Shown in pieces: positions 1-64,000 of a stretch of 64,000 bases of DNA. The position numbers and the translations under genes are program-made. The DNA is taken from IMG/VR virus record IMGVR_UViG_3300036881_000016, positions 1 to 64,000 of that record, one strand, 5' to 3'. The notes under the pieces are model-generated. The model saw only the letters and a program-made list of their open reading frames with translations, ran no database searches and was not told where the DNA came from. The stretch is from a virus. The number at the start of each line of letters is the position of its first letter. Positions within the stretch are counted from its first letter, which is position 1.

Positions 1-88
1 CTTTCCATTGCTTAGTTAGCGTTCCGGCAACATCGTCTACAATCTCTTGGTAGACGTTAGGTACAAGTTCAATCGTTGTTTGTGTCAT
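1..88 (-). CDS. Partial CDS, N-terminus of a structural-module protein
   Basis: The ATG is at 86-88, preceded on the minus strand by TAAGAGGTTAAA, a ribosome-binding site. The 29 visible residues begin MTQTTIELVPNVYQEIVDDV and continue past the window edge. It follows the 98-388 gene in the head/neck operon. It might be the start of the gene whose C-terminus lies at the right edge (63850-64000) if the genome is circular, but the two frames do not join directly at 1/64000. Function not recognised. Confidence 0.6.
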   Translation of the reverse strand, partial: MTQTTIELVPNVYQEIVDDVAGTLTKQWK

Positions 89-97
89 TTTAACCTC

Positions 98-388
98 TTA
101 ATATCCAGAGTATATTTCCGTAGTGCTTCCCGGGCCTGCGATATAGTTTCCACCCGCGTTGATTTGGAAAGACGAGCATCGCAGGTAGCCCATATTCATC
201 AGCGTTGCTCCGGCTTGTATAACCACAGCACCGCACGTCTGTTCCTGTCCTGACGAAATCGCTGCAGTCGTTCCGGCGTAGATAGTCCAGTTTGGGGTTA
301 CGTACTGATAAAGAATAGACTGTGCGAGAGCGACAAGCCCTTGATCGTTCGCGTATATCGGTGTAGGCCCGTTTCTAAGTAGTGTCAT
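98..388 (-). CDS. Small virion-associated protein (hypothetical)
   Basis: The protein has 96 residues and starts MTLLRNGPTPIYANDQG. Its C-terminal half is rich in Gly, Ala, Ser and Thr (GAVVIQAGATLMNMGY) and looks like short beta strands, as in decoration or tail-fibre-tip proteins. Its start overlaps the stop of the upstream 385-678 gene by 4 bp (ATGA), so the two are translationally coupled in the minus-strand structural operon. No family recognised. Confidence 0.6.
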   Translation of the reverse strand: MTLLRNGPTPIYANDQGLVALAQSILYQYVTPNWTIYAGTTAAISSGQEQTCGAVVIQAGATLMNMGYLRCSSFQINAGGNYIAGPGSTTEIYSGY

Positions 389-678
389 TTCGTGTACACC
401 CCGGTATATGAGATGTTTATCGCGCCGCCAGACGTGTTTAGAACTTGGATGTAGAATGTATTGTTCACGTCTTCTACGAGGGAAAGCCGCCCACCTGCGC
501 CAGTATCGTAGTCGTATTGTATTGATGTGTTCGGCGTAATGAAGAATAATTGAACGGCGCCGCTGTACCTAATGTTGTGAACGGTCGCCTCATTGCTGCT
601 GCCTGGTTGGATGTTGAATGTGGCGCCGTTTGCGAGACTTGCTGATTCCCCACAGAATTTGTCACCTTGTGAAACCAT
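385..678 (-). CDS. Small beta-rich virion protein (hypothetical)
   Basis: 97 residues, predicted beta-rich (NIQPGSSNEATVHNIRYSG, FYIQVLNTSGGAINISYTG), of the kind seen in phage head-fibre or decoration proteins. It is preceded by a GGAGGAAAAA ribosome-binding site and overlaps the next gene by ATGA. Its position between the connectors and the neck suggests a virion component. This is inferred from context only. Confidence 0.6.
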   Translation of the reverse strand: MVSQGDKFCGESASLANGATFNIQPGSSNEATVHNIRYSGAVQLFFITPNTSIQYDYDTGAGGRLSLVEDVNNTFYIQVLNTSGGAINISYTGVYTK

Positions 679-690
679 CGTTTTTTCCTC

Positions 691-1158
691 CTACTGTGCA
701 GCTGCTACGGTCTGCGTGAATATCCCCGCTGCTGCCCACGCCAATGTGAGTGTTCCACTCGTCACCATCTGCGCGCCGAGGTCAAGGTAGCAAAGTAACG
801 GATTACTATTCGTCGTCGAGGCTGCAGCTGCATATTGCAGGATCGCGTATTCCGCCGCGATACTCGCGTTCGTCGTGAATACCAGCGGGCCGGACGTCTT
901 GAGCCCTACGACCCCTGCCGCCACCGTCGGAACGACCGTCGCGACTCCTGAACCGCCGAGTGAGTAACCGTTACAGGCTGCAATCTCGAACGGACTTGAT
1001 GCCGCCCATTTTATGTCGTTGTACGTTTTCCAACTCGTCTTTACAGGCGCGTCTGCTGTCGGACCGAGCACGCAGAACGTCGATGTGCTATTTGCTTGTA
1101 TGTTTACTAATCCGGTCATCGTTGCGACCGGAGCATTATCAAAGACCGCTGAGGTCAA
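691..1158 (-). CDS. Hypothetical virion protein, Ala/Thr-rich (TTG start)
   Basis: About 155 residues, starting LTSAVFDNAPVATMTGL. I choose the TTG at 1156-1158 rather than the in-frame ATG at 1218. GGAGTGATAGAA lies directly upstream of the TTG, and this start shortens the overlap with the 1139-1432 gene from 80 to 20 bp. The protein is rich in Ala, Thr, Ser and Gly, contains only short beta-like segments and has no catalytic motif. It sits between connector and neck genes. Probably a decoration or head-associated protein, from context. Confidence 0.6.
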   Translation of the reverse strand: MTSAVFDNAPVATMTGLVNIQANSTSTFCVLGPTADAPVKTSWKTYNDIKWAASSPFEIAACNGYSLGGSGVATVVPTVAAGVVGLKTSGPLVFTTNASIAAEYAILQYAAAASTTNSNPLLCYLDLGAQMVTSGTLTLAWAAAGIFTQTVAAAQ

Positions 1159-1432
1159 TTCTATCACTCCTTTTCCTAATAAATCGCTTGCAATCGTTGT
1201 CGTTATGCTTAAGTCCAATGTGCTGCAAACCGCCTTTCACACCGTCCCTGCAGTGATAATGGTAGTTCTCCGGGTCTATCCTATCGTCTGGCAACGGGCG
1301 CCCTTTGTGACAAGTCGTGCAGTTCCGCAGTTCCTCGAGCGGCGGCAGAATATTGTTTCTCACCGTCACTTTTGGCGGATAGACCTTCATAGGGGCAAGT
1401 TCAATCGTTTCGATGTCTACCATTATTTTCAA
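1139..1432 (-). CDS. Small zinc-finger-like protein in the head module
   Basis: 97 residues. A CTTCHKG knuckle near residue 38 is followed by a YHYHCRDG segment, giving a possible C-x2-C-x(n)-H-x-H-C metal site. The C-terminus is basic (KRFIRKRSDR). It overlaps the start of the downstream gene by 20 bp. Family unknown. A small zinc-binding protein inside a head operon is unusual but matches the many Cys-rich proteins elsewhere in this genome. Confidence 0.6.
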   Translation of the reverse strand: MKIMVDIETIELAPMKVYPPKVTVRNNILPPLEELRNCTTCHKGRPLPDDRIDPENYHYHCRDGVKGGLQHIGLKHNDNDCKRFIRKRSDRIDLSGL

Positions 1433-1433
1433 A

Positions 1434-1634
1434 TTACAATCTGTGCAAGCGTCCAGCCATGCGATTCAGTTTCTTTGTGATGTACCGCATTTGGCGTGTA
1501 TAATGTTGCGAACGTGGAGATGCTACATCTGCGTCGATCGCATTAACTGCTGTAATTGCTGTCGCTATGTCCGTGGCGACGGTCGAATCGCTTTGCGTTC
1601 CTATTTCAGTCTTTGCTACTTTACTTTTCGTCAC
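1434..1634 (-). CDS. Hypothetical small protein (GTG start)
   Basis: About 66 residues, MTKSKVAKTEIGTQSDS and onward. The GTG at 1632-1634 is preferred over the GTG three codons earlier because GGAGGTGATAGCG provides correct ribosome-binding-site spacing. The middle is a heptad-like Ala/Ile/Val stretch and the C-terminus is strongly basic (RQMRYITKKLNRMAGRLHRL). Lies just downstream of the head-tail connector genes. Function not recognised. Confidence 0.55.
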   Translation of the reverse strand: MTKSKVAKTEIGTQSDSTVATDIATAITAVNAIDADVASPRSQHYTRQMRYITKKLNRMAGRLHRL

Positions 1635-1646
1635 CGCTATCACCTC

Positions 1647-1988
1647 CTACGTGTCGTATTGGCGCTCTCGCGCAGTTATAATTTGTAAACCGTTATTCGC
1701 TACTTCTGGCATGATTGCCGTGATATATAACTCTCGGCTTTTCCAGATTATTCGCATTGAAGATTCGAGTCCTCGTAGGCTTGAGGGCACTATAATTGAA
1801 TACACGATCTCGGCCTGTGGCCTGTCACCAACCATAACCTCTTCGGCATTGGTCGGGATCACTGACGCCTTTACGTTGTCAGCGAATACTGGCCAGTCGT
1901 CTAGCCAACCAGCACCGGCAGTTTGCTCGTCAGGCTTACTTTCAATCGTGATTCGATCTCCAAAATAAATGTAACGGGGGATTCTCAA
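1647..1988 (-). CDS. Head-tail joining (head closure) protein, SPP1 gp16-like
   Basis: 113 residues. The C-terminal half contains a pattern, RIIWKSRELYITAIMPEV then GLQIITARE, like the phage head-tail joining family: a hydrophobic run, a short turn, Y-x-I, then a strand ending in charged residues. The length is typical of stopper/head-closure proteins. It overlaps the upstream connector gene by ATGA and follows capsid and connector in the usual order. In related viruses such a protein seals the portal channel and binds the tail. Assignment rests on motif and order. Confidence 0.6.
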   Translation of the reverse strand: MRIPRYIYFGDRITIESKPDEQTAGAGWLDDWPVFADNVKASVIPTNAEEVMVGDRPQAEIVYSIIVPSSLRGLESSMRIIWKSRELYITAIMPEVANNGLQIITARERQYDT

Positions 1989-2410
1989 TATCTTGTATCC
2001 TCCCAGATATCCTGAATAAATGCTCGCGGGTACTTCTTTCTGTCAAGGCCGCCAGCGTAGACCATTGGGTCGCCTGAGAGGTGACTTCTAAGAATCTCAG
2101 ATAGTTCTTCGTATTGTTCAACGATATAACGAGGATCAGTGTTAGACAAACCGCCTACTCGAGTTGGCGGGAATTTACGAAACTTTGTTGCTACTGCCTC
2201 GGCTGCATCTGCAGCCGGCCCGTGTAGTTCATCCTTGCTCGGTGTCGGATTTTCGATAAGGTCTATGCAACTCAGAATCTCTTCATCTGAAAGTAACTGG
2301 TTTTGTGGATCATCAACAGCGGTGTCGCCGATGAGAAACCGCACGACGTCTTTCGGGTTGTCCGCTGCCCCACTCGTTTCTGTGAGGATCGACCCATACG
2401 TGAAGTGCAT
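1985..2410 (-). CDS. Head-tail connector (adaptor) protein, gp6/gp15-like
   Basis: 141 residues directly downstream of the major capsid protein. The N-terminal part (VVRFLIGDTAVDDPQNQLLSDE-type layout) matches head-tail adaptors that begin with 'VR.LIGDT....P.LSDEEI' followed by helices. A helical Ala-rich segment (AADAAEAVATKFRKF) follows. The adaptor forms a ring under the portal in related siphoviruses. Its stop overlaps the next gene's start. Call based on this recognisable N-terminal pattern and on synteny. Confidence 0.7.
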   Translation of the reverse strand: MHFTYGSILTETSGAADNPKDVVRFLIGDTAVDDPQNQLLSDEEILSCIDLIENPTPSKDELHGPAADAAEAVATKFRKFPPTRVGGLSNTDPRYIVEQYEELSEILRSHLSGDPMVYAGGLDRKKYPRAFIQDIWEDTRY

Positions 2411-2440
2411 TAGTTTCTCACCGTGTTCCGCTAAATTCGT

Positions 2441-3439
2441 TTAAGCTACTGCGCCTATGAAGTAGCTGCCCATACGGGTAGCGACTACCTTCGAGGACCA
2501 GAAAGCTTCGATCTCTATCTTGTTCGTCTTGGTGTCGGGATCGACCCATTCCGAGATAGCCTGTCCGCCTGCAGCGGCACCAGGGGCGTTGCTCCACGTC
2601 AATGTTGCCATTGCGGTCGCTGTCTTAGGCCCAATCCTGGGTGCTGTGTAGCAGAGTAGCGCATCTTTCCCGTAACTAAATGCGAAAACGGGTGTTGCGC
2701 CTCTCCTTGCGGTGTTGGTGACTACCTTCGGCACATAGATGTTGTCGATTTCGAGAACACGCGCAAGCATCTCGACCGTGATACTGTCGGCACTGACATA
2801 CTGGTATTGGTCTTTGATATCGGGGTGCATCTTTAATGCTAAGAATGTCCGAGGACCAATAATCAGTGTGTTCGGATACTTTCCGGTCTTTTCTTGCTGG
2901 TTGGTTGCCGCGTTCAGGATGTCGTCAACAGGCGAGCTGTTGGTCCGGTCAGACCAATAGCAGAACGTAGAGCCTGCGCCTACACCTGTCGGGTTCGACG
3001 TCTGTGCTTCGCCGGTGTATCTGCCGGCAGAGTCCCAAGCGCTTGCGGTCATTGCTGTTGCGATAAGGTCGCTTTCTCTTTTGAGAAGCATCTTGTCGGT
3101 CAACAGTTCCGTTGCGTCTGCGTGTAGATCGAAGATTGTGTCCGCGATCTTGAAATCCTCGTCTGTAAGGATTTTCTTTAGAGCCCACCGCTTGACTGCA
3201 TACGTGCCTTTGGTAAGACCGTACTCAGTGGCTACCGATGGAGTCCCTGCAGCGCGTTCCTGAACCTCATCCCTCATGAAGTCTTCTTGGTTGTACTTCC
3301 AATACTGACCTGCTTTGTCATCGACGGGGAGGTTGGGACATACTAAACTTGCTACAAATGCATCATCGGCTTGGGTGTACTCTTCACTGTAAGTCGTGAG
3401 TGCCCTGCTGATGTGCATCATATCGTAGGTTGGTTCCAT
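2441..3439 (-). CDS. Major capsid protein (HK97 fold)
   Basis: 332 residues, a usual length for an HK97-fold capsid protein. It starts MEPTYDMMHISRALTTYS behind an AGGAGGTGAAGAAAA ribosome-binding site. It has an N-arm, a long helical segment (ATELLTDKMLLKRESDLIATAMT, roughly residues 108-130) typical of the spine helix, an A-domain-like region near 'YPNTLIIGPRTFLALKMHPDI', and a C-terminal beta strand region. It lies between the decoration protein and the connectors, the standard order. Sequence alone does not place it in a subfamily, but it resembles coat proteins of Mu-like/E-type phages. Confidence 0.8.
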   Translation of the reverse strand: MEPTYDMMHISRALTTYSEEYTQADDAFVASLVCPNLPVDDKAGQYWKYNQEDFMRDEVQERAAGTPSVATEYGLTKGTYAVKRWALKKILTDEDFKIADTIFDLHADATELLTDKMLLKRESDLIATAMTASAWDSAGRYTGEAQTSNPTGVGAGSTFCYWSDRTNSSPVDDILNAATNQQEKTGKYPNTLIIGPRTFLALKMHPDIKDQYQYVSADSITVEMLARVLEIDNIYVPKVVTNTARRGATPVFAFSYGKDALLCYTAPRIGPKTATAMATLTWSNAPGAAAGGQAISEWVDPDTKTNKIEIEAFWSSKVVATRMGSYFIGAVA

Positions 3440-3453
3440 TTTTCTTCACCTCC

Positions 3454-4242
3454 TTATGTCGAAGTCACAAAGAATACCCAAATTGCGCCGGTATCGGCGT
3501 TCGTAAAGGTCGTGGTGTGCGCGTAAGTCAAACCGAGAGTTGTTGCCGCCGTCACTGTGCAACCTGCGCCTCCGACTGCAGAAGCGTTTATCGCTGCTAC
3601 TGCACCTGCTTGCCCACAGTTCGCCGACGTGAGCGATAGCACACCGCCGGTTACTGCGCCTGCGGATGAGGTCAGCGTCAGTGAACCGCTCTTGCCTGCT
3701 ACGCTGCATGGTGTGTCGATCGTTGCGTAAACTGCTGTGATCGTACCTGCGCTTGGCACCGGAATGCCTGTGACGATTGCGCCGTCAAGTAGTAATGTAG
3801 CGAGTGGTACTCTCACTGGATGAATCACTGGTGCGCCTGCGGACACGCCGAGGCTTGGACCCTTGTTGTCGAGTAGGACTTCGCCTATGTCGCCTTGTAA
3901 CTGCGAGGTCATTGCTACACCAACGATTGGGTTTGATCCCGTCGCGTGAATGAGCGTTCCGTCAGCTGCAGCTTCCATAGCCCACCCTGGCGTTGCTCCG
4001 CCAACACCAACGAGGTAAAATGACTTGCCGGTTGTCATAACCATGCAAATGTCATCCTGATTTCGCGGGTTTGTCTGTAGGATTCCCATTGACGGGTTAG
4101 CTGTTGCTGCGAGCGCGGCTCGACCATTACTGTCGATCTGAACGGCTGAGTAAATCAGGCCGGTTGCGTTTGTGAGGTCAGATGTGCATATATTCGTTGC
4201 CGCGTGCATCGAATATACGTTGCCTGGTTGCATTGTCGCCAT
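3454..4242 (-). CDS. Capsid decoration/cement protein (DUF2190-like) with added beta domain
   Basis: 262 residues. The first ~130 residues (NVYSMHAATNICTSDLT..., 'SMGILQTNPRNQDD') resemble DUF2190-type capsid cement proteins, which reinforce the capsid lattice and often come just before the capsid gene. The C-terminal ~120 residues, rich in Ala/Gly/Thr/Val (LTLTSSAGAVTGGVLSLTSA), look like an added beta-sandwich displayed on the capsid. The start abuts the scaffold stop as TAATG. The cement assignment is a family-level inference. Confidence 0.6.
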   Translation of the reverse strand: MATMQPGNVYSMHAATNICTSDLTNATGLIYSAVQIDSNGRAALAATANPSMGILQTNPRNQDDICMVMTTGKSFYLVGVGGATPGWAMEAAADGTLIHATGSNPIVGVAMTSQLQGDIGEVLLDNKGPSLGVSAGAPVIHPVRVPLATLLLDGAIVTGIPVPSAGTITAVYATIDTPCSVAGKSGSLTLTSSAGAVTGGVLSLTSANCGQAGAVAAINASAVGGAGCTVTAATTLGLTYAHTTTFTNADTGAIWVFFVTST

Positions 4243-4973
4243 TATGCTCGACCCCTTCGCTGCTCGATCTCGTCTTGATACGCGCCTGTAGAGTTGTAGG
4301 CTTCACGAATCACGGCTGTTTTCTTGACCTTGCCGGCGGACTTCTCCATCGCTTGTTTCACGATGGCATCGACTTTGCCTTGCGGCGAGTCTGAAGTATA
4401 TCCTTTGCCAAGTTCCTCGAAAGCTTTGCTCGAAGTCATGCTCTTCGCCATCAGCTTGCTTGTGCCGGTAAGACCATCTTCCAGACCTTTGTAGACGTCT
4501 GGCGCTTTGGTCGCGACTTCGCGCAGGATGTTGGCGAGGTCCGGAATCGCAAGGTTCTCAAAATCCTTCGCCTTGTTTCCGAAAACTTCGACTTGTCTCT
4601 CTTCTTCGTATTTAGCGGCCTTCGCCATCGCCTCTTTAGCGATCTTCTCATTCTCTGCGCTCTTTTTGAGAAGCATTTCGACGTAAGGCTTCGCTTCCTT
4701 CGGGACGTTTGCCAGATCAGGCAGTTCGCTTCCGCTCTTTGCCATCCCTGTCTTTACTTCCGGAGTCTCTGCAGGTTTTTCGCCGCCAAGCAGTGCAGGC
4801 AGCGAGCCTACGACACCCTTGAGTTCGTCAGCGCCGAGTGCTAGTGAACGCACGCCAAATCGCGTGTATTCTTGCACTTGCTCACTCGTCCCTTCTTTTT
4901 CAAAGAGTTCGGTAAGCTTTGCGTCAACGGAGGGGTCAAGTTCCGGAAGAGTCTCCATGAAATTGTCTTCCAT
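4242..4973 (-). CDS. Capsid scaffolding protein (putative)
   Basis: 243 residues, highly charged and helical (e.g. EMLLKKSAENEKIAKEAMAK), with long predicted coiled coil around residues 95-130 and no enzymatic motif. Located between protease and decoration/capsid genes, the usual place of the scaffold. The scaffold would guide procapsid assembly and be removed by the upstream protease. Assigned by composition and position. Confidence 0.6.
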   Translation of the reverse strand: MEDNFMETLPELDPSVDAKLTELFEKEGTSEQVQEYTRFGVRSLALGADELKGVVGSLPALLGGEKPAETPEVKTGMAKSGSELPDLANVPKEAKPYVEMLLKKSAENEKIAKEAMAKAAKYEEERQVEVFGNKAKDFENLAIPDLANILREVATKAPDVYKGLEDGLTGTSKLMAKSMTSSKAFEELGKGYTSDSPQGKVDAIVKQAMEKSAGKVKKTAVIREAYNSTGAYQDEIEQRRGRA

Positions 4974-4989
4974 GATGTTCTCCTATTTT

Positions 4990-7041
4990 TTAATTCAATG
5001 GGCAGTCTGCGCCTTCACAGGTCGCTACTATCGTGTGCATATTGTTCGCTGCTACTGCAACGAAGCCGACCGTTGCCGGTCGTATCTTTGTCAGTTTCAG
5101 GATCGTATCGACATCTCCGGCGTTCTTCGCCATATATCCAGGCGGAGCTTCGCCGTAGAGGCCTTCTAGTCTCCCGAACATGCTCTGACCCTTGTAGGTT
5201 CCAGCGTCGATTTCCTTTTTCAGGTCGTCTGAAACGCTGTGTGCTACACGCCAACTGCCAACAGGTATGTCACGATCTCCAAGCTTTTCAGGTTGGCTCG
5301 TGATGTAACTCTCAACAACTCGTGCGTCGGCTAGTTTCTGGTGCTCGGTATCCGCCAGCTGTGAATGCTCCATATACCAATGTGCCGCGTCTTGCAGGAC
5401 TTCCGGCGGCGCCCAATGGTTTTGGTCATCCAGCTGGTTCGGCGCATAAACAACCCCTTGCACCACGTTCCTTTTGTCAGGGGCATCAGCCATAAACAGC
5501 CCGAATTGATGCTCGTTATCAGATAACGTAGCGGACTTACTCATATTTGAACTTGTGCTATTTGTGTCGTCGGATGTTCCGGTCGGCCAGCCCAATTTCT
5601 TCGAGTAAGCAGCTAATTGTCCGGCTATCTTTGCTTTATCTGCAGCCGGTATTCCCTGCGCCTGATCGAATCTTGATTTCGCTGCGTGAATGGCGTCAGG
5701 AATAGCGAATAATACACCATCAATGACCGTAGCGATCGGGAATTTCATATCACTTGTTTTTCCGGTCCCTGGATCATATAAGAAGGCTCGCCCATATTTG
5801 CCCGTGTCAATCGTTCCGTCAGGCTTCTTAGCCCACGCTTTGAGTGTTTTGCGTGCCTGTCCTTCGTTCCAGCCAACGTCTTCGTGCGCTAGTGGTAACG
5901 CTGCGGCTTTCGCCATGTCGATTGCTACGAACTGAGGCTCTATTCCGCCGTCCAGAACTGTCTTGATCGCCTTTATCTTACGAACCAGTTCGGCGCCGGC
6001 CAGATTCACAGAGCCAGATTTAGCCATCTTCGTCAGGACTTTCGGATGCGGCAGTACAAAGTCTGCCATAATCGAATCTCCGATTCCCTGACCAAGTGCT
6101 ATCGTGAGGTCGGGGTCGAGGTTATCAAGTTCTTGTGCAAGGTTGTCCCGCCATTCGAGGACTTCGTTAGGTTTAGGACCGCGTGCATTGCCATCTTTAC
6201 CCATCAACATAACCGGAACCTGATGCATGATCGCTACATCTGATCTCTTGAGCCCAAGAGGTGCGAGGTAATTCTTGTCGAACATCGCCCCTGCGACACC
6301 CACCATTGGCTTGCCGCGAACCATTTCAGCGTTGTCAGGCGAACCTTCGACGAATGCAATGAGTGGCTGTCCCTCTTTTAGGATTGGTATTTGAGGTGGC
6401 ACATCGCTCTTGTGCATATCAGTCCAGCCGAGTCGCTTTGAATAACCCGCCAGGACTGAGGCGATTCGAGCTTTAGCAGCGGCAGGAATACTGCTTCCAA
6501 GCAAGCGCCCTTTTGCCGCCCGAATCGCGTTCGGCACCGCAGTAAGTGTCCCGTTTATAACTGTCGCTATTGGGAATTTATATGACGTCAGTAAGGTGGA
6601 CGGGGTGCCGTGAAACAAGAAGCCCTGTCCGTACTTGGCCGTATCAACTGTTCCATCTGGTTTTGTAGCCCATTTCCGAAGTGCGGCTCTTGCGGCACCC
6701 GCATCCCACGTAGTTCCTGCCGAGGCCATTGGCATACCTGCTTTGGCTAACGGCAGATTCACCTCTTTTGGATTGGTGAACATTGGAGAAAGTGGCATAC
6801 GGTTGCTGATCCGCAAGCCACGCTTTTTCATTTCGTTGTAAATGTTCTCGCCTGGCGTGACGAATGCCTGTGCCGGCTGTTCCATTCGGATAGCGTCGCC
6901 GAACCATTCGTTATAGGCTCCCCATGCCTTAGCGAGTTGTGCGTCTGAAAACTTACCGAGGACGGCTGGTGTGACGCTCACTGAAGCAATGAGCGATTGA
7001 TCCAGGGCGCCCTTCTCTATTTCTTGTTCTGAAATCGACAT
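4990..7041 (-). CDS. XkdF-like prohead protease fused to a UDG-like domain and two repeat domains
   Basis: 683 residues, much longer than usual prohead proteases (about 200-350). Domain order: an N-terminal region; repeat domain 1 (about 110-205, KWATKPDGTVDTAKYGQ); a segment at about 222-325 with the layout of family-4/5 uracil-DNA glycosylases (IAFVEGSPDN, then GKPMVGVAGAMFD, then ...LKRSDVAIMHQVPV..., then NLDPDLTIALGQ); repeat domain 2 (about 390-490, KAWAKKPDGTIDTGKYGR); and a C-terminal XkdF-like serine protease region (about 505-620, VVQGVVYAPNQLDDQ, with HSQLADTEHQK and VPVGSW-type elements). It sits between portal and scaffold, the normal protease position. The glycosylase 'GEAPG' motif is altered to EGSPD, so activity is doubtful. 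Confidence 0.7.
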   Translation of the reverse strand: MSISEQEIEKGALDQSLIASVSVTPAVLGKFSDAQLAKAWGAYNEWFGDAIRMEQPAQAFVTPGENIYNEMKKRGLRISNRMPLSPMFTNPKEVNLPLAKAGMPMASAGTTWDAGAARAALRKWATKPDGTVDTAKYGQGFLFHGTPSTLLTSYKFPIATVINGTLTAVPNAIRAAKGRLLGSSIPAAAKARIASVLAGYSKRLGWTDMHKSDVPPQIPILKEGQPLIAFVEGSPDNAEMVRGKPMVGVAGAMFDKNYLAPLGLKRSDVAIMHQVPVMLMGKDGNARGPKPNEVLEWRDNLAQELDNLDPDLTIALGQGIGDSIMADFVLPHPKVLTKMAKSGSVNLAGAELVRKIKAIKTVLDGGIEPQFVAIDMAKAAALPLAHEDVGWNEGQARKTLKAWAKKPDGTIDTGKYGRAFLYDPGTGKTSDMKFPIATVIDGVLFAIPDAIHAAKSRFDQAQGIPAADKAKIAGQLAAYSKKLGWPTGTSDDTNSTSSNMSKSATLSDNEHQFGLFMADAPDKRNVVQGVVYAPNQLDDQNHWAPPEVLQDAAHWYMEHSQLADTEHQKLADARVVESYITSQPEKLGDRDIPVGSWRVAHSVSDDLKKEIDAGTYKGQSMFGRLEGLYGEAPPGYMAKNAGDVDTILKLTKIRPATVGFVAVAANNMHTIVATCEGADCPLN

Positions 7042-7044
7042 ATC

Positions 7045-8622
7045 TTATGCCCTCCTCGTCTTAGTTCGTGCAGGAATCTTCTTCTTAGCCGGCGGTTTCT
7101 TAGCTGGTGCTGGTTGCGTCGTCGGTTTAGCAAGTGCCGGAGGCGGTGCTGCTGCGCGTGCCCCGGGTTCTGCCGCCGTTACGGTCCCACCTGCGAGGTC
7201 AGCCGAAGTCTCGTTAGTTGTTGGGCCTTCGACCCACGCTGCCTGCTGTGGTGTGGCTGCTGCTGCTGCTGCCATCGCTTCTTTGATGTGGTCTGCAATC
7301 TCGTTGTTCGCAGTTGTGTCCACGTGTGGCAGTCCCGCCTCGTCGAGTATTGCATTCAAGAGGTCGTCGTTCGGGAAGATCGCTGCGCTCGCCTTAACGA
7401 GGTTCGCCATCAACTTGCCGAGGTCCGCAACTTCAGTCTTAGCGACGTTGCCGTGAACCAGTTTCGGGATGCCTGAAACTGCGCCGAAGTCGTTGTATTC
7501 GGCTAACTGCGTCATCGCCTGCTTGTTTATTGTTTCGCAGATAGCATCGCAGATTGATTCGATAAACATAACAAAGAAACTCGATTTATTGCTCGAGAGT
7601 GCGTAGGAACCTGGCCCTCCGGACGGGAGTAACATAAAGTCGGCCTGCAGTCCTCGAGCGATCTCTGCCTGATATCTCTGGATAGGCTGCAACGTTGGCA
7701 ACCCTGTTCCACGAGTGGTTAGTTGCTGGCCGCCGGTGAGCCCTATTGAATACATCGGCACGCTGGTTGCTGGCCACACATCTGAAGGGATAACAAAGTT
7801 AGCGTCTTCATTTCTGCGAACGTTGTCAGCAATGTCCTGATACTTCTTGAGTACTTTCGTATTCTTTTTAAGCCAGTTCTCGGACGGGATTCGCACTTCT
7901 GGCAGTCCAGCGACGTTTCGCTCAATGCCGATCAGTTCAATGAGTTCCAGTTTGTGTTTCGCGTACCAAGCCATATAGACCCCGCGCCACCAGCTCTCAC
8001 CTTCGGGGTTGTTCTTTGTGCTGTTGTGGCGGAAGTGGATGCACTTCTCTATCGGGATCGTGATGTATTCAGATGCAGGGATGAGTACCTGTTGCGTGAA
8101 CCCTGTGAGTTCCTGCGTCTTGAGATCAAAGTCCCAACGATAAACAGTTTCTTGTGGTCTGAATCCCCACTTCTTCCAGCCTATGTGGCCGTCAGGGCGC
8201 CGCATCCAAACCATCTCAAACAAGCCGAAGCCCATATCAGGATAGGTTAGGATCTCATTCAACTTCTCCTGCCAGGACATATCGAGTGAATTGAAAATAC
8301 AATCAGTAGCAAAGTCTGCGAAGGCCTTGTCGCCGCTAAGCGTTCCGGCAGGTTGTATGAAAAACTCGACCTGGTGAATGGCCATCTTCGTAGCGTTGCC
8401 GACAGCCGCAACCGTGGCGTCGGTCCCCATCATAGTCTTATAGGTGCGAAGCCGTTGCTTACGGTTCTGTAACTTAGGAAGCCACTCTTCTAAGATGAAT
8501 CCGTACGCTTCTCTCAGTCCTGGCTTACCGATCTCAGCCATCGTAGCAGCAGGCCGTCCGGCTCCTGGTGCTCTCCGTTTCACAATCTTAGCCGGTTTCG
8601 CCTTAGTTTTAGTCGCTGCCAT
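7045..8622 (-). CDS. Portal protein (DUF935/Mu gp29-like)
   Basis: 525 residues, the expected size for a portal. The segment GFGLFEMVWMRRPDGHIGWK followed by ...GFRPQETVYRW and a 'WRGVYMAWYAKHKLELIEL' helix matches the portal family of Mu gp29-like phages, where the pattern is 'YG...E..W....G......RP...F'. An Ala/Pro/Lys-rich tail (ends KKKIPARTKTRRA) is probably disordered. The portal forms the dodecameric DNA channel. It lies between terL and protease as in most tailed viruses. Confidence 0.85.
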   Translation of the reverse strand: MAATKTKAKPAKIVKRRAPGAGRPAATMAEIGKPGLREAYGFILEEWLPKLQNRKQRLRTYKTMMGTDATVAAVGNATKMAIHQVEFFIQPAGTLSGDKAFADFATDCIFNSLDMSWQEKLNEILTYPDMGFGLFEMVWMRRPDGHIGWKKWGFRPQETVYRWDFDLKTQELTGFTQQVLIPASEYITIPIEKCIHFRHNSTKNNPEGESWWRGVYMAWYAKHKLELIELIGIERNVAGLPEVRIPSENWLKKNTKVLKKYQDIADNVRRNEDANFVIPSDVWPATSVPMYSIGLTGGQQLTTRGTGLPTLQPIQRYQAEIARGLQADFMLLPSGGPGSYALSSNKSSFFVMFIESICDAICETINKQAMTQLAEYNDFGAVSGIPKLVHGNVAKTEVADLGKLMANLVKASAAIFPNDDLLNAILDEAGLPHVDTTANNEIADHIKEAMAAAAAATPQQAAWVEGPTTNETSADLAGGTVTAAEPGARAAAPPPALAKPTTQPAPAKKPPAKKKIPARTKTRRA

Positions 8623-8628
8623 TGTTAA

Positions 8629-11184
8629 TCACAACTGGTCCATGTATTCGTATCCGCGTCCGTAGCTGACTCCCGGCATAATGCTTTTGTAAAGCCGACG
8701 CGTCAGGGAAAAAGTGTAGACGCCATATCTCATAGCGTCCATAAGATCATCGAAGCCTGCTTTCTTGTTCGGCAGTTCCATAACTCTACCTGCCTGATCC
8801 TTCGCTCGTTGGTAGCCGCCGATTTCAGAAAGGAAGTGGTCGCATTGAGTATGAATCTTGATACTATATTGCCTAACGGCGCCAATGCCGTCGAGGACAT
8901 TCTTCTGTGCTGGCTGCGCGTTTAATCCGCCAATCTGCATCTCTTTGATGCTGGCCGGATTCGCCGAGTCACAATAAATAGGGATGTTTTCGGCTATGCC
9001 ATTCGCGTTCAATTTGGACTTGATTGAATCAATGAAGTCTCGGTTAAGCTCCTCGCGCTGATACACCTCGTCAATGACGTAGAGGTCGTGGTTCTCATCG
9101 TCAATGCCCATCACGCAGAACGCCGAAGGGTGAGAATACCCGAAGTCAGCACCGCCGATGATCGTGTCAAACTTTGTCTCTTTCGGCTCGAAGCCCCACG
9201 GTTCCCAATTCTCATAGACCATCGCGCCGAGTTCACCCCAAAGTCCGAGCGTGTAAACCTTGAATCGGTTCTTGTCCTTGATGTTCTCAAGGGATTTCTT
9301 GTAAGCCTCATCAATAAACTCGTTGTCTTTATAGGTGTAGTGGCGAACGCTTGTGTCTTCATCTTCCAATGGTTGATCCTGATTGTCAAAGAACAGTTCG
9401 TGCAACCAATGGTTCCGGTCGATAGGATTGAATGTTAAGATAAGTTGTCGGGATTGTCCTTCGGGAAGTTCACGGCCACGAAGGCGCATCCGGATCATCT
9501 CAAATTCTTCAAGTGAAAGCTCTGTCGGCTCCTCAATCCACATCCCTGAGATATCGGTAAGGGACTTGATTGAGGCTGCAACCTCACCGCCTTGAGAATC
9601 CACGATCGCCATTCCTTGTATGACTGATCCGTTCTCGAACGTGATCTTCATAGTGGTGTTGTTGGGATGATACGGGATCAGATTCTCATTCAAAATCTGA
9701 ATGAGCATACGATATGCCGTAACGCGCAACCGTGGCGACCAGGCTCGCATTACGATCGTCATTGAATTGGGATACTTGAGCGACTTCATTATGACTTTCT
9801 GCGCTGCTGCGACTGAATTATGCGTTACTGTAAAGTCTTCAAGGAGATACCTACCGTCGCCGTCGAGTTGGAAGCCAACCCATTCGCCTTCCCCGTCTGG
9901 TTCAACTTTTATGGACGTTGCGCCTTCGGTTGACCCAAACTGGTGCGATGTTCTGGTTGCCTGCTTTCTGGCGATCTTAGTCGGAATCATGTTTACAGCG
10001 CCCGTAATGTGCAGACGCCAATAAAGTCCCTCGAAACCGATAGATTTGATCGTCTTCTTGACTTTGCGACACGAACAACGCAGCCCTAGTGAATGACAGA
10101 TGTACCGCACTTGTTTTGCGAGTTGTTCGTCTTTCTGAATAAAATCAAAGCCCCCGTGACTTATTGACCCGTCTGTGTCTATAAGTCCAGCCAGCAACGC
10201 CAAGCGCGTCTTTCGACTACCGTAAAGAAAATCGTCGGGAATATGCTTGTTATTAAGAAGATTGTAATGCTGGAATGCGTGGAGCAGCACCGTAGCGACG
10301 CCACCTTTATTTCCATTTGTTAGGTGGTAGCTTCTTGCGGAGGTTCCTTTTTTACGAATGATTGTGGTTTTTAATAGCCACTCTGAAGCGAAGTTAAACA
10401 AAAATTCAACTATCTCGTCATCGGCGGTGGTAATCGTGGTGCTGTTTGAATGGCCATCCCCCAACCATAGTCCTAAGAAATACGGGTCAACCTTTGGCTC
10501 AGTATTTTTGGGAAAATCGACTCCGACTGAAAATCCGTAGAAGTGGCGTTTCCACTTCTTCCCTTTTTCGAGGTATTCCGGAAGTGGGATATCAACAATG
10601 TCCGGCTCATCCGGATATACGCCTCTTGGGCGTTTGTAGTTGCCTGAGTCGTAAAGTTTGCCTTTGTCCTTCGTAGAGAAATCTGCTTTTTTAAGTGTGA
10701 GCGTATGTTGGTCGTTCACCACATAATCCATTCCGCGCGTCTGGTGAACCTTGTAAAGTGGGCCATACCCGCTGTGCGTTTCGACGACGTTTCTCGGGTT
10801 TGAATCAGGTCCCATAACTTGATCGCCGATTTTGATGTCCTCAACTTTTACAAGTTCTCCGTTGAACTTAACGACCAGTGTGCCTTTCTTCAAAGTCTTG
10901 CCAGCACCTGCGCCGCCTTCGGCCACTAGATAGCGTCGCTTCTCTAAGAAAAATGGAAGAAAACTCTCTTGCGGGAATGCTCGAGGCCTGACTTCACGGC
11001 CAATGATCTCAGGACCGTATTCAGGGGGTTCTGCGCCTAACTTCAGAGCCTCGATATCGTGTGATTCAGGCTGAAAGGGAATGTCATCATCGCCAAGGTC
11101 AAGGTCGATGTGGTCGATATCGCCATCTACACGTTCGTTTCGCTTCCAGGGCGATTTAATTCGCCGACCTTTTGCTGATGCCAT
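8629..11184 (-). CDS. terL: Terminase large subunit with intein
   Basis: 851 residues in total, about 491 after removal of a 360-residue intein. The ATPase Walker A is split: GGAGAGK precedes the intein and S follows it, giving GGAGAGKS in the mature protein. A Walker B-like ISGMWIEEPTE follows. The nuclease domain shows Asp motifs in GGADFGYSHPSAFC, IYCDSANPASIKEM and GFDDLMDAMRYGVY, as in Terminase_6C nucleases. TerL powers DNA packaging through the portal and cuts the concatemer. The gene lies between the small upstream genes and portal. Confidence 0.9.
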   Translation of the reverse strand: MASAKGRRIKSPWKRNERVDGDIDHIDLDLGDDDIPFQPESHDIEALKLGAEPPEYGPEIIGREVRPRAFPQESFLPFFLEKRRYLVAEGGAGAGKTLKKGTLVVKFNGELVKVEDIKIGDQVMGPDSNPRNVVETHSGYGPLYKVHQTRGMDYVVNDQHTLTLKKADFSTKDKGKLYDSGNYKRPRGVYPDEPDIVDIPLPEYLEKGKKWKRHFYGFSVGVDFPKNTEPKVDPYFLGLWLGDGHSNSTTITTADDEIVEFLFNFASEWLLKTTIIRKKGTSARSYHLTNGNKGGVATVLLHAFQHYNLLNNKHIPDDFLYGSRKTRLALLAGLIDTDGSISHGGFDFIQKDEQLAKQVRYICHSLGLRCSCRKVKKTIKSIGFEGLYWRLHITGAVNMIPTKIARKQATRTSHQFGSTEGATSIKVEPDGEGEWVGFQLDGDGRYLLEDFTVTHNSVAAAQKVIMKSLKYPNSMTIVMRAWSPRLRVTAYRMLIQILNENLIPYHPNNTTMKITFENGSVIQGMAIVDSQGGEVAASIKSLTDISGMWIEEPTELSLEEFEMIRMRLRGRELPEGQSRQLILTFNPIDRNHWLHELFFDNQDQPLEDEDTSVRHYTYKDNEFIDEAYKKSLENIKDKNRFKVYTLGLWGELGAMVYENWEPWGFEPKETKFDTIIGGADFGYSHPSAFCVMGIDDENHDLYVIDEVYQREELNRDFIDSIKSKLNANGIAENIPIYCDSANPASIKEMQIGGLNAQPAQKNVLDGIGAVRQYSIKIHTQCDHFLSEIGGYQRAKDQAGRVMELPNKKAGFDDLMDAMRYGVYTFSLTRRLYKSIMPGVSYGRGYEYMDQL
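9817..10896 (-). mobile_element. Intein with LAGLIDADG homing endonuclease in terL Walker A
   Basis: About 360 residues (TerL 97-456). Block A is TLKKGTLVVKFNGELVKVED; block B is MDYVVNDQHTLTL; two LAGLIDADG motifs are PYFLGLWLGDG and LLAGLIDTDG; block F is GEWVGFQLDGDGRYLLED; the end is FTVTHN with Ser at +1. Insertion inside the P-loop is a common intein site in terminases. The first intein residue reads Thr (codon ACT) rather than Cys, Ser or Ala, which is atypical and could lower splicing. Boundaries were chosen so that the extein reads GAGAGKS. Confidence 0.85.
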
Positions 11185-11188
11185 TACG

Positions 11189-11206
11189 TGTTTCCTACAG
11201 GAAACG
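11189..11206. promoter_or_regulatory. parS-like palindrome site 1
   Basis: GTTTCC-TACA-GGAAAC at 11190-11205, flanked by T and G. It lies in the 24-bp gap between the terL start (11184) and the stop of the 11209-11442 gene. It is one of six copies of the same inverted repeat. The arms resemble bacterial parS (TGTTTCACGTGAAACA), and a ParB-like protein is encoded at 26589. Confidence 0.7.
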
Positions 11207-11208
11207 GG

Positions 11209-11442
11209 CTACTCGGGTTCCACTCTGAGCAATATGCTGCCAGTAAGTTGTTCCGTGGCTTTTAAATGGAGCCTTAATTTGCCATCTTCCGGCATGATTT
11301 CAATGCGAATTATCGTTAATTTCTTCTGCTTCGCCTGATTTTCTTCTATTACGCTCTTAATTAACTCAAAATCGCTTCTGGAAACCCTTAATACGAGCTT
11401 ATTTTCGTCAACGGAGAAAGAACATCCCGCAGAATTGTCCAA
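11209..11442 (-). CDS. Hypothetical small protein upstream of terL
   Basis: 77 residues, MDNSAGCSFSVDENKLVLRV and onward, with an alternating beta-alpha-beta look (KLTIIRIEIMPEDGKLRLHL). No known motif. It is in the packaging operon, separated from terL by a gap holding a parS-like palindrome. Start at 11442 on the ATG; the context is compact on both sides. Confidence 0.5.
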   Translation of the reverse strand: MDNSAGCSFSVDENKLVLRVSRSDFELIKSVIEENQAKQKKLTIIRIEIMPEDGKLRLHLKATEQLTGSILLRVEPE

Positions 11443-11457
11443 AAACTCACCTCAAGT

Positions 11458-11643
11458 TTACCACTTCTTGCCGCCGTGGGCCTTGAATCCAGCGATGCGG
11501 CCTGCGGCCTTCGCGACTTGTTTCTTTGTCCCTTGTGCAAGTGCCTTACCTGTTGTGGGGCTTCTTAGAACGTGTGATCCCTTGGCGCCTTTCTTTTTGA
11601 GCTTAGTCTTCCCAGGGGTATTACCTGCTTTTTGAATTGGCAT
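11458..11643 (-). CDS. Small basic protein
   Basis: 61 residues from the ATG at 11641-11643, chosen over the longer frame because GGAGGAGAA lies directly before it. It is very rich in Lys, Gly and Ala (NTPGKTKLKKKGAKGSH), pI clearly basic, ending GGKKW. Probably a nucleic-acid-binding or packaging-associated protein, judged only from composition and the terS/terL neighbourhood. Confidence 0.6.
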   Translation of the reverse strand: MPIQKAGNTPGKTKLKKKGAKGSHVLRSPTTGKALAQGTKKQVAKAAGRIAGFKAHGGKKW

Positions 11644-11651
11644 TTCTCCTC

Positions 11652-11735
11652 CTATCTGAATATATACACGACGCCGATTACGATGAGTGCTATAAGGCAC
11701 GCGCCCACAATATCACCGATTGTCTGTTTTGACAT
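11652..11735 (-). CDS. 27-residue single-pass membrane peptide
   Basis: MSKQTIGDIVGACLIALIVI continues into GVVYIFR and stop, i.e. one transmembrane helix with a short N-terminus. A strong ribosome-binding site, GGAGGATCGGG, precedes the ATG. It overlaps the end of the 11713-11895 gene by 23 bp. Function unknown. Confidence 0.55.
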   Translation of the reverse strand: MSKQTIGDIVGACLIALIVIGVVYIFR

Positions 11736-11895
11736 CCCGATCCTCCTGTGCGAACGCTGCCTCGTAATAGACTTTCAACGTGATCCCTTCTGCATTAAGC
11801 ATTAGATTCTGTAAGTTATCCATATAGCGACGAGCGATCTGTTCTGCCGTTTGGTGGCATCGCAGGTCACAACCTTCGCCTTCGTGTTCAAACAT
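11713..11895 (-). CDS. Hypothetical small protein
   Basis: 60 residues, MFEHEGEGCDLRCHQTAEQI and onward. Its CDLRCH near the N-terminus could bind metal, and a helical, acidic-to-neutral C-terminus follows. The start overlaps the stop of the 11888-12019 gene as ATGTTTGA. Part of the tightly overlapping string of small genes between terS and terL. No family recognised. Confidence 0.5.
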   Translation of the reverse strand: MFEHEGEGCDLRCHQTAEQIARRYMDNLQNLMLNAEGITLKVYYEAAFAQEDRDVKTDNR

Positions 11896-12019
11896 CTTTA
11901 GGGCCAGTCATGGTTTCCATCCGGATTCTCTTATCGTCAATATCCTCAATGTCGATCGGTTCTTTGCGTTCTTTCCGATAATCGAAAGAATACGTGAACC
12001 GTTCCGGAGTCTGAATCAT
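11888..12019 (-). CDS. Hypothetical 43-residue acidic protein
   Basis: MIQTPERFTYSFDYRKERKE, then an acidic stretch (IDIEDIDDKRIRMETMTGPKDV). The start overlaps the upstream stop by ATGA and the stop overlaps the next start. The unbroken chain of overlapping starts and stops supports it as real. Function unknown. Confidence 0.5.
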   Translation of the reverse strand: MIQTPERFTYSFDYRKERKEPIDIEDIDDKRIRMETMTGPKDV

Positions 12020-12162
12020 TTGATCCACGGTGGTACGACTCGTTGGACGCCCATATATGAGTCTTTGCTGCCTTTGTCTACATTGATGATTTCATACTCT
12101 AAGTGGCTGCCGTCCTTGCATCGCGCCTTGTTGTTGCGTCCCATCGAATGTTTGAATGACAT
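12016..12162 (-). CDS. Hypothetical 48-residue protein
   Basis: MSFKHSMGRNNKARCKDGSH, then LEYEIINVDKGSKDSYMGVQ. The ATG abuts the stop of the upstream gene as TAATG, and the stop overlaps the next start by ATGA. Basic N-terminus, no known motif. Confidence 0.5.
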   Translation of the reverse strand: MSFKHSMGRNNKARCKDGSHLEYEIINVDKGSKDSYMGVQRVVPPWIK

Positions 12163-12581
12163 TACTTAGGTCTGGTCCGCGTTCCTACGTTCGGTTGTGT
12201 CTTCGTTATTGGTCGGGTGCGAGTCCCGACGTTCGGCCCTGTGCCTTGTTTTGGTGGAGTTGTAGTTCCTGTATTCGGAGTCGCACCTGCGTTGGGCCGC
12301 GTTCGTTGTCCGATGTTAGGTGGCGTTCCTTGCACTGGTCGCGTTCTCGTCCCGCGTGCCTGAGTTACTGACGGCGCATTCGCAGTATTCGCTCCGATAA
12401 TAGGGACGCCTTGTTTTGAGATATTCGCGCCTGACGCAACTGCTTGTGGTGTCGTGGTCACAGGTTTCGCTGTTCCTCCAACTGACTGGCCAGACGCGAC
12501 GGGGGCCGAATACCCGGGAACCGCTGCATTGCCTTGTCTAACAGTCTGCTTCTTTCCAACCGTTACTTTTCCACGTGCCAT
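12162..12581 (-). CDS. Low-complexity Pro/Thr/Gly/Arg-rich protein
   Basis: 139 residues from the ATG at 12579-12581, chosen because GGGGAAGTGAATTAACG precedes it; the longer frame upstream is inside the 12589-12702 gene. The C-terminal ~70 residues carry degenerate repeats of the type 'G(P/T)xxNxGTRTRP', e.g. KQGTGPNVGTRTRPI. It is likely disordered and basic. Possibly a DNA- or RNA-binding or capsid-internal protein; this is an inference. Confidence 0.55.
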   Translation of the reverse strand: MARGKVTVGKKQTVRQGNAAVPGYSAPVASGQSVGGTAKPVTTTPQAVASGANISKQGVPIIGANTANAPSVTQARGTRTRPVQGTPPNIGQRTRPNAGATPNTGTTTPPKQGTGPNVGTRTRPITKTQPNVGTRTRPK

Positions 12582-12588
12582 CGTTAAT

Positions 12589-12702
12589 TCACTTCCCCTT
12601 TGCTTTCTTAGCCGCTCGTGCTGCGGCCATACGCGCACCGAAGTTTGCTTTGCTATTTGCCTTTGCAGGCTTCGCCGGAACCTTTACTGCTTTCTTTGCC
12701 AT
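12589..12702 (-). CDS. 37-residue Lys/Ala-rich basic peptide
   Basis: MAKKAVKVPAKPAKANSKAN, then FGARMAAARAAKKAKGK. Composition resembles histone H1-like or DNA-compacting tails. Preceded by GGTGAAAACAA; the stop overlaps the ribosome-binding region of the next gene. Probably nucleic-acid binding, from charge alone. Confidence 0.5.
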   Translation of the reverse strand: MAKKAVKVPAKPAKANSKANFGARMAAARAAKKAKGK

Positions 12703-12708
12703 TTGTTT

Positions 12709-12786
12709 TCACCTGATCCCCAACCAGTTCAAAATCACGACAACCATTATGATTGTCACCACTACATTAAGATACGATACTTCCAT
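12709..12786 (-). CDS. 25-residue membrane peptide
   Basis: MEVSYLNVVVTIIMVVVILN then WLGIR: a single transmembrane helix. The start lies inside the 3' end of the 12762-12890 gene, preceded by GGTGAACTAAA. It is similar in design to the 27-residue peptide at 11652. Unknown role. Confidence 0.45.
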   Translation of the reverse strand: MEVSYLNVVVTIIMVVVILNWLGIR

Positions 12787-12890
12787 TTTAGTTCACCTAT
12801 TGCTCTTTCTATAACTTCTATCGAGCGAAATAATGGGTCTAATGCTTCCACCAAATCGTCTCTAAGTGCTTCCAAGTCAGATTCAAACAT
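12762..12890 (-). CDS. Hypothetical 42-residue helical protein
   Basis: MFESDLEALRDDLVEALDPL, then FRSIEVIERAIGELKWKYRILM. Strong amphipathic helix pattern. The ATG overlaps the stop of the 12883-13089 gene. Possibly a small adaptor; unknown. Confidence 0.5.
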   Translation of the reverse strand: MFESDLEALRDDLVEALDPLFRSIEVIERAIGELKWKYRILM

Positions 12891-13089
12891 CTTCACGCCT
12901 CTGAATGTATTGCACCATCCACGCTACCACGTCTTCCATAGACTTACTCTTACCATCCACGGCCTGCAACATTCCACCTCGTTTCATCATCCACGTATGA
13001 TCCTCACTTGAAACGAAAATCTTCTTTCTATCTGCAACCCATTTCTTGTAATACGTTGACGCCGGAGTCTCGCCTTTCGGAGGGTTCAT
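12883..13089 (-). CDS. Hypothetical protein next to terS
   Basis: 68 residues, MNPPKGETPASTYYKKWVAD and onward, mostly charged and helical (SMEDVVAWMVQYIQRREDV). It overlaps the terS stop by 4 bp. Its location immediately after the small terminase subunit suggests a packaging-linked role. No motif recognised. Confidence 0.55.
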   Translation of the reverse strand: MNPPKGETPASTYYKKWVADRKKIFVSSEDHTWMMKRGGMLQAVDGKSKSMEDVVAWMVQYIQRREDV

Positions 13090-13580
13090 ACGTCCTTAAC
13101 CTCATCCCCGAACACAATCGTCACGCTTCCAGTAACCTCAGTCTTCCTCTCCTTGTTAAGTTGGAAAATATCATTGAACGTATCCTGCGCCATCTTGTAT
13201 CTCTCGCGTTTCTCACGAGCGCTTAGATTCAGTTCATCTTCATTATCCATCATATCCGAATATTTATCCAACTGTTTCTGAGCCCGCTTGATTGCCTTCG
13301 CCTTGTATTTCTTGATAAGCTTCTCGTTCTGCGCGAGCTCCATCTTCATTATATGATCGTCATACGCTTCCGCCCGGCGAATCCAATCGTGTTTCTTGCC
13401 GTATGATCTTAATGTGGAGGGTTGAAGGTCAAACTCGACTCCTGAGTATTTCTTCTGGACAGCCGTATAGGTCCTTGTGGGGCCATAATCACGGAAAAAA
13501 CAAAATAATTCATACGCCTTCGTAGGTTCGTCATCTCGACGATCCCAAGGATCATTAAGCTCTTTAGACTCTTCTGTCAT
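13086..13580 (-). CDS. terS: Terminase small subunit (putative)
   Basis: 164 residues. The N-terminal part matches the usual phage small-terminase layout: 'KAYELFCFFRDYGPTRTYTA' helix-turn-helix, then LRSYGKKHDWIRRAEAYDDH, which is the 'S..+.W..RA.AYD.+' signature, followed by a long charged helix for oligomerisation (about 90-145). It recognises viral DNA to start packaging. First gene of the leftward operon, with a TATA-like element 28-35 bp before its ATG. Confidence 0.75.
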   Translation of the reverse strand: MTEESKELNDPWDRRDDEPTKAYELFCFFRDYGPTRTYTAVQKKYSGVEFDLQPSTLRSYGKKHDWIRRAEAYDDHIMKMELAQNEKLIKKYKAKAIKRAQKQLDKYSDMMDNEDELNLSAREKRERYKMAQDTFNDIFQLNKERKTEVTGSVTIVFGDEVKDV

Positions 13581-13607
13581 CTACACTTGACGTAGGCACC
13601 GGAGTTG

Positions 13608-13615
13608 TATAAAAA
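13608..13615 (-). promoter_or_regulatory. TATA-like promoter element for the leftward terS operon
   Basis: On the minus strand the bases read TTTTTATA, ending 28 bp before the terS ATG (13580). This fits an archaeal TATA box with a transcription start near 13585 and a very short leader. A related phrase, aaaaacctata, recurs at 13684-13694. Confidence 0.5.
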
Positions 13616-13976
13616 CCTATAAGAATCTGAGCGTTGATTTACTATCAGCGACGAGGGCATTAGAAGTCCCATGGTGGCAAATGTTTTCGTCGCAAAAACC
13701 TATAAACAATGAAGGCTATTTTCTTATGGGCGCCAGTAGGCAAGCGCTTGCCGATGACTGATACGCCCCTGATTTTAAAAAGTATTAAATACCTAGACAA
13801 GAATGCGTTACGTGCTTCAGCAGCACTCGCGGAAGACCACACCTAAGAGTCGAACACCTTGGCCTCACAATCTTTTCTCTGTTCGGCTCTTCCTTCCTTC
13901 TGATGGTTATGTTTTCTGTAACAATTTTAAAACGAATCAACACTGGTAGATTAATCCAGACGTCTTTGATGAATGA

Positions 13977-14019
13977 TTGGGACCAGAATCGAGGGAAAAA
14001 GCCTCGAAAAAAATCCCAA
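13977..14019. repeat. Nested hairpin
   Basis: An outer stem TTGGGA (13977-13982) pairs with TCCCAA (14014-14019), and an inner stem CGAGG (13990-13994) pairs with CCTCG (14002-14006), with A-rich loops. On one strand it is followed by a run of seven A. It could act as a terminator or an RNA/DNA structure in the control region. Confidence 0.5.
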
Positions 14020-14258
14020 CCAATTAATTGACGGCCCTCTTTTGGTAATTAAGGTTCAAATAAAGCTTTAGCCGTAGGTATCTTTATATATTAGTAGAAT
14101 CGGGGAAAAAGAGACGAGAGTGTACTTATTGATGCATCACTTAAAAAATTAATATTATTCATAAATCTACTTTTATATTAATTCAGAAATTCTCTTGGAA
14201 GTTTGAGGAGATGCCTAGGCTTTGCGTCCCTCCAGATTAGACGTAGGGATCGCTTGAA

Positions 14259-14293
14259 CTAGTGGCTAGTGGCTAGCGGCTAGGTGCTAGGAT
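14259..14293 (+). repeat. Five tandem 7-bp iterons (ctagtgg-type)
   Basis: The bases read ctagtgg, ctagtgg, ctagcgg, ctaggtg and ctaggat in a row. Short direct repeats of this kind are typical of binding sites for replication initiators or regulators. The array is in the AT-rich divergent region. Confidence 0.6.
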
Positions 14294-14384
14294 CAGTTCA
14301 CATTGTCTTAACTGCTTCCCGAATGAACACTATAGCATGTCTAATATGTAGTGGCACTAAGTATTTCTTTATATACTCTAGTCA

Positions 14385-14457
14385 GGTTGTGTTAGATTAT
14401 TGTACAATACGAGAATGGATGCGGTCATATAGTTTTATTATTCTCTGGTTGTGTTAG
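14385..14457 (+). repeat. Pair of GGTTGTGTTAG direct repeats
   Basis: An identical 11-mer GGTTGTGTTAG at 14385-14395 and 14447-14457, each followed by (a/t)tta-t. Spacing of 62 bp is about six helical turns, so the copies face the same side of the DNA. Possible protein-binding sites. Confidence 0.5.
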
Positions 14458-14558
14458 TTTATTCTCTTGTTGTCTCATTGTTGTTGTATCATCAAGATAT
14501 AGTTCTCTTATGAGTTGAGTATTGGGTTATTATTGCTTATGATATGGGATGATAGAAG

Positions 14559-14605
14559 GCCCATCTATTGCTTACGAATGGCCCCGATAGGGTGGCGATA
14601 TGGGC
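14559..14605. repeat. Inverted repeat in control region
   Basis: GCCCAT (14559-14564) is complementary to ATGGGC (14600-14605); the interior can form GGCC-type pairing. Part of the structured intergenic region. Confidence 0.35.
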
Positions 14606-14663
14606 GGTCGAATCACGGGTGACTAGTTCCATATAAAGCCACCTGTCCAGAGTCAAGATTATA

Positions 14664-14686
14664 AAGAACGTCTGTGCGTTCTTTAA
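14664..14686. repeat. Perfect 8-bp stem hairpin
   Basis: AAAGAACG and CGTTCTTT flank a 6-base loop. A T-rich 3' side makes it a possible intrinsic terminator or RNA processing signal before the putative RNA to its right. Confidence 0.5.
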
Positions 14687-14840
14687 ATGCTTAAATGAGC
14701 AATCTGCTAGGCGTTGGCGTTTGGATTTGCCACATCGGTTAAATATGGCTTCTATCTACAAGTTTGGATTATATCAGTTATCACTATTCAATGCTTGTTG
14801 CTTGCTCTGATCGTTCTATTAATCGTATCATATAGTCTAT

Positions 14841-15160
14841 CTATATATAGTATTAAATCTAAGTATAGGTTGTCTAATGCAAGAGGTGACTTGAACCGTT
14901 ATCTCTGAAGTTTAGAGGACATCGGATAGACCCGTAAGCGGAAAGGGTAGCCACTTAAACGCGGTGTGCGTGTGGTGAGGGGAGTTATGCGGGACGATGT
15001 TTGAAGAAGAGCACGTAGGAAATAGACTTGCTTGATGTGCTAACACGATAAGCGATAACTGTTGGCAGATATGGGAAACGACCTTATCAAGTATCGAGGA
15101 AGTTCATATACGATCTTTGGGATGATCTGACTTTAGTATATCCCTACTTTTTTATATGGC
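14841..15160 (+). ncRNA. Possible structured non-coding RNA
   Basis: A TATA-like element (CTATATATAG, 14841-14850) precedes about 280 bases with no good reading frame but several potential stems. Examples are GCTTGATGTG/CACGATAAGC near 15030-15053, CGC/GCG near 14960, and GATC-TTTGGGAT-GATC near 15115. It ends at a T-rich stretch (15147-15153). GC content is higher than the flanks. No known RNA family (tRNA, RNase P, SRP) was recognised. Low-confidence candidate. Confidence 0.3.
15147..15159 (+). promoter_or_regulatory. TATA-like element before the rightward operon
   Basis: CTTTTTTATATGG about 100 bp before the first convincing rightward gene (15257). It may drive the early operon with a leader of roughly 75 bases. 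Confidence 0.4.
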
Positions 15161-15256
15161 CGTGTGTGTTGCGTTGGGATAATACGCCATAGAGGAAACG
15201 CTTAAATGTCGCCACAGAGAGCGAAACGGCCTTTCTAAAGTAGGTGAGTTTGAAAA

Positions 15257-15400
15257 ATGTATAATGGAACGATGTTTTCAGGGATCACGAACCTGCTCAT
15301 ACAGTTTGTGATTAACTACGCACTGCTGCACAATATCGGCATTAGCGGACTTACGCCACAAGGCGCGGCTAATATCTTGAGTTTAATCGTAGGTGCGTAA
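15257..15400 (+). CDS. 47-residue hydrophobic protein
   Basis: MYNGTMFSGITNLLIQFVIN, then YALLHNIGISGLTPQGAANILSLIVGA. Probably membrane-associated, with one or two weak hydrophobic segments. AGGTGAG lies 7 bp before the ATG. First gene of the rightward operon. Unknown function. Confidence 0.55.
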   Translation: MYNGTMFSGITNLLIQFVINYALLHNIGISGLTPQGAANILSLIVGA

Positions 15401-15401
15401 T

Positions 15402-15494
15402 ATGAGCTACAAACAAGAAATTGTGCGCTTAATCGAAGAGTACGAAGAGTATGAGAGAAACGACTTTATTGAGTGTGACTTTTTGGAGGAATAG
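15402..15494 (+). CDS. 30-residue acidic peptide
   Basis: MSYKQEIVRLIEEYEEYERN, then DFIECDFLEE. Highly acidic helix. Starts one base after the previous stop. Acidic mini-proteins in early operons can be DNA mimics or anti-regulators, but nothing here proves it. Confidence 0.45.
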   Translation: MSYKQEIVRLIEEYEEYERNDFIECDFLEE

Positions 15495-15497
15495 ATT

Positions 15498-15704
15498 ATG
15501 CTAAGTCATCAGGAGAAGCGTTTTTGTGCTGAGATCAAAGCACTTTTGGAGAAGTCGAGAAGCGGCCGAAGTGTGCCACCTGTTGACTACGTTTATCTGA
15601 TTGATAGAGTATTGCGCGAGAAAAATCCCGCGTTGAGTCATAGTGAATTTATGACGTGTTGCGGATTATGGACTTCTGCTGGTTTCGGAGGACGTGAATT
15701 ATGA
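15498..15704 (+). CDS. Hypothetical protein (68 aa)
   Basis: MLSHQEKRFCAEIKALLEKS, then SGRSVPPVDYVYLIDRVLRE and onward. GGAGGAATAGATT provides the ribosome-binding site. Helical; no known motif. Stop overlaps the next ATG. Confidence 0.55.
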   Translation: MLSHQEKRFCAEIKALLEKSRSGRSVPPVDYVYLIDRVLREKNPALSHSEFMTCCGLWTSAGFGGREL

Positions 15705-15826
15705 ACACTACGCATAAAACGCGAAATAGGGCTGCTTTTATTAAGCGGTTCACTGTAGGACGTTCTTTAAATCGTGAAGACCGCGAAATTCAGAACTTAA
15801 CGGGGGTGTGCGTTAATTCGAGGTGA
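15701..15826 (+). CDS. Basic 41-residue protein
   Basis: MNTTHKTRNRAAFIKRFTVG, then RSLNREDREIQNLTGVCVNSR. GGAGGACGTGAATT precedes the ATG. Basic and short; possible nucleic-acid binding. Unknown. Confidence 0.45.
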   Translation: MNTTHKTRNRAAFIKRFTVGRSLNREDREIQNLTGVCVNSR

Positions 15827-15829
15827 ATT

Positions 15830-15967
15830 ATGAAGCTATCAAGTCTTGGAAAGTGCGGTCTTTCAAGTAGGAAGTTGACTGGCATTAAGAAGAGTGGCTT
15901 TAAGTCGGTGTCGCCTTCAATGCGGATTAATAAGGCACGTGTTGAACCTTGCCGCAGTAGGAAGTAA
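15830..15967 (+). CDS. Basic 45-residue protein
   Basis: MKLSSLGKCGLSSRKLTGIK, then KSGFKSVSPSMRINKARVEP and CRSRK. GAGGTGAATT precedes the ATG. Ser/Lys-rich. Unknown function. Confidence 0.45.
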   Translation: MKLSSLGKCGLSSRKLTGIKKSGFKSVSPSMRINKARVEPCRSRK

Positions 15968-15970
15968 ATT

Positions 15971-16114
15971 ATGTCAAAACTAAGCATATTAGCCTATATC
16001 TCGGAATGCTGTTACGGCTGCGATTACCAACCAAAACGTGGTACAGCGTATTGTCAGATGCATCAAAAGCGAATTACGCAAAAGCTGTTGAGTTCTTGCG
16101 AGAACGCCATATAG
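15971..16114 (+). CDS. Small zinc-binding protein
   Basis: MSKLSILAYISECCYGCDYQ then PKRGTAYCQMHQKRITQ...; the CCYGC ... YCQMH arrangement is a plausible C-x2-C-x(n)-C-x2-H zinc site. 47 residues. Last gene before the oppositely oriented HNH gene. Confidence 0.5.
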   Translation: MSKLSILAYISECCYGCDYQPKRGTAYCQMHQKRITQKLLSSCENAI

Positions 16115-16205
16115 TAAAAAGTCTCATTTATTGGCATTTCTGGGGCTTTTTTGTATGTTTTGGGGTATGTTTTAGGGCTATTAAACGGCCTTATTCTACC
16201 TCTTT

Positions 16206-16652
16206 TTATTTATTATTCTTATGCGGACAATGTCCATATTGCCCTTTGGCTATGTTGCAGTTATAGCAAAGGACTTGATAGCCTAGAGGGAAGTTTTCTT
16301 TTTTCAAGCGGCGATATAGGTTTGTGCCGTGATCGTGCTTGTTGTTTGTTGGTCGAATGTGGTCTATCGTGAGAAAAGCGCGTTCTGATTCGCCACAACA
16401 AGCGCATTTAATCTGACCGTTTGAATAATGTGAGAATACCTCGTCTCTTAACTGTATAAGATATTCCCTAACTTTGAGTCGTGATTTGGCATTTACTTTC
16501 TCACGATAAATGCGGTCATTAGCTCGGCGGAATCTTCGGCGCTCATTAATTCTTGCTTGGTTCTTCTTTTGCCAAGCTTTTGTGAGTGTTAATAAGTGTT
16601 CTTTGTGATCGAGACGGTATTGTCTCTGGTATTCTGAACGATCTTTAAGCAT
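16206..16652 (-). CDS. HNH endonuclease (inserted against the operon)
   Basis: 148 residues. The N-terminus is a basic helix (SEYQRQYRLDHKEHLLTLTK) seen in phage HNH homing-type proteins. The nuclease core reads CACCGESERAFLTIDHIRP and then GYQVLCYNCNIAKGQYGH, i.e. paired C-x2-C motifs with the DH and N-x-H-like elements. It is the only gene in the 15-42 kb region on the minus strand besides the regulator at 25347, which suggests insertion as a mobile intron-less homing gene. Confidence 0.8.
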   Translation of the reverse strand: MLKDRSEYQRQYRLDHKEHLLTLTKAWQKKNQARINERRRFRRANDRIYREKVNAKSRLKVREYLIQLRDEVFSHYSNGQIKCACCGESERAFLTIDHIRPTNNKHDHGTNLYRRLKKENFPLGYQVLCYNCNIAKGQYGHCPHKNNK

Positions 16653-16742
16653 CGTGATAGATGTTTTAATGCAACGTCGCTTAAACCTTTTTGAAGGCTT
16701 AAAAAAGTGTTCTCGAATACCATAATCACTATGAAAAGCAAG

Positions 16743-16782
16743 GAGTTTAGGCCTTAAAACTACTCTCTAAACTCTCTTTTTT
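16743..16782 (+). terminator. Hairpin plus T-run
   Basis: GAGTTTAG (16743-16750) and CTAAACTC (16767-16774) form a perfect 8-bp stem followed by TC-TTTTTT. It is directly followed by the repeated leader element that precedes the 16841 gene. Likely a transcription terminator or pause site. Confidence 0.55.
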
Positions 16783-16829
16783 ATGTCGTCTTAACAAGAT
16801 TCACAACTTGAGACGGCTTGAACTTTTGG
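16772..16829 (+). repeat. Leader repeat, copy 1
   Basis: About 58 bp (from ctctcttttttatgtcgtct to cggcttgaac) nearly identical to 17522-17580. It follows a terminator-like hairpin and precedes a gene start, so it is likely a shared promoter or RNA control element. Confidence 0.6.
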
Positions 16830-16840
16830 AGAGCTGAATA

Positions 16841-17065
16841 ATGAGTGAATTAGCAAACAGTCTGTATTTTGTCGAATCTGACGCACGCAAAAGCCTGAGA
16901 GAACTTGAAGACACTTGCGCGTATCTTGTCAGAAATGGAAAGCTTGAATGGTTGGAAATTGTGCGCCGAATGATTGATGAAGCCAACGAGGGAGTAAGTC
17001 AGTTTATGCGAGGGGCGCAACATTACGATGAGCTTGTAAATGGTGAGCCGGTCGAGGTGTTTTAA
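16841..17065 (+). CDS. Hypothetical protein after leader repeat 1
   Basis: 74 residues, MSELANSLYFVESDARKSLR and onward, mostly alpha-helical (EWLEIVRRMIDEANEGVSQF). GGAGAG lies 9 bp before the ATG. No known motif. Shares its upstream leader repeat with the Ku gene, so the two may be co-regulated. Confidence 0.6.
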   Translation: MSELANSLYFVESDARKSLRELEDTCAYLVRNGKLEWLEIVRRMIDEANEGVSQFMRGAQHYDELVNGEPVEVF

Positions 17066-17066
17066 A

Positions 17067-17303
17067 ATGATACCTGCTGAGCTAATAGGAACGCCAAAAA
17101 CTGAGTATAGCGCACGTTTGATTGAACGTCTAAACGTCGTGGCTGAACTTGATAAGGTTAAGTTTGAGAATGACGACGGTGTTATTACTGGCTATTCGTT
17201 GAAGGCAATAAACGACTTTAGAACTTCAATGCTTGATGAAGTGAAGATACTTTTAACGCTTCATAAGATCGAAGTAGGCAAAACAAGCGGAGAGCTGATT
17301 TAA
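17067..17303 (+). CDS. Hypothetical protein (78 aa)
   Basis: Starts MIPAELIGTPKTEYSARLIE behind CGAGGTGTTTTAAA; the longer frame from 17040 lacks this signal. Helical throughout (SLKAINDFRTSMLDEVKILL). Unknown function. Confidence 0.55.
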   Translation: MIPAELIGTPKTEYSARLIERLNVVAELDKVKFENDDGVITGYSLKAINDFRTSMLDEVKILLTLHKIEVGKTSGELI

Positions 17304-17304
17304 A

Positions 17305-17406
17305 ATGACCCTCACTTGTAAGCATGATGATCTAGGAACGTGCGTTATTTATCCCAGTGATAGAACTGCGGCTTTTTGCGCTTCGCACTGTGAAAGTCGG
17401 CTCTGA
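17305..17406 (+). CDS. 33-residue Cys/His-rich peptide
   Basis: MTLTCKHDDLGTCVIYPSDR then TAAFCASHCESRL. C-x-H ... C ... C-x2-H-C suggests metal binding. Begins two bases after the previous stop. Confidence 0.45.
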   Translation: MTLTCKHDDLGTCVIYPSDRTAAFCASHCESRL

Positions 17407-17506
17407 TACGGCATATACCGACTTGCAAGCATTTTATGATACGTTGGATAATGTCATAGACTGCGCTTTGCTTGGAAACGCCTATGCATTACCATATATG
17501 GGTTAA
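17390..17506 (+). CDS. Hypothetical 38-residue protein (GTG start)
   Basis: MKVGSDTAYTDLQAFYDTLD, then NVIDCALLGNAYALPYMG, from a GTG inside the end of the previous gene. No good ribosome-binding site, but the frame stays open to the terminator-like hairpin at 17509. Uncertain. Confidence 0.35.
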   Translation: MKVGSDTAYTDLQAFYDTLDNVIDCALLGNAYALPYMG

Positions 17507-17508
17507 TT

Positions 17509-17533
17509 GAGGACAAAAATCCTCTCTTTTTTT
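17509..17533 (+). terminator. Hairpin plus T-run
   Basis: GAGGA-CAAAAA-TCCTC followed by TC-TTTTTTT. Same arrangement (hairpin, T-run, leader repeat) as at 16743. Confidence 0.5.
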
Positions 17534-17580
17534 ATGTCGGCTTAACAAGGTTCAAAACTTGAGCTGGCTTGAATAAAAGG
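17522..17580 (+). repeat. Leader repeat, copy 2 (before Ku)
   Basis: Nearly identical to 16772-16829: both contain tttatgtcg(t/g)cttaac and acttgag..ggcttgaa. A CAAG...CTTG mini-stem lies inside. It ends at the Ku ribosome-binding site AAAGGAGATG. Confidence 0.6.
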
Positions 17581-17593
17581 AGATGATTCAAAA

Positions 17594-18382
17594 ATGGCTA
17601 GGAGTATGCAAACAGCTACAATAAGCTTCGGGCTCGTAAATGTGCCTGTCAAGCTGTATAAGGCGGTCGAATCTCCGACCAGCATGCACAAGCATCATGC
17701 CATTGATGGCGGTCGAATCCGTCAAAAGCAATGGTGCGAGGTATGCAAAAAGGAAGTAACAAAAGACGAGGTAGTGAAAGGAACCGAAGTAAACGGTCAA
17801 GTCGTGACCGTGACCGAGGACGAGCTAAAAATGCTGCGTCCTGAAAAGTCGAGCGCAATAAAAATCGTGGAGTTTGTGCCACGATTTGAGATTGATTCGC
17901 TTTACTTTGGAGCGCATTACTATCTTGGAGTTGACAAAAAGCAGCCGACTGAGCCCTTCTTTTTGCTTAGAAATGCGCTGCGAGAGTGCGGCAAAATCGC
18001 AATCGGAACATACACCAAGCGCGAAAAAGAATACGCTTGCGCGATTGAGCCTTACAAGTCAGGTTTGCTTTTGACTGACCTAAATTACCTTGAAGAGATA
18101 AGAGACATTGAAGAGATAGCGGTCAAAGAGCCGGAAGTCAACGATGAGGACTTGAAGCTCGCGCAAATGCTGATTAAGCAGCGTTCAGTTGACGAGTTAG
18201 ATTTGAGCAAGTTCAAGGATTCGTTTAAAGCTGATCTTCAAGCATTAATCGCAACTAAAGCTGCTGGCGAGACTTTCAGCGTTGAATCCGAGCATTTAGA
18301 AGCTCCTAAGTCTACACTCAAAGAAGCACTTGAGGCGAGCCTGACTACTATAAACTGGCAAGCTGAGAAATCGGAGGCCTAA
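17594..18382 (+). CDS. ku: Ku-like DNA end-binding protein
   Basis: 262 residues, the size of prokaryotic Ku. The start MARSMQTATISFGLVNVPVK, then LYKAVES, matches the canonical Ku N-terminus. The core continues with 'RIRQKQWCEVCKKEVTKDEV', VVKGTEVNGQVVTVTEDELK and the 'IKIVEFVPRFEIDSLYFGAH' to YYLGVDKK stretch. RNALRECGKIAIGTYTKREK also fits. Ku homodimers ring DNA ends and recruit NHEJ ligase. No LigD is visible here, so it may act with host NHEJ, for example to circularise incoming linear DNA, as proposed for Ku of some mycobacteriophages. Leader repeat 2 lies directly upstream. Confidence 0.9.
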   Translation: MARSMQTATISFGLVNVPVKLYKAVESPTSMHKHHAIDGGRIRQKQWCEVCKKEVTKDEVVKGTEVNGQVVTVTEDELKMLRPEKSSAIKIVEFVPRFEIDSLYFGAHYYLGVDKKQPTEPFFLLRNALRECGKIAIGTYTKREKEYACAIEPYKSGLLLTDLNYLEEIRDIEEIAVKEPEVNDEDLKLAQMLIKQRSVDELDLSKFKDSFKADLQALIATKAAGETFSVESEHLEAPKSTLKEALEASLTTINWQAEKSEA

Positions 18383-18385
18383 ATT

Positions 18386-18655
18386 ATGAATGAAGATGTG
18401 ATGTTAAAATATCAAGAAATTAATTGCGGCGGAAGCTGCGCCGATGATTGCAGCACAGTTGATGAACTATCAGGTCAAGTTGAAGACTTAGAACTTGAGA
18501 ACGCTACCGTGAGGCTTGCTTTGTCAAAAGAAGTAAGCCGTCTATCCGGTGAGAATCTTGATCTGTTTAAACGGTGCGAGAGACTTGAGCTTGCACTTGA
18601 AGAGGCTCGAAACGAGCTGGAACGTGAGCAACTTGACCGTCCTACTCCGTGGTGA
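18386..18655 (+). CDS. Coiled-coil protein downstream of Ku
   Basis: 89 residues. An N-terminal Cys-containing segment (NCGGSCADDCSTVDEL) is followed by a coiled coil of about 60 residues (QVEDLELENATVRLALSKEV). It starts 3 bp after the Ku stop and is likely co-translated. May be a Ku partner or spacer protein; inference only. Confidence 0.6.
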   Translation: MNEDVMLKYQEINCGGSCADDCSTVDELSGQVEDLELENATVRLALSKEVSRLSGENLDLFKRCERLELALEEARNELEREQLDRPTPW

Positions 18656-18661
18656 TCCGAA

Positions 18662-19156
18662 ATGAAAACAAACGAAGAGATATTCAAGGAGATCAAAGCC
18701 ACTTTAAAGGGGCTTGATGATCTAGCCGCGTCGCTGACAATCGGCTCTATCAATGGGGGCCGTTTGTCAAACAAGCTTTGGGACGCAATTATGGTAAATG
18801 AAATTTACCGAGAGAAAGCTGAAGCAAAGGGACTTCTAAAATTAGAAGTCAAGTTACCAAACGGTTTAGGCGTTTGTCACGATTGCGATAATCCGCTTTG
18901 TGTGAATCCGAACCATTTGTTTCTCGGAACGCCTAAAGAAAATCACCATGACTCAGCTATTAAACGTCGGAGAGCCGACACGAACGCGGCTTTAAACGGT
19001 CGTGCGCGATTAACTTGGAGTGATGTTGAGAAGATTCGCGATCTGTATGAAACTGGAAAATATACTCAAAAGCAATTAGGTAATTGTTTCGGAGTTCCAC
19101 AAACGCAGATAAGTAGAATCGTGCGAGGCGCGAGTTGGAGGGAATATTATGACTAA
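18662..19156 (+). CDS. HNH endonuclease (HNH_3 type) with C-terminal HTH
   Basis: 164 residues. The core reads VCHDCDNPLCVNPNHLFLGT, the HNH_3 signature. A C-terminal helix-turn-helix (KYTQKQLGNCFGVPQTQISR) gives sequence recognition. The N-terminus lacks the usual 'W.W.G....GYG' part, so it may be a composite. Its stop overlaps the next start. A homing-type mobile gene. Confidence 0.8.
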   Translation: MKTNEEIFKEIKATLKGLDDLAASLTIGSINGGRLSNKLWDAIMVNEIYREKAEAKGLLKLEVKLPNGLGVCHDCDNPLCVNPNHLFLGTPKENHHDSAIKRRRADTNAALNGRARLTWSDVEKIRDLYETGKYTQKQLGNCFGVPQTQISRIVRGASWREYYD

Positions 19157-19361
19157 TCTAAAATGCCTAAAGAATTGTAAATACTGGTCGGAGTTGCTCG
19201 ACAGATGTTGTAAGTGCTCGAATTGTAACTCAGATGAGTGCGATGTGTGCGCGAATCGCTGTGAAGCCGCTGTTTATGATGGCGAGATTCGATGCCCGGA
19301 ATATCAAATAGAGGGCTCCGACAAATGGGGGATAATTGAAGATGGCATTAGAACTGCGTAA
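19149..19361 (+). CDS. Cys-rich small protein
   Basis: 70 residues with about 10 Cys (NCKYWSELLDRCCKCSNCNS, then ECDVCANRC). Possibly two zinc sites. Overlaps the HNH stop. Confidence 0.55.
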   Translation: MTNLKCLKNCKYWSELLDRCCKCSNCNSDECDVCANRCEAAVYDGEIRCPEYQIEGSDKWGIIEDGIRTA

Positions 19362-19548
19362 AAGACGGTCGGCTTATCAAGGCGGTTATCACTTGAAGAG
19401 CCGGAAAAGTGAGAGAGATTGGGTTGCGCCGGTTTTGGATACGACGAAGCAAGCAAGTTTAGAGCTTGAAGTTGAACCGGAAGATAGGCCGACAGGCGAT
19501 CCGCTTCTAAAATACGAGGTGACAAAGGAAGATGAAGATAAAAACTGA
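19342..19548 (+). CDS. Hypothetical protein (68 aa)
   Basis: MALELRKRRSAYQGGYHLKS then mostly charged and probably disordered residues, ending KYEVTKEDEDKN. GGGGGATAATTGAAG gives the ribosome-binding site for the ATG at 19342. No motif. Confidence 0.5.
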   Translation: MALELRKRRSAYQGGYHLKSRKSERDWVAPVLDTTKQASLELEVEPEDRPTGDPLLKYEVTKEDEDKN

Positions 19549-19840
19549 GATTGAAATTTTACAAGGACGAATCCGAGCCGTCACTGGCCGGTCGGCCTTT
19601 GTCAAGTATTGCGATACTGACGACGAGGCGCTTTTCAGGGCGCAACAGTGTTCAACAGTTGATGCTAACGGGATTATCAATGACTGTCAATATCTTGACG
19701 GAACCGGCGAGTGCAGCTATCAAGATTCGGATTCGCTTTGCCCGATGATGCGAAAGTTTTGGGTGGTCAATCACGGCGAAGCTAGAGCATTGGAAGTGTG
19801 CGGCGAAGCAAAATCGGAGGATAAAAGCAATAGAAGATGA
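19532..19840 (+). CDS. Cys-containing hypothetical protein
   Basis: 102 residues, MKIKTEIEILQGRIRAVTGR and onward. Contains five spaced Cys (KYCDTDD, QQCSTVD, NDCQYLDGTGECSYQD, LCPMM) and ends in a charged tail. Possibly a zinc- or iron-sulfur-binding protein; unknown. Confidence 0.5.
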   Translation: MKIKTEIEILQGRIRAVTGRSAFVKYCDTDDEALFRAQQCSTVDANGIINDCQYLDGTGECSYQDSDSLCPMMRKFWVVNHGEARALEVCGEAKSEDKSNRR

Positions 19841-19880
19841 AGCAAAATTTCTAAAAGGGATGTTGTTCAAATTTCAAGAT

Positions 19881-19905
19881 GGAAGCTTATAGCTTCCCTT
19901 TCTTT
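19881..19905 (+). terminator. Hairpin before third leader-like element
   Basis: GGAAGC-TTATA-GCTTCC followed by CTTTCTTTG, then tatgtcggct as in the two leader repeats. Likely a terminator/pause. Confidence 0.45.
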
Positions 19906-19952
19906 GTATGTCGGCTCCGATAGGGCGAAGCGGCCAAAGGGAGGTCAAATAG

Positions 19953-20102
19953 ATGGAAAATTGCCAAAAAAGTTTTTCACGAAATAGCGAATCCGACCAA
20001 TTTGTAACTCACATTCAGAGAAAATATGGTTCGGCTTCGTCACTGAGTAAGCTTGTTGAAGGACTTGTGAAATTGGAGGCGAACAATGGCAGTAATAGTT
20101 AG
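19953..20102 (+). CDS. Hypothetical 49-residue protein
   Basis: MENCQKSFSRNSESDQFVTH, then IQRKYGSASSLSKLVEGLVK and LEANNGSNS. GGGAGGTCAAATAG is the ribosome-binding site. Helical C-terminal half. Unknown. Confidence 0.5.
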   Translation: MENCQKSFSRNSESDQFVTHIQRKYGSASSLSKLVEGLVKLEANNGSNS

Positions 20103-20280
20103 CTGTCCTAAACTGAATTGTTATCTTGAGGGAAGCTACGCGGGCGTTCCGCCTTGCGAAGATATTAACGGCAAGTCGATTTGCGATTGCTCTGATAAAT
20201 GCACACGGGAATTTACATGCACCGAATGTGACCAGAAATGTGGCGAGCGCAATGACATATTACAAAGCACCGAAAGGTAA
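20086..20280 (+). CDS. Cys-rich zinc-finger-like protein
   Basis: 64 residues, with C-x(n)-C pairs: SCPKLNC, PPCEDINGKSICDCSDKCTR and FTCTECDQKCGE. At least two metal sites. GGAGGCGAACA precedes the ATG. Confidence 0.55.
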   Translation: MAVIVSCPKLNCYLEGSYAGVPPCEDINGKSICDCSDKCTREFTCTECDQKCGERNDILQSTER

Positions 20281-20530
20281 GCCGAGTAAAGACCTGAAGC
20301 ATTATTTTTGTTTCGTCTCGGCTTGCGAGGTAGGCAATGAAGAACTTTTGTCAGGAATTTGTCTCTATCAATTCAAAGTGGGACGAAAACTGGTGAAGAT
20401 TCTACTCGGCTCGGTCGAAAATGTAGGTTGGACTGCTGACCTAACACCTACAAGGGTAAACGAAGGCCTGAAAGGTAAGGAGTTTGACAGCGGTTCTGCA
20501 TTGGAAGCACTGGCGGGTTTGAAATGGTGA
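20252..20530 (+). CDS. Hypothetical protein (92 aa)
   Basis: MTYYKAPKGKPSKDLKHYFC and onward; start chosen at 20252 rather than 20126 because the upstream part is the out-of-frame shadow of the previous gene and GGCGAGCGCA precedes this ATG. Mixed alpha/beta. Unknown. Confidence 0.5.
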   Translation: MTYYKAPKGKPSKDLKHYFCFVSACEVGNEELLSGICLYQFKVGRKLVKILLGSVENVGWTADLTPTRVNEGLKGKEFDSGSALEALAGLKW

Positions 20531-20546
20531 AATGAGGTAATTAGAT

Positions 20547-21031
20547 ATGTATATCAAGGAAGTTATTATCGACAGCAAGCTCTCAGATCGTTTTTGGACG
20601 AAAGTTCATAAAACTGATTGGTGTTGGGAGTGGACAGGAATTACAGATACACGCGGATACGGACGAATCAGGGTTCAGAGAAATAAAAAACGCGAGGAAT
20701 ATTTAGCACATCGTGTTGCATATTCGCTAACTTATGGTGCAATACCTGCTGGAAAATATGTCTGTCACGATTGCGACAACCCCCGGTGCGTTAATCCACG
20801 TCATCTATTCATAACAACGGCTCAGGGTAACTCGATTGACCGGAACCGGAAAGGTCGCAATGTTGATAACTCCGGCGAGAATCACGGAAGAGCTAAACTT
20901 AATTGGCGACTTGTACTGAGATTCGCAAAGCACGTGAGATGGGATTAACGCAGCGTGCGCTATCGCGCATCTACGGCGTGACTCGCACTGCGACGCGATA
21001 TGCAATAATGGAAAAAACTTGGAGGGAATGA
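20547..21031 (+). pseudogene. HNH_3 endonuclease, frameshifted
   Basis: The first frame (20547-20948, 133 aa) holds W-x-W-x-G (DWCWEWTGITDTRGYGRIRV) and VCHDCDNPRCVNPRHLFITT, a complete HNH_3 core, but ends early. In another frame from about 20915 the sequence TEIRKAREMGLTQRALSRIY continues into GVTRTATRYAIMEKTWRE, the normal C-terminal HTH of the family. A 1-base loss near 20900-20915 explains this. The HTH frame stop overlaps the next gene, as in the intact family. Confidence 0.7.
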
Positions 21032-21288
21032 TGAGTCGCTTGTGTAATTGTCCTTATTCAAGGGAAGCAGTTAAGAATTGTCGGCGTGGCTACTGGAAGG
21101 ATGGCGAGATGTTTTGTCTTTGCACAAAGGATTGCGCGAGGTGCTATGCTGACTCGAAGCGAATGGTTCCGATGCACGCCGACTTGAACGCTGAATACAA
21201 GGCGTCGATAGCAATTAAAACGAATCAAGCGAAAGAAAAAATGAAAGGTGAGGCTAATCATGTTGGAGAAAATAAAGCGACTAGTTAA
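21031..21288 (+). CDS. Cys-rich small protein
   Basis: 85 residues, MSRLCNCPYSREAVKNCRRG, then FCLCTKDCARCYADS. GGAGGG lies 5-9 bp before the two possible ATGs (21028/21031). Several C-x-C and C-x2-C motifs, so zinc-binding is likely. Confidence 0.5.
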   Translation: MSRLCNCPYSREAVKNCRRGYWKDGEMFCLCTKDCARCYADSKRMVPMHADLNAEYKASIAIKTNQAKEKMKGEANHVGENKATS

Positions 21289-22420
21289 GGGTGAAATTTG
21301 GGACGAGTTAGTCTTCGAGCCTGAACGTGCTCCGAGAGTAGCTTACAGCAAGCCGGAAGTGATTGAGACGCCTCAGCAAACGGCGATTCGAGCGGCGATC
21401 CGAGAAATTGAACGGCTCGTGGGAACGTCATTAAACCGGCATGAGGCAATGGTATATCGCGAAGCTTATCGGCTGTTGATCGAAGGGCAATTTCACGCCT
21501 ATTGTTCTCATACCATCGGTGAATATCACGCCGGAGATTGTAACTTGCGTCAACTTTTGCTTCGCGGTGCGCTCCGAGCATCATTTTCAAGCAAGAGTGC
21601 GTTGCTTCACTTCGCGATGACTGGCGCTACGGGATCAGGAAAGAATGATCTCATTGAGAACATGGCGAAGATCCTGCCGGTAAAGAATGTGGTTATGTAT
21701 TCAAGCATAACGCCACAGGTTCTTTATTACGAGATGCGCCTTCCGTTTCCCGGAGTGAAGAATGGATGGACGATGAACCCTGACCATTTCAAGAACTGCA
21801 TAATCTGCATCACTGAGATCGCAGATTCAAAGGCTTTCACAGCATTGAAGGCGTTCGCTGAACTAAACGAGTTCAGTTCTTACACGCACAAGGCGACGAG
21901 TGGACAACGATCATTAGACCTTACGGTTCGTGGGCCGAGATCGGTATGGGTTTCGAGCGTGATGGGAATAAAGGATGACCAAGCGAACAGGCGGTTCATT
22001 CATAACGAGATGGATGAGCAAAACCTTGCGAGGCGTGAGGCTAGAGTGCAAACGATTACTGACAGTTTGCTCTCGCAAACAAATCTCGCTGATGATCCGC
22101 GAATGAGAATCTGCCGAGCGGGGTTTGATCTTCTATTCGCGAGCAATCCGAAATTTGAGCAACCAACGACTGACGTGGCAGCGGTGATCTCTGACCTGAA
22201 CGTTCTGCTTGACCGGACTGACCATTCACCAAGCCAGTTCAAACAACTCTACGCTCTTATAGAGTGCGGAGCTGCGCTGAGACAATTCGAGCGAGGCTAT
22301 TGCAGGATTGAGATGCAGGATGTTTGTGAGGGCTGGTTCCTGAGCGGCTTCGAGACAGAAAAAGAACTATTGCTAGGCGGTCAATGGGTTAAGCCCGTTG
22401 ATCCGATGGATGGTTGTTAA
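21260..22420 (+). CDS. AAA+ ATPase, likely replicative helicase
   Basis: 386 residues from the ATG at 21260. Walker A is MTGATGSGKNDLIENMAK (about 110-127); Walker B-like IICITEIADS follows; an arginine-finger-like 'VSSVMGIKDDQANRRFIHNE' lies later. The length and layout fit the phage/archaeal single-subunit replicative helicase or MCM-like AAA+ group; no primase or toprim domain is fused. The C-terminal ~90 residues look like a winged-helix region. The only clear replication ATPase in the window; function as helicase is inferred. Confidence 0.7.
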   Translation: MLEKIKRLVKGEIWDELVFEPERAPRVAYSKPEVIETPQQTAIRAAIREIERLVGTSLNRHEAMVYREAYRLLIEGQFHAYCSHTIGEYHAGDCNLRQLLLRGALRASFSSKSALLHFAMTGATGSGKNDLIENMAKILPVKNVVMYSSITPQVLYYEMRLPFPGVKNGWTMNPDHFKNCIICITEIADSKAFTALKAFAELNEFSSYTHKATSGQRSLDLTVRGPRSVWVSSVMGIKDDQANRRFIHNEMDEQNLARREARVQTITDSLLSQTNLADDPRMRICRAGFDLLFASNPKFEQPTTDVAAVISDLNVLLDRTDHSPSQFKQLYALIECGAALRQFERGYCRIEMQDVCEGWFLSGFETEKELLLGGQWVKPVDPMDGC

Positions 22421-22436
22421 AATAGGGGATTCAAAA

Positions 22437-22589
22437 ATGGGTGTGGCTAGTTTATTACTTAAAATGGGAATGTTCTTGACGGTCTTAGTGTGGGGTGGAC
22501 TTCTAGTTCTCTTTACCCTACTCTTATTTTGGCCGTTAGGCATAATTTTACTGTTCCTGTGGCTGATCTTGTTAGCTATTATAAATTGA
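22437..22589 (+). CDS. Two-helix membrane protein
   Basis: 50 residues from the ATG at 22437 (GGGGATTCAAAA upstream). MGVASLLLKMGMFLTVLVWG then a run GLLVLFTLLLFWPLGIILLF; two transmembrane helices. Unknown function. Confidence 0.55.
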   Translation: MGVASLLLKMGMFLTVLVWGGLLVLFTLLLFWPLGIILLFLWLILLAIIN

Positions 22590-22600
22590 GGAGGAATTAA

Positions 22601-22789
22601 ATGACAACAACGTATCTTTGTAAGCGGCGCCAAGAATATGTCCGATATTACGCTATGCCTAGCTGGCTCAAACTCCTAAAGAGGCTGGGACTAAGCAGAG
22701 TTAAAATTCGCCGTATAATTTATGGGCGGCGTAAATCGCTTGGAAGTGATGTGTTTGTTAACGATTTGAAATGGCATTGGGAGTGGTAG
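22601..22789 (+). CDS. Basic protein with MTTTYLCKR N-terminus
   Basis: 62 residues, MTTTYLCKRRQEYVRYYAMP and onward, basic C-terminus (KIRRIIYGRRKSL). Its first eight residues match the next gene (MTTYLCKR), which suggests duplication and divergence. Unknown. Confidence 0.5.
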   Translation: MTTTYLCKRRQEYVRYYAMPSWLKLLKRLGLSRVKIRRIIYGRRKSLGSDVFVNDLKWHWEW

Positions 22790-22802
22790 GAGGTGAGAAC
22801 AA

Positions 22803-22952
22803 ATGACAACATATCTGTGTAAGCGAGACAGTATTGAGTTCTACGATCTTGATGACCTGTGCGCTAACTGCGAGATGGGCGAAATTATAGAGACTGAGAA
22901 AGGGATGCTGAAAACCGTGTGCATAGGAGAGTTCCGCGAGGTGCTTCGATAA
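22803..22952 (+). CDS. Cys-containing protein with MTTYLCKR N-terminus
   Basis: 49 residues, MTTYLCKRDSIEFYDLDDLC, then ANCEMGEIIETEKGM and a Cys near the end. C-x2-C with other Cys. GGAGGTGAGAACA precedes the ATG. Shares its start with the previous gene. Confidence 0.5.
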   Translation: MTTYLCKRDSIEFYDLDDLCANCEMGEIIETEKGMLKTVCIGEFREVLR

Positions 22953-23219
22953 ATGACATATCATTCAGATGCCGGTTGCTCGTATGTGCTGAACCAAGAG
23001 GGGCCAGACTATGAGTATGAACGTATGATCGAATCCGAGCGGTCGCACGTTTGGAAGACTCGGTGTCGGTTCTGTGAGCATTTCGATGACCCGGACAGGA
23101 TGTCGAGAAAATATCTTGAGCAATATTATTCGGAAGGCGTCGGCTGGAATCCTTTTTGCAGCGCCGATGTGGATGATACCGACGGCGGAGAATGTGAGGA
23201 CTACAAGAGGAGATCATGA
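22953..23219 (+). CDS. Zinc-ribbon-like protein
   Basis: 88 residues. WKTRCRFCEHFDDPDRMS then FCSADVDD and GGECEDY form C-x2-C ... C ... C. Starts immediately after the previous stop (TAAATG). Small Cys-rich family common here. Confidence 0.5.
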   Translation: MTYHSDAGCSYVLNQEGPDYEYERMIESERSHVWKTRCRFCEHFDDPDRMSRKYLEQYYSEGVGWNPFCSADVDDTDGGECEDYKRRS

Positions 23220-23220
23220 G

Positions 23221-23403
23221 ATGAACATAGAAGCGCGCCTTAAAGAGCGGGCCAATGAATGGGAGACAATCTCTTTTCATAATGTGCATACGCGCAAGGT
23301 AACGTGGGAAGATTGCGTTCAGATAAGTCACGGGTTCGGTGCTATATGTCCCGACTGTAGGCACGCGCCGAAATGCTTTGCGAAGCGGTGCAGATATGGT
23401 TAA
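23221..23403 (+). CDS. Cys-rich small protein
   Basis: 60 residues, MNIEARLKERANEWETISFH and onward, with ICPDCRHAPKCFAKRCRYG at the C-terminus. GAGATCATGAG precedes the ATG. Confidence 0.5.
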   Translation: MNIEARLKERANEWETISFHNVHTRKVTWEDCVQISHGFGAICPDCRHAPKCFAKRCRYG

Positions 23404-23623
23404 GAAGCGAAAAATCTGTATGAACTGCAAGTATCATGACCGGCCGTTTCGCGGTTCCTTTTGGTGCGAAGCCAAGAAACAGCAGCTTGAATACAAGACG
23501 GGCGTAGGAAAAGGCTGCACGCTATTCGAGCTTGATACCTACTACGACTGGTATGAGTATGATGATGGGATTAAAAAATATGTGTTGATTGATCCCGCTA
23601 CTATGAAGCCGGTGGAAAAATGA
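23396..23623 (+). CDS. Small zinc-binding protein
   Basis: 75 residues from the ATG at 23396. KRKICMNCKYHDRPFRG then SFWCEAKK and KGCTLFE give C-x2-C...C...C. Start overlaps the previous gene slightly. Confidence 0.5.
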   Translation: MVKKRKICMNCKYHDRPFRGSFWCEAKKQQLEYKTGVGKGCTLFELDTYYDWYEYDDGIKKYVLIDPATMKPVEK

Positions 23624-23829
23624 AAGGATTTACACTGGGCCAACTGGCTCGACTTGAACGCGACTATGAATACATAGGCGCACCTGCCGATGCGTGGCGC
23701 ACATTGTTCCATATCTTGGGGTGGCCAGATCAGTTTACACCTGAAGCGTATGACTTTGCTGAGGTGCTGGCGATGCAAACGTGGGAAGCCGCCGAAATGA
23801 AACGGAGGTTACTGGAGGTCAAGAAATGA
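23620..23829 (+). CDS. Hypothetical protein (69 aa)
   Basis: MKGFTLGQLARLERDYEYIG and onward, helical (DFAEVLAMQTWEAAEMKRRL). Overlaps the previous stop by ATGA. Unknown. Confidence 0.55.
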   Translation: MKGFTLGQLARLERDYEYIGAPADAWRTLFHILGWPDQFTPEAYDFAEVLAMQTWEAAEMKRRLLEVKK

Positions 23830-24101
23830 AGATCGTTAATAAGAACGGTGAAGTTGTCGGCCACTTTCGGCAGATCACTTCACGAGACGGATATAAGGCA
23901 ATAGCGGAAGCAGAGATCACGGATCGCGATGCGGTATTGCAGATAACTTCCGACATTGAGCAATGGAATAACCAACCCGACCGGCGGGATCGCTCCGGAG
24001 AATTTGACGTTGCGCCTGATATGACAGCTTGGGACGATCCAAAAGTCGGCATGGCAAAAGCGGATCAACCTAAGACGTTGCGGGAGCGAATGAAAGAATG
24101 A
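23826..24101 (+). CDS. Hypothetical protein (91 aa)
   Basis: MKIVNKNGEVVGHFRQITSR from the ATG at 23826 with GGAGGTCAAGA upstream. Short beta N-terminus then a charged helical part. Unknown. Confidence 0.5.
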   Translation: MKIVNKNGEVVGHFRQITSRDGYKAIAEAEITDRDAVLQITSDIEQWNNQPDRRDRSGEFDVAPDMTAWDDPKVGMAKADQPKTLRERMKE

Positions 24102-24583
24102 TACCGATTAGACAAGTTGCACTCGATGGACAGCCGATGATGCAGGGGATTTGTGGCCGTTGCCACCGAGCGCTGAAGGTTCCAGAGAGTGTGATCCGAG
24201 GTTTTGGCCCAATCTGTTGGGCTAAGATTCAGGCAGATCAAGAACAGGAACGGCAGGAATCCTTGCCGCGCACGATCACCGATCCGAGGAAAGCTGCCGT
24301 GGCTTTGCTCGAGCTGCGGGAGTATGTAATGTTGCATCTCAAGCGGGACCGTTGTTTCTGTGGGATGCCGTACGAAAGGTGCGAGCTTGAAACCTATGAC
24401 TACGGTGATTCAAAGGCTGGCTACGTGTTGGATGGTTTTAAATATCGCCAGTGGGCGTATCTAAGATGCCCTAAGTGCAAAAACGATGAGGCTTTATGGA
24501 AAATCCTAAAGACCGACGAGGAGCGTGGAATACATGCCGTCAAAGAATCCGGAAGTCCTCAAGAGATGGCAGCGCCGGAATAA
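24098..24583 (+). CDS. DUF6011-like zinc protein
   Basis: 161 residues. GICGRCHRALKVPESVIRGF then GPICWAKI matches the pattern C-x2-C-x-R-x-L...S...GxGPxC of DUF6011-type proteins. A second pair, YLRCPKCKND, and FCGMPYERCEL lie later. Metal-binding; exact role unknown. Confidence 0.55.
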   Translation: MIPIRQVALDGQPMMQGICGRCHRALKVPESVIRGFGPICWAKIQADQEQERQESLPRTITDPRKAAVALLELREYVMLHLKRDRCFCGMPYERCELETYDYGDSKAGYVLDGFKYRQWAYLRCPKCKNDEALWKILKTDEERGIHAVKESGSPQEMAAPE

Positions 24584-25208
24584 GAAGCACCTCAATGCTT
24601 ACCTAAGCATCTACCGGCGACAGAGGCGGGAAGGAAACGTTACGCTGTGTGAGAATGACTGCTTTGCTTTAGCGGCGGCCTGCAAAGCTGGCAACCTTAA
24701 AGAAGTGCAGGCTATTCTTGAAACAACTGGCGTGATGGATGCCGAAAAGATGGCGTTCTATGATCGCAAGGTCAACGAAACGGTGCGCCTTGAGCGTCAC
24801 CTAGTCTGGCTCGTAAATGATATTGCCAACATGATTGCGAAGGATGCAGACGCAGGGATGAGTGTCAAAGTCAAAGGAGTTGGTGTTCTAAAAGTTGAAG
24901 AGTGGACGAGCTACATCGAGACTCGTAAGTTCCTTGTGTATGGCGATCCGAAGGATGATCCGGACCTGGAACCGACAGATCACCGATTCAAAGGTGCGGC
25001 TTTCGGGTTCGATGTGATGCCGGGGGATCGTTTCTTCTGGCACGGTCAACTTGGAGAACAAGGCGTTGCCGCAACAAGGAATAACTATCTCTCGTTTTCG
25101 CTGCATATTCCAGAGATTGTTACTGCATTTGCAGGTAAGCAGGATGAGATTATAAATAAATTGTTGAGATCGTTTACGGAGTTGAGGCATTTGGTCGGCT
25201 CTACCTGA
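24534..25208 (+). CDS. Hypothetical protein with HNH-like basic N-terminus
   Basis: 224 residues from the ATG at 24534, behind GAGGAGCGTGGAATAC. MPSKNPEVLKRWQRRNKKHL resembles the basic helical N-termini of the HNH genes here, but no HNH core follows. The middle (GVLKVEEWTSYIETRKFLVY) is mixed alpha/beta. Unknown. Confidence 0.5.
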   Translation: MPSKNPEVLKRWQRRNKKHLNAYLSIYRRQRREGNVTLCENDCFALAAACKAGNLKEVQAILETTGVMDAEKMAFYDRKVNETVRLERHLVWLVNDIANMIAKDADAGMSVKVKGVGVLKVEEWTSYIETRKFLVYGDPKDDPDLEPTDHRFKGAAFGFDVMPGDRFFWHGQLGEQGVAATRNNYLSFSLHIPEIVTAFAGKQDEIINKLLRSFTELRHLVGST

Positions 25209-25346
25209 TTCGTCGTTCAGTTTGACACAATCAGGCCAGTGAATTAGCCGGCATGTGTTAGTCGCATGCGACTATGATCGACAAGGTGAATCCGAGGCCG
25301 TGACGGGCTTATCTACCAAACAAAACTGTTCTTTTGTTGCATGCGA
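25209..25346. other. Intergenic with a 12-bp perfect palindrome
   Basis: The gap between convergent genes contains GTCGCATGCGAC and a nearby half site gcatgcgat. A short reading frame spells VACDYDRQGE, like a Toprim motif, but it has no start signal. Probably non-coding; see rejected list. Confidence 0.4.
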
Positions 25347-25673
25347 TTACCGTCTGAAGATTCTTTTCCACCAGGGAGTCATGATCTTCTCAGCTGCCGG
25401 AAGTAACTTTATTGTAGCCAATGCGTATTCACCTCGGAGCTCCTCGAGCATTGAACGCAACTCTTGAAGTTCTTGATCCTTCGCTGCAAGCAGTTCAGCT
25501 TTGTGAATATTGTCGATCCGAAGTTGTTCAGTCTCTTGTGTTTGTGGTGAGTAGTATTTCTCAAGAGCGAGCTGAACGATGTTGCCTCTTGGGATGCTTT
25601 CGCCTTGTGATTGATCTTCCAGCTTCTCGGCCAGTTCATCCGAGACTTCGATCCGAAGTTTGTTTAAAGGCAT
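25347..25673 (-). CDS. Ribbon-helix-helix regulator with coiled coil
   Basis: 108 residues. MPLNKLRIEVSDELAEKLED then IPRGNIVQLALEKYY is an RHH (Arc/CopG-like) DNA-binding fold. A coiled coil (LLAAKDQELQELRSMLEELR) follows, and the end is basic (KIMTPWWKRIFRR). Read divergently from the rightward operon, beside a control region with operators and a parS-like palindrome. A candidate transcription regulator; the operator assignment is inferred. Confidence 0.75.
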   Translation of the reverse strand: MPLNKLRIEVSDELAEKLEDQSQGESIPRGNIVQLALEKYYSPQTQETEQLRIDNIHKAELLAAKDQELQELRSMLEELRGEYALATIKLLPAAEKIMTPWWKRIFRR

Positions 25674-25702
25674 AGAGGATGATTGGAAGCATAGGTCAAA
25701 AC

Positions 25703-25718
25703 GTTTCCTACGGGAAAC
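25703..25718. promoter_or_regulatory. parS-like palindrome site 2
   Basis: GTTTCC-TACG-GGAAAC, 30 bp upstream of the RHH regulator start and next to the TATA-like elements. One of six related sites. Confidence 0.7.
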
Positions 25719-25720
25719 CG

Positions 25721-25759
25721 TATTTAAAGAATATGTGTCGTAACATATTCTTTATAAAT
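25721..25759. promoter_or_regulatory. TATA-like elements with 11-bp inverted repeat operator
   Basis: TATTTAAA (25721-25728) and TTTATAAA (25751-25758) flank AAAGAATATGT (25726-25736) and ACATATTCTTT (25743-25753), a perfect inverted repeat with a 6-bp spacer. ATATGTGTC recurs at 25731 and about 25777. Consistent with an operator over a promoter region for the RHH gene. Confidence 0.6.
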
Positions 25760-25860
25760 GAATCCGTAACTCACAAATATGTGTCATGCTTCCGAAGATA
25801 GCACCGGAAAAAGATAGTTTATTTATTATCGGAAAAATTCTCCCGTTGAGCATGTTCTTA

Positions 25861-25977
25861 CTTTATATAAATACCTTACGAAATATGGTGAGAATCGGCG
25901 AAACATTAGCATGGTTCGAGCATGTTGTGTTTCGGAGGTTAACACAGGAACCATAGTTTGAGATTCATTTATATATG
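25861..25977 (+). promoter_or_regulatory. Promoter region for the 25998 operon
   Basis: CTTTATATAAATA (25861-25873) and TTTATATATG (25968-25977) are TATA-like; the second is 20 bp before the ATG at 25998, so a leaderless transcript is possible. Confidence 0.5.
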
Positions 25978-25997
25978 ATCTGTGACGAGTATAGACT

Positions 25998-26399
25998 ATG
26001 GCAGATATGTTTAGATTCATCGCTGATGATGACAAATCTTTTTGGAAACGTATCAGCTCAAGAGTCGATGGCTGTCGGACTCCTCATTGCTGGGAGTTAA
26101 AGGATGAGGAAGACGGACAAATATATCTTGATCGAAAGCGCGTCGATACAGCGACGGGAGGTAAGCGAGGTCGATATGTACAGATCCGACGCCTTCTATT
26201 TCTTGTAAGCTGGGGTGTCATATTACCGGGACGCAAGATAACTATGCGCTGCGGGAATACCAAGTGCGTTAACCCAGCTCATGCAAGAATGAAAGGTGTT
26301 CCAGCAGAATACGGTCAGATTCAGATGCTCATAAACTCAAAGTATCTGACAGAAGATCAAGCGAAAATGTGGTATGTTGAGGCAAGGGAGGAACAGTGA
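25998..26399 (+). CDS. Degenerate HNH_3-like protein
   Basis: 133 residues. Contains FWKRISSR, HCWELKDEEDGQIYLDRK and ITMRCGNTKCVNPAHARMKG. The usual catalytic H before C in 'vcH.CD' is Arg here (TMRC), so it is likely a dead nuclease kept for DNA binding. Leaderless-type promoter upstream. Part of the HNH set. Confidence 0.6.
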   Translation: MADMFRFIADDDKSFWKRISSRVDGCRTPHCWELKDEEDGQIYLDRKRVDTATGGKRGRYVQIRRLLFLVSWGVILPGRKITMRCGNTKCVNPAHARMKGVPAEYGQIQMLINSKYLTEDQAKMWYVEAREEQ

Positions 26400-26500
26400 A
26401 CGACACCGAACTTTTGGATCGAGTTGTCGAGATATTTGGAAGGACAGAATTTCGTGGCTTTGATGGCTTGACGGCTCAAAGCGCAGAAGTAGCAATTTAG
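26396..26500 (+). CDS. 34-residue protein, MNDTE family
   Basis: MNDTELLDRVVEIFGRTEFR then GFDGLTAQSAEVAI, from GTG at 26396 overlapping the previous stop. The N-terminus matches the 29460 gene (MNDTEILEQVREMI), so it is probably a truncated paralog. Confidence 0.4.
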   Translation: MNDTELLDRVVEIFGRTEFRGFDGLTAQSAEVAI

Positions 26501-26556
26501 CATACCCTTATAAGCAACCACTTCACATAGGTTTACTTGTATCTTCGTAGTAAGAA

Positions 26557-26568
26557 GATATTTAAATG
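26557..26568 (+). promoter_or_regulatory. TATA-like element for parB
   Basis: GATATTTAAATG, about 21 bp before the ATG at 26589 and just ahead of AGGAAGTG. Consistent with an archaeal promoter. Confidence 0.5.
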
Positions 26569-26588
26569 TAGCAGGAAGTGTGCTGTGT

Positions 26589-27668
26589 ATGGTAGTTGCT
26601 GAAGTTGAAGCACCAATTAGTCTAGCCAAGGAGCATTTGCCCCTCAGGGTAGAACGTAAGTTGGTCAGGCCGAATCAATTCAATCCTCGAACAAAGTATG
26701 ACCGCGAGGACTTAACGGACCTGATGCCGAACATTGCAGCAAACGGCGTGAAAGACCCGTTGCTGGTTCGCCCGATCCCAAAAGACGAAGAGGGCCATAT
26801 CTATGAAGTTGTAGACGGAGATCGTCGGCTGCGTGCCGCGACAGAGCTAAAGATCGCTAAGTTTGACGTATGGGTGAAGCGTATGTCAGACGTCGAAGTG
26901 ATGAAAGAGGGCACGATCTTTAACTTCTTTAGACGAAACATCGGTCCCGTCGAAGTAGGCCGAGCGCTTTCAACATTATATAAGGCGCCGGAATATGAGA
27001 TGATGTCGCTCACGAAGTTTGCGCACACTATGGGATTCTCAAAAGGTGACGCCTCACGTTTGATGGCACTCCCAGACGGCTTGTCGATGGAGATTCAAGA
27101 GAAGGTTGCACCTCAAGGCAAGACACGCCGAATCCCTGAAGGCAGCATTGATGGCCGCACCGCGTATTACTTTACGCGAATCCCGAAAGGTGAGCGCCAG
27201 GTAGAAGTCGCCGACGCTGTAGCGGCTGTGCCGAAGCTGCGGGGAGATAGGGTAGGTAAGGTCGTCGAAGAAGCAAAGCAGCATCCGGAGGAGCCTGCAA
27301 CCGAGATAATCGAGAAGCTTCTTAAAAGAGATGAGCACACCGGCGGTCCGACCCTCACGATGTCGCTTGAGGACTATCAGAAGATCGAGCAAGGCAAGAA
27401 GTCTACAGTCGTGGTGCGCGGTTCAGCTGTGCAGCCTGGCGTCAGACCGGAAGCGGAAGTAACACCGCTCGTCAGGGGCAAGCCTCTGAAGGTGATGGAG
27501 ACATACCGGCGCAATCTCTCAAAGTTTAAGGATCGAGATGCAGAGCGCGATGGCTACAAGAACCTTGAAGAGTTCAAAGCGAAGTGGACTGAGCGATATG
27601 GGGAATGGCCCGAAGATGAATCAGTCTCAATAATTCAGTTCTACAGCGCTGACCAGTTAAAACATTAG
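26589..27668 (+). CDS. parB: ParB-like DNA-binding protein
   Basis: 359 residues from the ATG at 26589. The N-domain has box I-like VKDPLLVRPI, box II-like VVDGDRRLRAATEL (GERR-type, the CTP-binding arm in ParB) and NFFRRNIGPVEVGRALSTLY, the 'N..R...P.E.A' motif. An HTH follows (MSLTKFAHTMGFSKGDASRL). The C-terminal ~150 residues are charged with no known motif. No ParA is visible. Six parS-like palindromes are in the genome, two of them just downstream. It may silence or partition the viral genome, as KorB/ParB proteins do; this is inferred. Confidence 0.85.
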   Translation: MVVAEVEAPISLAKEHLPLRVERKLVRPNQFNPRTKYDREDLTDLMPNIAANGVKDPLLVRPIPKDEEGHIYEVVDGDRRLRAATELKIAKFDVWVKRMSDVEVMKEGTIFNFFRRNIGPVEVGRALSTLYKAPEYEMMSLTKFAHTMGFSKGDASRLMALPDGLSMEIQEKVAPQGKTRRIPEGSIDGRTAYYFTRIPKGERQVEVADAVAAVPKLRGDRVGKVVEEAKQHPEEPATEIIEKLLKRDEHTGGPTLTMSLEDYQKIEQGKKSTVVVRGSAVQPGVRPEAEVTPLVRGKPLKVMETYRRNLSKFKDRDAERDGYKNLEEFKAKWTERYGEWPEDESVSIIQFYSADQLKH

Positions 27669-27751
27669 TGGGTAGGAACACTCGTTCCTACCATCTTATT
27701 TTCTTACCTCTACCGAAAAGTTCTTATTAAGAACATCTAATTAGTAAGCGC

Positions 27752-27767
27752 GTTTCCGAGAGGAAAT
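27752..27767. promoter_or_regulatory. parS-like palindrome site 3 (one mismatch)
   Basis: GTTTCC-GAGA-GGAAAT between parB (stop 27668) and the 27787 gene. Last arm base differs from consensus. Confidence 0.6.
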
Positions 27768-27786
27768 GTATTGAGGGAGGGGCACA

Positions 27787-28059
27787 GTGATACACAGTCT
27801 TGTCTTGATGATATCGTCTTTAAGTAGCACACAGCTCGACCAGTTAACGGTAGCGCTTAGAAAGATGGGGGGCCGTGACGAAGAACACCCATTAGCAAAG
27901 CCGGTGCCGACGGATGACGAAGGCGACCTAGGGCCAGTGATTGATGAAGTGGACGCGCTTATCCAAACCGGCGCGGAAGAGCATCGACGTTTATGGAGCG
28001 CACTAGAACGACTAGAAGGCAAACTTGATGCGTTGGAAGTTAATCGCGAGGTGTTTTAG
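27787..28059 (+). CDS. Hypothetical protein flanked by parS-like sites
   Basis: 90 residues, MIHSLVLMISSLSSTQLDQL and onward, with C-terminal coiled coil (RRLWSALERLEGKLDALEV). GGGAGGGGCACAG lies just before the ATG. Because parS-like palindromes lie on both sides, it may be a ParB partner or be regulated by ParB. Unknown family. Confidence 0.55.
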   Translation: MIHSLVLMISSLSSTQLDQLTVALRKMGGRDEEHPLAKPVPTDDEGDLGPVIDEVDALIQTGAEEHRRLWSALERLEGKLDALEVNREVF

Positions 28060-28061
28060 AT

Positions 28062-28077
28062 GTTTCCCGTAGGAAAC
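28062..28077. promoter_or_regulatory. parS-like palindrome site 4
   Basis: GTTTCC-CGTA-GGAAAC, three bases after the stop of the 27787 gene and upstream of the ACG-started gene at 28094. Extended arms TGTTTCC...GGAAACA. Confidence 0.7.
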
Positions 28078-28093
28078 ACCGAGGAGGTGGATC

Positions 28094-28375
28094 ACGTCCG
28101 AGATCAGGCGCCAGCGGTCTCAGTATCGTCGGCGATGGGAGAACAGTAACAGCATTAGTCTTGACGCATTGGATGAGCAAATCATCCAGTGTATTTTTAA
28201 AAACCCCGGTATTAGTATCGCGGGGATGTGGCGCCGCTTATCAAAGAGCATGGAGCCGCCACGTATCTATGTCATTCATTATCGCGTTAAGACTCTTGAA
28301 GCTGCTGGAATTTTAGTAACGGCACGAATAGCGAACGAGCGTAGATGCCGTCTCGCGCAAGGAGGGAAGAGGTGA
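28094..28375 (+). CDS. Winged-helix regulator with ACG start
   Basis: 93 residues if translation starts at ACG (28094-28096), 4 bases after GGAGGTG. Residues then read SEIRRQRSQYRRRWENSNSI in frame with the body. The next conventional codon is TTG at 28169, which lacks a ribosome-binding site. The body (LDEQIIQCIFKNPGISIAGM, then RLSKSMEPPRIYVIHYRVKT, LEAAGILVTARI) is a winged helix like the 33198 gene. Start choice is an inference from signal spacing. Confidence 0.6.
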   Translation, partial: TSEIRRQRSQYRRRWENSNSISLDALDEQIIQCIFKNPGISIAGMWRRLSKSMEPPRIYVIHYRVKTLEAAGILVTARIANERRCRLAQGGKR

Positions 28376-28641
28376 GCGAGTTTAGAGATAGCCAAGAGAT
28401 AATCGAATGTCAAAAAGAGTGCTACGTCTCGCGACGAGTGCATGAGATTCACGATTCAAAGATAGGGATTTCGCACCACTTCGCTGACGAGGTTCGGTGT
28501 CCGTTGAATCGTGAGGTCATAGAAGGTTGTTTCGATTGCGACTACACTGACATCTTGAGCCGCTGTTGTTATCCTGTCAACATTATGGAAGCAATTCACG
28601 ATGGCAAAGCGAGGCCGTGGGAGGAAGGAGATGACGAGTGA
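28372..28641 (+). CDS. Cys-rich small protein (GTG start)
   Basis: 89 residues from GTG at 28372 (GGAGGGAAGAG upstream; overlap GTGA). IECQKECYVSR, RCPLNREVIEGCFDCDYTD and SRCCYPVNI give several Cys; possible zinc site. Confidence 0.55.
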   Translation: MSEFRDSQEIIECQKECYVSRRVHEIHDSKIGISHHFADEVRCPLNREVIEGCFDCDYTDILSRCCYPVNIMEAIHDGKARPWEEGDDE

Positions 28642-28967
28642 AAGCGGATGAACTTCTCCTTGCTTCCATAGCCGTTCCGAATCCGAAGTGGGAGAAGCTG
28701 AGGCGCAAACACCTGAAAGAACATAACCGATGCGCGGCCTGCGACACACGAAGGAACCTCGAGGCCCATCACATCCGACCAACGCAATGGTATAAGGAGC
28801 TGACACTTGATCCGAGCAATCTAATCACGCTCTGCACGAAGCCGGCGAATCACCATTTGAGTGAAGGTCACTTGATGGACTTCAAAAGCTACAACGAAAA
28901 CGTGGTTGCTGACTGCGCCTGGATGCTGAAACGCCAGAAGCACCGACCGATATGGAGGCGATTTTGA
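28638..28967 (+). CDS. HNH endonuclease
   Basis: 109 residues from GTG at 28638 (overlap GTGA). NRCAACDTRRNLEAHHIRPT then LTLDPSNLITLCTKPANHHL is a classic HNH core (C-x2-C, HH, N, C, HH). Smaller than the HNH_3 genes here. Possibly a genuine phage HNH with packaging role, or a mobile gene; it lies in the middle of regulators, not beside the terminase. Confidence 0.75.
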   Translation: MKADELLLASIAVPNPKWEKLRRKHLKEHNRCAACDTRRNLEAHHIRPTQWYKELTLDPSNLITLCTKPANHHLSEGHLMDFKSYNENVVADCAWMLKRQKHRPIWRRF

Positions 28968-29266
28968 GCAAGATATACCAATGTCCTAGTTGTTCACAGT
29001 TCATGCTCAAGAGGTTCCATTCATTCTGCAACATCAGCACCGAACGAGTTTGGGAAGCAACCGCAGCCCCAACGTGTGAAAGCTGCCTGAACGATCCGAG
29101 CGAATGCGCCCACAAGCACATCACTGCATCTATAGAAAAGAAGATTAAGTATTGTCAATTTTGGGTTTCTAAAACATACGATCCGATGATTGAAATTGAA
29201 ATAAAAGATGATTGTGAACCAGGCGATCATGTGAAAGTGACGATTAGTAAGGAGGGGATAAGATGA
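28964..29266 (+). CDS. Cys-rich hypothetical protein (TTG start)
   Basis: 100 residues from TTG at 28964, with GGAGGCGATT just upstream and TTGA overlap with the HNH stop. KIYQCPSCSQFMLKRF then CNIS, TCESCLNDPSECAHKH carry zinc-ribbon-like pairs. Unknown. Confidence 0.55.
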   Translation: MSKIYQCPSCSQFMLKRFHSFCNISTERVWEATAAPTCESCLNDPSECAHKHITASIEKKIKYCQFWVSKTYDPMIEIEIKDDCEPGDHVKVTISKEGIR

Positions 29267-29463
29267 GTCAGGTCGAAGTGTGGGATTTGCTTCGCACGAA
29301 GACGGAACCTGTGACGGTTCCAGAGATCGCGATGGAGTTGGGCTACAACACAAGCTCAATCTACAAGTTTCTGCATGGCCTCAAGATGCGGGGTGTTATT
29401 ATCACGACGAAATACGGCAAGGGCCATCGGTTTAGTTTAAACGAACGAGGGAGGAAGTCATGA
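29263..29463 (+). CDS. Winged-helix transcription regulator
   Basis: 66 residues. EVWDLLRTKTEPVTVPEIAM then ELGYNTSSIYKFLHGLKMRG and VIITTKYGKG is a compact wHTH (ArsR/MarR-like). Overlaps its neighbours by ATGA on both sides. Confidence 0.7.
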   Translation: MSQVEVWDLLRTKTEPVTVPEIAMELGYNTSSIYKFLHGLKMRGVIITTKYGKGHRFSLNERGRKS

Positions 29464-29873
29464 ATGATACGGAGATTTTGGAACAGGTCAGAGAGATGAT
29501 TCTTAATCTGGCAGCGAGGAGTGAGCCAGTTTTTACGCGACCACTCGCGGAGATCATAGCGTATATCAGTGAGAATAGCGGGCCGGCGCGGTCGATGAAG
29601 CGCGAGCTGGCACAGCGCGCGTGGGATGCGGAAAAGGTGATCCGAGAAATTGTGCGCGATGAGTTGCATACTGCTCAGATCACCTCAAAGGTAGCAAAGC
29701 TGATCTTCGAGCTGAGTGTGCCGGATCAGATGAAAATTGAGCTGCTGGAAAACGATGTTCAGCTAGAAGTGCGGGACCGTGACGATAAACTACTGTATGT
29801 AATAACTACGTTTGATATCAAGGAGGCCAAAGATGGAGATGGATGTTCCGGCGGGTGTAACTGTCGAACGTAA
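29460..29873 (+). CDS. Hypothetical protein (137 aa), MNDTE family
   Basis: MNDTEILEQVREMILNLAAR, then a helical body and an acidic strand region (LLENDVQLEVRDRDDKLLYV); the C-terminus carries CSGGCNCRT. Shares its N-terminus with the 26396 fragment. Unknown. Confidence 0.55.
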   Translation: MNDTEILEQVREMILNLAARSEPVFTRPLAEIIAYISENSGPARSMKRELAQRAWDAEKVIREIVRDELHTAQITSKVAKLIFELSVPDQMKIELLENDVQLEVRDRDDKLLYVITTFDIKEAKDGDGCSGGCNCRT

Positions 29874-30000
29874 CGGGAAGATTATCGGGACCGTCAGATC
29901 GTTCAATATGTATGTAGGAAATATGCCAACGATCACCGTGACTGTCGCTGATTGGGATGCGTTTGACGAAATCATAGAGGCAATGAAAGGGAGGTATTGA
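29833..30000 (+). CDS. Hypothetical 55-residue protein
   Basis: MEMDVPAGVTVERNGKIIGT then VRSFNMYVGNMPTITVTVAD and onward; beta-rich. GGAGGCCAAAG places the start at 29833 rather than 29812. Confidence 0.5.
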   Translation: MEMDVPAGVTVERNGKIIGTVRSFNMYVGNMPTITVTVADWDAFDEIIEAMKGRY

Positions 30001-30011
30001 AGGTATTGAAT

Positions 30012-30107
30012 ATGCTACTTTTTCCACAGATTGTTCCTTGGCCACTCGTAAGTTTCTTACTCGGCCAGGGTTGGGCGTCGTTGATATGGGTTTTCTTGGT
30101 GATCTAA
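30012..30107 (+). CDS. Short hydrophobic membrane peptide
   Basis: 31 residues, MLLFPQIVPWPLVSFLLGQG then WASLIWVFLVI. Likely one membrane helix. GAAGG is upstream. Uncertain. Confidence 0.4.
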   Translation: MLLFPQIVPWPLVSFLLGQGWASLIWVFLVI

Positions 30108-30141
30108 TGCAGAAGTCTTATGGAGGCATTGAAAGGTGACC

Positions 30142-30303
30142 ATGAGCTGCAACAACTGTTGTGTTTATATGGCACTTTATGTTAAAGAAGGCAAGAGCTG
30201 CCCGTTCTACCTCAGTATTGGAGAGATGAAACGGCGAGAGGAGGCGCAATGCAAGACAGAAAAAATTCTCGAAGAGCAAGAAGAAAGGATGCGGAGCCAA
30301 TAA
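30142..30303 (+). CDS. Small Cys-rich protein
   Basis: 53 residues, MSCNNCCVYMALYVKEGKSC then a charged helix (KTEKILEEQEERMRSQ). C-x2-CC with a later Cys. AAAGGTGACC precedes the ATG. Confidence 0.5.
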   Translation: MSCNNCCVYMALYVKEGKSCPFYLSIGEMKRREEAQCKTEKILEEQEERMRSQ

Positions 30304-30485
30304 TGTGCTCGCAATGCGGCAAAGAGATCAAGACGAGCACGCGAGAAACCTACTACAGTGGAATCCGCGGGGGTGAAACATATGCGCTGCATCCAGCGTG
30401 CCGAGCGCAATGGCTCGAAGATTGGGCCAGGTTAGGTAACGAAACTCGCAAGCAGATCTACGAAGGCGGCAGGTGGATGTTTTAA
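30249..30485 (+). CDS. Small zinc-finger protein
   Basis: 78 residues from the ATG at 30249, behind GGAGGCGCA. PIMCSQCGKEIKTSTRETYY then LHPACRAQWLEDW gives C-x2-C ... H-x2-C. Long overlap with the previous gene in another frame. An internal ATG at 30303 is an alternative. Confidence 0.5.
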   Translation: MQDRKNSRRARRKDAEPIMCSQCGKEIKTSTRETYYSGIRGGETYALHPACRAQWLEDWARLGNETRKQIYEGGRWMF

Positions 30486-30486
30486 A

Positions 30487-30648
30487 ATGGCGGACCGCGA
30501 CTATGATTGGATAATGAACAGAATCGGGACCGGCGACGTCGAAGAGCGAATAGAACATCCTACGCCGGTGTGGGTAGGATGGCTTGCGATCGCGGCGCTA
30601 GTGCTGCTAATTGTTTTCTTTTATCTGATGGAGGTAAAGGTGATCTAA
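30487..30648 (+). CDS. Single-pass membrane protein
   Basis: 53 residues. Soluble charged N-terminus (MADRDYDWIMNRIGTGDVEE) and a C-terminal transmembrane helix (WVGWLAIAALVLLIVFFYLM). Stop overlaps the next ATG (TAATG). Confidence 0.55.
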   Translation: MADRDYDWIMNRIGTGDVEERIEHPTPVWVGWLAIAALVLLIVFFYLMEVKVI

Positions 30649-30869
30649 TGATTGAAACTGAAATGGTTAGAGCGCGTTGCCAGGGCTGCAGCATGCGAGG
30701 GAGTGCCGAATGTGAACATTGCATGCCGAGACCAAGAGGTGCGACGAGATTTCAAAGCGCCTGCCAGTTTGTATGTGCGATCCTGCTAACGCCGGTCTTT
30801 GTCTACCTGTTTTTGATAGCCGATATCGTTGATTGGTTGGGGGATCATGTCTACAGAAAAAAAGGTTGA
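30648..30869 (+). CDS. Cys-rich protein with membrane helix
   Basis: 73 residues. RCQGCSMRGSAECEHCMPRP is a C-x2-C ... C-x2-C zinc site, followed by CQFVCAILLTPVFVYLFLIA, a transmembrane helix. A membrane-tethered zinc protein. Unknown role. Confidence 0.55.
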   Translation: MIETEMVRARCQGCSMRGSAECEHCMPRPRGATRFQSACQFVCAILLTPVFVYLFLIADIVDWLGDHVYRKKG

Positions 30870-31008
30870 TCGACTCAGAGCTAGGGACTTAGCGGCAAAG
30901 ACCGACCGCTATATCATGTATGGCTACAAGCAACACGACGCGGAATTGCTTGCCGCAGCGGAACTAGAAGACGAGGAAGAAAAGAATGCAAGCACCCAAC
31001 AAGTATAG
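30847..31008 (+). CDS. Hypothetical 53-residue charged protein
   Basis: MSTEKKVDRLRARDLAAKTD, then YIMYGYKQHDAELLAAAELE and an acidic end. Overlaps its neighbours. Helical. Unknown. Confidence 0.5.
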   Translation: MSTEKKVDRLRARDLAAKTDRYIMYGYKQHDAELLAAAELEDEEEKNASTQQV

Positions 31009-31198
31009 CAATCCGTCGAACAACAGGGCTAGGCGGCAATGGAAACAAAGCAAGCGCGATGCGGGCTACATTAACGTAAATATGTGGCTTGAACCGGAGC
31101 TGAGTGAGCCGATTAGAAAGATAGCGACTGACAAAATGTTGCCGTTCTCGACGGCAGTTGAGGTAGTATTGCGAGAAGCACTCTCAGGTGAAAAATGA
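30986..31198 (+). CDS. Ribbon-helix-helix regulator
   Basis: 70 residues. Basic start (NKYSNPSNNRARRQWKQSKR) then INVNMWLEPELSEPIRKIAT and SFSTAVEVVLREAL-like helices: an RHH DNA-binding fold. GAGGAAGAAAAGA upstream. Confidence 0.6.
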   Translation: MQAPNKYSNPSNNRARRQWKQSKRDAGYINVNMWLEPELSEPIRKIATDKMLPFSTAVEVVLREALSGEK

Positions 31199-31359
31199 CT
31201 TCTTACCACGGAAAAAATACTTGGATGTGTGGTGATTGCGTTGCACTTTTAGGTGAATCTTACGACGACTTAAAATGTATTTATAATCTTAGCACAAATG
31301 CATTCGGACACTGTTTAGGGCATCAGGAAAAGAAGAAAAAGAAAAGGGGTGAAAAATGA
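31195..31359 (+). CDS. Small Cys/Lys-rich protein
   Basis: 54 residues, MTSYHGKNTWMCGDCVALLG then ...LKCIYNLSTNAFGHCLGHQ and a Lys-rich tail. C-x2-C ... C ... C-x2-H. Overlaps both neighbours by ATGA. Confidence 0.5.
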   Translation: MTSYHGKNTWMCGDCVALLGESYDDLKCIYNLSTNAFGHCLGHQEKKKKKRGEK

Positions 31360-31523
31360 CAAAGTGTAGTCTTTGTGGAGATGAGCGTAAGAACATAATC
31401 TGGTTCGTCAACGACAAGCCGGCGTGCAAGAAGCATCACGATATGATCCTGCACATCTCGACGGCCTTTGATATCGTCGGGATCAAGTTTGAACAAAGGA
31501 TGGAGAATGATAGCGACAGGTGA
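31356..31523 (+). CDS. Small Cys/His protein
   Basis: 55 residues, MTKCSLCGDERKNIIWFVND then PACKKHHDMILHIS. C-x2-C ... C-x2-HH zinc-like site. GGGGTGAAAA upstream. Confidence 0.55.
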   Translation: MTKCSLCGDERKNIIWFVNDKPACKKHHDMILHISTAFDIVGIKFEQRMENDSDR

Positions 31524-31797
31524 AGAGTTGGTTTACTCTGTTGGCCATTATATCAAATACCAATGCGCGCTACTACCTGCTACTGAAGCACCCTCTACGA
31601 TGCAGGAGGTCTTTAGCTCTTACAAAGGATGGGTTAAACGATATGATCGTTCGTGGGCATTAATCGACGGTGTAACAATCCGTGATTTCAGCAGGGCGCT
31701 TCGGGCTATTGAGCTAGACCTGGGCATAACCTTGATCCGAGGCCGCAATACAAGAGGCAAACGGCACGTTGAGGTAACGATCAGACCGCTCACGTAA
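31507..31797 (+). CDS. Hypothetical protein (96 aa)
   Basis: MIATGEELVYSVGHYIKYQC from the ATG at 31507, behind GGATGGAGA. The segment GWVKRYDRSWALIDGVTIRD then LITLIRGRNTRGKRH-like strands resemble a small winged helix, perhaps like C-terminal domains of viral primase-helicases. Unproven. Confidence 0.5.
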   Translation: MIATGEELVYSVGHYIKYQCALLPATEAPSTMQEVFSSYKGWVKRYDRSWALIDGVTIRDFSRALRAIELDLGITLIRGRNTRGKRHVEVTIRPLT

Positions 31798-31807
31798 ATG
31801 ACCAATG

Positions 31808-31822
31808 CTTTATAGTATTAAA
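31808..31822 (+). promoter_or_regulatory. TATA-like promoter element
   Basis: CTTTATAGTATTAAA in the 60-bp gap before the 31857 gene, about 35 bp upstream of its ATG. A likely internal promoter. Confidence 0.5.
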
Positions 31823-31856
31823 AGGAAGAATAAGTAACGAACAATGGAGGTGAAAT

Positions 31857-32042
31857 ATGGATGGTGTGGAACTAGTAGCTGTGCTCGCTGGACTTGCAGC
31901 CGTGACGTCGTGGATCGGCATGTTCACTAGTGTAGACAAGGATGGCTACATAACTGACATAAAGGAAATGAAATTCGCGGTGGTCTGCGTGAGTATCGCG
32001 TGGCTCGCTACATTGTTGGTAGGGGTGTGGTTGATTTTATGA
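31857..32042 (+). CDS. Two-helix membrane protein
   Basis: 61 residues. VELVAVLAGLAAVTSWIGMF and FAVVCVSIAWLATLLVGVWL are two transmembrane helices with a short charged loop. GGAGGTGAAAT upstream. Unknown; holin-like in size but in the early region. Confidence 0.6.
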   Translation: MDGVELVAVLAGLAAVTSWIGMFTSVDKDGYITDIKEMKFAVVCVSIAWLATLLVGVWLIL

Positions 32043-32143
32043 ATCGAAGTGATGAAGTGCTGAAGGAGCTGCGAAAACTTAACGAAGCAAACGACAAGCT
32101 TCGTAAGGATACCGAGAAGAGAAGAGTGCAAAAGCTAGACTGA
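32039..32143 (+). CDS. 34-residue charged helix
   Basis: MNRSDEVLKELRKLNEANDK, then LRKDTEKRRVQKLD. Coiled-coil-like. Its stop TGA overlaps a CTG that would start the next HNH frame (CTGA). Confidence 0.5.
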   Translation: MNRSDEVLKELRKLNEANDKLRKDTEKRRVQKLD

Positions 32144-32595
32144 GATATCACGAGAATCACGATCTTTGCTTACAAATAGCCAAAAAGGATTACGTAGCGC
32201 ACCAAGCGGAGAGACAAGCAAAGACTAGACAATACCGAAAGGAACATCCGGAAAAAGTTTGCGCGGCAGTAAGAAACTGGTTCAAAGCAAACCCACAGAA
32301 ACGAGTCTTATACGAACAGATTCGTCGCACTCGCAAACGAGGAACCGGAGGTTCATATACCATCGGTGAATTGAATGATTTATTCGCTCAGCAAGAAGGC
32401 TTTTGTGCCTATTGTGGTGAGTTGTTATACGGACGGTTTGACTCCGAGGTTCACGTAGAACACAGAACCCCTGTCTCGAAAGGAGGCAGTAGTAATATAG
32501 AAAACATTGCTCTGACTTGTGCTAAATGCAATTTGACTAAGGGTACTCTAACCGATGAGGAGTTTATTTTAAAACTTGGAGGCCGCCGTGTATGA
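32140..32595 (+). CDS. HNH endonuclease with CTG or unclear start
   Basis: About 151 residues if it starts at CTG (32140-32142). The frame is open only from 32107 and has no ATG; the first GTG/TTG-type start is TTG at 32371, which would lose the N-terminus. RYHENHDLCLQIAKKDYVAH and RKEHPEKVCAAVRNWFKANP match the N-terminal helices of the 34271 HNH. The core is GFCAYCGELLYGRFDSEVHV then EHRTPVSKGGSSNIENIALT and CAKCNLTKGT. The CTGA overlap with the previous gene mirrors the ATGA/GTGA overlaps used elsewhere. Confidence 0.65.
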   Translation: MRYHENHDLCLQIAKKDYVAHQAERQAKTRQYRKEHPEKVCAAVRNWFKANPQKRVLYEQIRRTRKRGTGGSYTIGELNDLFAQQEGFCAYCGELLYGRFDSEVHVEHRTPVSKGGSSNIENIALTCAKCNLTKGTLTDEEFILKLGGRRV

Positions 32596-32732
32596 ACGAA
32601 GAGATTCTGGACACAGACAACTGTCTAATCTTAGACGTTAAATACACCCGTCGCGACTGTGCGATCTGCGAGGTCGAAGGTTGTATCCAGGCCATTGAAG
32701 CAAAGAAGGAATTGATAGGAGTGAGCTCATGA
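32592..32732 (+). CDS. Cys-containing 46-residue protein
   Basis: MNEEILDTDNCLILDVKYTR then RDCAICEVEGCIQA. C-x2-C ... C. Overlaps the HNH end. Confidence 0.5.
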   Translation: MNEEILDTDNCLILDVKYTRRDCAICEVEGCIQAIEAKKELIGVSS

Positions 32733-32908
32733 AGATGAAGCGAAGAATGAAAGTGAAGCGATATGTGACGAATGTAGTTGTGCTGGTTATCCTCACTGCA
32801 GCAGCGGTGTTTCTCTTCCTCGGGAGAGTTTCGCCAAAAGCGGTGAGAGATAAAACAAAGCGAATGCACGTGTTAGGAGGTGAATTGAATGGTAAGTCCA
32901 AGAATTAG
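32729..32908 (+). CDS. Single-pass membrane protein
   Basis: 59 residues. Basic N-terminus (MKMKRRMKVKRYVTN) and helix VVVLVILTAAAVFLFLGRVS; positive-inside rule places the N-terminus in the cytoplasm. Overlaps the next gene. Confidence 0.55.
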   Translation: MKMKRRMKVKRYVTNVVVLVILTAAAVFLFLGRVSPKAVRDKTKRMHVLGGELNGKSKN

Positions 32909-33170
32909 AGAAGTAGCAGACGACAAAGAGATGGCCCGTGTTATCGACGACTTTATGACTCAGGGCTACACGGTCAAGGAATCGGGAGAGCGGTCAGCGT
33001 TGCTGAAGAAAAAGTCGTGGGGATCAGGGGCAGGTATTATCGTGTCGATAGTCCTAGCTGCGATCCTGACGGTCTTCACGTTGGGGATCAGTTGGTTAAT
33101 CCCGATAGTCTATGTGATATACGCGCACTATGCAGCCCCGGAAGTCCTGATCCGGTTGCCGATGGAGTAA
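32889..33170 (+). CDS. Membrane protein resembling a haloarchaeal/methanogen DUF family
   Basis: 93 residues. DDFMTQGYTVKESGERSALL then KKKSWGSGAGIIVSIVLAAI, and YAHYAAPEVLIRLPM at the end. The pattern (D-D-x-x-x-Q-G-Y ... L-K-K-K-S-W-G-S ... A-P-E-V-L-I-R) is one I recall from small membrane proteins of Halobacteriota. Two membrane helices. Useful as a host hint, not a function. Confidence 0.6.
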   Translation: MVSPRIREVADDKEMARVIDDFMTQGYTVKESGERSALLKKKSWGSGAGIIVSIVLAAILTVFTLGISWLIPIVYVIYAHYAAPEVLIRLPME

Positions 33171-33197
33171 AGTAACAGAGGAAGTATAGACCCAACT

Positions 33198-33680
33198 ATG
33201 GCCAAGCTTACAAAGTTCCAAAGAGAAGAGATACAACGGAAGTATCGAGAGCATGAAAAGAATCAGCCGGCGCTTGGACGCGAGTATGGCGTTTCCCAGA
33301 AGACAATCAGTCGGATAGTTAATGGCCAGGTGCTTAAAGGTCTCCGGCGCAAGCTCGATGCTGTTGATAAGTGGATACTCCGATGTATCAAACAGAGCGA
33401 AGGGCTGTCAATGATGGATGTCTACCGCTGTGTTAATCTTGAAGCAGAGGGAAATGTGCTTGGCATAGTCTGTAATGAGCAGTTCATACGGTATCGGATC
33501 AACTCACTGGAAGCAATGGGCCATATCTACACCGTTCGGGTGAAGGGTAAACCCGCTGTTAGAAGGGTATATCTACAGGAACAAAAGAAGTTTGAAGCGT
33601 TGACGGCGGTGATTCATGATGGGAGCGATCCAACCATTAGAGCCAAGACTTTTCTCACAGATCGAAGTAAGCGGCCATAG
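33198..33680 (+). CDS. HTH/winged-helix DNA-binding protein
   Basis: 160 residues. N-terminal HTH (NQPALGREYGVSQKTISRIV) resembles the C-terminal HTH of the HNH proteins. A second wHTH follows (LDAVDKWILRCIKQSEGLSM, then IRYRINSLEAMGHIYTVRVK). Likely a viral transcription factor. Its 3' end overlaps the HNH at 33616. Confidence 0.65.
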   Translation: MAKLTKFQREEIQRKYREHEKNQPALGREYGVSQKTISRIVNGQVLKGLRRKLDAVDKWILRCIKQSEGLSMMDVYRCVNLEAEGNVLGIVCNEQFIRYRINSLEAMGHIYTVRVKGKPAVRRVYLQEQKKFEALTAVIHDGSDPTIRAKTFLTDRSKRP

Positions 33681-34104
33681 GGGGTCTTGCTGGCTTTGGA
33701 ACGGCGTTAAGGATGACCATGGCTACGGAAAAATGAGCCGGAATGGCCACGAGGAACGGGTGCATCGAATTATGTATAAGCTAGTTAACGGTGAGATTCC
33801 GAACGGCTTGTTTGTTTTGCATCGCTGCGATACGCCGGCTTGCGTGAATCCGGATCATCTATTTGTGGGAACACAAAAAGATAACATGCAGGATTGCATC
33901 AAGAAGGGCCGCTTCAATGCCAAAGGCCCGACCGCCGAACAAAGCGGAACCGCAAAGCTAACCCAAAGAGAAGTGAACCACATCCGGTTCTTCTATGATA
34001 TGGGCGCAACTCAAACAGAAATAGCGGAAGAATACGAAGTGTCAATCTCTACGATTTCTTTAATAGTAAGAGAACGCACTTGGAAGCACTCGTTGGTAGA
34101 GTGA
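33616..34104 (+). CDS. HNH_3 endonuclease with C-terminal HTH
   Basis: 162 residues. SCWLWNGVKDDHGYGKMSRN, then VLHRCDTPACVNPDHLFVGT, and C-terminal GATQTEIAEEYEVSISTISL HTH. All family parts intact. GGCGGTGATTC before ATG. Overlaps the upstream regulator by 65 bp. Confidence 0.85.
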   Translation: MMGAIQPLEPRLFSQIEVSGHRGSCWLWNGVKDDHGYGKMSRNGHEERVHRIMYKLVNGEIPNGLFVLHRCDTPACVNPDHLFVGTQKDNMQDCIKKGRFNAKGPTAEQSGTAKLTQREVNHIRFFYDMGATQTEIAEEYEVSISTISLIVRERTWKHSLVE

Positions 34105-34201
34105 GAGATGGAAACGACGGTTAGTTATTCCCTAGCAGGTAACTTACCTCACGAATCATCTCCAAAGGTTCGAGGCCGTCGCCATAACCTTTCACTCTGC
34201 T

Positions 34202-34217
34202 ATTTCCTACGGGAAAC
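34202..34217. promoter_or_regulatory. parS-like palindrome site 5 (one mismatch)
   Basis: ATTTCC-TACG-GGAAAC in the 166-bp gap between two HNH genes (34104 and 34271). First base differs from consensus. Confidence 0.6.
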
Positions 34218-34270
34218 AAAATGAAGGAATAGAAGAAAATGGCAAAAGTAAATGAAAGGTTGAACTGAAG

Positions 34271-34813
34271 ATGCCAGCGCATTCGTCTGCGGAATATCTG
34301 CAAAAGTGGCGTGCTGATAACTGTCAGCATGTCAAAGACTACGCCTTGAAGTGGCGTTTAACGAACAAAGAGTATGTAAAATCATATATGCAGAAGTATC
34401 GAGCAGAGAACAAGCAGAAAATCGCTGAGCAAGAAAAACAATACCGCCAGCAAAACCATGCACGTTACCAGCAATGGTGGCGAGAATGGGACAAGGCGAA
34501 CCCAGAAAAAGTGAGAGTGAAACACCATAAGCGCCGAGCGCGATTATTAGGGAACGGCGGTGCATTTACTGCCGATGAATTGAGTGAGAGATTTGAAGCA
34601 CAGGAAGGAAGGTGTTACTATTGCGGGCGGTTACTTTACGCCTCGTTCGATCGAGACATCCACGTAGATCATAAAACACCCCTCGCAAGAGGTGGTTCGA
34701 ACGAGATAAGCAACATCGCACTTGCATGCTCAGCCTGCAATTTCTCTAAAGGCGCTAAAACCGAAGAAGAGTATTTGAAATATGAAGAATCAAGAAGAAT
34801 TTGTTCCATCTGA
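34271..34813 (+). CDS. HNH endonuclease
   Basis: 180 residues. Long basic helical N-terminus (EYLQKWRADNCQHVKDYALK) and HNH core RCYYCGRLLYASFDRDIHVD, then HKTPLARGGSNEISNIALAC and SACNFSKGAK. Paralog of the 32140 frame. It begins after a short upstream reading frame of nine codons in a gap, so it may have inserted there. Confidence 0.85.
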   Translation: MPAHSSAEYLQKWRADNCQHVKDYALKWRLTNKEYVKSYMQKYRAENKQKIAEQEKQYRQQNHARYQQWWREWDKANPEKVRVKHHKRRARLLGNGGAFTADELSERFEAQEGRCYYCGRLLYASFDRDIHVDHKTPLARGGSNEISNIALACSACNFSKGAKTEEEYLKYEESRRICSI

Positions 34814-35432
34814 AGACGAAGAACGCGAAGCAACAACGAACGGCTTCAAAATATCTCACGGCAAGCCACAGCCAGACAAGCGCGTGATAGAGCCCGAAGA
34901 GATTCGCGCAGAAGCGCCAGTCCAGAAGCCTTACCGCAACGAAACGGTTGTACGATCGCAGCCGGCGCAGGCAACACCCGCGCAGCGAATGGAGGCTGAC
35001 GAAGAGGGTTTTCCTGAGCATCAGACATTCAGCCTCAAGCCAGTACCTCGCAAGTCGTTCTGGGAAGAGGGTATGTATGAGGTAAAGATTGACAGGGCGT
35101 GGCAAGCTATAGAACCTGATAACTTCCATACGGACCCTGCAACTGGCGAGCCGATGCAAGCGTGCTTCATGCACGTTCTCTATGTCACTGTAGACGGTGT
35201 GGCCCTCGAAGGCAGGACTTCAATGAGCCGCCATAAGAAGAGTCAGTTGACGGCGTTGTTGACCGCGATCTTTGGTGCGAACCCTCCACTGGACATCGAA
35301 AGTGATGATTTAGTTGGACGGCACCTGCAGATCGTGGTCAAGAACAAAGTCAGTGCTACTACTGGAAATGAATATCCAACAGTCAAAGACTGGTTGCGTA
35401 GCTCGCGACAGTTTGAACCGGCAGGTAAGTGA
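34782..35432 (+). CDS. OB-like putative ssDNA-binding protein
   Basis: 216 residues. The first ~85 are acidic and Pro/Glu-rich, probably disordered. The C-terminal ~125 (KSFWEEGMYEVKIDRAWQAI, then CFMHVLYVTVDGVALEGRTS, LVGRHLQIVVKNKVS) have the alternating strand pattern of a phage OB-fold/DUF669-like ssDNA-binding protein. Close to the histone and upstream of the nuclease, fits a replication/recombination role. Inferred. Confidence 0.5.
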   Translation: MKNQEEFVPSEDEEREATTNGFKISHGKPQPDKRVIEPEEIRAEAPVQKPYRNETVVRSQPAQATPAQRMEADEEGFPEHQTFSLKPVPRKSFWEEGMYEVKIDRAWQAIEPDNFHTDPATGEPMQACFMHVLYVTVDGVALEGRTSMSRHKKSQLTALLTAIFGANPPLDIESDDLVGRHLQIVVKNKVSATTGNEYPTVKDWLRSSRQFEPAGK

Positions 35433-35677
35433 TGTATTCCGGTGATTGTTATAACTCCCACAACTTAGACAACGCCGTAGTGGCTGACGACAAAGGCGTC
35501 TTTCATTTCGCAAGGGAGCTGCCGGAGAAAGAGCGCACACCGGCGCTTATGCGGATACTCGCAGAGGGGCTCGTAATGGAGTTCAAAGAAAAAGCAGTGG
35601 ACATCAACGCGAGCGTCGGGAAGATTGAACTAAGCTTCTTCCTTGACGGCCACTTATACAGGGTGCATACGGAGTAG
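35432..35677 (+). CDS. Hypothetical protein (81 aa)
   Basis: MYSGDCYNSHNLDNAVVADD and onward, with a beta C-terminus (VGKIELSFFLDGHLYRVHTE). ATG at 35432 is preferred to GTG at 35429; both overlap the previous stop. Unknown. Confidence 0.55.
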   Translation: MYSGDCYNSHNLDNAVVADDKGVFHFARELPEKERTPALMRILAEGLVMEFKEKAVDINASVGKIELSFFLDGHLYRVHTE

Positions 35678-35679
35678 GT

Positions 35680-35913
35680 ATGACGGGGCGCACACATCCG
35701 CAAGAGACGGAACTGGTTCAGTGTCCGTGTGGGCAAATGTTTGTTCGCACAAACTGGACGCACGGAGCCGGGGCGTACCGGAACAATCACCGAGGACGCC
35801 CTAGAACACTTTGCGAATCTTGTCGTGCTCTGTCGAGAAGAGGAATGTCTTACGGTACTGAATTAGCAAATAAAGGAGGTGAGATCAAAGATGATAAGCG
35901 AATCTATGTTTAG
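35680..35913 (+). CDS. Zinc-finger-like protein
   Basis: 77 residues. VQCPCGQMFVRTNW then LCESCRALSRRGM: C-x-C ... C-x2-C zinc site; Arg/Gly-rich between. Unknown. Confidence 0.55.
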   Translation: MTGRTHPQETELVQCPCGQMFVRTNWTHGAGAYRNNHRGRPRTLCESCRALSRRGMSYGTELANKGGEIKDDKRIYV

Positions 35914-36076
35914 AAGTGCGCTAAAAGACGCAGGCGCACATAAGGTTAGCAAAGCAGCCCTCACGAAATTTCAGGCGTGGATGCTAACGCTAATGAACGA
36001 CGAAGCAACAAAGGCCGTCGATAGAATGACTGCTGGAAGGCGAGTAACAGTTCTAGCAGACGACATAGGAGAGTGA
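35891..36076 (+). CDS. Histone-fold protein (viral archaeal histone-like)
   Basis: 61 residues from the ATG at 35891, behind a near-consensus GGAGGTGAGATCAAAG. MISESMFRSALKDAGAHKVS, then KAALTKFQAWMLTLMNDEAT, KAVDRMTAGRRVTVLADDIG. This is the archaeal histone layout: helix 1, 'G..+VS..A', a long helix 2 with 'E...+A', then 'AGRRTV...DI'. Length is near the 65-70 of archaeal histones, lacking a few C-terminal residues. It could bind or compact viral or host DNA. Family call by pattern. Confidence 0.7.
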   Translation: MISESMFRSALKDAGAHKVSKAALTKFQAWMLTLMNDEATKAVDRMTAGRRVTVLADDIGE

Positions 36077-36080
36077 TCCA

Positions 36081-37322
36081 ATGGGAGTCAGTTTAGACTA
36101 TAGTGTCTCAGTAACGGCAGGAAGCATCGGGGAAGTCCCGCAATACATTAAGGACTGGCACATAAATACCGTCGAGTTGGTTTCAACCGGCGGGGCAGGT
36201 AACAATTACGCGAGTCAGCTCGCGTATCTCAAGGGTCTTGGAGTCAAGCCGGTGCTCGATATCGAGATGGATATCTGGGCAGGCGGTCAGATTCAATCGC
36301 CTATTGGCAACTTTACGAGCTTCCTGCAATCCTGCAAGGCGGCAGGCTGGCCGACACTCAGCTCAGAAGGTGGCAGAGCCGGTGATCCGAGCTTCATTAA
36401 GGGGCTAGGACTCGGCTACATCAACTACAACTGCGACCAGTGTGGCTTGTGGCAGAACATCTATTCCGATGTTGGAACCGTGATGAATCTCTGGGAGTGT
36501 TACTATCCTTCCGAGGTTGGTTACATCACGCAGGGCGCAAACGCTACTAAAGGCAAAGCGAACGGCGTTCTAGCCGGTGCTTGGCGTGACGCAGCGGAAC
36601 ATTCAAAATGCTACTTCTCGAAAGACGCGCCGAATTACGCAAATGCGCCGAACAAGAAATTCAAAGGCGACAACGATATCCTTCAGAACAGCATCAACGG
36701 AGCGCAACCTAGCTACGAGTCAATAATTGATTCGCTCATAGCATTAGGATGCTCAGTAACGCGGTTCGACGTTTGGGGTGGAACAGCGTCAAGCAGAGCG
36801 CAGAATCAGGCCTGCGGCTTCGATTCAATAGTCGCTAACTTGCAGAAGAACCACCCACCTAACGGCATTGGACCTGCGCCACCCCCTCCGGTAACAAAGA
36901 AAATGTTTGCATCGGTTCCAGTGAGCTGTTCTATGGTTCCTGGTCGCATCGACGAGTTTGTTAAAGGGACCGATAGCACACTGTGGCACAACTATCCAGC
37001 GATAGGCGCGGCTAACTGGCAGTCGCTAGGCGGCGTTCTTACGTCGGCACCTGCTTGCATCACGCGGGCCGGCAAGATCATAGACGTCGTTGCACGCGGT
37101 TCAAACGGTGGCTGTTACCTGAAGGAATGGAACGGCACTCAATGGCTCGACTGGAAAGACCTTGGCGGCGTTGTAGCTGCAAATACTCCATTAGGGATCA
37201 TTGCAGTGAACGACAACAGCCTAAACGTCTATGTTATCGGGAGCGACGGCAATGTATGGGTCAAGTCAATGGTGAATGCTGTGTGGAGTAATTGGAAGAG
37301 GGACGCAACCGTAATGGGGTGA
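36081..37322 (+). CDS. TIM-barrel-like glycosidase domain plus PLL-type lectin domain
   Basis: 413 residues. Residues 1-255 (IKDWHINTVELVSTGGAGNN, then VKPVLDIEMDIWAGGQIQSP, YINYNCDQCGLWQ...) look like a TIM-barrel domain, like the insert in the 50985 tail protein and the 48263 protein. Residues 270-413 carry two or three W-rich lectin blades (DSTLWHNYPAIGAANWQSLG, then GVLTSAPACITRAGK...). No signal peptide. Likely host-surface or exopolysaccharide binding/cleavage; it lies outside the tail operon. Substrate unknown. Confidence 0.6.
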   Translation: MGVSLDYSVSVTAGSIGEVPQYIKDWHINTVELVSTGGAGNNYASQLAYLKGLGVKPVLDIEMDIWAGGQIQSPIGNFTSFLQSCKAAGWPTLSSEGGRAGDPSFIKGLGLGYINYNCDQCGLWQNIYSDVGTVMNLWECYYPSEVGYITQGANATKGKANGVLAGAWRDAAEHSKCYFSKDAPNYANAPNKKFKGDNDILQNSINGAQPSYESIIDSLIALGCSVTRFDVWGGTASSRAQNQACGFDSIVANLQKNHPPNGIGPAPPPPVTKKMFASVPVSCSMVPGRIDEFVKGTDSTLWHNYPAIGAANWQSLGGVLTSAPACITRAGKIIDVVARGSNGGCYLKEWNGTQWLDWKDLGGVVAANTPLGIIAVNDNSLNVYVIGSDGNVWVKSMVNAVWSNWKRDATVMG

Positions 37323-37329
37323 ACCCAAC

Positions 37330-37500
37330 ATCAACACGCCGGTACCGTGTCGGAACTGTGGACGGCCAATGCTTCTAGTGCACAGTTCGCTCGGAGGAGA
37401 CAACCCAAGTCTCCTCTGTCCTTTTTGTATTACAAAGCAAGACATAATACATAAGCAAACAAATCCGCTGTTAGGCATGTGGAACCTAGGGGGAGATTAA
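37330..37500 (+). CDS. Zinc-ribbon protein without a canonical start (ATC candidate)
   Basis: About 56 residues in frame from ATC at 37330: NTPVPCRNCGRPMLLVHSSL, then GGDNPSLLCPFCITKQDIIH. Two C-x2-C pairs make a clear zinc ribbon. GGGGTGA lies upstream, but no ATG, GTG or TTG is in place. The first in-frame ATG cuts off the first C-x2-C. The stop is directly followed by the ACG-started gene. Start uncertain. Confidence 0.5.
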   Translation: MNTPVPCRNCGRPMLLVHSSLGGDNPSLLCPFCITKQDIIHKQTNPLLGMWNLGGD

Positions 37501-37743
37501 ACGCGAGAGGAAGATTCATATCAGAGAAAGAAAGCACCCACACTTGAAGAGTTAGTGAATAAGCGTTTGAAAGAGGTCGAAGGTGAAGTTCGAGAACTGA
37601 AAGGTGCGCTCACATCGCTTGAAGAATACGTGAACCGTTTAGGATTACTCAATGATCCTGACCGGATAGGTGAGGAGGTAATAAGGGAGGTAATACGTGT
37701 CATCAAAGAAGCAGAAGTCCGACGGCATCCCGGCAGTATATAA
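37501..37743 (+). CDS. Coiled-coil protein with ACG start
   Basis: 80 residues if started at ACG (37501-37503), right after the previous stop and 5 bases after GGGGGAG. REEDSYQRKKAPTLEELVNK continues in frame into RLKEVEGEVRELKGALTSLE, so the residues before the GTG at 37555 look coding. Helical coiled-coil protein. Unknown function. Confidence 0.6.
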   Translation, partial: TREEDSYQRKKAPTLEELVNKRLKEVEGEVRELKGALTSLEEYVNRLGLLNDPDRIGEEVIREVIRVIKEAEVRRHPGSI

Positions 37744-37978
37744 ACCAATAACACTCAACCTCCCTCAGCCGCAAAACGAGCAGCAATTCAAAGCGCTTGC
37801 GATGGTAATATATCAGATTAATCTTGGGGAGTTTATGAGACGATGGCGGTGGGAAAAGAAACTTGTAGATAAGCTACCAATAATGGAGCTCGCGCAAGTG
37901 CCACCACAGATGAACATTAAGATGGTCGATGCGGAAGCAGCAGTGGAGAACAAGGACGCAGTTCTAGGTCAAAATTAG
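37697..37978 (+). CDS. Hypothetical protein (93 aa)
   Basis: Start at GTG 37697 (MSSKKQKSDGIPAVYKPITL), with GGGAGGTAATAC upstream. Long overlap with the previous coiled-coil gene. Mixed helical. Unknown. Confidence 0.55.
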   Translation: MSSKKQKSDGIPAVYKPITLNLPQPQNEQQFKALAMVIYQINLGEFMRRWRWEKKLVDKLPIMELAQVPPQMNIKMVDAEAAVENKDAVLGQN

Positions 37979-37988
37979 GAGGCAGGAA

Positions 37989-38219
37989 ATGGAAATCGAA
38001 ATACCGGCTGCGAGAGAAGAGGCTGAATCGTGGGTAAAAGAACACCTGACAGATTACCTAGTATTCGTATCTCGGGGGGAAGGAGTCGTAGAGGTTCAAC
38101 TTGATCAAGCTTTTCGTAATGGGTTCTTTATCCACATGAACGAATGGATGAAAGACCTTAAATTTGTGGCGACGCTGAAGGAAGGTAAACCCTTATTCGG
38201 GAGGAAGAAAGATGACTAA
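37989..38219 (+). CDS. Hypothetical protein (76 aa)
   Basis: MEIEIPAAREEAESWVKEHL then TDYLVFVSRGEGVVEVQLDQ and onward; alpha/beta. GGAGGCAGGAA upstream. Overlaps the next gene by ATGA-type spacing. Unknown. Confidence 0.55.
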   Translation: MEIEIPAAREEAESWVKEHLTDYLVFVSRGEGVVEVQLDQAFRNGFFIHMNEWMKDLKFVATLKEGKPLFGRKKDD

Positions 38220-38523
38220 TGTAATTTGCGTATGTGGTGCTGAAGCGCCAATAGTTATAATTACTGAACAGGAACCTGACGAGGAGATTAGGGAAGAGTT
38301 TTTCGGCAAGAAGCTTGTGCGGTGCGAAGCGTGTCACACACTTACCCTTGTAGACGAAGAGCTGCAAGAACAGCTCGATGAAGCCGAGGAGATTGGCAGA
38401 CGCGATGGATGCGAGCCGCCACTTGTGCAAATCGTTGATGCAAAAGAAGAAGCTGAACGCAATGCAAAGAAAATTAAGGTTGAAGACAACGGCAAAGGTA
38501 TTTTAAAGTTATCAAGACAATAG
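38212..38523 (+). CDS. Small zinc-binding acidic protein
   Basis: 103 residues. VICVCGAEAPIVIIT then VRCEACHTLTLVDEEL: C-x-C ... C-x2-C zinc ribbon, followed by a charged helix (AKEEAERNAKKIKVE). Unknown role. Confidence 0.55.
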   Translation: MTNVICVCGAEAPIVIITEQEPDEEIREEFFGKKLVRCEACHTLTLVDEELQEQLDEAEEIGRRDGCEPPLVQIVDAKEEAERNAKKIKVEDNGKGILKLSRQ

Positions 38524-38534
38524 GAGGTGTTACA

Positions 38535-38708
38535 AGGTTATCGTTTATACCGCCCCGCAAACTGCAATGGCGCCATCCGTGGCTCCGTTATAAAGTTTCG
38601 CGGCTCGACCATGCCTTTACGGGAATTTATTGTAGTGTCACAGTCGCCGTTCTAGCGATTATGGCTTCAGCCCCGTTATGGCTCGGTTGTGCAGCGTGCA
38701 GGGTGTAA
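38535..38708 (+). CDS. Membrane protein with AGG in start position
   Basis: 57 residues if started at AGG (38535-38537), five bases after GGAGGTG. LSFIPPRKLQWRHPWLRYKV then CSVTVAVLAIMASAPLWLGC: basic N-terminus then a transmembrane helix. No ATG, GTG or TTG fits; the only in-frame ATG (position 43) would cut the helix. Start assignment is an inference. Confidence 0.45.
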   Translation, partial: RLSFIPPRKLQWRHPWLRYKVSRLDHAFTGIYCSVTVAVLAIMASAPLWLGCAACRV

Positions 38709-38729
38709 AAAACAGAACATAAAGGCAAA

Positions 38730-38993
38730 ATGGCGATGGATGATGTTAGGAATTTGCTCAGAGAATCGGGCCGTGGCATGACCTTAGAAGAGCTGGCCCA
38801 CGCTACTGGCTTAGCTAAAGGAACGGTCCAGCGCAACGTCGCCGATCTCTGGAAAAAACATGAAATTTCGCGGATGTATAAGTTCAATGAGCTTAACATC
38901 CGCTACGTTTATTACTTCTACGGCTCGAACTTAGTGGGCGACAATCAGATGAGGGGTGCATGGCCAAAACAGAAGGTTGCGATAAAAAGGTAG
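38730..38993 (+). CDS. Winged-helix regulator
   Basis: 87 residues. [20 protein letters not shown] then [20 protein letters not shown] and a basic end. HTH of the wHTH type. Overlaps the next HNH gene. Confidence 0.6.
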
Positions 38994-39418
38994 ATACGCC
39001 TTGCGAGAACTTTAAGGGTTACATCATGCCCAACGGTTATGGCTACCAGCATGATCCGGTGCGATACGAACGTGGCGAGAAAAACTTGGTTTACGCGCAC
39101 CGCTTGGCATACGAACGGCACTTCGGACCGATACCAAAAGGGGTGTGTGTTTGCCACCGTTGCGATAACCGCGCTTGTATCCGTCCAGATCATCTTTTTC
39201 TAGGAACGCATAAAGACAACACTCAGGATGCGGTCAAAAAAGGCCGCATGCCACGAGGCGAGCAAAGCGTCCTTGCGAAACTCACGATGGCGCAAATTGG
39301 CGAGATTCGGAAGCGCTACAAGAAATGGGTTGTCGGGACGCCCCAACTCGCTAAGGAGTATAGGGTAAGCAAAGCCACAATATTACGTATTATCCATAAC
39401 GAGCGATATAGGGGCTGA
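38960..39418 (+). CDS. HNH_3 endonuclease with C-terminal HTH
   Basis: 152 residues. The N-terminal strand region ([20 protein letters not shown]), [20 protein letters not shown] and GT motif, then [23 protein letters not shown]. Intact family member. Precedes the nuclease frame at 39420. Confidence 0.85.
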
Positions 39419-39419
39419 T

Positions 39420-39914
39420 CTGATAGCAAAGAAAGGATATCCGTTTGAAGCGTTCATTAGGTCGGCGCTGATTGACTTTTGCGTGGAGTATCGTATCCCC
39501 GCGTACGTGAGACGTGAATATCAGAACGTCCCCAATTTTATCGGCTGTGACATCACCGTTGACTCACCGTATCCAAGTTGGCATATAGCGATAGAGTGTA
39601 AGAGCCGCGTGCCTGCGAAGCGATACAACTTCGCGAAGATGTTTCCACATAATCAGTTCGAGCGCATTAATGAGTATCTACAGCTCTCCGGACGACGTGG
39701 TTTTTTGGCAATCCAAGTCCACAAGCGGCCTAAAAATAAGGTCTATGTAATAAAGTGGCATGATCTGGATGAACTTTATGCTCGCGGACAGCCCTCGTTT
39801 AGAATGTTCGATCCATCGGAGCTGCCCAGACCAGTGAATAAGGATGAGGTTGCCGCACGTGAGCTGGTTGAGAATGGGGACGGTATGCAAAATTTGAATG
39901 AGGTATTCTTATGA
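39420..39914 (+). CDS. Holliday-junction-resolvase-like nuclease (Hjc-type), CTG start
   Basis: 164 residues from CTG at 39420, five bases after GGGG; the alternative GTG at 39483 lacks upstream signal and would drop KKGYPFEAFIRSALIDFCVE, which contains the helix with the conserved Glu. The core GCDITVDSPYPSWHIAIECK is the PD-(D/E)xK motif (D ... E-x-K). The helical FERINEYLQLSGRRGFLAIQ follows. Archaeal Hjc resolves recombination junctions, and a viral copy would help replication or recombination. Assignment by motif; other PD-(D/E)xK nucleases are possible. Confidence 0.65.
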   Translation: MIAKKGYPFEAFIRSALIDFCVEYRIPAYVRREYQNVPNFIGCDITVDSPYPSWHIAIECKSRVPAKRYNFAKMFPHNQFERINEYLQLSGRRGFLAIQVHKRPKNKVYVIKWHDLDELYARGQPSFRMFDPSELPRPVNKDEVAARELVENGDGMQNLNEVFL

Positions 39915-39947
39915 TGCAAATTAATGTAGAGAAGAGGAGGTGAACAA

Positions 39948-40106
39948 ATGACAGGTCCAGCATTTTGTGTTCAACGTCAGTTACTAGGACTGATGCAATC
40001 GTGCGAATGCACAGTGAATGATTGTGCTTTTGAGCCGGTCTGTGAGGCTATGAGGGAAATCCTTGCACCACCAACAAAAGCTAAGAAAGGAGCCAAAAAG
40101 AAATGA
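39948..40106 (+). CDS. Cys-rich 52-residue protein
   Basis: MTGPAFCVQRQLLGLMQSCE, then CTVNDCAFEPVCEAMRE and a Lys-rich tail. GGAGGTGAACAA upstream. Possible metal-binding. Confidence 0.5.
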   Translation: MTGPAFCVQRQLLGLMQSCECTVNDCAFEPVCEAMREILAPPTKAKKGAKKK

Positions 40107-40417
40107 GTCTCAAGGATGAACTAAATACAGAATGTTTCGCATTTGAAAAACTAGCGGATGAACTTGAATCAGTCCTGGCGGATTTGCGTAATGGGATTGA
40201 TCCGACGCGCACACGCATACGGTTAAAAATCGTCTGCGCTGAACTACATCTGCAACGAGAGCGCGTTGACCGGATGGTGAAAGACGCGGAGGAGGGAGCA
40301 CCCGCGCCGGAACCAAAGATATCAACATTTAGCAGTGTGTTCCACGGGCCATTTCACGGGGAGGCCCAAGTCAATTTTTCAAAGCTTGTTTATGATTCTG
40401 GTAAGGAGGATAGATGA
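40103..40417 (+). CDS. Hypothetical coiled-coil protein (104 aa)
   Basis: MSLKDELNTECFAFEKLADE then LESVLADLRNGIDPTRTRIR, helical, followed by a shorter beta-like tail (VFHGPFHGEAQVNFSKLVYD). Its start and stop overlap neighbours (ATGA). Unknown. Confidence 0.55.
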   Translation: MSLKDELNTECFAFEKLADELESVLADLRNGIDPTRTRIRLKIVCAELHLQRERVDRMVKDAEEGAPAPEPKISTFSSVFHGPFHGEAQVNFSKLVYDSGKEDR

Positions 40418-41625
40418 TAACTAAAACTAAGAAAGGTCACGGCCTGGGGTGGAAGCCCCAATTAAAAGATCACCGTGATTATAGATACGAAGATCACGTG
40501 AGACTAATGATGGCTGAAGCGTTACAGCCTACAGACCTAACTAACTTGGTCAGCACAGTCAAGAATCAAGGCCAATTAGGTGCGTGCGTTGCTCACGGAA
40601 CCACGTCAGGATTTGAAGCGTGTCAGATGAAGGCAAAGTTAGCACCCGTGTTAGGCTGCAGGCTGCTTGTCTATCGTGATGCGAGGATCATAGGCGGTGA
40701 CTTCCCTGGCGACAATGGGTGTAATATCAGAGATGGTATCCACGCGACTGTTCAGGACGGCGTGGCACCTGAAACTGATTGGGCTTACAATATAAGCCAG
40801 TTTGATGACACTCCACCAGCGAAAGCGGTCGCGGATGCGGTGAAATCTGAGACCGTGAGCTACTATTTGCTTGATGGCTCGAGCACCACGCAGATGATTG
40901 CGAACATAGACAACTGCCTCTGTGTGACAGGCCTTCCGGTGGTTTACGGAATGCCAGTCTACCAACAATACGAAGACGTAGGCAGCGACGGAATCATTGA
41001 GATGCCGTCAGGGGCGTCAATCGGTGGTCACTGCAATGCACTCTGCGGCGTCACTGGATTCACCGCCAGCGACTATTACATCACCCTAAATTCGTGGGGG
41101 ACAGGTTGGGGCAAAGGATACGGCAAGTTCAGTGGGGGATTCGGCTTGATCCCTAGACCGTATATCCAGAACTATGCAAGTGACAGTTGGGTAATTGCTA
41201 CGGAGAGTCAGATCAATCCGACTCCTCCTCCGGTGACGCACGTAACTGCAAATTCATCGCCAATGCTTATGGCAAGTGGTGATCGGTTTGTAACGGGTTC
41301 AGACAAAGCAGTGTGGCAACAGCACGCAGCTGCATGGAAGTCCCTCGGCGGGGTAGTTCTCGGTGCGCCAGCATCATGCACAGACGGCACCAATGTTGAC
41401 GTCTTTGCAGTTGGAAGCAACGGGGCTATCTGGTGGAAGCGCAATGCGAATGCGTGGGTATCCCTTGGTGGCACAGCTCTTGTAGGCTCAGTCCCAAGCG
41501 CAGCATACGTCAACGGCGTGTTGACTGTTGATGTTGAAGGCACAAACCACACGATATACGAAAAGAAGTATGTCAGCGGTGTGTGGACAACCGCGTGGGC
41601 CGCAGTAGCATTGAACTTGAACTAA
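40414..41625 (+). CDS. Papain-like (C1A) cysteine protease fused to a PLL-type lectin
   Basis: 403 residues. STVKNQGQLGACVAHGTTSG holds the oxyanion Gln and catalytic Cys, GGHCNALCGVTGF the catalytic His, and YITLNSWGTGWGKGYGKFSG the Asn-Ser-Trp-Gly motif, so all papain-family residues are present. The C-terminal ~125 residues are lectin-like W/G blades (KAVWQQHAAAWKSLGGVVLG). No signal peptide or propeptide was recognised. The lectin would hold it on the cell surface, the protease could cut surface protein or a peptide wall. Its cell-entry/lysis role is inferred. Confidence 0.8.
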   Translation: MITKTKKGHGLGWKPQLKDHRDYRYEDHVRLMMAEALQPTDLTNLVSTVKNQGQLGACVAHGTTSGFEACQMKAKLAPVLGCRLLVYRDARIIGGDFPGDNGCNIRDGIHATVQDGVAPETDWAYNISQFDDTPPAKAVADAVKSETVSYYLLDGSSTTQMIANIDNCLCVTGLPVVYGMPVYQQYEDVGSDGIIEMPSGASIGGHCNALCGVTGFTASDYYITLNSWGTGWGKGYGKFSGGFGLIPRPYIQNYASDSWVIATESQINPTPPPVTHVTANSSPMLMASGDRFVTGSDKAVWQQHAAAWKSLGGVVLGAPASCTDGTNVDVFAVGSNGAIWWKRNANAWVSLGGTALVGSVPSAAYVNGVLTVDVEGTNHTIYEKKYVSGVWTTAWAAVALNLN

Positions 41626-41695
41626 TTTAAAAGGCGTGAGGCGGTCGGGAGCCCGTTCTTGCGCTCTACTTTCTTTCTTAGGGGTGGGAAAATAG

Positions 41696-42034
41696 ATGAA
41701 ACAAATGGATGTGAAACCAGTTAAGACTTGTTTAGACCTACTAACGCCCGGCTACGAGTATCGCGGCGGCGTTAAAAAATGCCAATGGTGTCACGGGACT
41801 TTCGCTGACGGTCAACATAAGAACGAGCTAATCAAGCGCAGCAAAGACGAGAGCACCTCAGTAGGGATGATGTGCGATGATTGCTATAATTATCTAATCG
41901 TTGGACCCGAGATTGACTTCATTGGCCACGCAATTTACGCGAGGCACGTACACGAACATATTCGAGACTACGACGACCGGCACGTGCCGAGCTACGACCC
42001 GAAGAAAAGTTTGAAAGAGTTGGCACAATCTTAA
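41696..42034 (+). CDS. Zinc-binding protein at the end of the rightward operon
   Basis: 112 residues. KKCQWCHGTFADGQHKNELI then MMCDDCYNYL: C-x2-C ... C-x2-C. GGGGTGGGAAAATAG precedes the ATG. Last gene before the convergent tail operon. Confidence 0.55.
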   Translation: MKQMDVKPVKTCLDLLTPGYEYRGGVKKCQWCHGTFADGQHKNELIKRSKDESTSVGMMCDDCYNYLIVGPEIDFIGHAIYARHVHEHIRDYDDRHVPSYDPKKSLKELAQS

Positions 42035-42125
42035 GTGAGTGACACGGCGCGAGCCGGTTCAACACCGGACAATACTTGCAGAACCATTCAGGCAGTAAGG
42101 AAAATAGAACCGCGCCGAGTCTCAC
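42035..42125. terminator. Large stem structure between convergent operons
   Basis: GTGAG plus CGGCGCG (42035-42051) pair with CGCGCCG plus CTCAC (42111-42125), and CCGGT-TCAAC-ACCGG (42054-42068) forms an inner hairpin. Sits exactly where rightward (stop 42034) and leftward (stop 42122) transcripts meet. Likely a bidirectional terminator or a structured RNA. Confidence 0.45.
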
Positions 42126-42487
42126 CGTTTGATTGAATGGTAATACGACTGCGCTCGCCAGTCTTCACAGAGAACGTCCTTGATGCTGTGATAGCGCCTG
42201 CGTAAGCAGTTGCGCGGTCGAGCGTGATAAACGTCGTCTATCTTCGGACTGATCTCAGCGAGATCATCAATGATTGTAATAACTAACTGATGATTGTGAT
42301 CTTTATAAGGCTGGTAAAGAAGATGTTCGTATTCAGAAGTGAACTTGGTTTCGCTGCAGTCTTGCACGTTCTTAGCTAGTTCGTGGCCGACCATCGCTTG
42401 CTTGATTCTTGCCAGTTTGATATTGATCCTGAAGCACTTGATTGCTTCTATAGGGCAAGACGAGACGGGTTTGCAGGGTTTGTACAT
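42122..42487 (-). CDS. Hypothetical protein (121 aa)
   Basis: MYKPCKPVSSCPIEAIKCFR then charged mixed sequence, e.g. HNHQLVITIIDDLAEISPKI. Has two or three Cys near the N-terminus. Last gene of the leftward late operon. Unknown. Confidence 0.5.
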   Translation of the reverse strand: MYKPCKPVSSCPIEAIKCFRINIKLARIKQAMVGHELAKNVQDCSETKFTSEYEHLLYQPYKDHNHQLVITIIDDLAEISPKIDDVYHARPRNCLRRRYHSIKDVLCEDWRAQSYYHSIKR

Positions 42488-42510
42488 AATAAAGAAAAAA
42501 GAGTAGACTA

Positions 42511-42726
42511 TTAGTAGTCTACCACTGGTTGTTCGTCTTCTATCGTCGTGAGCAACGTTGCTAATGCCGTGAGGATCACTACGATTATGCCGAGGGCGCC
42601 AGCTTCCGTCGCAGTCAGTTGGATGAAGCTACCGACTTGGTTCACGATCCCTATTACCATACCGATAATTAAGATCGCTACAGCAAGAGGGCTCAATGAT
42701 GGATTTGGATCGACTCTAAGTGCCAT
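42511..42726 (-). CDS. Two-helix membrane protein, holin-like
   Basis: 71 residues from the ATG at 42724-42726, behind GGAGGTGATAAAA. PLAVAILIIGMVIGIVNQVG and GALGIIVVILTALATLLTTI are two transmembrane helices. Location at the end of the tail operon and size fit a holin that could trigger lysis. Functional call is inferential. Confidence 0.5.
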   Translation of the reverse strand: MALRVDPNPSLSPLAVAILIIGMVIGIVNQVGSFIQLTATEAGALGIIVVILTALATLLTTIEDEQPVVDY

Positions 42727-42738
42727 TTTTATCACCTC

Positions 42739-43368
42739 CTAATGTATATGTACAGTTGTGAATAGGAGCGCTAATACAACTGTAACGATGAATCCGACGA
42801 CGATTCCGATGACGTACTGCTGAGTTTTGATCTTGTCTTTTCGTGTATCATCTTTAAGTGCGTCAATCTTAAGGACGCATGCATCTTTAACTTCCACCAT
42901 AAGCTCGCGCATAGTCGTCATGCGAGAGGTTACTTCTTTTTCCATAGTATCGAAGTCTGTGCGTAGTTGCTCACACTCCTTGGATACCACGCCAACATCG
43001 GCGACCAAACCGCTAATCTGTTCCGCACGTGTCGCTTGTCCAACTTCCAGTAATCCCTCAGCTTTGTTTACTCCGTTGATTTTGTCGCCCAATCCTTTGT
43101 TTACCCCTTCGATCTTATCTTCTAATCGTTGTATTCGTTCATCAGAGCCGCGTCTGTACCGATCTCCGCGATCCCACTGGTAGCTGCCGTCTATGTTCCT
43201 TTTATCCGGTATTCGCGACGAGTCTTCTAACGCCTTGGTAGCCGCATTACACGCATCGTCAATCATCTTCTGCGCTTTCTCGGCTGCCGCTTGTATGCGC
43301 TCTTGGGCCACTAACGCTGAGTCGTCAAGTTTCTTAATCGCGTCGGCTGCTTTAGTTGCTTGGGTCAT
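42739..43368 (-). CDS. Coiled-coil protein with C-terminal membrane anchor
   Basis: 209 residues. Long charged coiled-coil regions (e.g. QERIQAAAEKAQKMIDDACN, QRLEDKIEGVNKGLGDK) end in YVIGIVVGFIVTVVLALLFT, a transmembrane helix. It resembles spanin- or adhesion-type fibres without a recognised family. Overlaps its neighbour by ATGA. Function unknown. Confidence 0.55.
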   Translation of the reverse strand: MTQATKAADAIKKLDDSALVAQERIQAAAEKAQKMIDDACNAATKALEDSSRIPDKRNIDGSYQWDRGDRYRRGSDERIQRLEDKIEGVNKGLGDKINGVNKAEGLLEVGQATRAEQISGLVADVGVVSKECEQLRTDFDTMEKEVTSRMTTMRELMVEVKDACVLKIDALKDDTRKDKIKTQQYVIGIVVGFIVTVVLALLFTTVHIH

Positions 43369-43688
43369 AAGTTCTGTAACTGTTCCTCAGCAAGTCGGTC
43401 TTCCTCTGCAGCTGCGTCAATCATTTCGCGTGCGGATTCCTGCTCCTTTTGGATCAAGTCTCTCGCTTTCGTTACGGCTACAGAGAGCAAGTCTCTTGCT
43501 CGAAGCGCCGCTTCCGATATGAGACTTCGGGCTTCTTCTGCCGCAACTTCCATCAGTGCATTAGCCGCTGCCTCTGCTTCTCCAAGTCGGATTTTAGCGG
43601 CCTCTTCTGCAGTTTCCCGCCGAGTTCGCATCCGCGCTTCGATCTTTTCAATGAGTTCTTTCTTTTCAGTGTCCATCCGTTCGTTCAC
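43365..43688 (-). CDS. Coiled-coil protein
   Basis: 107 residues, almost all helix (EKIEARMRTRRETAEEAAKI, AANALMEVAAEEARSLISEA). Similar composition to the N-terminal part of the 42739 protein, so the two may form a hetero-oligomer. Unknown. Confidence 0.55.
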   Translation of the reverse strand: MNERMDTEKKELIEKIEARMRTRRETAEEAAKIRLGEAEAAANALMEVAAEEARSLISEAALRARDLLSVAVTKARDLIQKEQESAREMIDAAAEEDRLAEEQLQNL

Positions 43689-43957
43689 CTCCCAACTCTT
43701 TTATGCTTCAAGTGGTATCCTTTTCTATAAGCTGCTACACGCTTGATTTTGTAGCCTGTCTTATGCTTGTAGGCCTTGTGTTTAATTCCCTTCTTGTATG
43801 GCGCCGTTCTGTGGATGTGATAGCCTGTCTTATGAACGTAACTTTTATGGGGGTGGTGCGCTTTCGGTCGCGCTCCTCGAGCACCTGGTCTAGCTGCATG
43901 ACTGCCTTTGTGGGGATGGCGAATACCCTTTTTATGTATATAAATTCCACGGGGCAC
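43685..43957 (-). CDS. His/Lys/Gly-rich basic repeat protein
   Basis: 90 residues, about a fifth His and a fifth Lys/Arg. Repeating 'HKTGY' and 'KKGIKH' units: IYIHKKGIRHPHKGSHAARP then SYVHKTGYHIHRTAPYKKGI. No known family; strong nucleic-acid or metal (Zn/Ni/Cu) binding is plausible. Neighbours are coiled-coil membrane proteins in a late operon. Confidence 0.55.
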   Translation of the reverse strand: MPRGIYIHKKGIRHPHKGSHAARPGARGARPKAHHPHKSYVHKTGYHIHRTAPYKKGIKHKAYKHKTGYKIKRVAAYRKGYHLKHKRVGR

Positions 43958-43969
43958 CGCACCGGTCTC

Positions 43970-44089
43970 CTATGGCCAAACGCGCCTCGCAAGGATATTA
44001 TGGATGTGCCCATCAGAAACTCCAAATTTGCTAACTAACTGAGCTATATGTAACGCACCATCCCAACCGAAAATTTCACTCAGTTTCAT
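43970..44089 (-). CDS. 39-residue HTH peptide
   Basis: MKLSEIFGWDGALHIAQLVS then KFGVSDGHIHNILARRVWP. Looks like the helix-turn-helix tail of the HNH proteins, detached from any nuclease. May be a remnant or a tiny regulator. Confidence 0.45.
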   Translation of the reverse strand: MKLSEIFGWDGALHIAQLVSKFGVSDGHIHNILARRVWP

Positions 44090-44117
44090 TTATTACTCCG
44101 CTGGCATTGCATTTTAT

Positions 44118-45677
44118 TTAGATCAGGTTAAGTCCGACTCCTGAATATGTTGCGCCCCCCTCAAGCTGAATGTTAGCTCCTGTGCCTGAATCAAGGAAGT
44201 CATTGGCAATTGCACGAGTACTGGTGACAGTTGAGGAGTTAATCAACAACCCATACAATGTGTTGGGCGCTGCTGCAGTCCATACGACATTTCCTATTAA
44301 CGTGGTGTGGTCATGGGTAGCTCCGGAAGCGCCCCATAACGAGATGCCTGAATACAGGCTATTCGCCTGAAGACCACATTGGGCAATCTCGTTATTCGTG
44401 AGCATATTGTACAGCATATTACATCCGGCCGTATTGCCGACCAATTTCAAGCCGTCCCCCGCCGAGCCGGTAATTATATTTCCTGCCACTTTGTTAGCGT
44501 CGCAGTGCGATCCTGCCGGAGCGCTGACATAAAGTCCTTCACCCCCTACGGTGCTAATCTGGTTATCTTTTATAAACCCATAATTACCGCTAAAGGCAAT
44601 GCCACAGGCGTAACACAACTCGATAAGACTATTCCGAATAATCTGGTTTGAGTTATACCCCGCGGGCTCCTCAAAGAAAATCCCCCCGCCTTTGGCTCCG
44701 GTTATGGTCATATCGTAAACGAGCACATTACCCCCCGTTGCGTGAATTCCGTGTTGTCCAGTAGGCGACGGCCACACGTTAGTATTGCCTGTTCCTAAAG
44801 TGTAACCTGCACCACCGCCATTGAGTAACATATCATGCACCACGATATCCGTCGATGCCCCTATATCGACCATAGGAACGTCGTCGGCACCGATCCCCAT
44901 CGTGATCGTTGTCTGGTCGCCGCAACCTGCAAAAATCGTGCCACTAGGAGGGGTGATGCTACTATCTATAACGCAGTCACCTTCGCTGAGCATTACCGTT
45001 CCGCCGCAGAGAGGCAGCGCATCGAACGCTTCATTTATGATCTCCTCTGCGTCAGCGTAGCCGGCAGTCGTTGGAATTTGGAAGTCCGCATTTTGTCGCA
45101 TCTTGGGACTCGCGTTTGGCATAGCGACTATTACCGCATAAGCCTGAGCGCCACCGGTTGCCACGAACTTGCGCTGGTCAATAAGATTGACGTTCGTGAC
45201 CATCGACAGCCCTTGCGTCACATTGATCTGACAGATAGGAATCTGCCATCGCACACCATACGTCTGCGTGAGCGACTGTGGCATTGGACCGGAGAGTTTG
45301 CTGCCAGACGGATACGCGGCTCCGTTAGTCCCTGGTAGAATCTTCGAGGTAATACCGCCGTTCAACCCCCATTTACATTCAAGGACTAACAGATCGGCTC
45401 TGGTTCCAGCAGAAGTATTAGGGGCGATGTCCGGCGGTCCGAACGATTTGATCGTATCATTGATGTAGCCGTGGCCTTGAATATAGGCGGCTCCGGTGTC
45501 CATATTGATTGTCAACGGCTGTGCCGGATCGCCGGTCACTTCGAGTTGGTTAAGCGAGTCATTGAAGCTCACCGACATAACGCCGGTTCCCATCAGGTAC
45601 CTGAATAACTGAGCCCACTGGTTCTCAGTCATCGTATTTCCTGGTTGTGTCGAAAATGGATAGCTTGATTCAGTCAT
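44118..45677 (-). CDS. Tail fibre/tailspike with right-handed beta-helix
   Basis: 519 residues. N-terminal ~190 (NQLEVTGDPAQPLTINMDTG, a baseplate-wedge-like module) then repeated short Asn/Gly-rich rungs (VYDMTITGAKGGGIFFEEPA, IIRNSLIELCYACGIAFSGN) typical of parallel beta-helix pectate-lyase-like spikes. Probably binds or degrades host surface sugars. No catalytic residue identified. Confidence 0.7.
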   Translation of the reverse strand: MTESSYPFSTQPGNTMTENQWAQLFRYLMGTGVMSVSFNDSLNQLEVTGDPAQPLTINMDTGAAYIQGHGYINDTIKSFGPPDIAPNTSAGTRADLLVLECKWGLNGGITSKILPGTNGAAYPSGSKLSGPMPQSLTQTYGVRWQIPICQINVTQGLSMVTNVNLIDQRKFVATGGAQAYAVIVAMPNASPKMRQNADFQIPTTAGYADAEEIINEAFDALPLCGGTVMLSEGDCVIDSSITPPSGTIFAGCGDQTTITMGIGADDVPMVDIGASTDIVVHDMLLNGGGAGYTLGTGNTNVWPSPTGQHGIHATGGNVLVYDMTITGAKGGGIFFEEPAGYNSNQIIRNSLIELCYACGIAFSGNYGFIKDNQISTVGGEGLYVSAPAGSHCDANKVAGNIITGSAGDGLKLVGNTAGCNMLYNMLTNNEIAQCGLQANSLYSGISLWGASGATHDHTTLIGNVVWTAAAPNTLYGLLINSSTVTSTRAIANDFLDSGTGANIQLEGGATYSGVGLNLI

Positions 45678-45692
45678 TTTTACTCCTTTATT

Positions 45693-46211
45693 TTAAGCAA
45701 CTTTTCTAGCGATAGGCATTTTTTTATGATCTCGAAGCGCGATTGTCAAGCCGTCAGCCTGAGTCGGAGGCAACGGCAATACCGCCGTCAGTGACACATC
45801 CGGAGGTTCATAGCCGGCAGGCGTCTGTGCGATTGTCGGCAATGGATTTTTGGCGCCCCAATCGACACTTAATTCGTTCGCCCACTTGGTAGTCTTCCAA
45901 GCCGGAGAAGCGGCGGCAGAGGCGCTCGCAGCAGGCGTCGCTTTTGGTGTCGCAGCTGGCGCGGTTGGCGTGGCCGCTTTAGTGGTGGATGCTACCGATT
46001 TCTGAATCGCTGCAAAGACATCGTTCTCTGCGCCACCGCCGCAGCTCGAGACTTGCGATCCGTCGCATAAGACCGCGCAGGGGTAACACGCGCAACTGCC
46101 CGATTCAGTATTGTTGTATTTAATGTCCGCATTATTGAGCATCGTTTCAAGGTTAGCGCAATGCGGACATCCTGACAAAGTGATTATCGTTGGTGTACAA
46201 GCTTGTGCCAT
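45693..46211 (-). CDS. Glutaredoxin/thioredoxin-like protein with tail-associated C-terminus
   Basis: 172 residues. The N-terminal MAQACTPTIITLSGCPHCAN, with CPHC at 15-18, then CACYPCAVLCDGS, is a small thioredoxin fold. An Ala/Pro/Thr-rich linker and a C-terminal ~60 residues (DVSLTAVLPLPPTQADGLTI) resemble a tail attachment part. Redox enzymes in fibre operons are rare. May shape disulfides of the Cys-containing fibres; inference. Confidence 0.6.
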   Translation of the reverse strand: MAQACTPTIITLSGCPHCANLETMLNNADIKYNNTESGSCACYPCAVLCDGSQVSSCGGGAENDVFAAIQKSVASTTKAATPTAPAATPKATPAASASAAASPAWKTTKWANELSVDWGAKNPLPTIAQTPAGYEPPDVSLTAVLPLPPTQADGLTIALRDHKKMPIARKVA

Positions 46212-46229
46212 TTTTCTTTCACCTTTTAG

Positions 46230-48248
46230 TTACGGGAAGTTCCCGCCAAGCGATTCCCAATCAGACCATTTTTCAGAAGCGGTGCCAAAGCTTCTATGCC
46301 ATATCGCTCGGTCGTTGCCACGGGCAAAATAATGAACCGTGGAACCATCTGCAGTAATTTGTACCTCCGGAGAACTGACTATAGTTGTGTTGTCAGTTAC
46401 CCACGAGTTCCAAAAAGCTCCGTTGTATTCTCTGTATGCTACCTTATTGTTGCTAGTCGTGATAAACAGATAAATCTTGCCATTATACCCACACGCGGCA
46501 GGGTGGTTCGTTGATTCTACTTTCGGACCTCCAAGCGAATGCCACGCACTCCAAGCGGTCCCGCTCCAATATCTCCACCATGTATAGCCATCGGTGCCTT
46601 GCACAAATACTGCAAGCTGGTTAGCTGCATAACTGCACGCTCCTGGTCCGGAATTTGCTTTGCCGCCGAGAGTAAGCCACTGTGACCAGACGCCATCGTT
46701 GTAGTATTTTTGGAACACGGCGCCGTTAGTGCCGGTAACAAATATATCATTCCTTAAGGGGGCCATTGAACAACATGCAGGACCATGCGCCGTCTGACCG
46801 CCGAGATTGGTCCACGCCACATAGTTGCTACCCTCATATGTGGTTTCGTACACGGCACCGTTTGTTCCCACCACATACACAGAGACATACTCGGGCGTCC
46901 GGGAAACTGCGCAAGGGGAATAGTTGAAGGTTCCGTCCCCACCCGGAAGTATCCAGCCAGACCACGACGTCCCGTCGAATGTGTTGTGAGTGAGTGCTGA
47001 TGGCTGCGTTCCGTTACAACCAAAAACATCTATTGTATGTAAACCGTCGTTCAGCACTGCTGCTGCGTGTGTCCCTGGTGCAATTATGGGCGCGGCATTA
47101 GGTGGTGTAGGGCCACCGCTGGCGGCTGTAATGGCTTCCGATGGAGGGGCAGGCCCGGCTGATCCGGGGTTCACGAAACAAACATTATACGCTCTTTTCT
47201 CGGCTGTATCACTGCCCACAAAAAAGGAGAAACTTCCATCTTTCTCTGGCCATATCTTCCCCAATGACCAACTCTTCCCTGCGGGGTTGCGCGTCCATAT
47301 CTCAAGCTGTCCGGTGTAAGGTCTATCGGCAATCCAATGTTCAGAATTATCTACCCATCCAGCAATACCAGAGATTTGAACCTTAAACTCAATATGCTGC
47401 GAGGTGCTACTGCCTGAGACGCCGGTGAAGCCGATCCATAAGTGTTTACAGGGACATTGAACCTGTGGCACTGCAGCTTTGGCGGCGGTAGAACCGGATG
47501 CTGATGCTGTAGGTACTGCCCCTCCCGCCCACAACGGAAGGTCATCTTTCCAATTACCACCACCAGAAAGGTTTAACGCTGTATTATCTTCTCTCCAAGA
47601 ATAAAAATAACATCCACATGGGAATCCAGTCACAGCGTCATCAGCGCAAGGAGAACCAGTATCAATACAGTTACCTATAGAGTAGGCTGAACCAAGGCCC
47701 ATCCCGCTACCGTTTATAACAAGCTGAAGGTAATAATTTGTATGAAGCTGCACGTCCCAATTTGGCCATACATAATATGTCCTACCCTCACTTCCAACGG
47801 AGGGAGCCCCCATATTAACAGGCGCAGAATTCCCGGTGCCCACCCATAACTGACAACTTGCGCTTAATGTACCTTCGACAGTAAAATTATAGGTACTTGC
47901 ATAGCCGGAACCGCTACCTACACCATGGAAATATGCGTACAAATTGTTTCCACCGGCGGCAAATAATTTTCCATCATTTCCATTTTGGTAATCAGTTATA
48001 CCTGCCATCGGCCACCACTGATTAACATTCAATCCAACTTGCCAGGTGTGTTGGTACGGATTACTAAGGCCACCATAAACTCGTATTCCATCAGTATTTG
48101 CATCTAGTGGACCCCATACCGGATGCCCAACTGAATTTAGGGCGTATTGATTTCGTACTGCAGATCCGTTATAAGTACTACCGCCGGTGCCAAAATTTGT
48201 GATGCCGGAAGAGTTATTAGCAAAAGTGTAATGGATATATTGTGACAT
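46230..48248 (-). CDS. Tail fibre with PLL-type lectin propeller
   Basis: 672 residues. Residues 1-250 are an Asn/Gly-rich N-terminal module (YFHGVGSGSGYASTYNFTVE), then a beta-sandwich region, then about six W-rich blades (e.g. SWSGWILPGGDGTFNYSPCA; VWSQWLTLGGKANSGPGACS; AWSAWHSLGGPKVESTNHPA) of the PLL/DUF346 lectin family. Lectin repeats bind host glycans (fucose, O-methyl sugars in known members). Receptor-binding fibre candidate. Confidence 0.7.
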   Translation of the reverse strand: MSQYIHYTFANNSSGITNFGTGGSTYNGSAVRNQYALNSVGHPVWGPLDANTDGIRVYGGLSNPYQHTWQVGLNVNQWWPMAGITDYQNGNDGKLFAAGGNNLYAYFHGVGSGSGYASTYNFTVEGTLSASCQLWVGTGNSAPVNMGAPSVGSEGRTYYVWPNWDVQLHTNYYLQLVINGSGMGLGSAYSIGNCIDTGSPCADDAVTGFPCGCYFYSWREDNTALNLSGGGNWKDDLPLWAGGAVPTASASGSTAAKAAVPQVQCPCKHLWIGFTGVSGSSTSQHIEFKVQISGIAGWVDNSEHWIADRPYTGQLEIWTRNPAGKSWSLGKIWPEKDGSFSFFVGSDTAEKRAYNVCFVNPGSAGPAPPSEAITAASGGPTPPNAAPIIAPGTHAAAVLNDGLHTIDVFGCNGTQPSALTHNTFDGTSWSGWILPGGDGTFNYSPCAVSRTPEYVSVYVVGTNGAVYETTYEGSNYVAWTNLGGQTAHGPACCSMAPLRNDIFVTGTNGAVFQKYYNDGVWSQWLTLGGKANSGPGACSYAANQLAVFVQGTDGYTWWRYWSGTAWSAWHSLGGPKVESTNHPAACGYNGKIYLFITTSNNKVAYREYNGAFWNSWVTDNTTIVSSPEVQITADGSTVHYFARGNDRAIWHRSFGTASEKWSDWESLGGNFP

Positions 48249-48262
48249 TGTATTCTCTTTAT

Positions 48263-48955
48263 CTATTTTGAAGCGCCGCCGTAATGTTGAATCAACTCTT
48301 GCGCCAAGTCTACACAGCTAGAAGATAGGGTATTAGAATCACCCCAAAAACATATAGTATCACAGCCGCCCTGGTCAATAATGTTCATATAATTAGCTGC
48401 AAATCCTAGCGGATTTGGATACTGGATCAAGATGCCTAGATGTCGCGCACCCGCTGTCACCGCTGCTGAAAGGCAATCCAATGTAGAGAGCACAGTTAAA
48501 CCATTCTGTCCATCGTAGGTCTGTATATAGTCCCAATGTCCCCCTACAGGGTGGTTCCAAGGAGCCGCATACATATTCACTTGTTCACCAAATAAGGCTG
48601 AAGTAATGTCCAATAGTCCATAGTTAATGTATGTACAATAGTTCGCCGCTGTGCCCACCACAGAGCCCCCGCACCCTTCACCTGCAATGCAGTCCCATCC
48701 AGAACTTGCCAATGCACTGAAATATCCCGCATACGGTGCACCCGCTGCGTTAGGTTGCGTAACGGCTGTCGACACATCATTAAGAGTACTGAATACTGCA
48801 GTTGGGATTCCGGCACGATGTATTGCAGCCGCAGTTCCGGCAGCAACGCCGGTGCCGTCCCACGGATACACAAGTCCTGCTTCGTTGAACCCCATTGAGG
48901 CTAATTGACTGAGGTTATCAAGATTGCCGAAATGCGCCGCAAACCGTTTCGCCAT
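48263..48955 (-). CDS. TIM-barrel glycosidase-like tail protein
   Basis: 230 residues. MAKRFAAHFGNLDNLSQLAS, then AGLVYPWDGTGVAAGTAAAI, WDCIAGEGCGGSV..., 'HLGILIQYPNPLGFAANYMN'. Arrangement resembles GH-like TIM barrels in the 36081 and 50985 proteins. Catalytic residues not assigned. Between lectin-like fibre genes. Confidence 0.5.
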   Translation of the reverse strand: MAKRFAAHFGNLDNLSQLASMGFNEAGLVYPWDGTGVAAGTAAAIHRAGIPTAVFSTLNDVSTAVTQPNAAGAPYAGYFSALASSGWDCIAGEGCGGSVVGTAANYCTYINYGLLDITSALFGEQVNMYAAPWNHPVGGHWDYIQTYDGQNGLTVLSTLDCLSAAVTAGARHLGILIQYPNPLGFAANYMNIIDQGGCDTICFWGDSNTLSSSCVDLAQELIQHYGGASK

Positions 48956-49432
48956 TTAGTCTAGATTTCCCCCCAAGTCCACCCACGCTGCACTCCAAGC
49001 GGTGCCGCTCCAAATTCTCTGCCAGAGTTCGCCCGACATTCCCTGCCCATACACCCAAATCGAGGTCTTAGCACCGCTCGCGCCGGAATTGTAACAATAC
49101 GCAGTCAGTCCTGAACTGAACTGGCCGCCAAGGCTACCGTTCCATGCGCTCCAGATGCCGGCTGCATACGATCTGTACCAGCACGCTTGGTCACTTCCCA
49201 CAACGAAAATCCAATGAGAAGTGCCATCTGTGCAAGCAGCAGGATTGAACCCCTTCGCTTCAAGAACGGTTATACGCTCTTCGTGATCTGCCTGAGTTTC
49301 AAGGACGCCACTGTCCCCATTAACCTGTACCTGGTCGTTCAGCGTGCTATTAATATCACTAATACTTGCACTGTGGTTGATGAGGTTCTGAGCCACTGCA
49401 TTTTTATAATCCGCGTCGCTTGCGTTTAACAT
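48956..49432 (-). CDS. Short lectin-type fibre protein
   Basis: 158 residues. N-terminal coiled coil (NHSASISDINSTLNDQVQVN, VLETQADHEERITVLEA) for trimerisation, then two W-rich blades (AGIWSAWNGSLGGQFSSGLT; TAWSAAWVDLGGNLD). Probably a tail-tip fibre. Confidence 0.6.
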   Translation of the reverse strand: MLNASDADYKNAVAQNLINHSASISDINSTLNDQVQVNGDSGVLETQADHEERITVLEAKGFNPAACTDGTSHWIFVVGSDQACWYRSYAAGIWSAWNGSLGGQFSSGLTAYCYNSGASGAKTSIWVYGQGMSGELWQRIWSGTAWSAAWVDLGGNLD

Positions 49433-49434
49433 AA

Positions 49435-50985
49435 TTACGCCATTAACATCTGTTGAATCTGTTTTGTAGTCACTTTCTGCGTTTTCATCGCCTGAGTGGG
49501 TTGCTTGGCTAAAGCTGCTGAAAGTGCTGTCCCTGAACCACCGCCGCTCGTGGAAGTCGGAACGGAGTATTGGATAGCTGTTATAATCTCAGTTACCTGT
49601 CGGCTCCCTACGACAATAATCACTTTATCCCCTAACTGGAAGTCTCGAGGATACCTGACCTGATCCGTCTCTTGGATCGTCAGCGTCATAGATGTGTTTA
49701 TGATCGATTGTGTGAGTGCAAGGTTGTTCGTTTGAACCATGCTGGCATTGATAATCGCCGAGGAATCCGTTGCTTTCGACGTAGCCGCACTTATCCACGA
49801 CTCCCATCGACCGAAACTGCCGATTGAAGCAATGTCGCCACTGGGTAGCATTGTCTTATCGGGACCTGTATCAGGCCCGCAGCCCCATATCATATTCGCA
49901 GTAGGATGGCCACTAGCGAGCGTATAATCTTTCAGGTTGCCACTTTCGACGCTGAAGATAAGATCGTTGTTTTGTGCCAGGTTGTTGCCGATGAACGTGT
50001 CAAAAACCAGCTCATTGCCGACCTGCGTGGTCTGGAAGTTGACACTTCCGCTCGCGCATACGTCCTGAACCTGCGTCAAAAGATTCTCGCCGCGAGCACT
50101 CGAGGTAATGACGCCGCCTACTGCTGTCGGCGCAGCAACCGCTAGATACGGGATTGCTCGGGTGCCGAACTGGTCAGAGCACGCTCCTATGCCTGCATTA
50201 AAGAAAACCAGCTCCTTAGCTACTTTATCAGCAGGGCCGGTTCTTATGTCGTAGCCTGTGTAAGCTGGATCATCAACGATGCCGCCACTCGTCTGGTATA
50301 CCATGCCGCCAGTCGTCGCTATGTCAGGCGTAAGGATCGCTGGATACTGTTGCGGGACCGCTAGTGTCAGGGTATTGGTGCTGAAGTCTACACCTGAAAG
50401 GGCGATCGAAGCGCTTGCGTAAGAACTGTTAAGTTGATTCCAGTTTGAATACACCGTTCCGTCCGGACCGACAAGTTGAACGGTATTGCCCTCCATGAAG
50501 CCTTCGGCGTCTGCAACCACGATCGGTACATCGTATTCTTCACCTGCAGGGCAGCCTTTAGTGACGCTCGTTGAGATGCCCACGCACGAACGTAGAACCC
50601 CAAACTTCCATTTCTGTGCCACAACATCGAAGATCGGACCTGTCACGACGGGGTAACAGATTCTCGCAGAAAGGTAAGCGTTGTCACAACCGCCGATAAT
50701 TGTTGTTGTTTCCGCACCTGCCGATAATGTTTGCTTAATGCCCTGCGATGAAATTGGACCGTCGATCAGCAAGACGCCATCTCGATAGAACTTAACGCCG
50801 CTGTTCTCGTCGATATCGTAGCTGTTAAAATCCTGAGTCCGCATGTCCAACTGCCAACTCGAGACGTCATTCAGCTTGAGCGTATGTAGCCATTGCGTGA
50901 ACCGCGTGATCTCGTCTACGTCTTCCAAGTCCTTGTCACGTAAGACTATGACATTATCCGCTTCGACTAGAGGACTTCCTGGCAC
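49435..50985 (-). CDS. Tail/baseplate protein, ReqiPepy6 gp37-like
   Basis: 516 residues directly after the distal tail gene. NVIVLRDKDLEDVDEITRFT, 'DFNSYDIDENSGVKFYRDGV', LLIDGPISSQGIKQ... resemble Siphovirus Gp37-like tail proteins, which form the tail tip/hub. C-terminal YPRDFQLGDKVIIVVGSRQV and a Gln-rich end. One-base overlap with the upstream gene. Confidence 0.6.
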   Translation of the reverse strand: MPGSPLVEADNVIVLRDKDLEDVDEITRFTQWLHTLKLNDVSSWQLDMRTQDFNSYDIDENSGVKFYRDGVLLIDGPISSQGIKQTLSAGAETTTIIGGCDNAYLSARICYPVVTGPIFDVVAQKWKFGVLRSCVGISTSVTKGCPAGEEYDVPIVVADAEGFMEGNTVQLVGPDGTVYSNWNQLNSSYASASIALSGVDFSTNTLTLAVPQQYPAILTPDIATTGGMVYQTSGGIVDDPAYTGYDIRTGPADKVAKELVFFNAGIGACSDQFGTRAIPYLAVAAPTAVGGVITSSARGENLLTQVQDVCASGSVNFQTTQVGNELVFDTFIGNNLAQNNDLIFSVESGNLKDYTLASGHPTANMIWGCGPDTGPDKTMLPSGDIASIGSFGRWESWISAATSKATDSSAIINASMVQTNNLALTQSIINTSMTLTIQETDQVRYPRDFQLGDKVIIVVGSRQVTEIITAIQYSVPTSTSGGGSGTALSAALAKQPTQAMKTQKVTTKQIQQMLMA

Positions 50986-53900
50986 TATATTCCCTCGTAT
51001 CGCTGTATCAACTGCACGTTAATCATACTTTGTCCATACGTAGCGAGGCCCATTTCAACTTCGATAACGTTAGCTGTCGGCACGAACCCCCAAAACGTAT
51101 TCCCGTCAGGGTCCATTGCGAAGCGCAGGTTATACATCCCGCCCACATCGGTCGTACTTCCTGACGAAGCTGGCACCCATACACTTATACTTCCCGAACC
51201 GTGGCACGTTGGGCATACTTCGGTGCCTCCGCAGGTAGCGCATGCAGCGATAACGCCGGTTCCGTGACAGGTGGGACATACTTCTGATTTCATATAGCCG
51301 CTTCCGATAAAGTCCGCAGCCCGCGTGCTACCGACGGTATGCGCTTGCTCAGTCGCGTCTATAACGACTGCTTCGCCAGCTACTAGATCGTGGTTAAGCT
51401 GAAAGACGTCGCCAGTTGTAACATTCGTGAGTGTTGGAACGCACCCCGGCCCTGTAATTGTCCACACAGGAAATGTTTTATCTTCTCCATTGTTTTGCAG
51501 GACCACGCGAGCCCCGATGAAGTTCTGGCCGAGGCGCCACGTCATCGGCGGTCCGCAAGTGTCCTCGAGCACATCATCTGAAACAGGGTCAACTCCCGTA
51601 GTATGGACGCCACAGAACGCTTTAACAAAGATTCCACCGCGATAGATCGCAATCGTGGCAGGCATACCGCCTTTCAGGGCGTCAATCGCCCCATACGGCG
51701 GTGGCACAGGTGGCCCACATGCACAGTGAAACGCATACGCTTCTGGATACAGAACCTTAGCTGCGTCCATGCCAATGCTCAGTTCGGTTCCATCGTAACT
51801 CGGATCGTGATCCTGAATCTCAACGAATGTCAGCGCCAGATTGGTAAACTCTGCCTGCAGCGCGTGAAGCTGCGCCTTTGCGGTGAGGCACGGGGGACAA
51901 CCGCGCATCCAGAAGATCACTATATTGCAGTTATCATTAATTCCCGCCGTGTCTCGCGTGGCCCCGGTAGGCGTCAAAAACGTGTCATTAGTGTCAACTT
52001 CCGTGACATACGCTTCACCCGCAACCGTGTAATTATTAGCAAGCGGATTAGCCAATGTCAGAACAGTTGGGCTATCCACGGAAGAAATTTCGTTCACCTC
52101 TTTAACCAGTAGGGTATCAACGACGCAAAGGTTTAGCGTAACACCGAATGCCGACGGGGCGGTGAATCCTAGATGTGTAGAATCTCCGGCGTACATGACC
52201 CTAAATGTGTGAATGCCTACGGTGCTTGTAAACGGAATATCATAGTTCCCTGCGCTGTTAGTAGTAGTTGTAGCCCGTTGCGTCCACGTGCCGGATACGT
52301 CTTCCCACAGGCTGATGGTTGCTCCCGTGAGCGCTGCGCCGGTAATCAGTTCTGTCAATGTGCCTGTAAACTCACACGTCCCTGCGGGACTCGTAGTGTA
52401 GTTCATTGTAAGACTAACCGCTTTATGTGTCGGTTGCGTCCACGTATAGGTAGTCCCGTCTAAGAGATGCGTTCCGGGGTAGTATCCTGCAATCTCAGAT
52501 ATTATGGTATCAAAATTGAGCGACTTATAAAGACTAATCTGCTCGGGTTCACTATCCCGCGCGGTTACTGCGTTATACTTAGGTCGGAACCACACGACAA
52601 AACTTGTCATCCCTACGTAGTTGATGTAACTCCAATCAAAGACGTCTTTATACGTCGGTGAGGTTCCATTCAAAGAGTTAGTAAGCATCTCGTTAATGCC
52701 CTTTGAATCGTCTGGCCGAACATACGCAAGTATCCCGCTCTTGACGCTTGGAGATGATAGATACGCCGCCGTAGTCCACGCTTGCACATAGGGAAGCGAC
52801 GCTGATTGGTAGAGATCAAAGTTGTTATGATAAACGCCTGTGCCAGATGTGTCGGGGTTTGTCGTCGTCCCTGGCCACGGTGTAGCATTATCATTGATAT
52901 ATTTGAGCCCAAGCGAGTTAAGGTATGCTGGATCACCCACCCTATCACCTGAGTTGCCGCCCATAACATAGCGCCATCCGGCGTTATAGAGTGAGACGAG
53001 CCAATCGTGCCACGTAGAGAGCGGCTTTGTGTGGTCGTTCGTGACAACGGAGATATCAATCGCGGCCCACATATTATTCCCGTAATTTGGGTTGGCCGCG
53101 TGGGTATCGTGGATAATGTGATATTCAGTTGAATAGTTATCGCTAGTTGCCTCGGCAATGCAGATGATACCCATAAAACCGTTGTAACCGAAGTATTGTA
53201 TCTCACCGTCGTTAATCATGCTCGGCGGTAAGCCAGCCATATAATTAATAGGATATGTAAACGTTCCAATCGCCACTACAAGAGAGGCCTTAGAAGCCGC
53301 AAACGATCCGTATTTAACGTTGCCTTCGAGCGCACCGAATATCTTTTCGAACAGCCACGTAAGCCACGATGATAGCGACGGGTCTTGTTTTGTTATAGTG
53401 GTAACAGTATCTCCTGCGTAACTTGCTGTATAAGAAACCCATCCAACATGCGGTTCCCGGACGGTTATTGAATAAGCACCATTTTTGTCTGTCGTTGCAC
53501 TCCCCATATTCGACATTCCCATCGGTGTAGACCTTTGTAGCGCAATCTTTTGCCCTATGACTCCTACATTTTTTGCTTTAAGCGTGCCGGATAACGTGAA
53601 TGTACTATTAACCGCTGGATTACTAGGAGAAACCGCTAATGTTAGTGTCGTTGCGGCGGTAGTTCCGACTGTGATCGGCAACGTTGGAGAAGTGGATGTG
53701 TGGAAATTTACTTCATCGGCTAGAAGTTTCACTATGAACGAGAATACGTCCTCGATGTCAGGAATCCATGTGAAGTTATAATTGCCGTTCGCGTTTGTTA
53801 TAACGGTATGCGTAGTCGTCACTCCGTTGGAAGTGGTCATACTAACCTCGCATACAGAGTTTGAAACATTCGTGCCGCTCACTGAAACGGCTGTTCCAGA

Positions 53901-54680
53901 AACGTGAACTATCTGGTTGACTTGCGGATTTGAATTGTCGGTATTGATGCTTATCGAAGTGTTTTGCACGATGGATTCTGTGGCTTTAAGCGATTCTTTC
54001 ACTTCTTCCGAGAACTCGGGCTCAGCCCCCTCAGTCCCTAGAACAAACTTGGCTGCGCGAATCTCAAGTTTGGCACCTACCGCACAGTTGATGGTATTAT
54101 CAACGACAATCTGCGTGTCGCCTTCGCTTGCATCCTGTGCGACTGCCATTAGCTCAGTGAGCGTGAAGAAATTAGCGGTCCACGGATCGCTGGAGAAGTT
54201 CTTTTCAATCTCTGAGCCTGGCGGATCATACCAGTAGGGATCAAGAGCGTCAACATATAGTGGCACAAAGCCCCAGGAGAGTTGCCTATTTGAGTCATCG
54301 GCGAATGTATCAAAGCCCTTTGAATACCTGCAATACAACACCCTGGTTTGTCCCTCTTCGTTTGTTACCCAAAGCTGTACATCGTTATTTGGATTGAGCG
54401 ATCTACGCAGTTTTGAGAGGTTATGATGAAAGTCCGCTGGCGAATTGCCTCGGATATAAAGCGGAAGATAAACCTCTCTGATGCCGTATTGGACCTGAGC
54501 TAACTCTGCGCCTGCAATATTCGGAACTTGGTCGCTCGTGAGCGTAACAGGCATCCCGTGATGGCCGGTAACTCCGTCCATAAGGTTATAAATGCCATCG
54601 TAGCAAGTTGGGTCATCGGTCGGCGCAACTTGTAAGTTGTAACTTTCCCCATCTGCAGTTTTGAGTATCCAAGTTTCCAT
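50985..54680 (-). CDS. Distal tail protein with nested Ig, TIM-barrel, thioredoxin and DnaJ-zinc inserts
   Basis: 1231 residues, far longer than a Dit (~250-300). Residues 1-165 are a Dit-like N-terminal domain (VYLPLYIRGNSPADFHHNLS, 'RSLNPNNDVQLWVTNEEGQT'). Then beta and Ig-like repeats (about 240-430), a TIM-barrel-like region (about 455-730), another Ig-like domain (about 745-850), and a thioredoxin with CPPC at 928-931. After about 1050 the Dit C-terminal strands return ('NGEDKTFPVWTITGPG'). DnaJ-type zinc knuckles lie near 1135-1163 (CPTCHGTG, CATCGG, CPTCHGSG). It follows the tape measure gene, as Dit does. Confidence 0.7.
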   Translation of the reverse strand: METWILKTADGESYNLQVAPTDDPTCYDGIYNLMDGVTGHHGMPVTLTSDQVPNIAGAELAQVQYGIREVYLPLYIRGNSPADFHHNLSKLRRSLNPNNDVQLWVTNEEGQTRVLYCRYSKGFDTFADDSNRQLSWGFVPLYVDALDPYWYDPPGSEIEKNFSSDPWTANFFTLTELMAVAQDASEGDTQIVVDNTINCAVGAKLEIRAAKFVLGTEGAEPEFSEEVKESLKATESIVQNTSISINTDNSNPQVNQIVHVSGTAVSVSGTNVSNSVCEVSMTTSNGVTTTHTVITNANGNYNFTWIPDIEDVFSFIVKLLADEVNFHTSTSPTLPITVGTTAATTLTLAVSPSNPAVNSTFTLSGTLKAKNVGVIGQKIALQRSTPMGMSNMGSATTDKNGAYSITVREPHVGWVSYTASYAGDTVTTITKQDPSLSSWLTWLFEKIFGALEGNVKYGSFAASKASLVVAIGTFTYPINYMAGLPPSMINDGEIQYFGYNGFMGIICIAEATSDNYSTEYHIIHDTHAANPNYGNNMWAAIDISVVTNDHTKPLSTWHDWLVSLYNAGWRYVMGGNSGDRVGDPAYLNSLGLKYINDNATPWPGTTTNPDTSGTGVYHNNFDLYQSASLPYVQAWTTAAYLSSPSVKSGILAYVRPDDSKGINEMLTNSLNGTSPTYKDVFDWSYINYVGMTSFVVWFRPKYNAVTARDSEPEQISLYKSLNFDTIISEIAGYYPGTHLLDGTTYTWTQPTHKAVSLTMNYTTSPAGTCEFTGTLTELITGAALTGATISLWEDVSGTWTQRATTTTNSAGNYDIPFTSTVGIHTFRVMYAGDSTHLGFTAPSAFGVTLNLCVVDTLLVKEVNEISSVDSPTVLTLANPLANNYTVAGEAYVTEVDTNDTFLTPTGATRDTAGINDNCNIVIFWMRGCPPCLTAKAQLHALQAEFTNLALTFVEIQDHDPSYDGTELSIGMDAAKVLYPEAYAFHCACGPPVPPPYGAIDALKGGMPATIAIYRGGIFVKAFCGVHTTGVDPVSDDVLEDTCGPPMTWRLGQNFIGARVVLQNNGEDKTFPVWTITGPGCVPTLTNVTTGDVFQLNHDLVAGEAVVIDATEQAHTVGSTRAADFIGSGYMKSEVCPTCHGTGVIAACATCGGTEVCPTCHGSGSISVWVPASSGSTTDVGGMYNLRFAMDPDGNTFWGFVPTANVIEVEMGLATYGQSMINVQLIQRYEGI

Positions 54681-54681
54681 T

Positions 54682-57600
54682 TTATTGCCCCGCTAAGTGG
54701 TGGTATTGCTCAAGCTCGCGAATCGCTGCGAATACCTCGCGCTTTATATTCTCGTTATCACTGACGATGCTCACCTGATATGTCGGCGCACCCGATGTTA
54801 GTCCCGATAAGGCTTTAATGAGTGTGTCTACAAGTGTGGACGAGAATGAACCACTAGAACCGCCCGATCCAACAATGGCACCTGACCCAAAGTGCGGCAA
54901 TGTATTAATGAGGCTGCCCCAGTCTTCACCCCATCGGTGCTTAGGAACTACCATCTCAGCTTCTCCCGCTTCGGCAATGACGGCAGCGACACCATGCACC
55001 TTCGGAGCAAAAACACCGCCTGTTGCCACAGGAATAGTCACAGGGCCAATGGTAATGCTTCCGGTGATTAGCGAGTGAACGTCAATACTCCCACCCGTTA
55101 TGAGGTCCCCCCAAAGGGTTTTCGCTCCGCCTGTGATGTAAGTCGACCAGATGTCATGAGCGCCACCAGTGATGTAACTCCAAATGTCGTGAGCACCCCC
55201 CGTGATGTAACTCCAAATGTCGTGAGCACCCCCCGTAATATATGACCAGATATCATGCGCCCCGCCGGTTATGTAAGTCCAGACACTATGAGCTCCGCCC
55301 GTTATGTATGACCAGATATCATGCGCCCCGCCGGTGATGTATGACCAGATGTCATGCGCTCCACCAGTGATATAACTCCAAATGTCATGTGCTCCGCCAG
55401 TGATATATGACCAAATATCGTGTGCGGTCCCCGTGATCCACGTCCAGACTTCCTTAGCGGTGCCGGTGATCCACGTCCAAATCTCTTTAGGTGCGCCGGT
55501 AATGAAGTCCCATATAGACTTAGCGCCACCGACAACGGTAGTTGCAGCTGAACCGACCGCGCTTGTAACTTGGCCTGGAACTGCGCCCCAATTAGTTTTC
55601 ATAAGGGGTGCTAGTGGGCCTTGATCGAGATCGAAGATGCCACCTTTGGTAAGTTTGCTAAATTCCGCTCCGTAGTCAGCTTTAGCGAGAGGAGCTAACG
55701 GGCCATTATTGAGGTCGAAGATGCCCCCTTTGGTTAATGCGCCCCAGTCAACCGAACCAGCCGCCCCCATTATTTTGGATGGCAGGTTGATCATGCCGGG
55801 CACGCTTTGAGCGCTGCTTTGAGCGCCCTCTGTCGTGTTATAGAGCCGAGGCTTCTTTAAACCAAAAAGATTATTTATGCTGTAGCCACCACCTAAGTTG
55901 CCCAAGGAGTCAAGGGCGCCCTGCGGGCTCAAATTCGGCATCGCCGGTGCCTTGAGGCCACCAAAGAAGTTTCCTATACTACCCAAGCCACCCATAATGG
56001 CGCTTGCACCTGGTAGGTTCTGTGGTAATAACGAACCATTTCCGAATATTCCACCCGCCATTGGATTGGTGAGATTGCCTCCGAAATTTGCCATTCCCCC
56101 TAGACTACCAAGGGCGCCCCCCAGATTCCACGTTTCGGGATCAAACGCACTTATACTCCCTAATATGCTGGAGGTGGGCCATTTGATGTTACCAAGTGAG
56201 CTAAGTGCTGAGTCACCCAACGAACCAAATGGATTCTTTAACGGATTGTTAGGGTCAAAAGATTGGCTAGATGTATTAGATGATGAGTTCTGGGTCTTGT
56301 TGCCTGTTGCGAACTGGCCCAGACCCATAGCATCTAGGATAAACGTCCCCCAATCAATGTGGGACATCGCGTCTGTTATGCCTTTTTGGAAGCCGTTAAC
56401 AAGGGCGTCGCCAGCGTCTTGCCCTGCTTGCGCGAGTTTACTGGTGCCGGACTGACCAAATGATGCTGTGCCGAGATTCGGGGATGTTATCTGTTGGCCG
56501 ATAATGTTCCCTGTGGATGTTCCAGGACCCCCACTACTCCCACCGCTGTAAATGCCTGCTTGATCGCCCGCGACTGTCGCAATCATTGACCCAAGTATCT
56601 CGCCGATGGCGGTTCCGATGCCTGTCCAATCGACATCGTGCTCCATATAATCAGCGAGCTTACCTGCAAGTGGCTGAATCCCATCCATTATGAGCTGCCA
56701 CAGATCGCCAAGTCCGCTCTGAAAACCGCTAACGAAGTTCTTAGCAGCAGTTATACCCACGCCGACGAGATTTGGCTGACCAGTAGTGATTAGGGCAGTT
56801 GGGATGAGATCGCTTAAACCGCCAACGAGCGAGTTAAGTGCAAGTTGTATCGCATATCGAAGACCGGAACCAAGGGCGGTTCCAACGCCGGTCCAGTTGA
56901 TACCTTGAATCCAATTCATGAGACTAATCTGAATATAGTCCCATACAGGCCCAATCGTGGCCATTGACAGTTTTATGGAGTTAGAAATATCATTTGGGAT
57001 TTGGGTAGCAAGTGCGCCCCACGGAACGCTATTTTCCCAAGTCGTAAAACTTGTCTCTATAGTGTTCCAGATAGGTGTTAAGTCCTTTTGAAGATCATTC
57101 AGACCTGCGATGATTGCTATAGGTATCTTCTTGGCGTCCGCAGTCCAATTAACGCCATTGACCCAAGTGGTGAAGTCTGCTGACGCTGTGGTCCATATCT
57201 TCTTAAGGTCCGTTGTCAGCGTGGTTATGCCTGTGACGATCGCCGCTGATATCTTCTTGCCGTCGCCAACCCAATCAACACTGTTGTACCACGTAGTAAA
57301 ATCCGTCGCGACCGTATCCCATATCGTTTTAAGATCCGCTGGCAGTTTGCTTACACCTGCGACGATCTGAGTGGAAATAGTCTCGCCAAGACCCTCCCAG
57401 TTGATCTTGCTTATCGTATTCCACATATCGGTGAAGCCGCTAGTAAAATCCGCAAATCCTGCTTTGTAGTTTCCACTGAGTATGTAACTCAGTCCGGAGG
57501 AGATGTGGCTTCCTAATGTAGTAAAAGCACCAGCCACGGTTCCAAGAGTGCCCTCAAGCTCACTAAGAGTATCTCGAAACTGTGCAGAGCTTGTATAAGC

Positions 57601-59061
57601 AAGATAAAATGCAGCGGCCATAGGCGCGATGATGGCGACTAATGCACCAATAGCTACCGTCGCGACGATTATCACCGGAGCAAGCAAAGCCATAACGCCT
57701 ACGATGAGCGGAAGAGCTGTGACAACCGCACCGACGGCAGTAACGATAGATCCAAATGCTGAGATAAGCCCTCCAATGATTACTAGCGCCGGACCTATTG
57801 CAGCAACGAGGCCGACTACTACAAAAATTGCGTCAGCGACGGGCGTGGGAAGGTCACTGAATGCACTTGCTAAGTCACCAATTATGCCGATGACGTCTTT
57901 GATGAGTGGCATCAGCTGAGTGAATGCCGAGATCAACTTCTCGCCGAGAGGGTTCAAAGCGATCTCAAGGGCGTTCTTCATTATATCAATAGACTGTGCG
58001 AATGTGATGGTGCTGGCGCCGACGGTATTAAGACTAATTGACATCCCGTTAGACAACGCAATGAACTGCGCTGCAGTCAGGTTGCCGTCTTTAATCACGT
58101 TAAAAACGTTATCCGCAAAACGGGAACCAAATATGTTTGCTGCATCGCCAACAGAGATAAGGCCGTGCTGTATGCCGTAGAAAACACCCTGAAGCTGGTC
58201 GGCAGTGGTATTGCCCTGGATACCAGCATCCTTCATTGACTTGGTTACGTCATCGACCCACGCAGCGGGTTTGGCCGCAGCCATGCCCTTGCCAAGGTTG
58301 GCCCACGCATAGGCAATTCCCTGCATCGTGCGCGTGACATCCAAACCTTTACTTTCAATATCGCCGATTATTGGGATAATCTGTTGAAGCGAGAAACCAG
58401 CGGATTCAATAACCGGCTTATAGGTGGTAAGGTCGGTGAGGATCGAAGTAACCGGAACCCTGGCAGCTTGGGCTGCGGTATAAACCTGGTTCATGAAGCC
58501 TTCGGTCGCCTTTGCCGAAACACCCCAACTCTGTATAGCTGCCGTAAACTCAGAAGCGAGCGAAGATGCGCTTTCGCCAGTCATTCTCGAAACGTCGAGG
58601 ATGTTCTTAGAAATCTCGGAGATAGCGTAGGCGCCCTCAGAGAGTTTGTTATTGACTGTTGTAAGGACTGTTGCCGTGTCAGTGAAACTATTTGGGACTG
58701 TTGAAGCAAGGTTATCAAACTGCGTCTCGAGGCCCGCGAGCTTAGAACCAGTCGCGCCCGTTCCTGCGATGATGATAGCATACGCTTTTTGAACATTATT
58801 GGCCGCAAGTAAAGCAGCGGCGCCGACTGCAACGATAGGTGCTGTAACCATCAGCGACATGCCGACACCAGCGGCGGTCATTGTGGCGCCGAATGCTTTT
58901 ATAGATGCCCCTGCACTGGTTATAGCTGCCCCTATAGTTGCGAAAGGCGTTACCGCTGCAGCGCCGAATGCTTTTATAGATACACCGGCACTTGCGAGAG
59001 ATGCATCTAACCCAACGCTGTCACCTAAGATGTGGACGATAATCGGCTCTACTGTTGCCAT
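54682..59061 (-). CDS. Tail tape measure protein
   Basis: 1459 residues, the longest gene. Several long amphipathic and hydrophobic helical regions (e.g. DAIFVVVGLVAAIGPALVII, 'LIVGVMALLAPVIIVATVAI') and Gly-rich linkers, plus a near-C-terminal tandem array of an 11-residue W/G/A/H unit. Tape measure proteins set tail length and enter the host envelope. Follows the frameshifted chaperone pair as in siphoviruses. Confidence 0.85.
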   Translation of the reverse strand: MATVEPIIVHILGDSVGLDASLASAGVSIKAFGAAAVTPFATIGAAITSAGASIKAFGATMTAAGVGMSLMVTAPIVAVGAAALLAANNVQKAYAIIIAGTGATGSKLAGLETQFDNLASTVPNSFTDTATVLTTVNNKLSEGAYAISEISKNILDVSRMTGESASSLASEFTAAIQSWGVSAKATEGFMNQVYTAAQAARVPVTSILTDLTTYKPVIESAGFSLQQIIPIIGDIESKGLDVTRTMQGIAYAWANLGKGMAAAKPAAWVDDVTKSMKDAGIQGNTTADQLQGVFYGIQHGLISVGDAANIFGSRFADNVFNVIKDGNLTAAQFIALSNGMSISLNTVGASTITFAQSIDIMKNALEIALNPLGEKLISAFTQLMPLIKDVIGIIGDLASAFSDLPTPVADAIFVVVGLVAAIGPALVIIGGLISAFGSIVTAVGAVVTALPLIVGVMALLAPVIIVATVAIGALVAIIAPMAAAFYLAYTSSAQFRDTLSELEGTLGTVAGAFTTLGSHISSGLSYILSGNYKAGFADFTSGFTDMWNTISKINWEGLGETISTQIVAGVSKLPADLKTIWDTVATDFTTWYNSVDWVGDGKKISAAIVTGITTLTTDLKKIWTTASADFTTWVNGVNWTADAKKIPIAIIAGLNDLQKDLTPIWNTIETSFTTWENSVPWGALATQIPNDISNSIKLSMATIGPVWDYIQISLMNWIQGINWTGVGTALGSGLRYAIQLALNSLVGGLSDLIPTALITTGQPNLVGVGITAAKNFVSGFQSGLGDLWQLIMDGIQPLAGKLADYMEHDVDWTGIGTAIGEILGSMIATVAGDQAGIYSGGSSGGPGTSTGNIIGQQITSPNLGTASFGQSGTSKLAQAGQDAGDALVNGFQKGITDAMSHIDWGTFILDAMGLGQFATGNKTQNSSSNTSSQSFDPNNPLKNPFGSLGDSALSSLGNIKWPTSSILGSISAFDPETWNLGGALGSLGGMANFGGNLTNPMAGGIFGNGSLLPQNLPGASAIMGGLGSIGNFFGGLKAPAMPNLSPQGALDSLGNLGGGYSINNLFGLKKPRLYNTTEGAQSSAQSVPGMINLPSKIMGAAGSVDWGALTKGGIFDLNNGPLAPLAKADYGAEFSKLTKGGIFDLDQGPLAPLMKTNWGAVPGQVTSAVGSAATTVVGGAKSIWDFITGAPKEIWTWITGTAKEVWTWITGTAHDIWSYITGGAHDIWSYITGGAHDIWSYITGGAHDIWSYITGGAHSVWTYITGGAHDIWSYITGGAHDIWSYITGGAHDIWSYITGGAHDIWSTYITGGAKTLWGDLITGGSIDVHSLITGSITIGPVTIPVATGGVFAPKVHGVAAVIAEAGEAEMVVPKHRWGEDWGSLINTLPHFGSGAIVGSGGSSGSFSSTLVDTLIKALSGLTSGAPTYQVSIVSDNENIKREVFAAIRELEQYHHLAGQ
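55110..55490 (-). repeat. 11-residue tandem repeats in the tape measure gene
   Basis: About eleven copies of a 33-bp unit coding for HDIWSYITGGA, e.g. GGAHDIWSYITGGAHDIWSY, with variants (TWITGTAKEVW, HSVWTYITGGA). Such periods usually set tail length. Copies are more alike than needed, so recent duplication is likely. Confidence 0.8.
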
Positions 59062-59508
59062 TTAGTTCCCCGTAGCTTTCTTTATGCGCTCACTGACTGC
59101 GTTCAGATACTCTACGTCGGCGCCTACGTCTTCATCAGGCAGCGTGGATGGTGGTGTAACCTCGTCGATTCTCACTGCGTTCTTTACTTCCTTCGCAAAA
59201 AGCGTCTCTACTACTTGGGGGGTAAGGTGAACCGGTGCGACTTTGCCTTCGATCTCGCCGCGCATAACCTGTTGCAGGTATGCACGATCGCCTGTAGCGT
59301 CACGCGCAGCCGCTTTTTGCGGCTTCTTGCCGGACATCCCGTAGCTTACGCCGTAGGCGATTACATCAGCGAATCGCTCTTCGTAAGCTAGATGGGCTGC
59401 TATCATCTCATGTAGCTCTACCAGTGCATAGTCCCACCAGAATTCACGGGGACGTAATTTTAACGTTCCGTATGCGTGCTTCTTTAACTCTCCCCAGTCA
59501 AGGGTCCA
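59062..59508 (-). CDS. Tail assembly chaperone, downstream -1 frame (T-like part)
   Basis: The conventional frame starts at M 59406 (114 aa), but the -1 frame is open upstream to TGG at 59508, immediately after the slippery run. Upstream residues WTLDWGELKKHAYGTLKLRP, then REFWWDYALVELHEM, match the C-terminal part of gpGT-type chaperones ('P.EF......L'). It is probably made only as a fusion to the 59484-60038 protein through -1 frameshifting. Confidence 0.7.
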   Translation of the reverse strand, partial: WTLDWGELKKHAYGTLKLRPREFWWDYALVELHEMIAAHLAYEERFADVIAYGVSYGMSGKKPQKAAARDATGDRAYLQQVMRGEIEGKVAPVHLTPQVVETLFAKEVKNAVRIDEVTPPSTLPDEDVGADVEYLNAVSERIKKATGN

Positions 59509-60038
59509 TTTTTTTCTGCGGCTGCTACTTGGCCTTCTTCCGCTGCCTTTTGAGCCGCAGCAATCTCCTCGTCAGTAATTCCGAACGCGTTTTGTAGGGC
59601 TTTATCCACTTGCTCCGAGTAATATTTTATTTTAGCAAGTTCCATCATGTCGTCCAGCTCTTCGAGTTTAAGCATCCGAGTTTCCCAAAGAAGCCCCGCC
59701 CAAAGAAACACCTTGAGCTGCGACCATGACATCCCCATCCCCGCTCTCTGCCATCTAAGGATAACCGAGATAGGTGTGGTCGGATTGCCTGTATTCACAT
59801 CCGGATAATGATTCTCTATCTTTTCTATTGCTCCCATTTTAAAGTCGATCCGTCGAACATCGTTGTCCTTAAAGACAACTTCGACCGACGTATCTGATCC
59901 TGCCCCGTTCATATTGCGTCCTCCTTTCGGTCCTTTCACGGGCTTGTCGTGAACTATGGATTCATCGCCGTTCGTGACAGCTCCTCCTTTCGCTTTTCTG
60001 AGCCCATCTGTTCCAAGTCCTGCCTTTCGTTCTGCCAT
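59484..60038 (-). CDS. Tail assembly chaperone, upstream part (G-like)
   Basis: 184 residues, starting MAERKAGLGTDGLRKAKGG. Helical body (SQLKVFLWAGLLWETRMLKL, 'ELDDMMELAKIKYYSEQVDK') and an acidic C-terminus ending AAAEKNGPLTGES. The codons GAA AAA AAT near the 3' end form a slippery A-AAA-AAT. Located between tail tube and tape measure genes, as gpG is in lambda. Confidence 0.7.
   Translation of the reverse strand: MAERKAGLGTDGLRKAKGGAVTNGDESIVHDKPVKGPKGGRNMNGAGSDTSVEVVFKDNDVRRIDFKMGAIEKIENHYPDVNTGNPTTPISVILRWQRAGMGMSWSQLKVFLWAGLLWETRMLKLEELDDMMELAKIKYYSEQVDKALQNAFGITDEEIAAAQKAAEEGQVAAAEKNGPLTGES
59508..59515 (-). promoter_or_regulatory. -1 ribosomal frameshift site (A-AAA-AAT)
   Basis: Minus-strand sequence GCA GAA AAA AAT GGA gives a heptamer A AAA AAT (59514-59508). 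After a -1 slip the frame continues WTLDWGEL into the 59062-59406 frame; in the 0 frame it stops 11 codons later at TAA. A classic tail chaperone arrangement. Confidence 0.75.
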
Positions 60039-60047
60039 ACTTTTCCT

Positions 60048-60563
60048 CTAAGGAACCGTGAAGATTCCCATCGAACCGTGTGCCTGCATGTTTGCGTCGC
60101 AGTTGAGCGTTATCATGCCATACGTTGCCGAGTTCGGATCGGGATCAATGTAGTGATCCAGATAAGGGATAACGAACGACTTTTCGACGTCTGCCTGTAA
60201 GACATTCATCACGAAGTTATGCAGGCCTGCATCGTTTGTTCCCGCCGCGTTGGCACACGCCAATGGCATACTACACGCCACTTTGCATACTGCGGTAACA
60301 GTCACACCCCAGGCACCTGCAGTCTTGAGAGTCAAGAAGTTGAGATTGCCTGTAGGCGTGAATGTCACGGTAGCTGGTAACGAACCTGTGACAAATGTTT
60401 CCTGTGCAGTTCCTAATGCAGTTAACGCGGTTACGACCGGCGGTGAAGTCGTCAGTCCTTCTTTGAGTGGTTCCGGTTCGGGTTCCTGTGACACAGGCGT
60501 TGCCCATCCATCAGTTTCAGGTTCCGGTTCCACCGTGTCAGTTACTTCTTTGCTTTTAGCCAT
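60048..60563 (-). CDS. Tail-associated structural protein
   Basis: 171 residues. Acidic Glu/Pro-rich N-terminus then beta strands (TFTPTGNLNFLTLKTAGAWG, 'SMPLACANAAGTNDAGLHNF'). Located between tail tube and chaperone genes; a possible second tail tube or tail completion component. Unknown family. Confidence 0.5.
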   Translation of the reverse strand: MAKSKEVTDTVEPEPETDGWATPVSQEPEPEPLKEGLTTSPPVVTALTALGTAQETFVTGSLPATVTFTPTGNLNFLTLKTAGAWGVTVTAVCKVACSMPLACANAAGTNDAGLHNFVMNVLQADVEKSFVIPYLDHYIDPDPNSATYGMITLNCDANMQAHGSMGIFTVP

Positions 60564-60564
60564 T

Positions 60565-61131
60565 TTACGACCCCACTTGGAACAAACCTACGTTAAACGA
60601 CGTGGCACTACTGTAATTTATGCTTATGTTGCCGTCATCATCAATGAAGTCGTTTGTGTGTGCTGTAGTGTCGAAGTTAACTGATATGTCTGCACTGCCA
60701 GCAACGGCAACAACAAGGTCCGCGCCGCCTAGCCATAATGTCGCTGTCCGCGCCGTGGTGTAATTGTTGACTAAACCAGCGGCGGCGTCGATTGTGACTG
60801 CATTTCCGTTGACCGATAATACGGTGCAGTATTCGCGCCCCGCACTGTCTACGATTGTACACTGATTGCCGACGTTGAACTTGCTGCCCAATGTAACGTT
60901 AATCACTGCTTGACCTGCATTTGCATTGCTAGTAAGCACTGAGTTGACTGGCGCGGCCCCTCCTGGGCGCGTCGTGGGAATCGTGACGGTGATCGATGGA
61001 ACGCCGGCGTTCTGGAACCTAATAAATTCAGGTTTTGAGGACGGCTTGAACCGATCTCCGCACGCTGTCGCTGCAGCTAATGTCTGCTTGACCCCAACTG
61101 TGGTTATAGGTGTAGGCGTTAAACTCGCCAT
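60565..61131 (-). CDS. Tail-associated structural protein
   Basis: 188 residues, MASLTPTPITTVGVKQTLAA then beta-rich region (ITVTIPTTRPGGAAPVNSVL; DLVVAVAGSADISVNF). Probably virion surface or tail decoration. No enzyme motif. Confidence 0.5.
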   Translation of the reverse strand: MASLTPTPITTVGVKQTLAAATACGDRFKPSSKPEFIRFQNAGVPSITVTIPTTRPGGAAPVNSVLTSNANAGQAVINVTLGSKFNVGNQCTIVDSAGREYCTVLSVNGNAVTIDAAAGLVNNYTTARTATLWLGGADLVVAVAGSADISVNFDTTAHTNDFIDDDGNISINYSSATSFNVGLFQVGS

Positions 61132-61143
61132 GATCTCCTACTC

Positions 61144-61593
61144 CTACGATGCCATCGTTGGGAATGTAAGCGGTCCGTCTGCAGTGAACGTTCCTTTTAG
61201 AGTAGCTTCTGTCGCTACTTGGTAGTCAAGCGTTGCAGTTTCCATGTATCCAAATCCCTGCGCCACATAGCCGCCAGGGAATAGAAGTTCGACTTGAACC
61301 CGGCCTGGTTGGTTTGCAGAGTTGTCCATAAACGTTGATCGTATGTAGTCTATGGTCGCTTCTGCGTGAACACCGTCGGACTGAAGCCAGTGCATGCCAG
61401 TAAAGTCTATTGACCAATCACGGTCGCCGGGTACTCTGTATGTCCATCTGTTTGAACCTTTCCAGTTAACTGCAATAGTCGTCATCTTAAGGTTCAACGT
61501 GCATCCTCTTTGACCGAAAAGCGTTGTCCACGTGCTAGCTATATTCAGTTTTAGCAGTACGTCGGTCCCGATCAAGGGAATTTCGCCAGCCAT
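61144..61593 (-). CDS. Major tail tube protein (putative)
   Basis: 149 residues. GTDVLLKLNIASTWTTLFGQ then NRWTYRVPGDRDWSIDFTGM and VELLFPGGYVAQGFGYM-type strands fit the tail tube protein fold of siphoviruses ('G.Dvll......W.....g.......w'). Located as expected between the tail terminator and chaperone genes. Confidence 0.65.
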   Translation of the reverse strand: MAGEIPLIGTDVLLKLNIASTWTTLFGQRGCTLNLKMTTIAVNWKGSNRWTYRVPGDRDWSIDFTGMHWLQSDGVHAEATIDYIRSTFMDNSANQPGRVQVELLFPGGYVAQGFGYMETATLDYQVATEATLKGTFTADGPLTFPTMAS

Positions 61594-61616
61594 TTTTTAT
61601 TACACCTCTTTTAGTT

Positions 61617-61632
61617 GTTTCCTTTAGGAAAC
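61617..61632. promoter_or_regulatory. parS-like palindrome site 6
   Basis: GTTTCC-TTTA-GGAAAC in the 55-bp gap between tail tube (start 61593) and the next gene's stop (61649). Arms perfect. The only site in the tail module. Confidence 0.7.
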
Positions 61633-61648
61633 GGGTTTAGTTCGGGTT

Positions 61649-62053
61649 TCACGCCTGCCGGATATTGAACTGAAAGATAGTTGAGCCCTTCCACGTTCTT
61701 CGATCGCGTTGGAGCGCACTAGGAACAGTTCGTTCGTGAATTTGAAGGTAGTTAAAGAAGCCATTGTCTAGCACGATATTTATGCTTGTTATTGCCGCTC
61801 TAATATCGTCTATGGCGTCTTTCACCGCGTTTGAATTTTCGCTTTCATCCCATACATTAATAGTTGCTCTAAGCTTCTCAATCGTGGTCGTCTTCGTCTG
61901 GATAGTTGAGATTATGTCCACGCTCGCTATTTCAATATATGGGGGCGGTTGGTTCTTCCGTGGCTTTTCTGAAACATTCCAGTCTGGAAGTGCCGCTTCA
62001 ATGCGGCCTACTAATGCAACTTGTAAATCGTATGCAGCGGAATTTAGTGTCAT
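61649..62053 (-). CDS. Tail terminator/completion protein (DUF3168-like)
   Basis: 134 residues. YDLQVALVGRIEAALPDWNV then PPPYIEIASVDIISTIQTKT, and ATINVWDESENSNAVKDAID: N-terminal helix, a Pro-rich loop, a beta-sheet with 'P...I', then helix. This is the layout of phage tail terminator proteins. Overlaps the upstream neck gene by ATGA. Confidence 0.65.
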   Translation of the reverse strand: MTLNSAAYDLQVALVGRIEAALPDWNVSEKPRKNQPPPYIEIASVDIISTIQTKTTTIEKLRATINVWDESENSNAVKDAIDDIRAAITSINIVLDNGFFNYLQIHERTVPSALQRDRRTWKGSTIFQFNIRQA

Positions 62054-62547
62054 AAACCTATCAGTTCACTTAATGCAAGTTCAATTTGCAGCATTAGCAT
62101 TGCAGGAAGCTTTTCTTGCGCTAGGTATGCAATATATTGTTTGCTCTCCACACCTTTCTCCCCGATTGTGCGAGCGACCACGTATGCGAACTGTTTGTTA
62201 GTATATGATGTGCTATTGTGCCTCGAAGCCCACCCTAACAACGCCGCTACTGGAGGAGGTGTAGAACCAGGAGCGCGAGCAAATGGATTGGCGGGGACGG
62301 CCTCAATAGCCGTTGAATATTGTGCCATTGAACGCAGTTGTGCATCAAAGATCGCGGTCGGAGTCGCGGGTACTATATCTATCAATGACTTCGCGGCCCC
62401 GGTGTCAACCTTGATATCATCTTTGGCCATACCCTCAGCTTCTTCGAGGGCTATGTTGACGCCCGCTGCACAGCTCGCCGGAGCGATAGCTGCGAACGCT
62501 TCTAACGAGGCGATACAAGCTATGTCATCCACATAAACATCTGCCAT
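62050..62547 (-). CDS. Neck/tail-joining protein (HK97 gp10-like)
   Basis: 165 residues. An Ala-rich helical N-terminus (ALEAFAAIAPASCAAGVNIA-like), then DDIKVDTGAAKSLIDIVPAT, typical 'TGaL+.SI' of gp10-like neck proteins, and a long helical end. Precedes the tail terminator. Assigned by pattern and order. Confidence 0.6.
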   Translation of the reverse strand: MADVYVDDIACIASLEAFAAIAPASCAAGVNIALEEAEGMAKDDIKVDTGAAKSLIDIVPATPTAIFDAQLRSMAQYSTAIEAVPANPFARAPGSTPPPVAALLGWASRHNSTSYTNKQFAYVVARTIGEKGVESKQYIAYLAQEKLPAMLMLQIELALSELIGL

Positions 62548-62590
62548 TCTCTCTCTCCGTATCGTTCTTTCGTGATTTATACTTATTTAA

Positions 62591-63268
62591 TTAGCTCATA
62601 TCAAGAATTGGGTTGATGAATATACGCCCCCTGACTGCGACGAGTGTCGCCGGCTCTTGATATATATTTGATGGCAACATGGGTGACGGAAACGTAACTT
62701 GCGCCATGTGGTCCCAAAGTATCGGCGTCCCGTAAGATTTCGTAGCCGGAAGGATCGTGTCACCTGGAAGCAAGCTGAACATAAACATGCTGATAATCTT
62801 TGTCACAGCTGCGCCGTTGGCGGTGGTGTACTGGTTCTGCAACGGAGTAACCATCGTGATAGTAAAAGTTCCAGGATTTATCGTCGCTATTTGATTGACT
62901 TCACTCCCACTCGCGCTTGTGATATTCACGATGTCCCCAGGCGCGAAGTCGAGCGTGCGCCAGCCATCATTAGGGCGTGGGGCGAACCCGCTGACCTGAG
63001 CGACTTTGATACTTGGTTGACCGGCGTTTGCAGTAACCGTCACTAGACTGCTCGGCGCCGTATCCAACATTACGAGCATAGTTGAAGTATCTTTCTTGAT
63101 CTGGCTAATGCCATTAAAACTCGCCTTCCACGTTACCGAGCCGCCCGTTATATCTCGCGGCGTAACTCCATCCGGCATAACTGTATTGACAAAGACGTTC
63201 AGTGATGCTTGCTCATCCATATGAATGTCCACGATCATGCCAGTTGCAACGATTGATCCATTTGTCAT
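62591..63268 (-). CDS. Structural protein (Ig/beta-rich), head fibre or neck
   Basis: 225 residues, MTNGSIVATGMIVDIHMDEQ then beta-rich (VTWKASFNGISQIKKDTSTM; PGTFTITMVTPLQNQYTTA). No enzyme motif. Lies between the 63273 gene and the neck; probably a virion surface protein. Unknown family. Confidence 0.5.
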   Translation of the reverse strand: MTNGSIVATGMIVDIHMDEQASLNVFVNTVMPDGVTPRDITGGSVTWKASFNGISQIKKDTSTMLVMLDTAPSSLVTVTANAGQPSIKVAQVSGFAPRPNDGWRTLDFAPGDIVNITSASGSEVNQIATINPGTFTITMVTPLQNQYTTANGAAVTKIISMFMFSLLPGDTILPATKSYGTPILWDHMAQVTFPSPMLPSNIYQEPATLVAVRGRIFINPILDMS

Positions 63269-63272
63269 TATC

Positions 63273-63512
63273 TCACCCTAGAGTTATCGAGCTTTGTATT
63301 ACCCCTGTAAGCACGCAGGATGGCCACGCCATAAATTCAAACGGGATAACTACCGGGTCATCATTACCGTAGGCTACATCCCCTGATTCGTCAACGAAGC
63401 GACCTCCCCGTGATAACGCGAATAGTCCGAACTCAGTGGTAAAGAAGTTACCGTTGCGATACGCAGTTAGCCCTTCATCGGTTATTATCATTGAACGATC
63501 CGTGACATTCAC
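63273..63512 (-). CDS. Small virion protein
   Basis: 79 residues, MNVTDRSMIITDEGLTAYRN and onward, beta-rich. Overlaps the upstream gene by ATGA. Unknown. Confidence 0.5.
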   Translation of the reverse strand: MNVTDRSMIITDEGLTAYRNGNFFTTEFGLFALSRGGRFVDESGDVAYGNDDPVVIPFEFMAWPSCVLTGVIQSSITLG

Positions 63513-63850
63513 GCCTCTTCGAGGATCGCTATGCCTCTAAACAGGCCGCGTTTATAGCCGCCAATAACAAACTCTGCAATATGCGTGTATTCACCAGGAG
63601 CGAGGCCTACAGTTTCCCAACCTATTATTGTTATGACAATAGTCCCGTCGTCATTGATCTCTATGCCGCCATCTGCGCTAGTCTTTGTAACAACGTCGCC
63701 AGAGCCCCCCTGCAGACGCCATTGAACGATGCCATTCGCCAGCGTAGTCTCGATCGTCGCTTTGGTGCTATCTGTATAAATCGTTGCGCCTATTTGTTTA
63801 AACTCCCCTATGGTGATTGGCGGGTCTATAATATCCTGATACCTTAACAT
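63509..63850 (-). CDS. BppU-like N-terminal beta protein (putative)
   Basis: 113 residues. 'ITIGEFKQIGATIYTDSTKA', WRLQGGSGDVVTKTSADG, 'IEINDDGTIVITIIGWETVG' and LAPGEYTHIAEFVIGG match the strand order of phage BppU-type N-terminal Ig-like domains ('dG.i...i...dT..L.pG.Y.~e...'). Structural part of head-tail or baseplate complex. Confidence 0.5.
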   Translation of the reverse strand: MLRYQDIIDPPITIGEFKQIGATIYTDSTKATIETTLANGIVQWRLQGGSGDVVTKTSADGGIEINDDGTIVITIIGWETVGLAPGEYTHIAEFVIGGYKRGLFRGIAILEEA

Positions 63851-64000
63851 TACTCTAAATCTCCATCAAGGTCTGTTTGATCTAATGTAGAACCTTCGAG
63901 CCATAAAGGAAAACCAATAATCGCCCAAGAAATTTGCGTGGCAAGTTCAACATCTGGAACAACCCCCTGCACGATGTGCATGCTAATCAAAGGCGCGAGA
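63850..64000 (-). CDS. Partial CDS at the right edge
   Basis: The C-terminal ~49 residues of a protein ending TDLDGDLE, with stop abutting the next ATG (TAATG). Visible part: LAPLISMHIVQGVVPDVELA, then TQISWAIIGFPLWLEGSTLD. If the genome is circular, it could be the other end of the gene at 1-88; frames do not join exactly at 1/64000, so bases would be missing between. Unknown family. Confidence 0.5.
   Translation of the reverse strand, partial: LAPLISMHIVQGVVPDVELATQISWAIIGFPLWLEGSTLDQTDLDGDLE

Follow-up and report, generated by a model that had tools for sequence, protein, structure and literature searches.

Why would a virus code for a domain like a uracil-DNA glycosylase (UDG) within the protease that matures its capsid? 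The question is raised by 64,000 nucleotides of viral DNA (positions 1 to 64,000 of IMG/VR record IMGVR_UViG_3300036881_000016; the whole stretch analyzed is called the window here), in which a single gene for a 683-amino-acid (aa) protein joins the two. The gene lies among head genes, in the order portal, polyprotein, and then scaffold-like, decoration-like, and major capsid protein (MCP) genes (Pfam, PHROGs).

4990..7041, minus strand, R1–UDG-like–R2–XkdF polyprotein, 683 aa (ORF and translation, Pfam, local HMM architecture of near relatives)
7045..8622, minus strand, portal protein, directly upstream of the polyprotein gene (PF06074, 5e-27; phrog_113, 2e-63)
4242..4973, minus strand, scaffold-like protein, directly downstream of the polyprotein gene (same position and relatives in the family)
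2441..3439, minus strand, MCP (phrog_1005, 4e-65)
6421..6708, minus strand, R1 repeat domain, residues 112 to 207, pattern W..G.AR..L..WA....G..D..KYG..FL.., also in many other head-gene proteins
5944..6405, minus strand, UDG-like domain, residues ~213 to 366 (Pfam/NCBIfam, AF2, Foldseek)
5590..5880, minus strand, R2, a second copy of the R1 repeat, residues 388 to 484, missing in L008, L017, and L019
5059..5511, minus strand, XkdF-type prohead protease domain, residues 511 to 661 (PF14550, alignment, His/Ser survey)

The C-terminal part was identified as a prohead protease with Pfam (PF14550, residues 521 to 624, E = 3e-16), and the candidate catalytic His and Ser were conserved in the 48 XkdF domains surveyed (6 read by eye, as a strict pattern missed one residue). 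The R repeat (~95 aa) had no Pfam match; it is an add-on in many phage proteins (L021 to L044), apparently including prohead proteases of other types. At 8629 to 11184 (minus strand), an intein-like insert (Hom_end_hint, 1.6e-12; LAGLIDADG_3, 2e-8) splits the terminase large subunit within its P-loop (GAGKT...HNS).

An initial annotation, made from the letters and ORF translations, read a family-4/5 UDG-like order of segments in positions 6040 to 6385, which code for residues ~219 to 334 and include IAFVEGSPDN, GKPMVGVAGAMFD, GLKRSDVAI, and NLDPDLTIALGQ. Profile searches of the region, which it had suggested, found UDG matches, and the similarity is far above chance (PF03167, TIGR00758, phmmer). 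The Pfam UDG family PF03167 matched residues 230 to 340 at 31 to 33 bits (E = 2.8e-7 for the whole protein, 6.1e-8 for the isolated piece), above its curated cut-off of 24.3 bits; NCBIfam UDG_fam4 (TIGR00758) matched at 1.6e-10 but under that model's own strict cut-off. The best PDB sequence match (phmmer) was the Thermotoga maritima UDG (1l9g, 1vk2/TM0511; 5e-5 to 6e-5), and a profile search against PDB gave a UDG match at 2e-18. The UDG part of the proposed interval held and its end did not, as the domain runs past the motif-2 "PHP" to about residue 366 with a C-terminal helix and is better placed at 5944 to 6405.

Structure prediction, the other suggested check, returned a UDG fold nearest to UdgX and family-4 UDGs. 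The AF2 model of the window domain (pLDDT 91.4, pTM 0.87) was built from an alignment of 47 head-family sequences with zero canonical UDGs among them. Its top Foldseek matches in PDB were UdgX, TM0511, and the family-4 UDGs of S. tokodaii and T. thermophilus (E = 1e-8 to 1e-7), followed by a phage family-A polymerase and TDG; the named top BFVD matches were mostly phage UDGs or DNA polymerases. A PHROGs search gave no matching family for the UDG-like domain. Chance resemblance, mis-assembly, or an annotation artifact without a UDG fold could draw on the low fold-alignment identity to solved UDGs (about 16 to 22%) and on the low confidence of an initial five-sequence AF2 model (pLDDT 37), but independent profile libraries match, the deeper alignment gave a confident model whose top folds are UDG only, and dozens of contigs, drawn from various metagenomes, carry the same fusion. 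Near relatives recovered from other metagenomes also have the same domain, which rules out an assembly chimera. We give this explanation practically no chance, the profile and fold results having refuted it: residues ~213 to 366 are a UDG superfamily domain by fold, and profiles, AF2/Foldseek, and PF14550 together bear out a UDG-like fold within a capsid maturation protease.

The initial annotation had described an insertion in the protease. The UDG domain does lie inside it, not as an isolated case but as a module of a recurrent multidomain head-protease family, in which a UDG-like domain is N-terminal to XkdF in one ORF in 49 distinct viral proteins. Loci came from a degenerate nucleotide pattern encoding VGx[AS]Gxx[FL]xxxYLxPxG (about 18 further loci) and from a profile-guided scan (57 loci, overlapping in part with the former). 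Window-group patterns recovered the same few close viruses only, a relaxed pattern keyed on GxPD gave the known group and chance ORFs, and two scans of bacterial and archaeal genomes with window-group patterns gave zero matches. Other members of the subfamily reached 1e-20 to 1e-22 against PF03167, which puts UDG membership beyond reasonable doubt. Portal genes upstream and scaffold, decoration, and MCP genes downstream were found at nearly all loci with enough flank.

Three layouts recurred: R-UDG-XkdF (the type of the window, where R occurs twice), UDG-XkdF, and a long layout of 1,000 to 1,800 aa running NT, methyltransferase, ATP-dependent DNA ligase, UDG, PE, and XkdF. The ligase and methyltransferase partners scored above the Pfam cut-off, and KxNG/KxDG was present in 18 of 23 ligase domains. 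The names of the other two are tentative: PE (LigD 3'-phosphoesterase-like) matched weakly in several members (E = 0.005 to 0.06) and has HxDxR in 27 of 27, and NT (nucleotidyltransferase-like) is called by motif alone (GS...DxD, 19 of 23). L017 and L019 share 58% identity with the window in the UDG domain. L024/L061, with a protease domain ~54% identical, have one R repeat and no UDG domain, so the UDG module is optional. The protease domain of L097 is in a neighboring ORF, and the UDG domain of L135 and L145 is divided over two overlapping frames.

Among cultured phages, UDG-core tblastn matches fell in 24 records, about half of them without annotation; the annotated matches were UDGs, DNA polymerases, and hypothetical proteins, with no head protease. 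XkdF/PHROG 3017 head maturation proteases have the same protease domain, but those families have no UDG module. The "DNA methyltransferase" annotation of phrog_1530 hints that a fusion of protease and DNA enzyme is perhaps already in phage databases. A search of the open PMC literature (subscription papers and preprints were outside its scope) found no paper joining these features. The UDG fold and the XkdF protease are each of a known kind; what appears to be new is their combination, along with the layout of the polyprotein.

In a phylogenetic tree, all 47 head domains fell on one side of a branch (support, 100/98) from a thinly sampled outgroup of 17 rows (canonical and polymerase-fused UDGs), with a head set gathered by similarity to itself, a bootstrap not fully settled, and long branches (notably pol_Exig) that make outgroup placement unsure. 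The head UDG domains thus apparently form a virus-specific, monophyletic UDG subfamily; within it, the domain of the window is divergent and sits on a long branch. The N-terminal UDG-like module of phage family-A DNA polymerases (Exiguobacterium phage vB_EalM-132, SPO1 type; L152, L154) is alike, and some of these also lack the motif-A Glu and the cysteines, but they are fused to DNA polymerase and lie outside the head clade (on long branches, with exact placement unsure). In L152 (6923 to 9298) and L154 (6851 to 9169), the N-terminal UDG-like domain, probably with a DNA polymerase behind it, has lost the Glu of motif A (GMAPG and GQNPG).

The initial annotation took the source for an archaeal tailed virus, which found no support: PCNA was not found in the 14 virus records of the family searched, and the window virus has a Ku gene (17594 to 18382, plus strand; PF02735, 2.9e-40). 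Ku is also present in the near relatives L005 and L006 and was found in 0 of 28 other records searched. A link between Ku and ligase was rejected, as Ku, among the records searched, occurs only in the window virus and these two relatives and so is not tied to ligase-bearing polyproteins. Elsewhere in the window, similar "W..LGG ... V.G.D/N" repeat stretches were seen by eye at 36081 to 37322, 40414 to 41625, 46230 to 48248, and 48956 to 49432, perhaps a common binding propeller; one of these proteins has a fused papain-like protease (PF00112, 9e-9). HNH-like homing endonuclease ORFs, also seen by eye, are unusually numerous and spread through the early genes (16206 to 16652, 18662 to 19156, 20547 to 20948, 33616 to 34104, 34271 to 34813, and 38960 to 39418).

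What the domain could still do was judged from its active-site residues.

6334..6348, minus strand, motif A position (GEAPG in family 4), E-G-S-P-D, residues 232 to 236, with Gly233 in place of the catalytic Glu (alignment, column tally)
6214..6225, minus strand, H-Q-V-P, residues 273 to 276, with His where the uracil-binding Asn (T-N-x-V) sits (column tally)
6043..6051, minus strand, motif B P-H-P, residues 331 to 333, invariant, n = 47 (alignment, column tally)

Uracil is held in UdgX and family 4 by the T-N Asn and the motif-B His (N91 and H178 in UdgX), while the motif-A Glu serves to activate water or the nucleophile (PMC10359453). Glu occurs in 0 of 47 sequences in that column (A38 G5 S3 L1), in agreement with the changed motif 1 of the initial annotation. 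The Asn column reads N30 H12 Y3 F1 G1 of 47; the window group has Gly, Met/Ile, and His at the positions of Glu, Phe, and Asn, respectively. Motif-B His and His-Pro are kept in 47/47, a full conservation that suggests a pocket altered rather than abandoned. There was no conserved set of cysteine columns in the head-family UDG domains (at most 2 Cys per domain), hence no Fe-S cluster like that of family 4. With the motif-A Glu gone, excision has probably been lost, as the initial annotation had allowed, and the pocket is probably retained in altered form.

Set beside family-4 UDG and UdgX (TIGR00758; TIGR03914; PDB 1l9g, 4zbx, 6ajo), the head domains have the same fold, motif order, and motif-B His and, in the core group, the T-N Asn, but they lack the motif-A Glu, the Fe-S cysteines, and the UdgX R-loop (KRRIH), are fused to a capsid protease, and have a shorter stretch from the "ALG" strand to motif B. 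The window domain keeps the His-Pro of a family-4 enzyme and lacks its motif A GE(A/G)PG, 4 Cys ([4Fe-4S]), and T-N-x-V Asn. Where UdgX has GEQPG and the KRRIH R-loop with its cross-linking His, the window has a motif A without Glu or Gln and the loop GKDGNARGP.

The regions between domains carry candidate sites of prohead cleavage.

6739..6750, minus strand, predicted site LAK|A (K100), upstream of R1 (motif statistics)
6406..6417, minus strand, predicted site MHK|S (K211), immediately N-terminal to the UDG domain (motif statistics)
6016..6027, minus strand, motif match MAK|S (K341) within the UDG C-terminal part, in a window-group insertion; may or may not be cut
5905..5916, minus strand, predicted site MAK|A (K378), immediately C-terminal to the UDG domain (motif statistics)
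5533..5544, minus strand, predicted site MSK|S (K502), immediately N-terminal to the protease domain (motif statistics)

The motif [ILMV]-x-K-[SA] was first seen by eye in linkers, and an unbiased scan came later; it is enriched about 5-fold in linkers and neighboring scaffolds. Across all 20 residues at P1, Lys alone stood out against expectations from shuffling (linkers, 142 versus 28.9; scaffolds, 334 versus 73.6; related proteins taken as independent), with I/V/M at P3 and A/S at P1'. On the same count, there was a weak excess in domain interiors (95 versus 59) and no clear excess in portal, MCP, and terminase together (97 versus 81). Because the sequences are related, the z-scores make the result look more certain than it is, and the per-residue contrasts, and those per protein, are the better evidence: scaffolds exceeded their own expectation in 55/55, a site occurred ahead of the protease domain in 44/49 proteins, and the UDG domain was closely followed by a site in 33/49 and preceded by one in 25/49, with ~10 expected for random stretches. 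In the window, the scaffold has 5 strict [ILMV]xK[SA] matches (1.1 expected; 0.001 of shuffles), and the protease has 6 (2.0 expected; 0.018).

In T4, gp21 cleaves both the scaffold and the internal proteins after L/I-X-E, and the internal proteins, once cut, leave the head along with the DNA (PMC9026906). By analogy, the [ILMV]-x-K-[SA] motifs are likely to be prohead cleavage sites. The predicted parallel with T4 gp21 and internal head proteins takes in a short P3-x-P1 motif, a scaffold that is cut up, and cargo freed in the head (PMC9026906); it differs in a predicted P1 of Lys rather than Glu and in cargo within the protease gene rather than in separate proteins with targeting sequences.

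We give somewhat better than even chances to a self-cleaving head polyprotein that frees a non-excising DNA- or base-binding UDG-like piece in the procapsid. The polyprotein would coassemble with scaffold in the procapsid, and its protease would cut itself and the scaffold at the predicted [ILMV]-x-K|[AS] sites in linkers. This would set free within the head the UDG-like piece (about residues 212 to 378 in the window) along with other pieces, which in many relatives would include the ATP-dependent DNA ligase, the methyltransferase, and the LigD-phosphoesterase-like domain. As the water-activating acid is lost and the fold and motif-B His are kept, the UDG-like piece would most likely bind or flip DNA bases without excising them, as the DNA-binding or damage-sensing part of a head-internal DNA-processing kit. 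We infer that the "packaged repair or DNA-binding piece" of the initial annotation is the best-supported functional reading. Against the proposal, in the window group, the pocket Asn and Phe are replaced (His, Met/Ile), which makes DNA or base binding less certain than in the core group, and one motif match sits inside the UDG domain of the window.

The strongest competing explanation is purely structural: an exapted module whose UDG fold would serve assembly through scaffold, portal, or shell contacts without touching DNA. Loss of the catalytic acid in 47/47, the missing Asn and Phe of the window group, and the location in the protease/scaffold unit all fit it, as does the absence of the domain from L024/L061 (dispensable, then, for capsid formation in general). 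We nonetheless consider it rather unlikely, since the invariant motif-B His and PHP and the Asn in 30 of 47 point to a retained pocket, the recurrent company of DNA ligase and other DNA-processing domains fits a DNA role, and the predicted sites on either side would release the domain during maturation.

A less probable alternative is an active glycosylase of altered chemistry, in which another residue (the Asp of the window-group GSPD, or a conserved Glu/Asp 239) would replace the motif-A Glu and uracil or another base would be excised. Family-5 UDGs are active despite having no acid at that position, the motif-B His and the Asn are conserved in the core group, and invariant E and R residues are present outside the canonical motifs. 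The position-236 Asp, however, occurs in only 7/47; in UdgX, the E52A change leaves H109 nucleophilic activity no longer detectable (PMC10359453). No dUTPase was found in the 17 records of these viruses searched, and a uracil-DNA genome was rejected on the same search.

Returning to the freed, non-excising UDG-like piece, it may belong to something wider, to which we give less than even chances: tailed phages of this lineage may carry a DNA-repair and DNA-reading kit (ligase, phosphoesterase-like domain, methyltransferase, and altered UDG) as one protease polyprotein, cut in the procapsid and delivered with the genome, that would keep the phage DNA intact or mend it, either within the head or as it enters the cell. 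The predicted Lys-specific motif of the prohead protease is directly testable, and the family, in which nature has removed the catalytic acid from a whole set of UDG-fold proteins, offers an opportunity to learn what the fold does once excision is lost. Capsid maturation and the processing of DNA bases and ends, usually treated apart, are brought together here. Should the pieces be released inside the head, these viruses would pack repair tools by genetic fusion to the protease, unlike the targeting peptides of the T4 style.
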